A stretch of 34,348 nucleotides of DNA. It comes from a virus. Under the pieces are notes generated by a model. It was given only the letters and a program-made list of their open reading frames with translations, was not told the origin of the DNA and made no database searches. This document shows, in pieces, positions 1 through 34,348 of the stretch. Position 1 is the first letter of the stretch. Every line of letters begins with the position of its first letter. Location: positions 1 to 34,348 of IMG/VR virus record IMGVR_UViG_3300022928_002248; one strand, written 5' to 3'. A program made the translations under genes and the position numbers.

Positions 1-777
1 CAAGTATTTGCATTTTCACCAACAAATGAAATAAGGGTTTACGATATTGACCCATTAAAGTCAACTCATAGTTTATCAGAAACGCATGAGTGTGATTTTA
101 TATTTGTTTGTGTACCGACACCAATGAAATCTGATGGTAGACAAGATTTATCCTTTATTGAAAATGTATTTGAAGAATCTAAAAAGGGTCCAATTTATAT
201 TATTAAATCAACCGTATTACCGGGAACTACAGAAAAATTAATTGAAAAGTATCCTCATCTAAATATTATTTTTTCCCCTGAGTTTTTAACCGAAAGAACC
301 GCCAAATTAGATATGTTAACTCAGGCAAGAATTATTCTTGGAGGTGAAAAAAAATTAACTGAAAAAGTAGAATCACTATTTTCAAATCGTTTTATGAATA
401 GACACTTTATCCATACAGATTCAAAAACCGCAGAATTTATAAAATATATGAATAATACATTTTTTGCAACTAAAGTGTCTCTAATGAATGAATACTATCG
501 TCTATCTAAACTTGTTGGTATTAATTGGGAAGACGCTATGTATGGTTTTTCATCAGACGGAAGGGTAGGTGATTCTCATTTACATGTACCAGGTCCTGAT
601 GGTAAATTAGGGTTTGGAGGGACGTGCTTCCCTAAAGATATTAATGCTTTAACATCTATGGCAAAAGATGTGGGTGTTAGAATGAATGTTTTAGAGGCGG
701 CTTGGAAAACCAATTTAGAGGTTAGACCTGAACAAGATTGGAATAAACTAAAGGGTCGAGCAATTAGTGAAAATTAA
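1..777 (+). CDS. UDP-glucose/GDP-mannose dehydrogenase family protein, 5'-partial, lacking the C-terminal domain
   Basis: The open frame runs from base 1 without a start, so the N-terminal Rossmann part is cut by the window edge; the ATG at 124 is internal, because the frame upstream still reads FVCVPTP, a conserved family segment. Family motifs follow: SPEFL, a KYMNNTFFATKVSLMNE helix with the conserved Lys and Asn, and GFGGTCFPKD holding the catalytic cysteine. These enzymes oxidise a nucleotide sugar twice with NAD to the uronic acid. The protein stops about 45 residues after the Cys motif, whereas cellular enzymes continue with a nucleotide-binding domain of roughly 100 residues. It is followed 4 nt later by an epimerase gene, suggesting one sugar-nucleotide pathway. 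Family is secure; the substrate is not known. Confidence 0.88.
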   Translation, partial: QVFAFSPTNEIRVYDIDPLKSTHSLSETHECDFIFVCVPTPMKSDGRQDLSFIENVFEESKKGPIYIIKSTVLPGTTEKLIEKYPHLNIIFSPEFLTERTAKLDMLTQARIILGGEKKLTEKVESLFSNRFMNRHFIHTDSKTAEFIKYMNNTFFATKVSLMNEYYRLSKLVGINWEDAMYGFSSDGRVGDSHLHVPGPDGKLGFGGTCFPKDINALTSMAKDVGVRMNVLEAAWKTNLEVRPEQDWNKLKGRAISEN

Positions 778-781
778 ATAA

Positions 782-1864
782 ATGAAAAAAATAGTAGTTT
801 TAGGTGGTGGTGGTTTTATTGGAGGTCACCTTGCCAAAAGGTTAAAAGAAGAAGATAATGTAGTAATAATTTGTGATATAAAAAATCATGAATTTTTTAA
901 TCATTCTGATATCTGTGATAAGTTCATCAAAGGGGATTTAAGAGACCCCAAAGTAGTTTCAGAAGTTATAGATGATGATGTCGATGAGGTTTATCAGTTA
1001 GCTGCCGATATGGGAGGTGCGGGTTATATTTTTACAGGTGAAAATGACGCAAATGTTATGCATAACTCTGCTTTGATTAACTTAAATGTGGTTCATGAGT
1101 CTACAAAAAAGAAAGTGAAAAAAGTCTTTTATTCTTCTTCGGCATGTATGTATCCTGAATATAACCAACTAGATTCAAGTAATCCTAATTGTGAAGAATC
1201 ATCCGCATATCCTGCGAATCCCGATTCAGAATATGGGTGGGAAAAATTATTTTCAGAAAGATTATTCTTGTCATTTAATCGTAACTACGGTTTAGATGTT
1301 AGAATTGCAAGATTCCATAATATATTTGGACCTATGGGCACTTGGACAGGAGGAAAAGAAAAGGCTCCTGCTGCTATGTGTAGAAAAGTATCAGAATCTA
1401 CCGATACTGTTGAGGTGTGGGGAGATGGTAACCAAACTCGTTCATTTCTTTATATAGATGAGTGTGTTGAAGCCATATTAAGATTGATGAAATCAGATTT
1501 TATCGGACCTGTTAATATTGGTTCAGAAGAAATGGTTACAATTAATCAATTAGCCCAAATGGCTATTGATATATCAAATAAAGATGTTAAAATTAGTAAT
1601 ATAGATGGACAAGATTTCGTAGATAAATATGGGTTTCAATGTCCTTTAGGTGTGAGGGGTAGAAACTCCGATAATAAACTTTATAAAGAAAAAATAGGTT
1701 GGGAAGTGTCTCAACCACTTATAGAAGGTATGAAAAAAACTTATGAATGGATAGATAAACAAGTAAAAGAAAAAACTTATATCTATGAAAGTCCCGATAA
1801 TGGTAAAACCATATATCGTAGAGAGTTCGGTAAAGAACCAAATTCTCGTGAACGAATCAAATAA
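782..1864 (+). CDS. NAD-dependent sugar-nucleotide epimerase, GDP-mannose 3,5-epimerase-like
   Basis: A 360-residue extended short-chain dehydrogenase/reductase. The N-terminal GGGGFIGG loop binds NAD. Catalytic residues are visible as SSSACMYP (Ser) and YGWEK (Tyr and Lys). The segments AADMGG, ARFHNIFGP and GGKEKAPAAMCRK resemble GDP-mannose 3,5-epimerase more than UDP-glucose 4-epimerase. That enzyme converts GDP-mannose to GDP-L-galactose or GDP-gulose. Length is normal for the family. It lies 4 nt after the dehydrogenase and upstream of two glycosyltransferases, so it may supply a sugar for a virion or host-surface glycan. The family is secure; the exact reaction is inferred from motif resemblance. 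Confidence 0.85.
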   Translation: MKKIVVLGGGGFIGGHLAKRLKEEDNVVIICDIKNHEFFNHSDICDKFIKGDLRDPKVVSEVIDDDVDEVYQLAADMGGAGYIFTGENDANVMHNSALINLNVVHESTKKKVKKVFYSSSACMYPEYNQLDSSNPNCEESSAYPANPDSEYGWEKLFSERLFLSFNRNYGLDVRIARFHNIFGPMGTWTGGKEKAPAAMCRKVSESTDTVEVWGDGNQTRSFLYIDECVEAILRLMKSDFIGPVNIGSEEMVTINQLAQMAIDISNKDVKISNIDGQDFVDKYGFQCPLGVRGRNSDNKLYKEKIGWEVSQPLIEGMKKTYEWIDKQVKEKTYIYESPDNGKTIYRREFGKEPNSRERIK

Positions 1865-1882
1865 AAAAAGAATACTGAAATA

Positions 1883-2587
1883 ATGGCAAGAAAAGGCGAA
1901 ATAAGTAGAAAAATCCCAAGAAAAGATTTAATAAATAAAATTATAAGTAGAAACCCTAAACAAAAATTTTTATCAGAAAGTCAAAAAGAATATTATAACA
2001 TATTAAAAGATAGTGAAATTACCATATGTACAGGACCCGCAGGTGTTGGTAAATCATATATAGCGATGAAAGCTGCGGTAGAACTTTTAATGGACCATAA
2101 TAATTCCTATGAAAAAATTATAATTGTTAGACCGGCAGTTGAAGCTGAAGAAAAATTAGGTGCGTTACCAGGTAATTTAGAAGAAAAATTAGACCCTTAC
2201 ATTTTTCCATCATATTACTTATTAAACAAAATAATAGGTAAAGAGGCGAGAGAAAAATTAAAGGAAAACGATATAATCGAGGTATTTGCATTAGCATATA
2301 TGAGAGGAATGAATATTGATAATTCAATACTAATTTTTGAAGAAGCTCAAAATTCTACTCCTTCACAAATGAAATTACTTTTAACTCGAATAGGTTTTAA
2401 TAGTAAATTTTTCATATCAGGAGATATTGAACAAACAGATAGGTATAAAGATAAAACACAATCAGGTTTATATGATGCCACAACAAGATTTAAAAATTTA
2501 GAAAAAGTGGGAACATATAACTTTAAATCAGATGATATTATAAGAAATCCTTTGATTACCAAATTATTAGATAGGTACGATACATGA
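1883..2587 (+). CDS. phoH: PhoH-like P-loop ATPase
   Basis: A 234-residue protein with Walker A GPAGVGKS at residues 51-58, the VRPAVEAEEKLGALPG segment typical of PhoH, and a Walker B-like ILIFEEAQN followed by SGDIEQ. PhoH proteins are cytoplasmic ATPases linked to RNA metabolism and phosphate stress in bacteria. They are very common in marine phages, but their phage role is unproven. In most family members the Walker B reads DEAQ; here the first acidic residue is Glu. The stop overlaps the next start as ATGA, indicating translational coupling with the HAD-like gene. Confidence 0.9.
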   Translation: MARKGEISRKIPRKDLINKIISRNPKQKFLSESQKEYYNILKDSEITICTGPAGVGKSYIAMKAAVELLMDHNNSYEKIIIVRPAVEAEEKLGALPGNLEEKLDPYIFPSYYLLNKIIGKEAREKLKENDIIEVFALAYMRGMNIDNSILIFEEAQNSTPSQMKLLLTRIGFNSKFFISGDIEQTDRYKDKTQSGLYDATTRFKNLEKVGTYNFKSDDIIRNPLITKLLDRYDT

Positions 2588-3234
2588 AAGTAGCATTTGA
2601 CATAAACGGAGTAATAAGAGATACCTTCTTAAAGGCGGAACAACTTTATCAAAAGTTTTACATTGATGAGTATGAGGAAGATAAAGTCTCTACATATAAT
2701 GAGGAAACTGAAGAATTCGTGGTTAACGAATCCGAAGAAGATTTTATATATGAGTTAAATCTTCCTGTCACATCTTTATCAAATTTAGAAGACCATTTTA
2801 AATTTAGAGATAAGGACGAGTTATTTAACTTTTTTTATGTTGATTTTCCAATGCAAATATTTGGACACTCACCATCTATTAATGTTTCAACATTTAATAT
2901 ATTAAATGAAATATATGAAGAATTAAGAGACGAGCACGATGTTTTAATAGTTTCTGATGAAATAGGTAAATCTAAACCAGCTACCCTATTTTTCTTATCA
3001 AAATATGGGTGTTTGGTTGAAAAAATCAAATTCTATTCTAATATTACTTTAGAGTCTATGTGGGATGAAGTCGATATATTAGTTACCGCTAACCCTGACC
3101 ACATACTTAATAACCCAAAAGATAAAACAATTATTAAGTACACAACATCATATAATGAACACATAGAATGTGAATATACAATTAATGATATTGATGAATT
3201 TAAAGAGTTATATAAAAAATTAAAATTAAAGTAA
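2584..3234 (+). CDS. HAD-like hydrolase-fold protein
   Basis: A 216-residue protein that begins with FDINGV, matching HAD motif I (DxDGT/V) except that the second acidic position is Asn. Motif II is plausible in VLIVSDE, motif III Lys in GKSKPATLFFLSKYG, and motif IV in DEVDILVTANPDH. HAD enzymes are usually phosphatases using the first Asp as nucleophile. The Asn at the second position, normally the general acid/base, suggests altered or weak phosphatase activity, or a binding role. It overlaps phoH by 4 nt at its start and the next gene as TAATG at its end. Fold assignment is moderately sure; substrate unknown. Confidence 0.6.
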   Translation: MKVAFDINGVIRDTFLKAEQLYQKFYIDEYEEDKVSTYNEETEEFVVNESEEDFIYELNLPVTSLSNLEDHFKFRDKDELFNFFYVDFPMQIFGHSPSINVSTFNILNEIYEELRDEHDVLIVSDEIGKSKPATLFFLSKYGCLVEKIKFYSNITLESMWDEVDILVTANPDHILNNPKDKTIIKYTTSYNEHIECEYTINDIDEFKELYKKLKLK

Positions 3235-3545
3235 TGTTAGAATTCTTAGGAGAAAATTATTATGTTGATTTTGATATGTTAGAAAATCATGTTAACATAC
3301 CAAAAAAAGAAGATGAGGATGAATCGCAAAAAGATAATGAATCGTCTAACAATGAGGACAAGTTTTTACAACACATTAGTGTAGTTAAATTTGAAACTAT
3401 AAAAATGATGTTAGAAGTTGTTTTAACTGAAAGAGAAGAAGTTGATGATAATTTAGGGATAAGGGGCAGTTCAAGAACCTTAAGTATTCCCTTTAAATTT
3501 GCTTTTAATACATTATTAAAACACGGAATAATAAAATATATTTAA
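3234..3545 (+). CDS. Hypothetical protein, 103 aa, acidic linker
   Basis: I do not recognise this protein. It has a short N-terminal segment rich in aromatic and acidic residues, a charged low-complexity linker (about residues 25-42, Glu/Asp/Lys/Asn/Ser), then a compact helical-looking C-terminal part. Its ATG overlaps the HAD gene stop as TAATG, and the glycosyltransferase starts 3 nt after it, so it is part of the same operon. Real coding is supported by this tight packing and by continuous operon-like spacing. No function can be assigned. Confidence 0.7.
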   Translation: MLEFLGENYYVDFDMLENHVNIPKKEDEDESQKDNESSNNEDKFLQHISVVKFETIKMMLEVVLTEREEVDDNLGIRGSSRTLSIPFKFAFNTLLKHGIIKYI

Positions 3546-3548
3546 ATT

Positions 3549-4613
3549 ATGGATACAGAATTATTAAAAAAAGTAGAACAATCTGTTCAAAACTTAGAAA
3601 ATAAATCAGTTAGGATTTATTTTTTAACACAAGATACTAAAGGGAATGCTAAAGCTTCAGTTAGACAAACATATGAAACTGCATTAACCTTAAAGAATAA
3701 TGGTTTCAACCCTATAATCATTCATGAAACAAAAGAATATACCGGAGTTTCAGAATGGTTAGGTGAAGAATATATGACTTTACCTCATGAGTCTATTGAT
3801 GGTGACCAATTAAAAATATCACCTGAGGATTTTATTGTTGTACCTGAAATATACGGTCACGTTTTAGAACAAGTTGCAAATTTACCATGTGGTAAGATTA
3901 TATCTTGTCAAGCATATGACCACATGTTAGAAACATTACAACCTGGTACCACATGGTCTCAATATGGATTTTTAAAGGCCATCACTACAAATGAAAAACA
4001 AACTGAATATATTAAAGGAATAATTAAAAACGTTTCATTTGATATTATCGAACCATTTATACCTGAAGTATTTTCACCAAAAACTGTACCTTCAAAACCA
4101 ATCATATCAATTCATACTCGTGACCAAAGAGACACTATGAAAATAATTAAAACTTTTTATTTAAAGTTCCCACAATTTAGATGGATAACATTTAGAGATA
4201 TGAGAGGATTAACTCAATCTCAATTCGCTGAATACCTAAAGGATTCTTTTGTTTCGGTATGGGTAGATGATACCTCATCATTCGGTACCTTCCCTATGGA
4301 GTCAATGGCGAGTCGCACACCCGTTATAGGTAAAGTTCCTAATATGAAACCTGAATGGATGAATGAGACTAATGGTATTTGGACGTATGAGTTAAATCAA
4401 ATGGTAGACATTATAGCTGAATTCATTCAAAATTGGTTAGAGGATAATATTAACGATGAATTATATCAATCAGGTATTAATACCGCAGCTAAGTTCCAAA
4501 ATAGAAAAGAATTTGATAGTGTTGTTGTATCAACATTTGAAAATTACTTAAATTCAAGAAAAGAGGTGTTTGAATCTCAATTAGATAAACTTAAAGTAGA
4601 GGAAGAAAATTAA
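3549..4613 (+). CDS. GT-B fold glycosyltransferase (GT4-like)
   Basis: A 354-residue protein. The N-terminal half reads like a Rossmann domain (VRIYFLTQDTKGNAKAS, then alternating strands and helices). The C-terminal half has a nucleotide-sugar-site signature with the order SFGTFPMESMASRTPVIG, where the Glu of FPMESM corresponds to the conserved EX7E-type acidic residue of GT4-like enzymes. Such enzymes transfer a sugar from a nucleotide donor. It is followed 5 nt later by a GT2-type transferase and lies downstream of sugar-nucleotide enzymes. Targets could be virion proteins, phage DNA or a host glycan; the sequence does not decide. Confidence 0.72.
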   Translation: MDTELLKKVEQSVQNLENKSVRIYFLTQDTKGNAKASVRQTYETALTLKNNGFNPIIIHETKEYTGVSEWLGEEYMTLPHESIDGDQLKISPEDFIVVPEIYGHVLEQVANLPCGKIISCQAYDHMLETLQPGTTWSQYGFLKAITTNEKQTEYIKGIIKNVSFDIIEPFIPEVFSPKTVPSKPIISIHTRDQRDTMKIIKTFYLKFPQFRWITFRDMRGLTQSQFAEYLKDSFVSVWVDDTSSFGTFPMESMASRTPVIGKVPNMKPEWMNETNGIWTYELNQMVDIIAEFIQNWLEDNINDELYQSGINTAAKFQNRKEFDSVVVSTFENYLNSRKEVFESQLDKLKVEEEN

Positions 4614-4618
4614 AAGTT

Positions 4619-5425
4619 ATGGAAAATAAATTAAACGTATCAGTAATATTACCAATTAATTCATCAAAAATTAAAGATTTTGAAAAGTATTTTGATAGTT
4701 GTATTACATCAATAAATAAACAAACTACTACTATTGATGAATTAGTATTAGTACATAGTGACGAAGAGTCATTAACATCATTTGTTCAAAATTACGATTA
4801 TAGTGGTTTGACGGTTAACCTTGTTGAAAATAAAGGAGATGTTGATTTTGCAAGTCAAGTAAATTTAGGAGTTGAGAACGCAAAGAATGAGTGGGTTTCA
4901 TTATTAGAGGTTGATGATGAATACGCCTCAATATGGTTTAAGAATGTAAAAAGATATATGGATGCGTATCCAAACGTATCAGGATTTTTACCTTTGGTTA
5001 TTGATGTGGATGAAAAAGGTGTTTTTGCTGGATTCACAAATGAAGCTACTTTTGCAGCAAACATGAACAGTGAAATCGGTTATTTAACAAATGAAGTTTT
5101 ATTAAATTATCAAAATTTTCAAACAAGTGGAGTAGTTTTGAAAAAATCGATTTTTCAAGATTTTGGAGGACTTAAGAAATCTATGAAATTAACCTTTGTC
5201 TATGAATTTTTATTAAGACTTACCTATAACTCTGTAGAGATTATGACTATACCAAGAATTGGTTATAAACATATGAATATGAGGGAGGGTTCTATTTTTT
5301 GGAACTACAAGTTTGGTGAAAACAAAATAACTGAGGATGAAGTAGCGTTTTGGATTGATTCGGCGAAAAAAGAGCATTTTTTTATTGAAGATAGGGACAT
5401 AAACTATCAAGCAATAGATGTTTAA
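4619..5425 (+). CDS. Family 2-type glycosyltransferase (GT-A fold)
   Basis: A 268-residue protein opening with VSVILPINSS and a SINKQTTTIDELVLV segment, the usual start of a GT2 nucleotide-binding domain. It continues with ASQVNLGVENAKNEWVSLLEVDDEY, where VDDE occupies the metal-binding DxD position. A later FLLRLTY segment fits the acceptor part. The family transfers sugars from UDP or GDP donors using a divalent metal. No membrane helices are visible, so it is probably soluble. Its stop overlaps the next start as TAATG, coupling it to the sigma factor gene. Confidence 0.75.
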   Translation: MENKLNVSVILPINSSKIKDFEKYFDSCITSINKQTTTIDELVLVHSDEESLTSFVQNYDYSGLTVNLVENKGDVDFASQVNLGVENAKNEWVSLLEVDDEYASIWFKNVKRYMDAYPNVSGFLPLVIDVDEKGVFAGFTNEATFAANMNSEIGYLTNEVLLNYQNFQTSGVVLKKSIFQDFGGLKKSMKLTFVYEFLLRLTYNSVEIMTIPRIGYKHMNMREGSIFWNYKFGENKITEDEVAFWIDSAKKEHFFIEDRDINYQAIDV

Positions 5426-6216
5426 TGTCTTTAGAACCAAAAAGTGCTACTACTAAAACTAAATCAACTGAAATTATAGTCTCGGCAAATACTGAGACTG
5501 TTGAGAAAAAGAAACGTGGTAGAAAACCAACAACTAATAATTACTTTGCAGAAAGAGAAGAAAGAGCGGTTAGATTTTTTCTAACCGCATCTACTTTTAC
5601 TGAAAAGAATAAAATTTATGATGATTATCTAAGAGCACCTTTAGATAAGATGATTGAATCTATAATTAGGAGATACAAGCTCTATAGAAAAGGAATGGAC
5701 TTTAGAGAAATTCATCATGATACACATTCTTTCTTGATAACTAAAGTAGAAAAGTTTAAACCTGAAAAAGGAAAGAAGGCATATTCTTATTTTGGTACAA
5801 TATGTAAAAATTACCTTATGGGTATGATTATAAAAGACCAAAAAGAACAGAATAGAAAAATATCATATGAGGATATCACTACTAAATTAGAGAGTCGTCC
5901 TGATATGATTTATTACCTTGAAAATGAAAAAATAGAAGCGACAGAAGTAATAAAAAAATTCAACAAAGAGTTAGAAGATTTTATTGAAAATACTAACTTA
6001 AATAATAATGAACTTAAATTAGGTTACGCACTAATGGAATTATTTGAAAATTATAATAAAATTTTTATTGGTACTGATAATAACAAATTTAACAAAAATA
6101 TTATTTTACTCTCATTAAGAGAAATGACAAATATGTCAACGAAAGAAATAAGGACCTCAATGAGAAAATTTAAAAAACTATATTATGAATTAACAAATAG
6201 GCTTCATAATCTCTAA
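5425..6216 (+). CDS. 55: T4 gp55-like late-transcription sigma factor
   Basis: A 263-residue protein. After a basic, disordered N-terminus (about residues 1-40, with KKKRGRKP), residues 70-135 resemble sigma-70 region 2 as trimmed in T4 gp55: YLRAPLDKMIESIIRRY, a long charged helix, then FKPEKGKKAYSYFGTICKNYLMG, which matches the core-binding and -10 recognition helices. No clear region 4 is seen, as in gp55. Such factors direct host RNA polymerase to a simple -10-like late promoter. The recurring TATTTATA elements in this window are the natural candidate target. It could instead be a more general phage sigma factor. Confidence 0.78.
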   Translation: MSLEPKSATTKTKSTEIIVSANTETVEKKKRGRKPTTNNYFAEREERAVRFFLTASTFTEKNKIYDDYLRAPLDKMIESIIRRYKLYRKGMDFREIHHDTHSFLITKVEKFKPEKGKKAYSYFGTICKNYLMGMIIKDQKEQNRKISYEDITTKLESRPDMIYYLENEKIEATEVIKKFNKELEDFIENTNLNNNELKLGYALMELFENYNKIFIGTDNNKFNKNIILLSLREMTNMSTKEIRTSMRKFKKLYYELTNRLHNL

Positions 6217-6226
6217 AAAATTGTTC

Positions 6227-6240
6227 TATAAATATTTATA
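6227..6240 (+). promoter_or_regulatory. Putative late promoter, palindromic TATAAATATTTATA
   Basis: A 14-base perfect palindrome containing both TATAAATA and TATTTATA ends 5 nt before the ATG at 6246. It sits in the only gap (29 nt) between the sigma factor gene and the tail block, so it likely starts a new transcription unit. Both orientations of the late element are present, so the direction is not decided by the motif alone. Confidence 0.55.
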
Positions 6241-6245
6241 GTATT

Positions 6246-6620
6246 ATGGCAAGACCGAAAAAAAAACAAATCGTACTAAATAAAGACTCTGTCTTATCTC
6301 TTATGCAAGAAATTTATAATGAACTTGTAGAACAGAGAGCAACTGCGATAAGAATTCAAAATAAAATGTTAGCCATGTTAAAGGACCCTGAAGATATGAC
6401 TGTTATAGGTCCTGTTATTAAAGAACAACAAAAAATAGTAAACGACACCATAGAGAAAAAATTATCATTATCTAAATTACAATCTAGTATATGGGAAAAA
6501 TCTAACAATCAAACATCTGAAGAATTTAGTTTGTCCGATATTGATGATGATACACTACAAACCTTAATACAGCAAGATTTAGGAAACGATGATAAGAACG
6601 ATGGGTATAAATTAGAGTAA
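6246..6620 (+). CDS. Hypothetical helical protein, 124 aa
   Basis: I do not recognise this protein. It starts with a basic tail (MARPKKKQ), continues with long amphipathic helices rich in Gln, Glu and Lys (about residues 15-90), and ends in an acidic tail. It looks like a small helical structural or chaperone-type protein. It is the first gene after a late-type promoter element and lies 11 nt upstream of the large 652-aa gene. Its position at the head of the tail/baseplate block suggests a virion or assembly role, but nothing more specific can be supported. Confidence 0.75.
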   Translation: MARPKKKQIVLNKDSVLSLMQEIYNELVEQRATAIRIQNKMLAMLKDPEDMTVIGPVIKEQQKIVNDTIEKKLSLSKLQSSIWEKSNNQTSEEFSLSDIDDDTLQTLIQQDLGNDDKNDGYKLE

Positions 6621-6631
6621 AAATAGCCATT

Positions 6632-8590
6632 ATGTCAATAGAAGAAGGGTTTAAGAAAATCGGAAGTAAAGTTGACGCATATAAGTCGACTATTCAAACT
6701 ACGGTAAATGAAAAAAGTATAAAAAAAATTGCTAATGGTGATAACTTATCCCAAACAAAAAGTAAGGCGTTAAAACAATTAAACGCTATGGGTGATATCA
6801 AACAAAGAGGTCAACAACAAGTTATGACCGCGTTTGATGAATTAGCCAACCTATTTAAAAAATCTGTACCTAACGGAAAAAATACAGGTTCATCCACTAT
6901 TGATTTTCTTATAAAACAGGTATTACTTGCAAGTGAAAATACCAAAAGTAGAATGGGTGAAATTGTAACTGATGAAGTTTTAAAAGTCGCTGGTTGTTCC
7001 GAAGAACAAACATTTAATACTCAACCCATATATATAAATGTTTCAGATGTCGATTTACGAGAACTATTAAAAAATAGTCCCAATGATAACCCATGGAATT
7101 TAAGATATGAAAAACAAGACATAACTGTTGGTTCTCAACCATTTTCAATGGATAAAGAATTATATAATAGGTTACAAAATGAAGGTACCTCATTTAATAA
7201 TGAATATGGTACAGACTATGTTGGTTCATCGGGAGCAGGTTTATTTGATATAAAATATGTAACAAGTTACAATGACCCAGTTACAGGTGCACCAATATTT
7301 GGTGATTTTTACGAGGTAACACTTCAAAATAGACCTACAGGTAATAGGTTAGGTGATTTTTTAAGAGATTACTATGGGTCTATTGAATTAATAAATTTCA
7401 ATATGGTCTCCGTTGAAATTATGAATATGTTAACTAATATCATTGATATTTCAGGTGGATTATCTATAGGACAAAAAGAATCTCAAAGTAAATTTGCAAT
7501 TATACTACAAAGAATATTAGGTCTTTGTTTTGATAATACTAAAGAAATTGATGTACAGGGTACCTCTAAACTAAGTCAATTAGATAATATTGACCAATCA
7601 TTTTTTGAAATGTCTCCTTTAGATTTGAAAAATATTGAGGAAGAAGTAAATAATATGATAGACGGTGTTACTGAATTTACTGATTGTAATAATTTAAAAT
7701 TACCAGTAAACGTTCAATCATTGTTAGATGGTATGAATAATTTAGTCAACGATGATAAAGGAAACCCTGAACAAAATGTCGATAACCTTATGAAGTTAGT
7801 TGATGATATGGCTAAGGACCAAGATTGGAAACTTAACATACCTTCTGATATCAATTTAAACTTGAATGTCGCAATAAATAATGATTTTTTAAAGATAATA
7901 CCTAAAGCGGTTATGTTTTCAATACTAAGACCTAAAACTATTTTAGGGATGTATATAGTCATAAAAGCAATTAGACCTAATTTTTCCACAATTTTAGGAT
8001 TAGATAATTTAGAATCATTTGTTAAAACATTTGGTAAATTTATTGTAAATATGTTAAGTAAAATCGCAGCCATATTTGTTGAAGAATTATTTAAATTATT
8101 AAAAAAGAACTTAAGATTATTAGTAGAAACTTTATTAGTTGAAATAGTAAAGGAAGCTAAAGACAAAAGAGCCGCGATGATATCATCAATTATTTTTATA
8201 TTAATTCAAATAGTACAAGGGTTTATAGATTATCGAGAATGTAAAAGTTTAGTTGATGAGATACTTAAATTACTTAATTTAGGTGCCGCGGCGATAGGTG
8301 TTTCAATACCATCGTTCGCACTAGCAGCTAGTTCATTGTTAGGTGGATTTTCACCTACAAGAGCAATGGCGGAAGTAACTGAAAGACTTCAGTCTATAGG
8401 GATTCCGACTGGAGACCTACCGAGTGGAGCGGTTAATATAGCGATGCCTGCGATGTTCCAACAAATAAAAGGCACCTATCAAGAACAGTTAGCAAATGGT
8501 AAAGTTGAGGTGTTTATACCTCCTTTAGCGGTTCCACCTGTAGTTGCCGGGTCAACCGCACCATCTAAAGCCTCAGGAAAATCATTTTAA
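6632..8590 (+). CDS. Large putative virion (baseplate/tail) protein with long hydrophobic helices, 652 aa
   Basis: I cannot name this protein. The first 420 residues are mixed and hydrophilic. Residues about 425-600 contain several long hydrophobic or amphipathic helices, including one rich in Ile (MISSIIFILIQIVQGFIDY). The C-terminus is Pro/Ala/Ser rich (FIPPLAVPPVVAGSTAPS). The helices could be membrane-active or could pack in a bundle, as in tail-tube-lumen proteins. It lies directly upstream of the gp5-like hub gene, so a central baseplate or tail-core component is plausible. It begins 11 nt after the preceding gene. Confidence 0.8.
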   Translation: MSIEEGFKKIGSKVDAYKSTIQTTVNEKSIKKIANGDNLSQTKSKALKQLNAMGDIKQRGQQQVMTAFDELANLFKKSVPNGKNTGSSTIDFLIKQVLLASENTKSRMGEIVTDEVLKVAGCSEEQTFNTQPIYINVSDVDLRELLKNSPNDNPWNLRYEKQDITVGSQPFSMDKELYNRLQNEGTSFNNEYGTDYVGSSGAGLFDIKYVTSYNDPVTGAPIFGDFYEVTLQNRPTGNRLGDFLRDYYGSIELINFNMVSVEIMNMLTNIIDISGGLSIGQKESQSKFAIILQRILGLCFDNTKEIDVQGTSKLSQLDNIDQSFFEMSPLDLKNIEEEVNNMIDGVTEFTDCNNLKLPVNVQSLLDGMNNLVNDDKGNPEQNVDNLMKLVDDMAKDQDWKLNIPSDINLNLNVAINNDFLKIIPKAVMFSILRPKTILGMYIVIKAIRPNFSTILGLDNLESFVKTFGKFIVNMLSKIAAIFVEELFKLLKKNLRLLVETLLVEIVKEAKDKRAAMISSIIFILIQIVQGFIDYRECKSLVDEILKLLNLGAAAIGVSIPSFALAASSLLGGFSPTRAMAEVTERLQSIGIPTGDLPSGAVNIAMPAMFQQIKGTYQEQLANGKVEVFIPPLAVPPVVAGSTAPSKASGKSF

Positions 8591-8591
8591 A

Positions 8592-8789
8592 ATGGACGAA
8601 AATAAAATTAAACAGATAATATTAGATTATAAGATAAGACCCAACAAAGATTTGATTGAGGTTATGGATTTCCTTCAAAATGATTATGAGGAAACAAAGA
8701 AGAATATTGTTAAATTAACTCATCATTTAGATAGTAGTGAATTAATTTATAATAAAATATTAGCGGAATATAAAGAAAGGACTAAATAA
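8592..8789 (+). CDS. Small hypothetical protein upstream of the hub gene, 65 aa
   Basis: The start is placed at the ATG at 8592, directly after the stop of the 652-aa gene, rather than at an in-frame start further upstream, which would overlap that gene. The product (MDENKIKQIILDYKIRP and onward) looks fully helical and charged. Its stop overlaps the next ATG as TAATG, so it is probably co-translated with the baseplate hub protein. It may be an assembly partner of the hub, but the sequence gives no direct proof. Confidence 0.7.
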   Translation: MDENKIKQIILDYKIRPNKDLIEVMDFLQNDYEETKKNIVKLTHHLDSSELIYNKILAEYKERTK

Positions 8790-10351
8790 TGGATAAATCT
8801 AATATACCATATAACAATAGATTAATATATATTGGTGAATGTATAGATAGTAATGACCCAATGGGTTTAGGTCGTATTCGTGCAGTATTAAAAACTGAAA
8901 ACACAACAGATAGGGAAAAAAGTGTTAATGACGCCATCGGTGTTGTAGAACCATGGTCATCTAAAGACCCATTTGTTGTAAGACCTTTACTACCGGTTTT
9001 TATTAATACCTCACCAAAAGAAACTGAATATGTACATTTAATTTATTCTAATGCTGATGACAAATCAAATAGAGATAAGTTCTATATTGGGGGAGTATTT
9101 TCTTCACTGACAAATATTAATCAAGAACCGTATAATTCAGCGGTTAGTTTAAGTAATTTAGGTAGTAGAAATACCCCACCTAAAAAATTACGTAACCCTG
9201 AAACAGGTGTTGAATTCGATAAAAAAAATGAAGGAGTTTATTCTTTACCTCAAGATGTGTCTATCGATGGTAGAGGTAGTGCCGATATAATTGTTAAAAA
9301 TGATACCGTATTATTAAGAGCAGGTAAATTTAACGGTGAACCCACACCTAATGTGTATCCTATAGCGAATGATAATAGGTCTTTTTTACAACTTACTAAG
9401 TATAATAAAAAAACAGTATACGGTACACCTGAACAACTATATAAATTTAACTATAAACATAAACCTGTTAAATTATTAGTTGAATATAATGTTATAAATC
9501 CTGATAATAACTCTAACGCATATACGGGAGGAATTTATATTTATACTTTAACTCCCAATGAAAAGACAGGTACACAAAATTTAGACTTAACTTCAAATGT
9601 TGAAAATGAAAAGAACCTTTTTCAAAAATTCGATTTCTTAGGTTTGACTGTTGCCGAATTAACTTCTTTAGTTAATAAAATATTAGAGGGTATTACTGAA
9701 GAAATGATACCTAACTTATCCGATATAACTTCATCAGTTACACCTTTAGGTCCTTTTAAATTACCTGGTGGTAGAAAACAAGTTTTTCCTTTTTATTTTA
9801 GACCACAACCTAGTTTATATAATAAATTAAAAAGTGAAACATCACAAACTAATGAAAAACTATTTGTGGCTAACTTAATGACAGGTATTAAACTTGTTCA
9901 AACGGACTTAACTGCTGGATACGGTTTAGTATACGACCAATCAAAAAGACCTGACGTACCTTTTACTCCTGAAAAAGAGACTGTTATACCTGAAAACGAA
10001 ATTTTATTAAACAATACTGCCTCTATATTAGGTGGTGATTATTTATATTTCTTATCTCATAAATCGAGTAAAAAAAGTACGGGTAAAATAGATTTATCTG
10101 ATACTATATACGGTATTAATGAATTTACATTATCTGACCAAATAGAACCTAAAACGTCTTCAATAGTCAGAGGGGAAGAATTAGTAGAACTTTTAAATTT
10201 ATTAGTTCAGTTTGTGATTGGTCACGTTCACCCTTATCATGGTATGGTTCCAGATTCAACTTCAGTAAATGGAGTTACCGCAGACAAATTATTAGAAGAA
10301 CTCAGAAATGCAAATGAAAAGATACTAAATAAGTATATTCGTATAAACTAA
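8789..10351 (+). CDS. 5: gp5-like baseplate hub protein (OB-fold), no lysozyme domain
   Basis: A 520-residue protein. The N-terminus GECIDSNDPMGLGRIRAVL matches the OB-fold opening of T4 gp5 and its relatives (a DPxxLGRxRV-type motif). In T4, gp5 forms the trimeric base of the tail spike and also carries lysozyme and a beta-helix. Here no lysozyme signature and no obvious short-repeat beta-helix are visible. The C-terminal part has GHVHPYHGMVPDS followed by a helix, a pattern I associate with gp5-like proteins of marine T4-like phages. The virion probably relies on another protein for wall penetration, or this protein only plugs the tube. Confidence 0.72.
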   Translation: MDKSNIPYNNRLIYIGECIDSNDPMGLGRIRAVLKTENTTDREKSVNDAIGVVEPWSSKDPFVVRPLLPVFINTSPKETEYVHLIYSNADDKSNRDKFYIGGVFSSLTNINQEPYNSAVSLSNLGSRNTPPKKLRNPETGVEFDKKNEGVYSLPQDVSIDGRGSADIIVKNDTVLLRAGKFNGEPTPNVYPIANDNRSFLQLTKYNKKTVYGTPEQLYKFNYKHKPVKLLVEYNVINPDNNSNAYTGGIYIYTLTPNEKTGTQNLDLTSNVENEKNLFQKFDFLGLTVAELTSLVNKILEGITEEMIPNLSDITSSVTPLGPFKLPGGRKQVFPFYFRPQPSLYNKLKSETSQTNEKLFVANLMTGIKLVQTDLTAGYGLVYDQSKRPDVPFTPEKETVIPENEILLNNTASILGGDYLYFLSHKSSKKSTGKIDLSDTIYGINEFTLSDQIEPKTSSIVRGEELVELLNLLVQFVIGHVHPYHGMVPDSTSVNGVTADKLLEELRNANEKILNKYIRIN

Positions 10352-10352
10352 G

Positions 10353-10360
10353 TATTTATA
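10353..10360 (+). promoter_or_regulatory. Late promoter element TATTTATA
   Basis: TATTTATA followed by TTAAAAAG lies 13 nt before the ATG at 10374. The same element and spacing recur before several minus-strand structural genes. Confidence 0.65.
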
Positions 10361-10373
10361 TTAAAAAGAGTTT

Positions 10374-11837
10374 ATGTCATTTTATAAATCATACTTTTCT
10401 AGAAACAATACAATAGTACTTAATTCCTTTGCCAATACAGGAAGAAATCCTATTACTGAATTATTTTTCGGGGGTGTAGATAATATTACATCACCTAAAG
10501 GATTCAGTAGATTTTTATTTGACATAGAATTATCAGGTTTAACCAGTAAACTTGACACTGGAAAAATATCAACAGGATGTACTCCGACTATGAAACATAC
10601 TTTACGTATGACTAACACATCTTCTTTTGATAAAGAATTATTAAATACTGAATGGTCGAATGGTAGAAGAAGAGCAAGTTCATTTGATTTAGTTTTATTT
10701 AGAATTCCTAAAGTATCAGGTAGTACAGGTAGTAGTCAATTATGGGATGAAGGTGTAGGTTACGATTATTATGATTTTAATGAACTACCAACGGACAAAG
10801 CTTATTCTACTCGTCCAACAAATTGGTACGAATCTCAAACAATATCTAATTGGTCAACACCTGGAGTTTATGACAATGAAAATAATAATCCTATTTCAGG
10901 TTTAAATTTTTCAGGTTTAACTATTGTAGATACACAACATTTTGAGTTTGGAGATGAAGACATTAGTTTTGATATGACTAATGAAATAAATGATATCTTA
11001 ACCGGAGCAACAACAGGTGTATCTGGTTGGGGTGTGGCGTTTTATCCGAGTGTTGAAAACATAACAGGTTTAACTGAAAATTATTCTGTAGGGTTTTTTA
11101 CTCGTCACACTCAAACATTTTATGAGCCGTACTTAGAAACGGAATATCATGATTTAATTCAAGACGATAGAAACATATTTTATGCAACTAAAAATAACAA
11201 ACTATATCTTTATAGTTATGTATTTGGTAATCCTCAAAATTTTGATGAATTACCAACGGTAGATATAAAAGATGAATCAGGAGGTATCTATTATTTAGAT
11301 TTACCGACATGTCAAATTGCCGATGGTGTTTATGAAGTTCAAGTATCAGGTTTAACTCCTACATCAATACCTTGTATGTATTATGATGAATGGAAAAATT
11401 TAAAAGTTAACGGTGTTAGTTTACCTAATATTACTAATGAATTTGTGGTCAATGAACTATCAGATTATTATCAAATAGGTACAACAACTAACGAACCTTC
11501 TATATATGGATTTGATTTTTATGGAATTAAACAAGACGAGAAAATTTTAGGTAATGATACTAGAAAAGTTAATGTCATTATAAAGAAGGCTTACACAACT
11601 AACGAAGTATTAAGTAAAGTAGACGCATATTATAGGGTTTATGTTAGAGAAGGAAAAACTGAAGTACAAGTACAAGATTGGACTAAGATTAATCGAACTC
11701 CAGATAGTCACTATTTTATATTCTACACTGATGATAAAATACCTAATGAATATTTTATAGATATAAAGGTGATTACTGATAGAGAAGTTAATACTTATAA
11801 AAGAGAACTTAAATTCCAAATAGTCAATAGAAAATGA
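10374..11837 (+). CDS. Putative virion structural protein, beta-rich, 487 aa
   Basis: I do not recognise a family with certainty. The protein is rich in Gly, Thr, Asn, Tyr and Phe with short alternating strands, as in tail-fibre, wedge or decoration proteins. SGLT-type turns recur (for example near residues 54, 178, 226 and 323). There is no signal peptide and no collagen-like repeat. The C-terminal 100 residues look like a separate beta domain (VNVIIKKAYTTNEV and onward). It has its own late-type promoter element and overlaps the next gene by 4 nt (ATGA). A tail or baseplate accessory role is inferred from context only. Confidence 0.78.
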   Translation: MSFYKSYFSRNNTIVLNSFANTGRNPITELFFGGVDNITSPKGFSRFLFDIELSGLTSKLDTGKISTGCTPTMKHTLRMTNTSSFDKELLNTEWSNGRRRASSFDLVLFRIPKVSGSTGSSQLWDEGVGYDYYDFNELPTDKAYSTRPTNWYESQTISNWSTPGVYDNENNNPISGLNFSGLTIVDTQHFEFGDEDISFDMTNEINDILTGATTGVSGWGVAFYPSVENITGLTENYSVGFFTRHTQTFYEPYLETEYHDLIQDDRNIFYATKNNKLYLYSYVFGNPQNFDELPTVDIKDESGGIYYLDLPTCQIADGVYEVQVSGLTPTSIPCMYYDEWKNLKVNGVSLPNITNEFVVNELSDYYQIGTTTNEPSIYGFDFYGIKQDEKILGNDTRKVNVIIKKAYTTNEVLSKVDAYYRVYVREGKTEVQVQDWTKINRTPDSHYFIFYTDDKIPNEYFIDIKVITDREVNTYKRELKFQIVNRK

Positions 11838-12100
11838 GAAAGGTAAGAATTACAGAGAACGAACTTATAGAAATTATCACTAGAGTGATAAGTGAAAAGA
11901 AAAAATCCAAAAAGAAAAAAAAGAAGAAGAAAAAAAACACAACACTTTGTGCTCGTGGTAAAAACGCAGCCAAAGCAAAATATGATGTTTACCCTTCCGC
12001 ATACGCTAATGGTTATGCAGTACAAGTATGTAAAGGTAAGATGCCGGGTTTAGATGGTAAAAAAAGATGTTCAGGAAAATATTGTTCGGGTAAAAAATAA
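11834..12100 (+). CDS. Small Lys/Cys-rich protein with candidate capsid-targeting N-terminus, 88 aa
   Basis: The protein has three parts. Residues 1-22 are an ITENELIEIITRVISE-type amphipathic helix. Next comes a nearly pure Lys run (about residues 23-35). The rest is a module with CARGKNAAKAKYDVYPSAY and AVQVCKG and several Cys. I recall the YPSAYANGYAVQVCKG pattern as common in proteins of marine T4-like phages, function unknown. The N-terminus resembles that of the protein at 19982-20362. The ITE and ISE tripeptides fit the T4 prohead protease rule ([L/I]xE). It may be packaged in the head and bind DNA through its Lys run. The start overlaps the previous stop as ATGA. Confidence 0.75.
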   Translation: MRKVRITENELIEIITRVISEKKKSKKKKKKKKKNTTLCARGKNAAKAKYDVYPSAYANGYAVQVCKGKMPGLDGKKRCSGKYCSGKK

Positions 12101-12112
12101 TTGTTATATTTG
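12082..12112 (+). promoter_or_regulatory. Host-type (Bacteroidota) promoter, TTG-N20-TATATTTG
   Basis: TTG at 12082-12084 and TATATTTG at 12105-12112 match the Bacteroidota -33/-7 pattern (TTG, 19-21 nt, TAnnTTTG). The ATG of the next gene is at 12133. The -33 element lies inside the end of the preceding gene. Confidence 0.6.
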
Positions 12113-12132
12113 TAGTATAATTAATAAAAAAA

Positions 12133-12330
12133 ATGTATCGAAATACCACTTACCAGTTAGTAAAGTCTACAAGTTCGAAAGAAAAAGTTGTAATGGAAAC
12201 TGAAGCATCTTGTATTGAAAAGGCTATTGATTATTTTTATTTATGTGAACCTAAAGCATATTCTAACCCGAAGTATCTAATCAGAATTAAAAAAAATACA
12301 TTTAAGGATTTAGCGAGAGCTTGGGATTAA
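12133..12330 (+). CDS. Small hypothetical protein, 65 aa
   Basis: I do not recognise this protein. It has an N-terminal strand-like segment (MYRNTTYQLVKSTSS), a helix around EASCIEKAIDYFYL, and a basic C-terminus. It carries its own host-type promoter, unlike the surrounding late genes, and so may be expressed early. Its stop codon overlaps the stop of the convergent cupin-like gene by a shared TTAA, with no terminator hairpin between them. Coding is supported by the promoter and by the fit of both gene ends. Confidence 0.65.
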   Translation: MYRNTTYQLVKSTSSKEKVVMETEASCIEKAIDYFYLCEPKAYSNPKYLIRIKKNTFKDLARAWD

Positions 12331-12875
12331 CTCGTCTTAGAGATTACCCACTTATAACCGATATCACCACCTTTCAAAAGCCATTGTACATACTCTAAGT
12401 CTTTATAAGGTTTACCCTTATAATCTTCATTAAGAGTTACATTATTTTTTTTACTATCAAAAAATTTCTTAGACTTAATTAATTCATTTTTATGTATAAT
12501 ACCGTTTTCGATAATCTTATGTGTCGATTTACTAAAAATACCACCTCTTTTAGAGTACGATAACCCCTTTTTCATCTGATTAATCACAGGTTTAGGTACT
12601 CTTATATAATCATTATCTTCTATAATAACAATTTTAAGGTCACCAGACCCTTTAATTACTCTGTGGTAACTCTCTTTACTAATAAAGTATTTTTGTCCAA
12701 CCTGAAGGTCCTGAGGTAGTTCTTCATCCATTTGTAGTTTCCAACCGTCACTTGATTCTACAAATATTATACGGTCGTACTCATCTTTGTGCCATTTTAA
12801 CTCTTCAGAGTTAACTGACTCATTAAAAACTCTACGTTTTTTATTATGTGATAGTTGTGTGTCTGAATATAACAT
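12327..12875 (-). CDS. Cupin-like protein, 182 aa
   Basis: The start is placed at the ATG at 12875, which overlaps the upstream stop as TAATG; a TTG two codons earlier is less likely. Residues about 25-95 (KWHKDEYDRIIFVESSDGWKLQMDEELP, then VGQKYFISKESYHRVIKGSGDLKIVIIED) read as a small beta-barrel. A His in SYHRVIKG sits where cupins hold a metal-binding or sugar-site residue. The C-terminal 80 residues are basic and unrecognised. Similar cupin-like proteins occur in marine T4-like phages, as I recall. Function is unknown; a virion role is inferred from its coupling to the Cys/Lys-rich gene. Confidence 0.65.
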   Translation of the reverse strand: MLYSDTQLSHNKKRRVFNESVNSEELKWHKDEYDRIIFVESSDGWKLQMDEELPQDLQVGQKYFISKESYHRVIKGSGDLKIVIIEDNDYIRVPKPVINQMKKGLSYSKRGGIFSKSTHKIIENGIIHKNELIKSKKFFDSKKNNVTLNEDYKGKPYKDLEYVQWLLKGGDIGYKWVISKTS

Positions 12876-14731
12876 TACCAAAATCTACCTGAGACATTTT
12901 TACCAAAATCTTTATGTGCTCTACACGCCCAATATCCAGCTTTAGTTTTGTCTTTTTTCTTAGCACACTGATGTCTAGCCGCAAATGATTTACGAGCACC
13001 GGGGTCGTTCCATTTAGCAGTCATAACAGGTGACCCATAAGAGACTTTTATAACTTTACCTGTTTTAGGGTTTTTAACATAAACATACCATTTTTTAGGT
13101 CCTCCCGATTTAGGTTTATTTAAACTAACCTTTTTACCCTTATATTCTGCCTCATTTAATGTTTTTAAACTTTTACCAAGTTTTTCTAACTCGGATAAAA
13201 CACTATTAGATAAATCTCCAACAAGTTTTTCAATAGTGTCTTTAGCTTTTTCAGCTTTTTGAGATAAGGTATTAGGTGTTTTATTATCTCTTAAATCCAT
13301 AAAATACATTTTCACTTCTTTAAGTGCCCCTATCATATCGATATCTTTATTACTATCTTCCCAATACTGCTGAGATAATTGCATCGCATAACCCAATAAA
13401 ATATTGTAATTTAAATCACTATCAGTATTTTCATTGACTTCATTGGCGTATGTCCCGTCCCAACTAAATGATTGTTCATTTACCATAGGAAAATCAAGAG
13501 GTAATCTTTCACCTTTATATATAAAGAACTTTCCTCTATCAGATTCTAATAATTCTATCTCTTCCTCACTCCAATCAGTATACCCTTGATTATATAATTT
13601 ACGAGCTTCGTTAATTACATCAAAATATTTAGGACTACCGTATCTAAAAACGTTTTCAGTTAATGAAATTTTATTATCAAAATGGTACTGTAACTCTTCC
13701 GATATTACTTGTTTTTTTACAACATAATTACGTAAAACATTTTCGATTAATTCAATTTCTTCTTCCCCATCAATAGGTTCACTTAGTTGCAATGGTGATT
13801 GAATGTCATCAATATTTTTAGATTTTAATGGTGGGTCCAATAAAAATCTCTGATTAATCCAATTTCTTAATTCATTCTCTACGAAATATTCAGGTACAGG
13901 TTCATCGTCAGGTTTTTCTGATGCGAGTTCAGAGATATAATAAGCGAACTTTAATTTACTTTTACTATTCATTAAACTCATTAAACCATCACTAACAAAA
14001 AATATTTTACTAAACGGGTCGGTAGGGTTTATATTACCCTCTGCCAATTCAAGTACCCTTAAAATAGATTTTGCCCACCAAGATTTGTAAGAACTAGTTT
14101 GTTTTAATAAGGGTCCCAATACTTTATTGGCTGACCTCATAGCTGAAGCTATAAATTCACCGATGGCAACTTGTGGTATAAACCATGGTAGGAGGCGAAG
14201 AAATGCCTTTACACTACCTTCACCCACGTTTTTAAACAGTCTCTTACTCATCGCAGCATCCACAATACTTCTTAACTGTCCAAAAGTAATAGGTCCTTGT
14301 GCTTTACAAAACTTTTCAGAATCACATATACTTTTAACTGCTACGTCAGATACATTAATATCTGCCATTTCATCCTCTAAGACTAATTTAATTAATTTGT
14401 CTATTGATTCATTTTTCTTTTTATAATTTTTCACTTTAATTCTTGTAGGTTTTTGACCTTTGCCTGTTTGAGTGTCTTTTTTCTCTTTTTCCCTTTTTCT
14501 ACGACAAGCAGAATCCTTTTCTTTTTGTGTCATCTTACCTGCAACACCGGCACCTCTACAAACAGGATACGCACCTTTATCCGCATCACTACGTCCACAT
14601 GGGGGGTGTCCTCCACCTTTTTTCTTCTTACAAATATTAACCCATGGACCTTTTGGTTGAGATGAACCTTTCTTCTTTTTTTTCTTTCCAAACCATACGG
14701 CTAAATCTTCTGATAAAATATATTCACTCAT
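12875..14731 (-). CDS. Multi-module Cys/Lys-rich phage protein, 618 aa
   Basis: The N-terminus (residues about 10-95) has Lys runs and a Cys module: WVNICKKKKGGGHPPCGR, YPVCRG, then a SACRRKREKEKK tail. I recall such PCGR...YPxCR modules from marine phages and giant viruses (possibly DUF5872; unverified). A helical middle of about 400 residues follows (LLPWFIPQVAIGEFIASAM, IFFVSDGLMSLM), then an acidic linker. The C-terminus has KKWYVYVKNPKTGKVIKVSYG and RKSFAARHQCAKKKDKTKAGYWACR, another module I have seen repeatedly in marine phage proteins. Four to six Cys per end suggest metal binding. A head-internal or DNA-associated role is possible but unproven. Confidence 0.72.
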   Translation of the reverse strand: MSEYILSEDLAVWFGKKKKKKGSSQPKGPWVNICKKKKGGGHPPCGRSDADKGAYPVCRGAGVAGKMTQKEKDSACRRKREKEKKDTQTGKGQKPTRIKVKNYKKKNESIDKLIKLVLEDEMADINVSDVAVKSICDSEKFCKAQGPITFGQLRSIVDAAMSKRLFKNVGEGSVKAFLRLLPWFIPQVAIGEFIASAMRSANKVLGPLLKQTSSYKSWWAKSILRVLELAEGNINPTDPFSKIFFVSDGLMSLMNSKSKLKFAYYISELASEKPDDEPVPEYFVENELRNWINQRFLLDPPLKSKNIDDIQSPLQLSEPIDGEEEIELIENVLRNYVVKKQVISEELQYHFDNKISLTENVFRYGSPKYFDVINEARKLYNQGYTDWSEEEIELLESDRGKFFIYKGERLPLDFPMVNEQSFSWDGTYANEVNENTDSDLNYNILLGYAMQLSQQYWEDSNKDIDMIGALKEVKMYFMDLRDNKTPNTLSQKAEKAKDTIEKLVGDLSNSVLSELEKLGKSLKTLNEAEYKGKKVSLNKPKSGGPKKWYVYVKNPKTGKVIKVSYGSPVMTAKWNDPGARKSFAARHQCAKKKDKTKAGYWACRAHKDFGKNVSGRFW

Positions 14732-14764
14732 GCTTGATTATTCCTATAATTTTATTATCTATTA

Positions 14765-14772
14765 TATAAATA
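14765..14772 (-). promoter_or_regulatory. Possible late promoter element TATTTATA (minus sense)
   Basis: On the minus strand this reads TATTTATA, 33 nt before the ATG at 14731. On the plus strand it is TATAAATA, 39 nt before the ATG at 14812. It lies in the 80-nt divergent gap, so it may serve either gene; the A-rich extension is weaker than at other copies. Confidence 0.45.
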
Positions 14773-14811
14773 TAACAAGAAATAAACTTATTACATTAAT
14801 AAAAAAACAAA

Positions 14812-15210
14812 ATGGCTAGAGCTAAAAAAACAACGTCTGACGAGACAAAGAAAACAACACCAAGAAAAACTAGAACAAAGAAAACTGAAACAAAACCTGT
14901 AGAGGATAAGGTTAATGAGGTTTTAGAAGAAAATGGTACTGAACAACAAGTAGAGGAACAACCAAAACCTATTGGTACTCTCTTTGATACAATCAATTAT
15001 ACACAGCTTCAAGATTTGGACAAATTTGTTCAAAATCTAAACGCAGACCAATCATTGTACTGTGTAGTACATGCTGCTAAATCTGCACATAAAAGAGGTG
15101 CGTTCAGTATTGAAGAGTCTGAAGTGATTTCAAGAGCAATTAGAGTTTTAACTACTCCACCTGAGGAAAAAGATAATTCTGTTCCTGAACCTGAAGTTCA
15201 TAAAGCTTAA
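14812..15210 (+). CDS. Hypothetical protein with basic Lys/Thr-rich N-terminus, 132 aa
   Basis: I do not recognise this protein. Residues 1-35 are a Lys/Thr/Arg-rich tail (MARAKKTTSDETKK and onward) that could bind nucleic acid, followed by an acidic linker. Residues about 55-115 look like a small helical domain (FDTINYTQLQDLDKFVQNL, then HAAKSAHKRGAFSIEESEVISRAIRVL). It is divergent from the Cys/Lys-rich gene and is ended by a strong hairpin terminator 12 nt after its stop. It precedes the capsid gene on the opposite strand, so a virion accessory role is possible. Confidence 0.75.
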   Translation: MARAKKTTSDETKKTTPRKTRTKKTETKPVEDKVNEVLEENGTEQQVEEQPKPIGTLFDTINYTQLQDLDKFVQNLNADQSLYCVVHAAKSAHKRGAFSIEESEVISRAIRVLTTPPEEKDNSVPEPEVHKA

Positions 15211-15221
15211 ATTAATTTATT

Positions 15222-15246
15222 AAAAAGGGACATTGTCCCTTTTTTT
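15222..15246 (+). terminator. Rho-independent terminator
   Basis: A stem of AAAAAGGGAC and GTCCCTTTTT with an ATT loop is followed by further T residues. It ends the 14812-15210 gene. The next ATG (15247) begins directly after its T-run. Confidence 0.85.
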
Positions 15247-15465
15247 ATGCAAAAAAAACAGATTATGACTAAAAGTGAAATGAGTACTAAAATTGTGGAA
15301 AATGAAATGATTATGATAAAGGCACGTAATAAAGGTCATAGACCAAATGATGCTGATGAGTTTCAACCTCTAAGAGTTGAGAATGAGATTTTAAGATGTT
15401 TGTATTTTGGTGAAGACTCACCTCATTGTCGTAGAAAATATACCAAAAAAAAAGGGGACCAATAA
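15247..15465 (+). CDS. Small hypothetical protein, 72 aa
   Basis: I do not recognise this protein. The first possible ATG (15247) abuts the T-run of the upstream terminator; an alternative ATG at 15265 (MTKSEMSTKIVE) may be the true start. The product is charged, with two Cys near the C-terminus (LRCLYFGEDSPHCRRKY). Its stop codon forms part of the loop of the following hairpin terminator. Expression past the first terminator would depend on read-through, since no separate promoter is evident. Confidence 0.55.
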   Translation: MQKKQIMTKSEMSTKIVENEMIMIKARNKGHRPNDADEFQPLRVENEILRCLYFGEDSPHCRRKYTKKKGDQ

Positions 15466-15478
15466 GGTCCCCTTTTAT
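15451..15478. terminator. Bidirectional hairpin terminator with a stop codon in its loop
   Basis: Stem GGGGACC/GGTCCCC (15454-15460 and 15466-15472) with loop AATAA, flanked by an A-run on the left and TTTT on the right. The TAA of the 15247-15465 gene lies in the loop. It sits between converging genes and can serve both it and the capsid gene. Confidence 0.85.
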
Positions 15479-15495
15479 ATTCATATTAAGATATA

Positions 15496-17223
15496 TTATC
15501 TTAAAGAGTTCAAGTCGAACGTTCTAACACCATCAACAACGATTCTACCATAGAAACGGTTATTAACCATCTTCTTAGCGTATCTAGTCATGATACCCTT
15601 GATAGGTGTGAAGTTGAATGGGTTATACATTGTAGGTGTCAACTGTAATGGTACATACGGTGCGTAAACGTACCCTGTATCCAATAAAGAAGAACCTTTG
15701 TGTCCCATCAATACAGTGTTAGGTGGGAAGTAAGGGTCTCTATATACTTGGTATCTACCAGATAATGTACCTACTCTCTCAATACCCATATTGTATTGGT
15801 CTTGGTCAGGAGCTGCATTTGAAACGTGGAAGTACTCCAAGTCATCAAAGATTGCTGAAATTTCCGAAGAAACTACAATCCAGTTAGCTCCACCTCTTAA
15901 TGTTGATTTGTGGATTTGAGCTGAGATTTGGTTAATCGCAGTGATTAACGTTTGGTTCCAGTCTTTTTGGTTATAATTAACTGAACCATTAGACACTCTC
16001 TTCCATCCGTTGTAATCCCAACGTAATGTCCAAGCCGCACCTTTTCTCAAGTCTCTTAAGATTTCACGGTCAATTTCAGCCGCCACTTGCTCTGATAATA
16101 AAGCTGTTAATTCAGCTTCAGCATCAATGTTGTGGAACGCCGAAACGTCTTGTGCTAATTCTGGAGACCACTGAGCTCTTAATTTTCTTTCTGTAACCGA
16201 TACAGTAACTGCATCAAGGTCGAAAGAAACTTCACCGATTTGGTCTTCGAATTCTAAATCTTTATATATTCTATATGTCGCGTTAAATGCTGGATTAGCT
16301 CCGAATGTTGTACCTGTGTAACCGTCTATAGACGCTCCTGCAACTGCTGGAGTTGAAGTGTCAACAGCTAAGTAGATTACACCGTCTGCAGTACAGATGT
16401 CGTCATATCTTCCACCTGGGAAAGTTGTAGGTTGCTCATAACCGTACTGTACGATACCTTTACCATACTTCTGAGTAACAACGTTAAAGTTGTAGTAAGT
16501 ACCACCACTACTTACAACTAACGATGATAAGAACTCTTCAGTATCTTGTTCGTTACCGTTAGGTCCGATTAATTTACCTTGACCTGCAGATGAGAAACCT
16601 GATAAAGCAACAAGTACTTGTCTTACGTTACCTGCAGAGTAAGCTGTACCAACATTTGTTGATAAAGCAGAACCACTCCATACTACGTTTGTTAAAGCCG
16701 CAGTAACTGCTGAGTATGCTCCTTTAGAGTAATCGAATAAACCTGCTGGGTCTGAGTTAGGTACTTCACCTTCGTAGAATCTATCATAAAGGTTTTTACC
16801 TGAACCATAACCATCGTTAAGAGTTTGACCTGTTGCGTTAGGTGCTCCAAACGGTGCCCAGTGATTATTCAAAGCATCTGCTTGTCTGTTTTGAATTTTA
16901 GGTACAAAGTAGAATAATTTACCGATTGGTAAGTTCATCGCTTGTACTGAAACGATATCATTAGCTAATAATTTAGAGAATACTCTTCTAATGATAGGGA
17001 AGACAACTGTCTCAAATGAACCTGAGTTATCTGATGCAGATGCTTCGTTAATTAAGTGAGAAGCTTGGTTTTCATATAATTGTGCCATGTTCTCTTTTAC
17101 GTGACCTTTAAGACCCTCTAAGAATCCTAATTTGTCCCATTTGTTGATTGTGTCTTCTTTAATAACTTTAAGGTGTTTTAACCCAATGTTACCAACAAGA
17201 CCTGATTCTAATAATGCTCCCAT
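15496..17223 (-). CDS. 23: Major capsid protein, T4 gp23-like
   Basis: A 575-residue protein with the gp23 pattern. The N-terminal helical region precedes FETVVFPIIRRVFSKLLANDIVSVQAMNLPIGKLF, which matches the gp23 segment of the HK97-fold N-arm. It ends with IMTRYAKKMVNNRFYGRIVVDG, the typical C-terminus. The segment LINE(60)|ASAS fits the T4 prohead protease rule and lies close to the T4 cleavage after residue 65, so residues 1-60 are probably removed on maturation. Gene order scaffold then capsid is as in T4. Codons are richer in G and C than in neighbours, as expected for a very abundant protein. It begins 24 nt after the scaffold gene. Confidence 0.95.
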   Translation of the reverse strand: MGALLESGLVGNIGLKHLKVIKEDTINKWDKLGFLEGLKGHVKENMAQLYENQASHLINEASASDNSGSFETVVFPIIRRVFSKLLANDIVSVQAMNLPIGKLFYFVPKIQNRQADALNNHWAPFGAPNATGQTLNDGYGSGKNLYDRFYEGEVPNSDPAGLFDYSKGAYSAVTAALTNVVWSGSALSTNVGTAYSAGNVRQVLVALSGFSSAGQGKLIGPNGNEQDTEEFLSSLVVSSGGTYYNFNVVTQKYGKGIVQYGYEQPTTFPGGRYDDICTADGVIYLAVDTSTPAVAGASIDGYTGTTFGANPAFNATYRIYKDLEFEDQIGEVSFDLDAVTVSVTERKLRAQWSPELAQDVSAFHNIDAEAELTALLSEQVAAEIDREILRDLRKGAAWTLRWDYNGWKRVSNGSVNYNQKDWNQTLITAINQISAQIHKSTLRGGANWIVVSSEISAIFDDLEYFHVSNAAPDQDQYNMGIERVGTLSGRYQVYRDPYFPPNTVLMGHKGSSLLDTGYVYAPYVPLQLTPTMYNPFNFTPIKGIMTRYAKKMVNNRFYGRIVVDGVRTFDLNSLR

Positions 17224-17247
17224 TTTAGTATTGTTTTTTAAGTAATT

Positions 17248-18858
17248 TTATTTTTGAAGTTTACCCATTAAATCCTTCATTCTCATAAATTGAGGATTTT
17301 CATAAGTTTTACTTTCGATAAGATTTGTTGCAGAACCTTTAGATGGAGACTTTTGTACCTTAGCTGAAACTGATTCAGTCACTACTGAAGAATTCTCTTT
17401 AGATTCTAAGTTCTCTTTAACTATCTTATAAAGACCTTTTGATTCTTTGATTGTATCTGCAGAATCGAAACGTCTTAAAATGTTTATTTTCTCTTGTTTT
17501 GTTGTCGAATGCTCAGTGAACAGTCGAGTTGCATATGCTAGATTTGAATTGAAAACCGCAACCTCATTAAGTTTTTCTTTAAAGATGTTAAGTGCCTTAC
17601 GGTACTCTTCATTCTTTTCTCTTAATTGTCTTACTTCTTTCTCAAGTGATTCATTGTATCTTGCCTTGTTAGGAATAGAATGTGGTTTTGGTAAACCTTT
17701 AGACTTTTCAGATGAAGCTTTAGAACCAACAGCATGACTTCTTATCATACCTTCTTTAGCTTCTTCATAGTCCGCTTCGTGGTCACCTTGGTCTCCATGA
17801 GACTCACCATCCTTACCGTGGTAATTAGGGTCAGTATCTTTGAAGTTCTTATAGTCACTACGAGTTTTAGATTGGTCACCTTTTTTAGCACCACCTTCAT
17901 TAGTCTCTTCATAATCCTTGTGGGATTTTGAATCGTCTCCTTTCTTACCTCCATACTCTTCATAATGTTCGTCCTTGTGATGTCTTTCAGCATCGTAATG
18001 AGCATCTTTCTTCAACTTCTCAATTTGTGAGTAGTCGTCCTCAGCTGCATCACCAAAATAATTTCCGTCATCTTCTCCAATTTCGATTTCATAAACGACT
18101 TCGTCACCTTCATTAGTTTCGTAGTCTTTATGAGATTTAGAGTCATCACCTTTCTTACCTCCGTATTCTTCATTTGATTCTTCATAATCCTTGTGAGATT
18201 TTGAATCGTCTCCTTTCTTACCTCCGTATTCTTCGTTTGATTCTTCATAATCCTTATGAGATTTAGAGTCGTCACCTTTTTTGCCTCCGAACTCCTCCAT
18301 TTGAATTTGATATTCAACGTCAGCTTCCTCATCTTTTAAGTGAATCTCATCACCGTCTTGTGTTACCACAATACCGTCTTCTTCACCCATAGCTTTGAAA
18401 ACTTTAAGGATTTCTTCGTCAGATGCACCTGTTAAGTCAAGCGGTAAAAGAATTTCTTCTTCATCGTCAACTTCTAAATCATCACCTGGTAAATCCATCA
18501 TAAGCATTTCATCAGAGTCAATTTCAATGTCGTCTTCATCCTCATCGGAATCATCCTCCATATCATCTTCGTCTTCTACCTCCATGTCGTCTTCGATGTC
18601 AAGTTCTTCTTGTTCTTTTGTTTCGTGTTTCATAGATTCCTCCATTTCTTCACCTTCTTCCATTTTTTCACCTTCCATTGCTTCGACTGACACTTCGTCT
18701 TCAATCTCCTCTTCAGATAGAGATTCTTTTACTAATTCACTGATTTCTTCCTTCATAGTAGAAGCAAGTATTCCTTTTGCATTCTCCGTAACGGCTTCCT
18801 CCAAATTTTTCATTTGTAGTAGCGCTTCTTCAACTAAGTTTTGTTTTTTGTCTGCCAT
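17248..18858 (-). CDS. 22: Prohead scaffold protein, T4 gp22-like, with tandem repeats
   Basis: A 536-residue, very acidic protein between the protease and capsid genes, the gp22 position. Residues 55-135 are almost entirely Glu/Asp. Residues 190-250 hold three near-identical 21-residue repeats with core GGKKGDDSKSHKDYE; a fourth copy starts at 302 and a degenerate one at 323. The C-terminal third has a coiled coil (about 405-445) and the gp22-like FNSNLAYATRLFTEHSTTKQE region followed by RRFDSADT. Scaffold proteins form the core on which the capsid assembles and are then digested. T4 gp22 is about half this length, so the acidic and repeat part is an expansion. Confidence 0.88.
   Translation of the reverse strand: MADKKQNLVEEALLQMKNLEEAVTENAKGILASTMKEEISELVKESLSEEEIEDEVSVEAMEGEKMEEGEEMEESMKHETKEQEELDIEDDMEVEDEDDMEDDSDEDEDDIEIDSDEMLMMDLPGDDLEVDDEEEILLPLDLTGASDEEILKVFKAMGEEDGIVVTQDGDEIHLKDEEADVEYQIQMEEFGGKKGDDSKSHKDYEESNEEYGGKKGDDSKSHKDYEESNEEYGGKKGDDSKSHKDYETNEGDEVVYEIEIGEDDGNYFGDAAEDDYSQIEKLKKDAHYDAERHHKDEHYEEYGGKKGDDSKSHKDYEETNEGGAKKGDQSKTRSDYKNFKDTDPNYHGKDGESHGDQGDHEADYEEAKEGMIRSHAVGSKASSEKSKGLPKPHSIPNKARYNESLEKEVRQLREKNEEYRKALNIFKEKLNEVAVFNSNLAYATRLFTEHSTTKQEKINILRRFDSADTIKESKGLYKIVKENLESKENSSVVTESVSAKVQKSPSKGSATNLIESKTYENPQFMRMKDLMGKLQK
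17848..17955 (-). repeat. Scaffold-gene repeat copies 4 and 5 (copy 5 degenerate)
   Basis: These encode YGGKKGDDSKSHKDYEETNE (residues 302-321) and the diverged GAKKGDQSKTRSDYKNF (323-337). They are separated from copies 1-3 by about 50 residues. Confidence 0.75.
18109..18291 (-). repeat. Three tandem 63-bp coding repeats in the scaffold gene
   Basis: Three in-frame units of 63 bp encode 21 residues with core GGKKGDDSKSHKDYE. The DNA of the units is highly similar, differing at a few third positions, which suggests recent tandem duplication. The alternating Lys/Asp/Ser content suggests a flexible linker. Confidence 0.85.
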
Positions 18859-18883
18859 TTTAGTTATTTTTTTGCAAAATGTT

Positions 18884-18907
18884 TATTTATAGTTTTTATT
18901 ATAAATA
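18884..18907 (-). promoter_or_regulatory. Late promoter element(s) upstream of the scaffold and capsid genes
   Basis: On the minus strand, TATTTATA (18907-18900) is followed by ATAAAAAC, the full extended motif. A TATAAATA follows at 18891-18884, 25 nt before the ATG at 18858. The two octamers are exact inverted repeats with an 8-nt spacer. Because a terminator lies just upstream, this region probably starts the scaffold-capsid transcript. Confidence 0.65.
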
Positions 18908-18953
18908 TGTAGGAATTAAAAAAAATGCCTTTTATAAAACATTAAGCAAAAAA

Positions 18954-18974
18954 AAATCGGGTATTACCCGATTT
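18954..18974 (-). terminator. Rho-independent terminator (minus strand)
   Basis: Stem AAATCGGGT/ACCCGATTT with a 3-nt loop; on the minus strand it is followed by a run of eight T. It ends the protease and DUF4494-like unit 28 nt after the stop at 19002, separating it from the scaffold-capsid unit. Confidence 0.82.
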
Positions 18975-19001
18975 CATTTTTTATAATATGTAGATTTAAT
19001 C

Positions 19002-19211
19002 TTACTCGATTACTTCGTCAATTTTACTTTCGACACATGCAGATATTCTCCAATCGTGAGTAAAACCTTCAAAAGCTTTAGTAACCTTTGCTTCAACATC
19101 GGTCACATTAATACCTTTTACTAATTTTTCTTCTCTGATTTTTTTAATCTTACCTGAATGCTCATCTGGCATATCATACTGAATTTTTGCTACAAAATAC
19201 TTTTCGTCCAT
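19002..19211 (-). CDS. DUF4494-like small protein, 69 aa
   Basis: A compact alpha/beta protein: YFVAKIQYDMPDEHSGKIKKIREEKLVKGINVTDVEAKVTKAFEG and a short C-terminal strand (ESKIDEVIE). The pattern of a charged beta hairpin followed by V-T-D-V-E-A-K resembles DUF4494, a small family I associate with Bacteroidota and their phages; this is from memory. It starts 25 nt after the prohead protease gene and is followed by a terminator, so it belongs to the protease transcript. No function is known for the family. Confidence 0.7.
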   Translation of the reverse strand: MDEKYFVAKIQYDMPDEHSGKIKKIREEKLVKGINVTDVEAKVTKAFEGFTHDWRISACVESKIDEVIE

Positions 19212-19236
19212 TTTATTATTTTTTTATTAGTTTAAA

Positions 19237-19959
19237 TTAATATCCTAAATAATCGGTTAATTTTTTCATTAAGTCAATAGATTTGTCTAATCCTTTTGTT
19301 GGTTCAGTAACACTACTTCTTTGTTTTGTTTCCTCTTCAATATTTTCATCATATTTCATTCTATCATCTTGGTTAAGGAATAAGTACGCCCCTGGTGTTG
19401 AAGGGGATGATACTAAATCAAAACATATTAATTCAAAATCATCTTGTACTTCGTTTCTTTCTGCTTTTTTAACTAATGAACCCACACCACGAGATGATAC
19501 CCCCATAGTTACACCTTGTCTCATAAGATTTGCCGCTTGGTCACCTGGACAAGAAACAACCCCTTTTTGATGAAAACCTGGCGAAGTTAGTAATTTTAGT
19601 TTACCCATTAAAACATTACCTTCCCACCACATATCAGTAATTAAATGTGAGACACGGTCTAAATCAATTAATGAGGATTCAGGGTGGTTAAGTTCAGAAA
19701 TAGATAACCCTTTTTTTATTGCCCCTTGATATTTTTCAGCTTCTCTTCTTAAAATTTGTTCAGGGTAAATTCTTCCATTTCTATTTGGGGTGTCGTATTT
19801 CTGTAATACGGCATAGAACTCGAAAGGTTTAGAATGGTCTAACTGACCATACGATTCTTTTATAATGTCGGCGTTACGTTTATCGTTTGGGTTTATAAAT
19901 CCAGCGTCCCACTCGATTAAAATTCCTTTACCCGTATCATTTGGTCCTAATATTTTCAT
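19237..19959 (-). CDS. 21: Prohead core protease, T4 gp21-like
   Basis: A 240-residue protein with the expected catalytic triad positions of the gp21-type serine protease: His92 in ELNHPESS, Ser156 in GVSSRG, and Asp181 in FDLVSSPSTPG. The 156-181 spacing is close to that of T4 gp21. This enzyme sits in the prohead core and cleaves scaffold and capsid proteins after [L/I]xE. Its place immediately before the scaffold and capsid genes is the T4 order. Its own late-type element lies 12 nt before the ATG. Confidence 0.93.
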   Translation of the reverse strand: MKILGPNDTGKGILIEWDAGFINPNDKRNADIIKESYGQLDHSKPFEFYAVLQKYDTPNRNGRIYPEQILRREAEKYQGAIKKGLSISELNHPESSLIDLDRVSHLITDMWWEGNVLMGKLKLLTSPGFHQKGVVSCPGDQAANLMRQGVTMGVSSRGVGSLVKKAERNEVQDDFELICFDLVSSPSTPGAYLFLNQDDRMKYDENIEEETKQRSSVTEPTKGLDKSIDLMKKLTDYLGY

Positions 19960-19971
19960 ATCTTTTTATTT

Positions 19972-19979
19972 AATAAATA
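19972..19979 (-). promoter_or_regulatory. Late promoter element TATTTATT
   Basis: Minus-strand TATTTATT followed by AAATAAAAAGAT, 12 nt before the protease ATG at 19959. Confidence 0.6.
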
Positions 19980-19981
19980 TG

Positions 19982-20362
19982 TTATATTCCTAAATGAACA
20001 TCCCATTCATTTGTTTTAATGGGTGTTACCCTTAATATTTTATTTATTTCGTCACTAATAAACATTTTATATTTATATGCCAACTCACTATCATCACCTT
20101 CCCCTGACCAAAAAACATAATTGTTTGCAAATTCAGTAACATCCTCTCCATTATACCTTACTTCACCAATACTTACATGAATTGTAATATCCTCATCTTC
20201 AATACTACCTTCCATAAAAACTTCACTTGGTATCACAACTGAATCTTTGTAACCATATTTATATATCAACTTTTTAGGGTCAATCAAATTATTAAGATTA
20301 TCTAAAACTGTATTTGCTTCAAATAATCTTAGTAATTGATTTTCTGTGATAATAACTTTCAT
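19982..20362 (-). CDS. Hypothetical protein with candidate capsid-targeting N-terminus, 126 aa
   Basis: I do not recognise the body of the protein, which looks like a small alpha/beta domain with many acidic residues. The first 16 residues, MKVIITENQLLRLFEA, closely resemble the N-terminus of the protein at 11834 (MRKVRITENELIEII). ITE fits the prohead protease cleavage rule. By analogy with T4 internal proteins, whose short N-terminal targeting peptides are cut by gp21, this may be a core or internal head protein. It lies in the gene interval where T4 encodes core proteins gp67 and gp68. It has its own late-type element 13 nt before the ATG. Confidence 0.75.
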   Translation of the reverse strand: MKVIITENQLLRLFEANTVLDNLNNLIDPKKLIYKYGYKDSVVIPSEVFMEGSIEDEDITIHVSIGEVRYNGEDVTEFANNYVFWSGEGDDSELAYKYKMFISDEINKILRVTPIKTNEWDVHLGI

Positions 20363-20375
20363 TTACTAGTTTTAC

Positions 20376-20383
20376 TATAAATA
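20376..20383 (-). promoter_or_regulatory. Late promoter element TATTTATA
   Basis: Minus-strand TATTTATA followed by GTAAAAC, 13 nt before the ATG at 20362. Confidence 0.65.
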
Positions 20384-20385
20384 GT

Positions 20386-20823
20386 TTAAACTGACTGTTT
20401 TTTAGTTTTATGTAAAATGAAATGTTGTGATTTCATTAATGGATAACCATATATTGTGTTTACTATTTGTTTTATTCTATCCCTTAATATTATAGATTTA
20501 AAGTCCATGTGTTCTTTTAAGAATAAAGTAATTTCTAAATTCATAAAACTTCTTTTACCTAATTGAATTCCACTACTCCTTAAATCTAAATCTACAATAT
20601 TATGTTTTTCAAATATTATAGGGTCCACCACCTCTAATAAGTGATGTTTTATATTTCTTTCTAACATACCTGTTGTTCTTGACCAATTACTTACATTTAC
20701 TGTAGGTTCAACCCAACTCTGTATTAGAACATATACTGATTTTAATTTTTTTGCATCAACTGTTCCATAACTGCATTTTGCATGTTCGTATCCCTGTAAT
20801 TGGGACGTTTTTCCTTTTTTCAT
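20386..20823 (-). CDS. Hypothetical conserved-looking phage protein, 145 aa
   Basis: I recognise no family. The sequence SVYVLIQSWVEPTVNVSNWSR, then LERNIKHHLLEVVDP, DLDLRSSGIQLGKRSFMNLEITLFLKE and DRIKQIVNTIY, looks like a well-folded alpha/beta protein rather than a shadow frame. I have an impression of similar proteins in T4-like marine phages near the portal and protease genes. It lies between the small ITE-type gene and the divergent bS21 gene. No late-type element is evident upstream. A head-assembly role is inferred only from location. Confidence 0.72.
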   Translation of the reverse strand: MKKGKTSQLQGYEHAKCSYGTVDAKKLKSVYVLIQSWVEPTVNVSNWSRTTGMLERNIKHHLLEVVDPIIFEKHNIVDLDLRSSGIQLGKRSFMNLEITLFLKEHMDFKSIILRDRIKQIVNTIYGYPLMKSQHFILHKTKKQSV

Positions 20824-20882
20824 ATAATTTCATAATTCTAATGTTTATTTACACCAAAAATATAACCATAAAAAGGGTGGAT

Positions 20883-20896
20883 GTCAAAATATTGAC
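20883..20896. promoter_or_regulatory. Possible operator: palindrome GTCAA-AATA-TTGAC
   Basis: A perfect 5-bp inverted repeat with a 4-nt spacer lies in the 106-nt divergent gap between the 145-aa gene and the bS21 gene. Similar TGTCA half-sites occur upstream of the ClpC-like gene. Short palindromes arise by chance in AT-rich DNA, so this is weak. Confidence 0.3.
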
Positions 20897-20910
20897 TATT
20901 ACAATATATT

Positions 20911-20918
20911 TATTTATA
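20911..20918 (+). promoter_or_regulatory. Late promoter element TATTTATA
   Basis: Plus-strand TATTTATA, 11 nt before the bS21 ATG at 20930. No Shine-Dalgarno sequence is visible between them. Confidence 0.6.
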
Positions 20919-20929
20919 ATAGACAGTAT

Positions 20930-21121
20930 ATGTTAATAATCAAAGTTGGAAAAAAAGAAAATATAGAAAGGGCCCTTAAAAGGTACAAAAACAAAGTTTA
21001 CAAGACTAAGCAATTGGATAGGCTTAGAAGTGAAAAAGAATTTACAAAGAAATCATCCAAACGAAGGAAACAAAAACAAAAAGCCATTTATATACAAAAA
21101 ATAAAGGATTCAGAAGACTGA
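20930..21121 (+). CDS. rpsU: Ribosomal protein bS21
   Basis: A 63-residue, strongly basic protein: MLIIKVGKKENIERALKRYKNKV, then RLRSEKEFTKKSSKRRKQKQKAIYIQKI. This matches bacterial bS21 over its whole length, closest in style to Bacteroidota forms (starting MLII, with ENIxRALKRYK). Tyr54 falls in the QKAxY position that, as I recall, contacts the 16S rRNA 3' end in Flavobacterium johnsoniae ribosomes. bS21 sits on the small-subunit platform next to the anti-Shine-Dalgarno region. The gene is the only plus-strand gene inside the minus-strand capsid block, and its stop lies within a terminator stem. Phage-encoded bS21 is known from other large or marine phages. Confidence 0.9.
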   Translation: MLIIKVGKKENIERALKRYKNKVYKTKQLDRLRSEKEFTKKSSKRRKQKQKAIYIQKIKDSED

Positions 21122-21131
21122 ATCCTTTTTT
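21103..21131. terminator. Hairpin terminator overlapping the bS21 stop codon
   Basis: Stem AAAGGATTCAG/CTGAATCCTTT with loop AAGA, followed by T residues on the plus strand. The TGA stop (21119-21121) is inside the right arm. It lies between converging genes; on the minus strand it would end the 21143-21877 gene but has a weaker T-tract. Confidence 0.85.
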
Positions 21132-21142
21132 TATATCTAATA

Positions 21143-21877
21143 TTATAAACCTTGTTCTAACTGTCTTAACTTATATAAAGAAACTAAAGAGTCTTTTGTT
21201 TCATTAATCCTTTCAATTGTTTGAGTAACTTTTTGTTTTAAATCCTCATCATTAGATTCATTTACTTTTTCGGATAATTTTTCTAAAACAATTTCTTTTG
21301 ATTTTGTTATCTCTTCAGATAATTGACTTTTGTTTAAGGATAAAAGATTTTTCAATTCTTTCTTATCCTCTTCACTAATATTACCATATTCTTTGTTAAA
21401 CGTATTAGTTGCAATTTTTAACATTGAACTTAAAGGTATGTTTAAAGATTCAGAAACAGTTACATTTTCTAAATTTTGACCAATTAAATTCTTTATATTA
21501 TTTTTACATTCTAAAACTTTTTCTAAGTTCTTAACTGATTTACTATATACTACAGTATCAATATCAGAATATTCGTTAGTTACATTTTTGGTAACATTTT
21601 CTGAAATCCACATGTTAAGTTCTTTTAAATTTTTAGATTCAGATACTATGATGTTTTTAATTGTTTCAATACTTTCGTTAACATAATCATCAACAATATC
21701 CTTTGAAAGACCTTTTTTCTTACTTAGTTCATCGTACAAAAAATACGCTTCGGCAAGTTTTTCATTCTCTATTATATTCTTTTTGAAAGATTTCATGTGG
21801 TTCTTAAATGAACCTTTACCATATGACTCAGTCATTAAAGATTCTATATTTGATTTTATTTGTCCAAATTTATTCAT
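21143..21877 (-). CDS. Putative prohead core protein, helical, 244 aa
   Basis: I do not recognise a named family. The protein is almost entirely helical and rich in Lys, Glu, Asn and Ser, with many short coiled-coil stretches. The opening KFGQIKSNIESLMTESYGKGSFKNHMKSFKKNII and AYFLYDELSKKKGL look specific rather than low complexity. It lies directly after the portal gene, where T4 has core proteins gp67 and gp68. MTE, ISE and VSE tripeptides occur, of which some could be protease sites. A core or assembly role is an inference from position and composition. It has a late-type element 13 nt before its ATG. Confidence 0.75.
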   Translation of the reverse strand: MNKFGQIKSNIESLMTESYGKGSFKNHMKSFKKNIIENEKLAEAYFLYDELSKKKGLSKDIVDDYVNESIETIKNIIVSESKNLKELNMWISENVTKNVTNEYSDIDTVVYSKSVKNLEKVLECKNNIKNLIGQNLENVTVSESLNIPLSSMLKIATNTFNKEYGNISEEDKKELKNLLSLNKSQLSEEITKSKEIVLEKLSEKVNESNDEDLKQKVTQTIERINETKDSLVSLYKLRQLEQGL

Positions 21878-21890
21878 AATCTTTTTTTAT

Positions 21891-21898
21891 TATAAATA
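21891..21898 (-). promoter_or_regulatory. Late promoter element TATTTATA
   Basis: Minus-strand TATTTATA followed by ATAAAAAAAG, 13 nt before the ATG at 21877. It fills most of the 21-nt gap after the portal gene stop. Confidence 0.65.
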
Positions 21899-23761
21899 TT
21901 AGTCATCTAGTAATGTTTTCAATTCATCTTCGATTTTACCTAATGAAACTCTACCTTTTGATAAATCTATTTCAGATATACCATTAATCATATCATTTTC
22001 TAAAATCATATTTAAATCTTTATTTTCAATACTTTCAGGTGTTACTTCACCACCAGTGTCTCCACCCGTATCAGTTCCTGTATCACTTAAATCTCCACCT
22101 AAGTCACCACCTAAATCACCTCCACCACCGAAGTCTCCCCCGCCACCGAAGTCACCTCCGCCAAAACCTGTATCGGAAGGTTCAGTAACTTCCCCTTCAG
22201 GTGCACCACCTTCTCCAGGTTTATTACCGTATAATTTATCTATGTTTGCAAATATTCCTGTTTTAGAAATAGTTTCTGAAGTTTTTTCAAGTTCTGCTCC
22301 AACAGCCTTTTCAATTCTTTGTTGTTGTAAATCTAATTTAATTTCTTCATCAGAAAAACCGAGTATATGTTTCTTAGCCCACGAAGAAGATACAGGTTGT
22401 ATCCCATTACCTGGGTCAGACACTGCGTCACGATACAATTGTATTTTTTGTTGCCATTGTTCAACTTTAAGTAAATCCGCCTGAGTAGATGGATTTGTTA
22501 ATCCTAAAGTAAAATTATTTAACTCATCTTCAAAACCTAATAAATATAAGTGTATGATAGCAATCTTATTAAGTTCTTGAATCATAGATTTTTGTATTCT
22601 ATTAATAGTACGTGCAAATCTAATATCTTGTAAAGCTAAGTTTTTACCATCACCAACAACCTCTTCAAACCCTAAAAATGCTTTAGGGACTCTAAGTGCG
22701 GTTAATAATTTCTTTTGAATATATTCAATATCTGCTATTTCAGATAAGTTCTGAGCTCCTGGTAAAGTATCAATTGGGTTAGGTGCATTAGCATCTCTAA
22801 CAGGAATGAAATAATCTTGGTCTACTGCCATTTGATTCATTCTTAAATCAACATTACCGTTATTGGAATCAACTACTTGGTCTCTTTTAAATTTGTTGGC
22901 GACTCTTTGTACATATGGTTCAACATCCTTATCATCCATATTACCTACAAACACTTTAAATACTCTTCTTTCAGGTGCTCTTGATGTACGATATACTAAC
23001 ATAGCATCTTCAGAAAGAATTAGTTGTTTCCAAATTCTTCTCGCTTTTTCTAACATAGAAGTACCATAAGGTAATTTACGGTCATCACCTAATAATCTAA
23101 AGTGAGCCATCTCCCATGTATTAAGAACCATATCTTTATTTTGCCATAAGAACTTTAATGCGTCGTTCTCAGTATCAGTACTGTTTCTCTCAGGCTTCAT
23201 CTTCATACCCCTTTCTTGTCGAGTAATTTCAATATTAGGTAATTGTTGACAACCTACAACACCCTTTTCAGGGTCTAACTTTAGGTAGACAAAATTATCT
23301 CCATATTTACAAGTATTTCTCGTCCACATAGGTAGGTTAGTACTAATGTCGAGTCTATTGTTAAATAAGTCTCCAAGTACTGATTTAATACGTTTACTTT
23401 CTGAATAAATTTGTAATATGTATCCATCTTCATTTGCTGTTGTTGATTCTTCACCGTATATATCTAAAGCTGCAGATATTTCAGGAGTATATTCCATACT
23501 CTCATAATCATAAAATGACGCTAATCTTGTAGGTTCGTAATATACTGCTTGTGTATATAGATTATTTTCTATCTTTTGCCATTGTTGACCAAGATATAAA
23601 GTTTGTTGTGCTTGTAACCTTTCTCTTTCATACTCCTTTTTATCAGGAGTCTTTAAAAGTTCTTTCTTATCAAACTTAAATGTAGGCGCTTGTTGGTCTA
23701 ACGTTGAGTCAGGACCGAACACTTTAGTAAGTCGTTGCCATATAGTATAATTTTCTGCCAT
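21899..23761 (-). CDS. 20: Portal protein, T4 gp20-like, with Gly/Asp-rich C-terminal linker
   Basis: A 620-residue protein with gp20-type segments: YEPTRLASFYDYESMEYTPEISAALDIYGEE, WTRNTCKYGDNFVYL, LPYGTSMLEKARRIWKQLILSEDAMLVYR, RAPERRVFKVFVGN, and DIEYIQKKLLTALRVPKAFLGFE. Twelve copies form the vertex through which DNA is packaged. Residues about 515-578 are a flexible Gly/Asp-rich linker (GFGGGDFGGGGDFGGGGDL and similar), followed by a short structured tail. I do not know this linker from T4 gp20, which is shorter. The terminase gene lies immediately upstream and a core-like gene downstream, as in T4. Confidence 0.93.
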   Translation of the reverse strand: MAENYTIWQRLTKVFGPDSTLDQQAPTFKFDKKELLKTPDKKEYERERLQAQQTLYLGQQWQKIENNLYTQAVYYEPTRLASFYDYESMEYTPEISAALDIYGEESTTANEDGYILQIYSESKRIKSVLGDLFNNRLDISTNLPMWTRNTCKYGDNFVYLKLDPEKGVVGCQQLPNIEITRQERGMKMKPERNSTDTENDALKFLWQNKDMVLNTWEMAHFRLLGDDRKLPYGTSMLEKARRIWKQLILSEDAMLVYRTSRAPERRVFKVFVGNMDDKDVEPYVQRVANKFKRDQVVDSNNGNVDLRMNQMAVDQDYFIPVRDANAPNPIDTLPGAQNLSEIADIEYIQKKLLTALRVPKAFLGFEEVVGDGKNLALQDIRFARTINRIQKSMIQELNKIAIIHLYLLGFEDELNNFTLGLTNPSTQADLLKVEQWQQKIQLYRDAVSDPGNGIQPVSSSWAKKHILGFSDEEIKLDLQQQRIEKAVGAELEKTSETISKTGIFANIDKLYGNKPGEGGAPEGEVTEPSDTGFGGGDFGGGGDFGGGGDLGGDLGGDLSDTGTDTGGDTGGEVTPESIENKDLNMILENDMINGISEIDLSKGRVSLGKIEDELKTLLDD

Positions 23762-23772
23762 ACTTCTTTTTA

Positions 23773-23780
23773 CATAAATA
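23773..23780 (-). promoter_or_regulatory. Late promoter element TATTTATG
   Basis: Minus-strand TATTTATG followed by TAAAAAGAAGT, 11 nt before the portal ATG at 23761. Confidence 0.6.
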
Positions 23781-23808
23781 GTAAGAGTTTTTGAATTAAA
23801 CTAAATAA

Positions 23809-25581
23809 TTAAAATCTTCCAAATAACCATGAATTATCCTGATAGTCTTGCTTACTAGCCTGTCCGTTTCTTCTATGGTGGTTTATTCCTCCTGGCATAA
23901 CAGGTATACCTGGATTAAAATCGTTAGAGGTGTTTTTTACAGGAGTTTCATTTACCATCCAACTTTCCATCATTGCTTTAGTTTGTTCAGTCACTTTTTC
24001 TAACTGTGTAAATGAATTTTCACCAACATATATCGCCATAGCAATTGCCATAATTAAATCATCATGTTGACCTTTTTGGTGGTCAGGTCTTCCGTTTATA
24101 TAAACAAACGTATTAAGTTCATTTAATAATCTTGAAGAACGTATCTCAAAATTATGTCTCAAAGCCTCTTCAAATGACGCAACAATCTGAACCCTTTTGT
24201 TATTAAAGTTTAACCCCGGTATTTTTTCAAGTGCCTTAGGATTATATTTCCATTTGTTTGCAGTATTTAATCCTTCAACATATAAATTTTTATAACCCAA
24301 TTCTTGTAGTTTTCTTGATGTTGATACACCCATACCTCCTGTAATATCAATTACAACAAAGGCTGAATACATAGTGGCCCATTTAAATGCAATTTCTGCA
24401 ATGACATCTGGTGGTACTTTACCTAAATATTCTAAAACCTGTTCTCTTGTTTCAAAATCAATTATAGTAAATGTAGTATAATCTTCACTATCACCACGAG
24501 ATACATCAATACCCATTATGTACTTATGTCCTTGTACGGGTTCTTTCCATTGCCATAATGAACCCCCAATAAATTTATTCTTAGGTTCTTGTATAAAGTT
24601 TTGCTTAATTATTTCAATCGTTGTACTTGGGATGACGTTATCACCTGAACCCAAGAAATTACATTCCAATTCCTGTGAGATTTTTCTCCTATCGAATTTA
24701 AGTTTTTTAGCCATTCCTTCGAACCACGAAGAATAAACTTTGTATCCGTCTGCGATTTTTTGCTTAATTTCATCATAATCTCTTTCACGGGGGTTAATGT
24801 GAGTATAATCGACAACAATTTTATTATCGTCATAATCTTCACGATTTAACATATAATGTATTATATCATTACATTTTATAAGTTTTAAATCTTTGGCATA
24901 ACGAGGGTCACGGTACCAATACATTTCAGTTATTTTGAAATCATTCATACCTCTTAACGCTTGGTCATATATGGTATAATAAATTGGGTCAAATCCATTA
25001 GGTGTAGAAATAACTATTACCTTACCACCTGTAGAAAGTGAGGCCATACATGCAGACCAAAAGTCATCATCGGCATCGATAAACGCTGCCTCATCAAAAA
25101 TAAGTATTGTTGGAGTATAACCACGAAGTGCATCTTTTGAGGTTGCAACTGCTTTTACTTCACACCCGTTAGATAATTTAAAATGTCTTTGTGAATTCTT
25201 TTCATTAGAATAAGATATTCCAAACCATGATGGCCATTGGTCTATAAAACTTCTAACTTTATTTGCAAATTCTTGAGAAGTGTCTAACTTATTTGCAATA
25301 ATCAGTATCTTTTCAGGTTTTTTCTTAGAAGCGGTTACTAATTTTTTAGATGACCAAGCGGCCGTTACTGTAGATACTCCCGCCTGTCTATACTTCAATG
25401 CAATATTTTCCTCATAATTGTCATAGTCATTTATGAGTGTCTTTTGGTCAGAAAATAATTCTAAAGGAACGTATTGTGATTGTGTGTTATCGTAAGTTTG
25501 TAGATAGGTTTTAAGAGCGTAAGGTGTATCCTTTACACATTTAGCATACTCCAATAAAGCTTGTTCTCTTGACAGTCCCAT
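23809..25581 (-). CDS. 17: Terminase large subunit, T4 gp17-like
   Basis: A 590-residue packaging motor with an N-terminal ATPase and a C-terminal nuclease. The Walker A region reads KYRQAGVST (residues 63-71): the usual lysine of GKT/S is Val, and a Lys lies at the start of the loop, as in the deviant motif of phage lambda gpA. Walker B with catalytic Glu is ILIFDEAAF (Asp163, Glu164), and coupling motif III is VISTPNG. Nuclease acidic residues are Asp359 (GIDVSRGDS), Asp412 (VVIDITGG) and Asp508 (GQHDDLIMA). It pumps DNA through the portal encoded next to it. No small terminase gene was recognised in the window. Confidence 0.94.
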   Translation of the reverse strand: MGLSREQALLEYAKCVKDTPYALKTYLQTYDNTQSQYVPLELFSDQKTLINDYDNYEENIALKYRQAGVSTVTAAWSSKKLVTASKKKPEKILIIANKLDTSQEFANKVRSFIDQWPSWFGISYSNEKNSQRHFKLSNGCEVKAVATSKDALRGYTPTILIFDEAAFIDADDDFWSACMASLSTGGKVIVISTPNGFDPIYYTIYDQALRGMNDFKITEMYWYRDPRYAKDLKLIKCNDIIHYMLNREDYDDNKIVVDYTHINPRERDYDEIKQKIADGYKVYSSWFEGMAKKLKFDRRKISQELECNFLGSGDNVIPSTTIEIIKQNFIQEPKNKFIGGSLWQWKEPVQGHKYIMGIDVSRGDSEDYTTFTIIDFETREQVLEYLGKVPPDVIAEIAFKWATMYSAFVVIDITGGMGVSTSRKLQELGYKNLYVEGLNTANKWKYNPKALEKIPGLNFNNKRVQIVASFEEALRHNFEIRSSRLLNELNTFVYINGRPDHQKGQHDDLIMAIAMAIYVGENSFTQLEKVTEQTKAMMESWMVNETPVKNTSNDFNPGIPVMPGGINHHRRNGQASKQDYQDNSWLFGRF

Positions 25582-25601
25582 CTATACATAATAAGTTTTT
25601 T

Positions 25602-26873
25602 TTATGATAAAGAAATACCCAAACCATCTAAAAGACCCGCAAGACCATCATCATCGTCATCATCATCGTCATCATACTGTGACATCGCGTCTTCATAATC
25701 TTGAGATTTTAACTCTTCAATAATCTCATCAACCATTTTCTCTACAATTTTCTTACCTTCATCTGACCCTGACATTATCATTTTTGCAACATCAAAAAAC
25801 TCGTCAGTTGTTAATGAAGAAAATCTTGAAAATAAATAGTTTTGAATTTCTCTTAAATCTTCTTGGTAAAGTTTGTCAGGATAAGATTCCATAAACTTTT
25901 CCCAAATTACAGGACCTAAACGTAAATCCCATATTTCATAAGGTAATGTATCTTGTGAAGCCATAACCATTTCGGCAGCTTTAGGGTCATCAGGTAATCC
26001 TTGAGTTCCTAATACTTCGTATACTCCTTTTAGTAATTCATGAACCAATATAGGGAAAAATAATCCTTTGGCTTTTATTGTTGGTGGGTCAGTAGTTTCA
26101 TCAACTTCTTCTTTACCTTCCATACCTTGTCCACTTTCTGCCGCCATCATAACCATTTGGTCAGGTAAAATCCAATAAAGTAAATCGTTTACTGACATTA
26201 AAACACCATAAAGATTTAATAGTTGAGGATTTATATTTTCTAATTCATCCTTAACTAAATGGAACATGTAATGTCCTTTTTTAGATGCTCCCTGAATAAG
26301 TGAATTAATAAATCTCCTCTTAGCCTTTTCTAAATCAAACTTTTCAAATGCAGCCATAAAGTTTTCTAAGTCATCCTCAGCTTCATCTTCACTAACACCA
26401 AACTGTTCAATAACGTCTTCATCTTCAGGTTCCTCTGAATCTTTTTTCATTCCTGACATATCAATTTGACCCGGCATAGATGTTAACTCTACATCGTATT
26501 GAAATGCGTCATCAGGTAAAGATAATTCTTTTTTAACGAGCTCAACTGCTAATTGTTCTAAATAACCCTCATTATTAGATTCAATTTGTTTTACTTGTTG
26601 TACTGCCTGCATCATCATACCTTGAAGATTCATTAATTGATTCTGAGTCACTTCTTGTACACCAGTATATCTTTTTACTTTTTCAACTACATCTCTAAAT
26701 CTTTTCGATGCAATTAATTGTTCAAATGAATTATCAAATTCATCATCGTCTTTTCTCGGTAGTGCAGGGTTATCAGATAATGGTGTTTCTCCTTTCTCTA
26801 ATTTAGACTGAATTCCTTGGTCCATTCTTTCAGGTCCATCATACTCTATTTGTTCTTTAATTTTTTTCTTCAT
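25602..26873 (-). CDS. Hypothetical acidic protein upstream of terminase, 423 aa
   Basis: I do not recognise this protein. It has a charged N-terminus, a helical segment rich in Gln and Met (LMNLQGMMMQAVQQVKQIE), an acidic linker near residues 135-165, and a large central helical domain with FFPILVHELLKGVYEVLG. It ends with a run of nine Asp (SQYDDDDDDDDDGLAG). It overlaps the upstream gene by 17 nt and ends 20 nt before the terminase ATG, so it is part of the packaging operon. I have an impression of similar proteins next to terminase in marine T4-like phages. Role unknown. Confidence 0.78.
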   Translation of the reverse strand: MKKKIKEQIEYDGPERMDQGIQSKLEKGETPLSDNPALPRKDDDEFDNSFEQLIASKRFRDVVEKVKRYTGVQEVTQNQLMNLQGMMMQAVQQVKQIESNNEGYLEQLAVELVKKELSLPDDAFQYDVELTSMPGQIDMSGMKKDSEEPEDEDVIEQFGVSEDEAEDDLENFMAAFEKFDLEKAKRRFINSLIQGASKKGHYMFHLVKDELENINPQLLNLYGVLMSVNDLLYWILPDQMVMMAAESGQGMEGKEEVDETTDPPTIKAKGLFFPILVHELLKGVYEVLGTQGLPDDPKAAEMVMASQDTLPYEIWDLRLGPVIWEKFMESYPDKLYQEDLREIQNYLFSRFSSLTTDEFFDVAKMIMSGSDEGKKIVEKMVDEIIEELKSQDYEDAMSQYDDDDDDDDDGLAGLLDGLGISLS

Positions 26874-27960
26874 CTTTGAATGAAATATTTAGATTATCGA
26901 ATTTAAGAAATTCAGGTAAATCTTTATCCTCGACCTTGGCTTTAGGTGCTGGTTTATGTTTAGGTTGATACGGAGTCTTTCTTTTCGGGCGAGTACGTGT
27001 CGGTGTTTTAACCGGCGCCTCTTTCGTTCCTGGTGTTTGTTCGATAATATCCATTAAATCTTTTTTACTCATAGAAGGTTTATTTATATCTTTTATTAAA
27101 GATACGATACTTTCTTCAATTTTTCTAATAGATTCTTTACGTTCTTTTATTTTTTTACCAACTTGTGAAACACACGCATCAAATTTCTTTTCAGCATTTT
27201 TATTCCATGTCTTTTTAGGTCCGTACTTATCTTGAATACTATCCATACAAATAGCATATTCGTTATCTTCTTCAAACATACCTAAAGTTGTAATAGGTGT
27301 TTTCATTTTCATAGTTTTCACCTCATTCTTCATCATCTTTCTGTTATTGTCTGAATCATCATCCATACCATCAGGTGCCATATCATCCTCATCGTGAGGT
27401 GTTTCCTGACCTGTTAGTTTTTGCATGGCTAAGTCACCTAAAGCGTTAGATGATGTTATATTTTCATCAATTTCACCTTCATCATCAGATATAGGTTCAA
27501 ACATCTTAACTAACATATTGAATTGGTCCCTAAAGTAACTTCTTAGATAACCACGTTTAGCGTGGTCAATTAATCCCTGTCTATCTGTTTGATACTCTTC
27601 CCATTCATCCCAATAGAAGTCAACCGCACTTTCGGCAGCGTCTTCGAGTTCACGATTAAATGGACTTGGCATTTCTTTAGGTTCACCTAATTGTTTGTGT
27701 ATTGATTGATTAAAAAAGTATTGGTCAGAACTTCCCCACTCATTTAATTCTTCTTCACCTAACTCTGACTTTAATTCATCGGCCAATTGATTCGCCTGTA
27801 GTAAATCATTTTTAATTTTTTCTGTCTTATCAGAAGCGGCATCTTGCTCTTTAATTAATCTACTATGTAATAGACCAATCTGTTTAGAGTTTAGTTTTTT
27901 AAGAGTATTAAGTTTAAAACCCTCCTTTAATAAATCCATTATTCTTACTTTATTCTTCAT
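26857..27960 (-). CDS. Hypothetical protein, 367 aa
   Basis: The start is placed at the ATG at 27960; a GTG two codons earlier is possible. I recognise no family. The N-terminus (MKNKVRIMDLLKEGFKLNTL) is a basic amphipathic helix. A Trp/Tyr-rich stretch follows (AVDFYWDEWEEYQTDRQG), then an acidic linker, then YAICMDSIQDKYGPKKTWNKNAEKKFDACVSQV with two Cys, and a Pro/Lys-rich C-terminus (TRTRPKRKTPYQPKHKPAPKAK). The basic tail could bind DNA. It overlaps neighbours on both sides, so translation is probably coupled. Confidence 0.75.
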   Translation of the reverse strand: MKNKVRIMDLLKEGFKLNTLKKLNSKQIGLLHSRLIKEQDAASDKTEKIKNDLLQANQLADELKSELGEEELNEWGSSDQYFFNQSIHKQLGEPKEMPSPFNRELEDAAESAVDFYWDEWEEYQTDRQGLIDHAKRGYLRSYFRDQFNMLVKMFEPISDDEGEIDENITSSNALGDLAMQKLTGQETPHDEDDMAPDGMDDDSDNNRKMMKNEVKTMKMKTPITTLGMFEEDNEYAICMDSIQDKYGPKKTWNKNAEKKFDACVSQVGKKIKERKESIRKIEESIVSLIKDINKPSMSKKDLMDIIEQTPGTKEAPVKTPTRTRPKRKTPYQPKHKPAPKAKVEDKDLPEFLKFDNLNISFKDEEKN

Positions 27961-28360
27961 GTTCACTAAAACTTTTTTCGTAACTTAATACAATGTCTCT
28001 TTCGTAAAGTTTATCTTCAACAGATTTAACACTGTCACCGTAGTGGAAAACTAATCTTTTAAATTTTTTGTTAAGTATAAAATCACTGTCTTCATCCTCC
28101 CATGCTAACGCAATTACTCCATCAATAGAATCATACACACCAAAAAAGTCAGAATTTTGAATTAAGTGTAAATCTATATCCACATTTCTTAATACTCCCA
28201 CTTTCTTTATAAAATGAATTTGGGGTGGTGAAGGGTTACCATTAGCTGGTTGAGCATCCCATTCATCACCCCATACTTCGTCTACATCTGAAAAGATGAA
28301 TTCGTATATATTATCCCCTTTATAGTTGGGACCTAGTTCATTTACATAAACTAACTTCAT
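27950..28360 (-). CDS. Hypothetical protein, 136 aa
   Basis: I do not recognise a named family, though MKLVYVNELGPNYKGDNIYEFIFSD, WGDEWDAQPANG and FFGVYDSIDGVIALAWED look like a conserved, well-folded protein that I associate with T4-like marine phages. It is acidic, with a beta-rich appearance. Its ATG overlaps the stop of the upstream acidic gene by 4 nt and its end overlaps the next start, within the four-gene block ahead of terminase. A structural or assembly role is inferred from context only. Confidence 0.75.
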   Translation of the reverse strand: MKLVYVNELGPNYKGDNIYEFIFSDVDEVWGDEWDAQPANGNPSPPQIHFIKKVGVLRNVDIDLHLIQNSDFFGVYDSIDGVIALAWEDEDSDFILNKKFKRLVFHYGDSVKSVEDKLYERDIVLSYEKSFSEHEE

Positions 28361-29571
28361 AGTAACTCACCTTTAGAAGATACTTTAAGTTGTTTACCAT
28401 CAGCCTCAAATACTAAATTTCCTTTATTAGTTTTACCTAAAAATTTAATATTATCATTTTCCTTAACTAAAAACTCAGAAGTTAATTCTTGTTCTACAGT
28501 TTCTGATAGTCTTTTTATTTCTTTTTTTACTGAAACGTTTTTTATTTTTTCAAATAAAAACTTTTTAACTTTTTTAGATTCAGTTATTTTTTTCTCGTCT
28601 TCTGTAATTACAAAATACTTTTCTAAAACTTTATCTACTTTAGACTCTCCAAACATTTCATCAACAATAGCTGACATATTATCTTCTTCAGATAATTCTT
28701 CATCACCCATTGGTTCTTCTTCCATGTCTAAATCTAAGTCTAAGTCTAATTCATCTTCACCTGCATCAATATCAATATCAACTTCACCTTCAACGTCATA
28801 TTCGACTTCTTCTTCTTCAAAGTTATCTAATATATCTTCTTTATCTTCTTCTGATAGTTTGTTTAAATCAACGGCAGATATTATTGAATTTAAAACATAC
28901 TTTATATCTTCAGAAGATAATCCTTGATTTTTGTCAAAAGTTCTTAGTTTTTGACCTAATTTACCTGTTAATTTTTGAATCATTTTAAATGAACCTTCCT
29001 CATCTTCAACTTCAACATCAACTTCTTCTTCACCTTCAGGTGTATCTACATCCATATCTAAGTCTAAATCTAAATCACCATCCATTTCAGGTTCATCAGC
29101 GTCTAAATCAAGGTCTAAATCAGCATCAACATCCATATCTAATTCAGGTTCAACTACAGGTTCTTCAACATCAACCTCAACTTCAGGTTTAGGTGTTTTT
29201 AAAACAAACTTTTTTTGTTCACCTATTAGGTTTAACCCTTCTTCATTTTCATGTAATCTATTTAATTCACCTGCGGTTAAATTAACTTTTTTCATTGCTT
29301 GTGAAAAAGATTTATGATATTTACGGTTTTGCATTGGTTCGATATAATCAAGTTCTGATTCGTTAATTCCTTTTTTAACGATGTATCCTAATTTTTCTTT
29401 TACAATCCCATAATAATTTCCATCCGCCAATTGAATTGAATATTCGGCTGCGGAGTTTTTACTTTCATTCACGGTAGATGGTTTGGAACCATAATTAGCT
29501 ATCTCAAGAATTCTACTAATTTTTTCTTGACCTTCTAATTTTTCACTACCTAGAGGTTTTAAATCTGCCAT
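28357..29571 (-). CDS. Highly acidic low-complexity protein with Asp-Leu repeats, 404 aa
   Basis: I recognise no family. The N-terminal 120 residues look folded (ADGNYYGIVKEKLGYIVKKG, FSQAMKKVNLTAGELNRLHENEEG). Residues about 125-200 and 245-300 are low-complexity Asp/Glu tracts with DLDLDLDMD-type repeats, split by a helical domain. The C-terminal 90 residues are basic (KKVKKFLFEKIKNVSVKKEIKRL), then a small beta segment. Acidic tracts of this kind occur in scaffold and core proteins and in DNA mimics. It is the first gene of the four-gene block before terminase. Role uncertain. Confidence 0.75.
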   Translation of the reverse strand: MADLKPLGSEKLEGQEKISRILEIANYGSKPSTVNESKNSAAEYSIQLADGNYYGIVKEKLGYIVKKGINESELDYIEPMQNRKYHKSFSQAMKKVNLTAGELNRLHENEEGLNLIGEQKKFVLKTPKPEVEVDVEEPVVEPELDMDVDADLDLDLDADEPEMDGDLDLDLDMDVDTPEGEEEVDVEVEDEEGSFKMIQKLTGKLGQKLRTFDKNQGLSSEDIKYVLNSIISAVDLNKLSEEDKEDILDNFEEEEVEYDVEGEVDIDIDAGEDELDLDLDLDMEEEPMGDEELSEEDNMSAIVDEMFGESKVDKVLEKYFVITEDEKKITESKKVKKFLFEKIKNVSVKKEIKRLSETVEQELTSEFLVKENDNIKFLGKTNKGNLVFEADGKQLKVSSKGELL

Positions 29572-29600
29572 ATCTCTATATTTTTAATATTTTTTTAGTT

Positions 29601-29756
29601 TTAACTATATAAACCATTACCACCAAGTCTTACAGTAGTACATTGTACTTTATCCTTTCCGTTATCACCTGTATAAACAGCATGATACGGTGTAAATCCT
29701 GTAGTTCCTGACACAGGAATTACGTATTGTGTCGATGTACATCCAGTTTGCGCCAT
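29601..29756 (-). CDS. Small protein of 51 aa with its own late promoter
   Basis: A short frame with ATG at 29756 and TAA at 29603-29601. The product begins MAQTGCTSTQYVIPVSG, continues FTPYHAVYTG, and ends VRLGGNGLYS; it is neutral, rich in Thr and Gly, with two Cys. I do not recognise it. Coding is supported by a strong late-type element 13 nt before the ATG, matching the best copies elsewhere, and by filling a 258-nt gap that otherwise has no gene. It may be a small virion decoration or fibre-associated protein. Confidence 0.7.
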   Translation of the reverse strand: MAQTGCTSTQYVIPVSGTTGFTPYHAVYTGDNGKDKVQCTTVRLGGNGLYS

Positions 29757-29769
29757 AATAGTTTTTTAT

Positions 29770-29777
29770 AATAAATA
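29770..29777 (-). promoter_or_regulatory. Late promoter element TATTTATT
   Basis: Minus-strand TATTTATT followed by ATAAAAAAC, 13 nt before the ATG of the 51-aa gene at 29756. Confidence 0.62.
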
Positions 29778-29829
29778 TACGATAAGTTAAGAATTTCCAC
29801 TTTTTCTTATCTTACGATATAATTATAGT

Positions 29830-30582
29830 TTATTTTTGTTCGGCTAAAGAAAGACGGTTATCAATTAAATTATTTTGAAAATCAAAAAGTTTTTGTATGT
29901 ATCCATTTCTTCTTAAAAATTTAAATACTAAATTTTCATAAGAATATTCACCTTCCCTTTCTAATCCACAACCTCGATATTTTTTTAATTTATCTTTTAC
30001 TTTACTAATTTTCTCTAAACCTATTTCTAATTCTTCATCACCACTTTCAATATCCTCAATGACTATATCGATTATATCTTGCCATTGTTCCACTTTATCT
30101 TTGATTATTTTTTGGTCAATAGTAACTTCTTCTTTTGATGGTTCAACTAACCATTCATTAAATAAAACTGAATATACGCCTGTAGATATGTGTGGTTCAT
30201 TAGTGTCTTGAACATATAATTCCACCTCATATCCTTTGACAGTAATATCGTGTGTAGAATTAAATAAAGTCTTTTTTAATTTAAATAAATCTTGGTATAA
30301 CTCTTTTTCATCTCCTGATTCATTAAAGTCATACATTACATGTAAATCGATATCAGAAAATTTAGACCAATTGTAATTAGACAAAGAACCCGTCATTGTA
30401 ATATCTTGTACAAAGATATCGTAACCTAAAAAATCTATGAATTTATTTGCAATCTCAATTAGTTGTAATCTAATATCCTCTTTCATTACGGCACTTGAAG
30501 GGTCATCAGGGTTATCCCATATAACGGGATTTAATTCGTCCTTAACATCGAAGCTAGAAATAATGTTATTAAATGTTTCCAT
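29830..30582 (-). CDS. Polymerase-beta-superfamily nucleotidyltransferase
   Basis: The start is placed at the ATG at 30582 rather than the TTG one codon earlier. A 250-residue protein. MTGSLSNYNWSKFSDIDLHV contains the G-S motif (65-66) and the D-x-D pair (Asp77, Asp79) that bind metal in this superfamily. The third acidic position appears in YEVELYVQD, as Glu rather than Asp. Members transfer nucleotides to RNA, antibiotics or proteins. Similar proteins are annotated in T4-like cyanophages, as I recall. There is no partner antitoxin-like gene. Substrate unknown. Confidence 0.78.
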   Translation of the reverse strand: METFNNIISSFDVKDELNPVIWDNPDDPSSAVMKEDIRLQLIEIANKFIDFLGYDIFVQDITMTGSLSNYNWSKFSDIDLHVMYDFNESGDEKELYQDLFKLKKTLFNSTHDITVKGYEVELYVQDTNEPHISTGVYSVLFNEWLVEPSKEEVTIDQKIIKDKVEQWQDIIDIVIEDIESGDEELEIGLEKISKVKDKLKKYRGCGLEREGEYSYENLVFKFLRRNGYIQKLFDFQNNLIDNRLSLAEQK

Positions 30583-30586
30583 CAAT

Positions 30587-30594
30587 AATAAATA
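30587..30594 (-). promoter_or_regulatory. Possible late element TATTTATT
   Basis: Minus-strand TATTTATT only 4 nt before the ATG at 30582. The A-rich extension is missing. With this spacing the transcript would be leaderless, or the match may be chance. Confidence 0.35.
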
Positions 30595-30604
30595 GTTAAG
30601 TTTT

Positions 30605-30853
30605 TTACTTTGTGATTTTTTTGTATTTGTATTTCCTCCCTATCTCTTTATTAAAGAAACTACCTTGCGATTCCGCCATTCTAAATTTAGTGTACATTGA
30701 GTGTGGAACTTTTTCATATTCATACTCCATACCGTTGTTAAATGTTACTACTAACTTTTCATTACCAGTATCATATACTGTCTTTTTTAAGTTAGATGAC
30801 TCAATCTCATTTATAATGAGTTTACCTTTTATTTTTTCACTTTTAATTCCCAT
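30605..30853 (-). CDS. KTSC-domain protein, 82 aa
   Basis: The sequence SSNLKKTVYDTGNEKLVVTF, NNGMEYEYEKVPHSMYTKFRMAESQ and FFNKEIGRKYKYKKI matches the KTSC domain, a small alpha/beta module also found near the C-terminus of some lysyl-tRNA synthetases. The domain covers almost the entire protein. Its biochemical role is unknown; a nucleic-acid or protein-binding role is often supposed. It lies between the nucleotidyltransferase gene and a terminator, so it probably starts a new transcript shared with the nucleotidyltransferase. Confidence 0.78.
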   Translation of the reverse strand: MGIKSEKIKGKLIINEIESSNLKKTVYDTGNEKLVVTFNNGMEYEYEKVPHSMYTKFRMAESQGSFFNKEIGRKYKYKKITK

Positions 30854-30894
30854 AATACATTTTTTTATAAGTATATAAAAGTTTAATAAATAAA

Positions 30895-30917
30895 AAACCC
30901 TCCGTATGGGAGGGTTT
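30895..30917 (-). terminator. Rho-independent terminator (minus strand)
   Basis: Stem AAACCCTCC pairing with GGAGGGTTT around a short GTATG loop; on the minus strand it runs into a T-tract. It lies 5 nt after the stop of the UVR-motif gene (30922). Confidence 0.8.
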
Positions 30918-30921
30918 AAAA

Positions 30922-31293
30922 TTACTTTGTCAACTTATTTAGTTTATCTCTTAATTTAATAGATTCTTCAAAATTCTGTTCATCGATAGATTTTTTTAAA
31001 TCCTTTCTAAGTTTATTTATTTTTTCACCGTTCTCCTCTAAGGATTTAATTTTATCCCTAAGTTCAACAGCTTTTTCAAAGTCTTGATTTTCAACACAAA
31101 TCTCTAACTCATCTTTAAGTGTTGTTATTTCATCAGTGGTATTTTTATCGGTTTCAGAACCATAATATAAAACGTAACCATTAGGACCTACTCTATAATA
31201 GGTTGGTTTCATATTATTAAATAAAGAATCGAATTCATTAAACATAGAATCAAATTCACCGAACAAGTTGTTAAATTTTCTTTTTCCAAACAT
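30922..31293 (-). CDS. UVR-motif protein, candidate partner of the ClpC-like ATPase
   Basis: A 123-residue protein. The N-terminal 55 residues are rich in Phe and Asn (MFGKRKFNNLFGEFDSMFNEFDSLFNN). The rest holds two UVR motifs of the UvrB/UvrC/McsA/ClpC type: ELEICVENQDFEKAVELRDKI and DLKKSIDEQNFEESIKLRDKL. UVR motifs form helical hairpins that mediate protein-protein contacts; in Gram-positive bacteria McsA uses them in the ClpC system. The gene is divergent from the ClpC-like gene, whose own middle region has one UVR motif. An adaptor or regulator role for that ATPase is inferred, not shown. Confidence 0.8.
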   Translation of the reverse strand: MFGKRKFNNLFGEFDSMFNEFDSLFNNMKPTYYRVGPNGYVLYYGSETDKNTTDEITTLKDELEICVENQDFEKAVELRDKIKSLEENGEKINKLRKDLKKSIDEQNFEESIKLRDKLNKLTK

Positions 31294-31397
31294 ATTATTA
31301 CTTTTTTAAAATTTATTGTTTATCTTTGTACTTAACCATTGACGAAAAATGTGCCATCAATTAAATACTGTCTTTATTACGGTTATAAAACCTATAG

Positions 31398-31443
31398 TAT
31401 GACATTATGACACTTAAAATAAAATTAGTATGACAAAATGTCA
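31398..31443. promoter_or_regulatory. Candidate operator: three TATGACA repeats and a TGACA-AAA-TGTCA dyad
   Basis: TATGACA occurs at 31398, 31406 and 31429. The last copy overlaps a perfect dyad TGACA-AAA-TGTCA at 31431-31443. The cluster ends 5 nt before the -33 TTG of the ClpC-like gene promoter, a position suited to an activator or repressor. Confidence 0.45.
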
Positions 31444-31448
31444 AGTAG

Positions 31449-31478
31449 TTGATAACTACATAATTTTTGTTATCTTTG
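31449..31478 (+). promoter_or_regulatory. Host-type (Bacteroidota) promoter, TTG-N19-TATCTTTG
   Basis: TTG at 31449-31451 and TATCTTTG at 31471-31478 with 19 nt between them match the Bacteroidota consensus very well. The ATG of the ClpC-like gene is at 31503, giving a leader of about 15-20 nt. A second TATCTTTG at 31321 lacks a TTG at the right distance. Confidence 0.75.
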
Positions 31479-31502
31479 TAACTATAAATTAATTAAAAGA
31501 AT

Positions 31503-33524
31503 ATGATAGAACCATTAGACCCTAATGAAAAAGATGGAGGAAGAGCTCCTAAAGAAATGAGTAACTCTAAAACACCTGTTTTAGACAATTTTTCTCGTGA
31601 CCTTATTAGACATGCGGAACAAGGTAAACTTGACCCTGTTGTTGGTCGTGAAAATGAAATTAATAGAATCGCTCAAATTCTTTCTCGTAGAAAGAAGAAT
31701 AACCCAATTATTATAGGTGAGCCAGGTGCAGGTAAAACTGCAATTGTAGAGGGATTGGCAATGAAAATCTTCGAAGGTGATTGTCCCCAAAATTTATGTG
31801 ATAAACGTATCGTCTCTTTGGATATGACATCAATCGTTGCAGGTACAAAATATAGAGGTCAATTTGAGGAAAGATTAAAAGTTATTTTAGATGAACTTTA
31901 TGAGAATCCTGATATTATCGTCTTTATTGATGAGATACACACAATTATAGGTGCAGGTAATTCTTCAGGTTCATTAGACGCTTCTAATATTTTTAAACCC
32001 GCACTAGCAAGAGGTGAACTACAATGTATTGGAGCAACAACACTTGACGAATACCGTGAAAACATAGAAAAAGATGGTGCACTTGAACGTAGGTTCCAAA
32101 AAGTTGTTGTTGATGGTGCCACTCCATCAGAAACCTTAATCATTCTTGAAAATTTAAAGTCTCGTTATGAATCACATCATAAAGTAACTTATAGTGAAAA
32201 TTCACTTAAAGCATGTGTAACACTTGCTGATAGATATATTACTGACCGTGAATTTCCTGATAAGGCTATCGATATTATGGATGAGGTTGGTGCCCGTGCT
32301 CAAATCAACGTCAAACTTCCTGAAATAATTGAAAAGTTAAAGGAAGATGCGGTTAAAATTAAAGAAGAAAAAATTGAAGTAGTAAAATCTCAGCAGTACG
32401 AAAAGGCAGCAGAATTACGTGATAAAGAGAAGAAAATCTTAAAAAAATTAGATAATGAAAAAGAAAAGTTTGAGTTATCTAAAGACCAAAAACGTAAACC
32501 AATTACTGAAGATATGGTATTTGATGTTGTTTCAACTATGACTAAAATACCTGTTACAAGACTTAATTCTGACGATAAAGAATCCCTACTTAATTTAGAA
32601 GGTAATCTTAATAGCTCTGTAATCGGTCAAAAAGTTGCAGTAGAAAAAATCTCTAAAGCTATTCGTAGAAATAGAGTTGGGATTAAAGACCCTAATCGAC
32701 CTATCGGTTCTTTTATATTCTTAGGTTCTACAGGTATCGGTAAAACCCATTTAGCTAAACAATTGGCAAAAGAGATATTTGGGGCTGAAGACGCTTTAAT
32801 TAGAGTAGATATGTCAGAATATCAAGAGAAGTACACTATGTCAAGATTAATTGGTTCTCCTCCAGGATATGTTGGTCACGACCAAGGAGGTCAATTAACT
32901 GAAGCAGTTAAGAACAAACCTTATTCTGTTGTTTTGTTCGATGAAATTGAGAAGGCTAACAAAGATATTTTTTCATTATTACTTCAAATGATGGATGATG
33001 GTCACTTAACTGATAGTTTTGGTCGTAAAATTAATTTTAAGAACTGTTTGATTATTATGACATCTAATTTAGGGGTTAAGAAACTTCAAGATTTTGGTAC
33101 AGGTGTTGGTTTTGAGACTTCTAATAGAATGTCAAATAATGAAGAGATGAAAAAGGCGTTACTTCAAAAAGAATTAAAGAATCATTTTACCCCTGAATTC
33201 TTAAATCGTGTAGATGAGGTTGTTGTATTTAACCCTCTAAAAGAAAAAGAAGTTTCTGAGATTGTGGATATTGAATTACTTAAATTAACTAATCGTTTAG
33301 AAGAAATGGAATATAATATTAATTTTAGTGATTCAGTTAAAGAATTTATTTCTAAAGTTGGATTTGATGAAAAGTACGGGGCGAGACCTATTAAAAGAGC
33401 AATACAGGAAAAAATTGAAGATTTAATTTCTGAAGAAGTTCTTAGAGGTACTATTGTAGTAAACAAACCTTTTACTGTAGAAATGAAAAACGATGAAGAA
33501 TTAATCATTAAAAAGGGAAATTAA
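31503..33524 (+). CDS. clpC: ClpC-like AAA+ unfoldase lacking the N-terminal domain
   Basis: A 673-residue protein with two AAA+ modules. Module 1: Walker A GEPGAGKT (72-79), Walker B VFIDEIH (140-146) and the ERRFQKV arginine region. The middle region (about 282-316) holds a UVR motif, as in ClpC rather than ClpB. Module 2: Walker A GSTGIGKT (408-415), Walker B VVLFDEIEKA (from about 476), TSNLG and a C-terminal small domain. The VGF tripeptide at 535-537 sits where ClpA/ClpC dock on ClpP. The usual Clp-N repeat domain (about 140 residues) is absent; the protein begins with a short tail ahead of KTPVLDNFSRDL. It can be expected to unfold proteins and feed host ClpP. Confidence 0.9.
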   Translation: MIEPLDPNEKDGGRAPKEMSNSKTPVLDNFSRDLIRHAEQGKLDPVVGRENEINRIAQILSRRKKNNPIIIGEPGAGKTAIVEGLAMKIFEGDCPQNLCDKRIVSLDMTSIVAGTKYRGQFEERLKVILDELYENPDIIVFIDEIHTIIGAGNSSGSLDASNIFKPALARGELQCIGATTLDEYRENIEKDGALERRFQKVVVDGATPSETLIILENLKSRYESHHKVTYSENSLKACVTLADRYITDREFPDKAIDIMDEVGARAQINVKLPEIIEKLKEDAVKIKEEKIEVVKSQQYEKAAELRDKEKKILKKLDNEKEKFELSKDQKRKPITEDMVFDVVSTMTKIPVTRLNSDDKESLLNLEGNLNSSVIGQKVAVEKISKAIRRNRVGIKDPNRPIGSFIFLGSTGIGKTHLAKQLAKEIFGAEDALIRVDMSEYQEKYTMSRLIGSPPGYVGHDQGGQLTEAVKNKPYSVVLFDEIEKANKDIFSLLLQMMDDGHLTDSFGRKINFKNCLIIMTSNLGVKKLQDFGTGVGFETSNRMSNNEEMKKALLQKELKNHFTPEFLNRVDEVVVFNPLKEKEVSEIVDIELLKLTNRLEEMEYNINFSDSVKEFISKVGFDEKYGARPIKRAIQEKIEDLISEEVLRGTIVVNKPFTVEMKNDEELIIKKGN

Positions 33525-33538
33525 TTTTCCCTTTTTTT
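33511..33538 (+). terminator. Hairpin terminator containing the ClpC-like gene stop codon
   Basis: AAAAGGGAAA pairs with TTTTCCCTTTT around a short loop that includes the TAA stop at 33522-33524, followed by a long T-run. Confidence 0.83.
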
Positions 33539-33560
33539 CTTTATTCTAAAAAAAAAGTAG

Positions 33561-33568
33561 TATATTTG
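33561..33568 (+). promoter_or_regulatory. Host-type -7 box TATATTTG
   Basis: TATATTTG lies 19 nt before the ATG of the peptidase gene at 33588. No TTG is seen at the expected -33 distance, so only the -7 element is clear. Confidence 0.55.
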
Positions 33569-33587
33569 TATTCTAAATAATAAACAA

Positions 33588-34348
33588 ATGGATAATACAC
33601 AACTCAATAGACTAAAAGAAGTACTGTCGGTACCAACCAAAACATATCAAGAAGATAATATGGTACAATACCTACGCGACGTATTGGAGGCAATGCCCGA
33701 TGTTGAGTATTATACGGATGAAATGGATAATGTTTACGCCACTAAAGGTACATTAGACGAAGGAGAGTATTATCCAATGTTTATTGCCCATACCGACACA
33801 GTACATCAACTGGTCGATAAAATAATCGTTCAAGAAGAATCACTTGTTAAACCAAATACTTTTGGTCATACCTATGGAGATGAAGAATTTCTATCCCTTA
33901 AAGGTTATACACCTGATGGTATTCCAACTGGTATTGGTGGTGATGATAAGTGTGGTGTCTTTATTGCACTTGAACTTCTCAGGACCCTTTCTAAAGTAAA
34001 AGTAGGGTTATTTGTATCTGAAGAAACAGGGTGTCATGGTTCAAGTAAATGTGACATCAACTTCTTGAACGATGTGGGTTATGCAGTACAATTCGATGCT
34101 CCTGGCAATAATTTAATTACTGAAGTTTGTTCAGGGACAAGACTATATGAAAAAGGTGGTGAGTTCATTAATAAAACACTTCCACTATTTAATGAAATTA
34201 TGGGTGTAAATGCCGACCCTCAGTCTCATCCTTACACTGACGTTTCTCAAATTAAACGTAAGGGTGATTTTAGTTGTATTAATTTTTCATGTGGATATTA
34301 TAACATGCATACCGCTAATGAATTTGTAGTTGTAGATGACGTATCTAA
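33588..34348 (+). CDS. M20-type metallopeptidase (peptidase T-like), 3'-partial
   Basis: The frame is open from the ATG at 33588 to the window edge (253 codons), so the C-terminus is missing. FIAHTDTVH (His68, Asp70) is the first metal-binding motif of M20 aminopeptidases; GIGGDDKCGV (Asp120) is the second; LFVSEETGCHGS (Glu145/Glu146) holds the general base and a ligand; VQFDAPGNN follows where PepT-like enzymes place another acidic ligand. These are cytoplasmic zinc enzymes that release amino acids from small peptides. It follows the ClpC-like gene after a terminator and has its own host-type -7 box. A role in recycling ClpCP-derived peptides is attractive but only inferred. M28-like alternatives are less likely. 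Confidence 0.82.
   Translation, partial: MDNTQLNRLKEVLSVPTKTYQEDNMVQYLRDVLEAMPDVEYYTDEMDNVYATKGTLDEGEYYPMFIAHTDTVHQLVDKIIVQEESLVKPNTFGHTYGDEEFLSLKGYTPDGIPTGIGGDDKCGVFIALELLRTLSKVKVGLFVSEETGCHGSSKCDINFLNDVGYAVQFDAPGNNLITEVCSGTRLYEKGGEFINKTLPLFNEIMGVNADPQSHPYTDVSQIKRKGDFSCINFSCGYYNMHTANEFVVVDDVS

Follow-up and report, generated by a model that had tools for sequence, protein, structure and literature searches.

A candidate gp55-like late sigma factor, probably independent of a T4-type clamp, and candidate -10-only promoters in a group of T4-like phages

Late transcription in phage T4 is the textbook example of how a sliding clamp can tie transcription to replication. It requires gp33 and the gp45 clamp (PMC2988020, PMC7892883), and its promoters are eight-base -10-only elements, TATAAATA, that serve virion genes. 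The residues of gp55 that line the DNA pocket and contact the polymerase are named in passages of a cryo-EM study, in which Y97 stacks on the flipped A at -12 and N13 and H95 hold the A at -9 (PMC7892883). A review of T4 late genes raises the question of why a fused late sigma is missing, and states that such a protein had yet to be found (PMC2988020, section 9). Passages of PMC7824862 report minimal sigma factors of phages, with orthologues of gp33 in jumbo phages, and T4-like phages of marine Bacteroidetes, along with far-T4 phages, are described in passages of PMC7198788. For the Bacteroidota, parts of PMC6847099 give TAnnTTTG with an upstream TTTG as the promoter consensus, state that Shine-Dalgarno sequences are lacking, and report that most Flavobacterium johnsoniae transcripts have leaders, 87% over 10 nt. 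In the titles, abstracts and passages covered by our literature search there was no description of the sigma or the promoter discussed here, including for promoters or sigma factors of the far-T4 phage RM378, promoters of other far-T4 phages and the phage Mel-JY01; a search for TATTTATA together with phage and promoter returned works that, by title and abstract, were all unrelated.

The stretch of DNA analyzed here, called the window, is the whole of IMG/VR record IMGVR_UViG_3300022928_002248, a linear phage fragment of 34,348 bp that carries virion genes of the T4 type (major head, head protease, portal and large terminase). Its open reading frame (ORF) at 5425-6216 is intact, running from an ATG at 5425, which overlaps the stop codon of the preceding gene, to a stop at 6216. 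We regard it as likely that the product is a late sigma of the gp55 kind that reads -10-only promoters on the host RNA polymerase, and it is probably independent of a T4-type clamp.

5425..6216, + strand: gp55-like late sigma candidate, 263 aa, with a tail at residues 1-40, region 2 at about 43-145 and a C-terminal helical domain at about 165-263

Positions 1-5425 carry genes for a UDP-glucose dehydrogenase, a sugar epimerase, PhoH and a family 2 glycosyltransferase in the same direction as the sigma gene, which thus lies within a run that has no late elements. Homologues are common in environmental sequence: 496 of the 499 IMG/VR stretches with peptide patterns of the protein encode one, and a scan for conserved patterns found a relative in at least 583 of 599 stretches. 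Genome contigs held a single relative, within a metagenome-assembled genome, and the 50,697 records of cultured phages gave two weak matches, one of them in Microcystis phage Mel-JY01, whose homologue found no match when used as a query against viral contigs.

The region 2-like core proposed in the original prediction was borne out by gp55 profiles, by profile-to-profile alignment and by the predicted fold, which agree. With hhalign, a profile of 34 homologues aligned to a profile of 11 gp55 sequences at E=1.5e-5 (probability 80%), and a gp55 HMM ranked three orthologues first to third among 1471 ORFs, with E about 1e-4. The check that had been suggested, a profile search against both gp55 and sigma-70 region 2, therefore succeeded in its first half and fell short in its second: Pfam Sigma70_r2 matches the 263-aa protein at E=0.0051 and 17 bits, below the curated cut-off of 24, and reaches E<=0.1 in 23 of the 34 aligned homologues (best 0.0018). 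The late sigma family phrog_234 matches the protein alone at E 0.31, and neither family cut-off is reached. Across the longer relatives, phrog_234 has exactly one match per contig in 12 of 12, always in the sigma gene (E 2e-5 to 9e-3); at the same lax limit it also matches 7 of 14 control genomes, and it is the place of the matches that outweighs their E-values. PDB sequences searched with a profile of the whole protein returned noise only.

The predicted structure of the protein has two helical domains, with a mean pLDDT of 69. Residues 43-144 of the AlphaFold model superimpose on sigmaE region 2 (4lup_A) with Z 9.2 and an rmsd of 2.6 over 91 of 91 residues, and on T4 gp55 (7d7c_F) with Z 7.7 and an rmsd of 5.4 over 119 aligned residues. 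For helical proteins Z values of this size are indecisive alone; in a PDB structure search with the same residues, sigma factors made up nearly all the leading rows, T4 gp55 among them. Profile comparison and predicted fold together identify the N-terminal half as a domain of the sigma region 2 kind with kinship to T4 gp55. The protein as a whole also resembles the ECF sigma factors (sigmaE, 1or7; SigW), which likewise have two helical domains and of which region 2 is the best structural match, and the full-length model aligns with sigmaE over residues 37-259.

Agreement with gp55 in the DNA pocket described in PMC7892883 is partial: of the seven named residues three are identical and one is similar here. 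In the hhalign register, R57, F86 and Y97 of gp55 correspond to R83, F111 and Y122, and L54 to I80, and all four are invariant in the 34 homologues. The polymerase contact D74 aligns with an invariant D99, E77 is changed, and the correspondence of E70 hinges on an alignment gap. N13, H95 and T99, which complete the pocket, are not kept in the group. TATTTATA differs from the T4 element at two central bases, -10 and -9, and the changed residues N13 and H95 may correspond to these changed bases.

The protein differs from gp55 in that its C-terminal 100 or so residues (about 165-263) form a conserved helical domain, which gp55 lacks, and no clamp-binding C-terminus was identified. Folded alone with 76 sequences, the domain reached pLDDT 83 and pTM 0.76. 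It is unlike the ECF sigmas in that, taken alone, it has no convincing match to region 4: sigmaA domain 4 (4g8x_A) aligned with VIA Z 3.9 over 59 of 61 residues, at rank 19 and below unrelated rows, and hhalign against sigma region 4 profiles gave a probability of 0.5%. Sigma70_r4 was absent among the best 25 of 44 families for 76 C-terminal homologues, Foldseek against the PDB and a viral library found no match at E<0.7, and PDB sequences searched with the domain profile gave only noise. The original description of the protein as lacking a clear region 4 therefore stands by sequence, within those best 25 families, and is incomplete as to the conserved helical domain that occupies residues 165-263.

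As to gp33, it was absent among the listed structural matches of the C-terminal domain, and a gp33 profile found no match to the domain. A gp33 HMM, however, put the 263-aa protein first among the 1471 ORFs, over residues 161-199 and at E=0.081, where hhalign used another register; we count this match as a lead only. One tentative and rather doubtful idea is that the protein is a naturally unsplit T4-type late sigma, in which a gp55-like region 2 would be joined, within one polypeptide, to a C-terminal domain standing in for gp33, the sigma 4 mimic on the beta flap, and which would need no sliding clamp. In that case the system of T4 may have been derived by splitting and by coupling to the clamp, and the simpler form may persist in far-T4 phages, on the polymerases of several phyla.

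The window was also said to hold many copies of a -10-like element. The raw count of TATTTATA is weak evidence by itself, with 14 copies against 8.4 +/- 2.6 in shuffled sequence and 3 of 100 shuffles reaching 14, and it is the placement before genes that takes the element beyond chance: 7 of the 37 window genes have it in the 50 bp before their start, against 1 of 185 intragenic segments. Four long relatives (among them the contigs G001, G002 and G009) confirm the element more firmly. TATTTAT occurs upstream of 62 of 236 genes in G001, 38 of 162 in G002, 32 of 147 in the third and 39 of 167 in G009 (22-26%), compared to 9 of 1180, 17 of 810, 2 of 735 and 3 of 835 intragenic segments in the same order (0.3-2%), with Fisher p values from 7e-42 to 3e-19. 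Genes in the long relatives are our own choice of ORFs (ATG starts, at least 60 aa, little overlap), and some starts may be wrong. The element is oriented: in G001, TATTTATA is upstream of 38 genes and its reverse complement upstream of 13. The claim that a conserved -35 is lacking also held, since none was found across 171 unique late-class sites; in this the element also departs from the promoters of ECF sigmas. The late-class sites in the window, whose annotated downstream genes are virion genes as in T4, are as follows.

6233..6239, + strand: late element TATTTAT, 6 bp before the ATG of 6246-6620, predicted leaderless; kept in 80 of 84 distinct orthologues
10353..10359, + strand: late element with an A run, 14 bp before the ATG of 10374-11837; kept in 93 of 93 distinct orthologues
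14766..14772, - strand: late element, 34 bp before the ATG of 12875-14731; also 34 bp in G001
18901..18907, - strand: late element, 42 bp before the ATG of 17248-18858, which immediately precedes the gp23 major head gene (15496-17223); the distance in G001 is likewise 42 bp
19973..19979, - strand: late element, 13 bp before the ATG of the gp21-like head maturation protease (19237-19959)
20377..20383, - strand: late element, 14 bp before the ATG of 19982-20362
20907..20917, + strand: two overlapping TATTTAT (20907-20913 and 20911-20917), 16 and 12 bp before the ATG of 20930-21121 (63 aa)
21892..21898, - strand: late element with an A run, 14 bp before the ATG of 21143-21877
23774..23780, - strand: late element, 12 bp before the ATG of the portal gene (gp20), 21899-23761
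29771..29777, - strand: late element with an A run, 14 bp before a 51-aa ORF, 29601-29756
30588..30594, - strand: late element, 5 bp before the ATG of 29830-30582, predicted leaderless
30886..30892, - strand: late element, 32 bp before the ATG of 30605-30853

Element-to-ATG distances in the window and in G001 are nearly identical to the base. Conservation across orthologues was followed at 123 loci; those where the gene was missing, the upstream stretch was shorter than 60 bp or the protein was identical to another were left out of the counts. The bases around the elements of 6246-6620 and 10374-11837 vary while the elements are kept, and in orthologues of five other genes of the run the element is found in 0 of 93, 0 of 94, 0 of 95, 0 of 98 and 1 of 94; at a control gene, 11834, the motif is present in 8 of 56. 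The element before 6246 lies in a palindrome, CTATAAATATTTATAG (window 6225-6240), and many of the listed orthologues lose the palindrome and keep TATTTAT.

Distances from the element to the ATG peak at 4-6 and at 12-18 bp. In 60 of the 74 sites at 12-18 bp an AAA box sits at offsets 11-13 from the first T, whatever the distance to the ATG, and in the 4-6 bp cluster (45 of 168 unique sites) the ATG itself occupies that offset. Among sites at 19 bp or more the box is seen in 8 of 41, and some of these 41 may not be promoters. Unique sites were obtained by merging identical ones, which left 171 of the late class (class A) and 64 of a second class (class B, below); a shorter merging stretch gives 168 of class A. 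We infer that transcription would start at the A residues of the box and that the 4-6 bp cluster represents leaderless late messages: with the A of the ATG at the initiation offset, 45 of 168 sites are predicted to be leaderless. Both the box and the predicted leaderless messages set these phages apart from T4, and the latter stand out against the leaders of F. johnsoniae cited above from PMC6847099. The logo of the late class also has a weak A/T preference at -17 to -14 (G+C 6-15%), some 15 bases to the upstream side.

The closeness of the element to the ATG, with the two distance peaks just described, would also fit a translation-initiation or RNA-processing signal, as would the lack of Shine-Dalgarno sequences that passages of PMC6847099 state for Bacteroidota. 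We rejected this reading and hold it to be very improbable. The AAA box keeps its distance to the element rather than to the ATG, only some of the genes have the element, as the five other genes of the run illustrate, and in Mel-JY01, where AGGA precedes 56 of 229 starts (107 of 1145 segments inside genes), many sites are 32-41 bp away from the ATG, as at the portal and tail tube genes.

These phages also have a second, host-type promoter class. Class B sites have the form TAnnTTTG, with TTG at -25 to -18 in 32 of 64 class B compared to 13 of 171 class A sites (p 5e-12); the full TTG-N17-21-TAnnTTTG pattern was uninformative in windows of 50 bp, which cut it off. Class A has neither the G of the -7 element nor the upstream TTTG of Bacteroidota primary sigma promoters, whose counterpart in these phages is class B, so the original statement that host promoters look unlike the element was borne out by their appearance as a separate class. 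Annotated class A genes belong to the virion or to lysis and encode tail sheath, head-tail adaptor, endolysin, tail fibre, portal and protease, and those of class B include a peptidase, a DNA-binding protein, a DNA methyltransferase and the Clp-type ATPase; the family scan covered 30 of 237 G001 genes, chosen by promoter class or size, and many had no match, with such genes in both classes. In the window, two host-type sites were noted.

12105..12112, + strand: host-type TATATTTG with TTG upstream, before the ATG of 12133-12330 (20 bp in the window, 19 bp in G001); same class in G001
31471..31478, + strand: host-type TATCTTTG with TTG upstream, 24 bp before the ATG of the Clp-type ATPase gene, 31503-33524

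The first belongs to a small ORF of 65 aa (12133-12330, + strand) that has this conserved promoter (TTG and TATATTTG) and converges on late genes. AGGAG is not enriched before G001 genes (6 of 236, and 41 of 1185 inside genes), and because of this and the TAnnTTTG class the host of the phage would appear to be a member of the Bacteroidota.

Two distant phages carry both a homologue of the protein and the core of the element. A model of the group matches WWT39502.1 of Mel-JY01 (PP395634.1 158764-159534) at E 1.3e-14 over 225 residues and Rm378p020 of Rhodothermus phage RM378 (NC_004735.1 17032-17826), where region 2 is covered at E 7e-7. Their annotation is in each case hypothetical protein. 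The Mel-JY01 homologue has no match to phrog_234 at E<=0.1, and nothing in Mel-JY01 matches Pfam Sigma70_r2 at E<=1; both results count against the sigma reading. Both phages have T4-like virion genes and a TATTTA-core element before many genes. In Mel-JY01, whose host by record is the cyanobacterium Microcystis, ATATTTAT occurs 19 times against 2.3 expected, TATTTATA precedes 11 of 229 genes compared to 1 of 229 for TATAAATA, and the sites lie further from the ATG than in the window group. The element stands before the portal and tail tube orthologues in both the window group and Mel-JY01. In RM378 the element reads TTATTTAA, and an AAAA box follows at the same offset (A in 85-97% of 39 sites at offsets 10-13); TATTTAA occurs 40 times against 1.9 expected and precedes 39 of 147 genes, including tail tube and sheath, and the RM378 portal, major head and protease genes have no element directly upstream. 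A T4 control recovered TATAAATA before 11 of 55 genes and in 2 of 275 intragenic segments.

Judged from sequence, the core element travels with the protein across hosts that have different promoters. Reading by the host sigma alone, the possibility against which the original prediction had been set, is made unlikely because the same core recurs with homologues in phages of other hosts, and we rejected it. It is also improbable, in our estimate, that some different sigma, either a second canonical phage sigma or an alternative host sigma, reads the element while the 5425-6216 protein does something else. A second gene for a canonical sigma-70 region 2 passes the Pfam cut-off in three of six long relatives, in frames of 271-276 aa.

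G003:C1:37013-37144: second sigma gene, by Pfam
G004:C1:246879-247088: second sigma gene, by Pfam
G005:C1:68134-68343 (L235): second sigma gene, by Pfam

RM378 likewise has another annotated sigma factor besides Rm378p020, and because of these second genes the reader is ambiguous in G003, G004, G005 and RM378. Pfam finds no second sigma in G001, G002, G009 or Mel-JY01 (in Mel-JY01, no Sigma70_r2 match at E<=1), and the first three nevertheless carry the element before 62 of 236, 38 of 162 and 39 of 167 genes; one host sigma cannot cover all cases when the host of Mel-JY01 is a cyanobacterium.

We prefer the gp55-like protein itself as the reader, and the T4 partners were sought in genomes that encode it. 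Neither gp33 (phrog_254, 0 of 6) nor gp45 (phrog_223, 0 of 6; PF02916, 0 of 6) was found in six long relatives, which are linear contigs and may be incomplete, and the bacterial-type clamp PF02767 was found in 0 of 8 records. The clamp-loader family phrog_168 gave weak matches in five of six relatives (E 2e-10 to 1e-4), each within a frame of 672-687 aa, of which that in G001 is the Clp-type ATPase and not a gp44 gene, and no match in G003 or RM378. Single-sequence searches with T4 gp44, gp45 and gp62 found nothing in four relatives. With gp33, gp45 and gp44 undetected in the six long relatives, we set aside a plain T4 system as found and kept it as a rival on account of the possibly incomplete contigs. 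In that rival form, the partners of the sigma would be homologues of gp33 and of the sliding clamp that have escaped detection through divergence or are encoded beyond the sampled contigs. The T4-like structural genes speak for it, as do the gp33 HMM lead at residues 161-199 and, in Mel-JY01, a clear gp44-type clamp loader (E 6e-77) close to a family B polymerase; given the empty searches, we think it unlikely. The original proposal of a cognate T4-type late system accordingly survives in its gp55-like region 2 and its -10-only class on late genes, and not in the partners, which went undetected, or in the element sequence and the domain layout, which depart from T4.

For the preferred reading, a late sigma that probably needs no T4-type clamp, we envisage that the protein would dock on the host RNA polymerase through its region 2 domain and open promoters consisting of only a -10-like box, (A/C/G)TATTTAT(A). 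Initiation would fall on an A about 11-13 bases from the first T, either in the AAA box or at the A of the ATG, leaving about a quarter of late messages (45 of 168 unique sites) leaderless. Early genes would be transcribed from the host-type promoters (TTTG/TAnnTTTG), and once the sigma was made, the polymerase would be redirected to virion and lysis genes.

The T4-like phages of this large and for the most part uncultured group, apparently without the T4 helper proteins, may thus use a simpler version of the textbook system. With a gp55-like sigma, candidate promoters and clamp partners that escape detection, such a widespread group would reveal if the clamp is indispensable or was added later. 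The sigma would also explain how phages capture polymerases whose own promoters differ, and the late element would allow early and late genes to be read from sequence throughout the group.

A final observation concerns the surroundings of the second host-type site. A small UVR-motif protein (30922-31293, - strand), the Clp-type ATPase (31503-33524, + strand) and a peptidase (33588-34346, + strand) form a cluster in the window that suggests a phage-encoded protease cassette.
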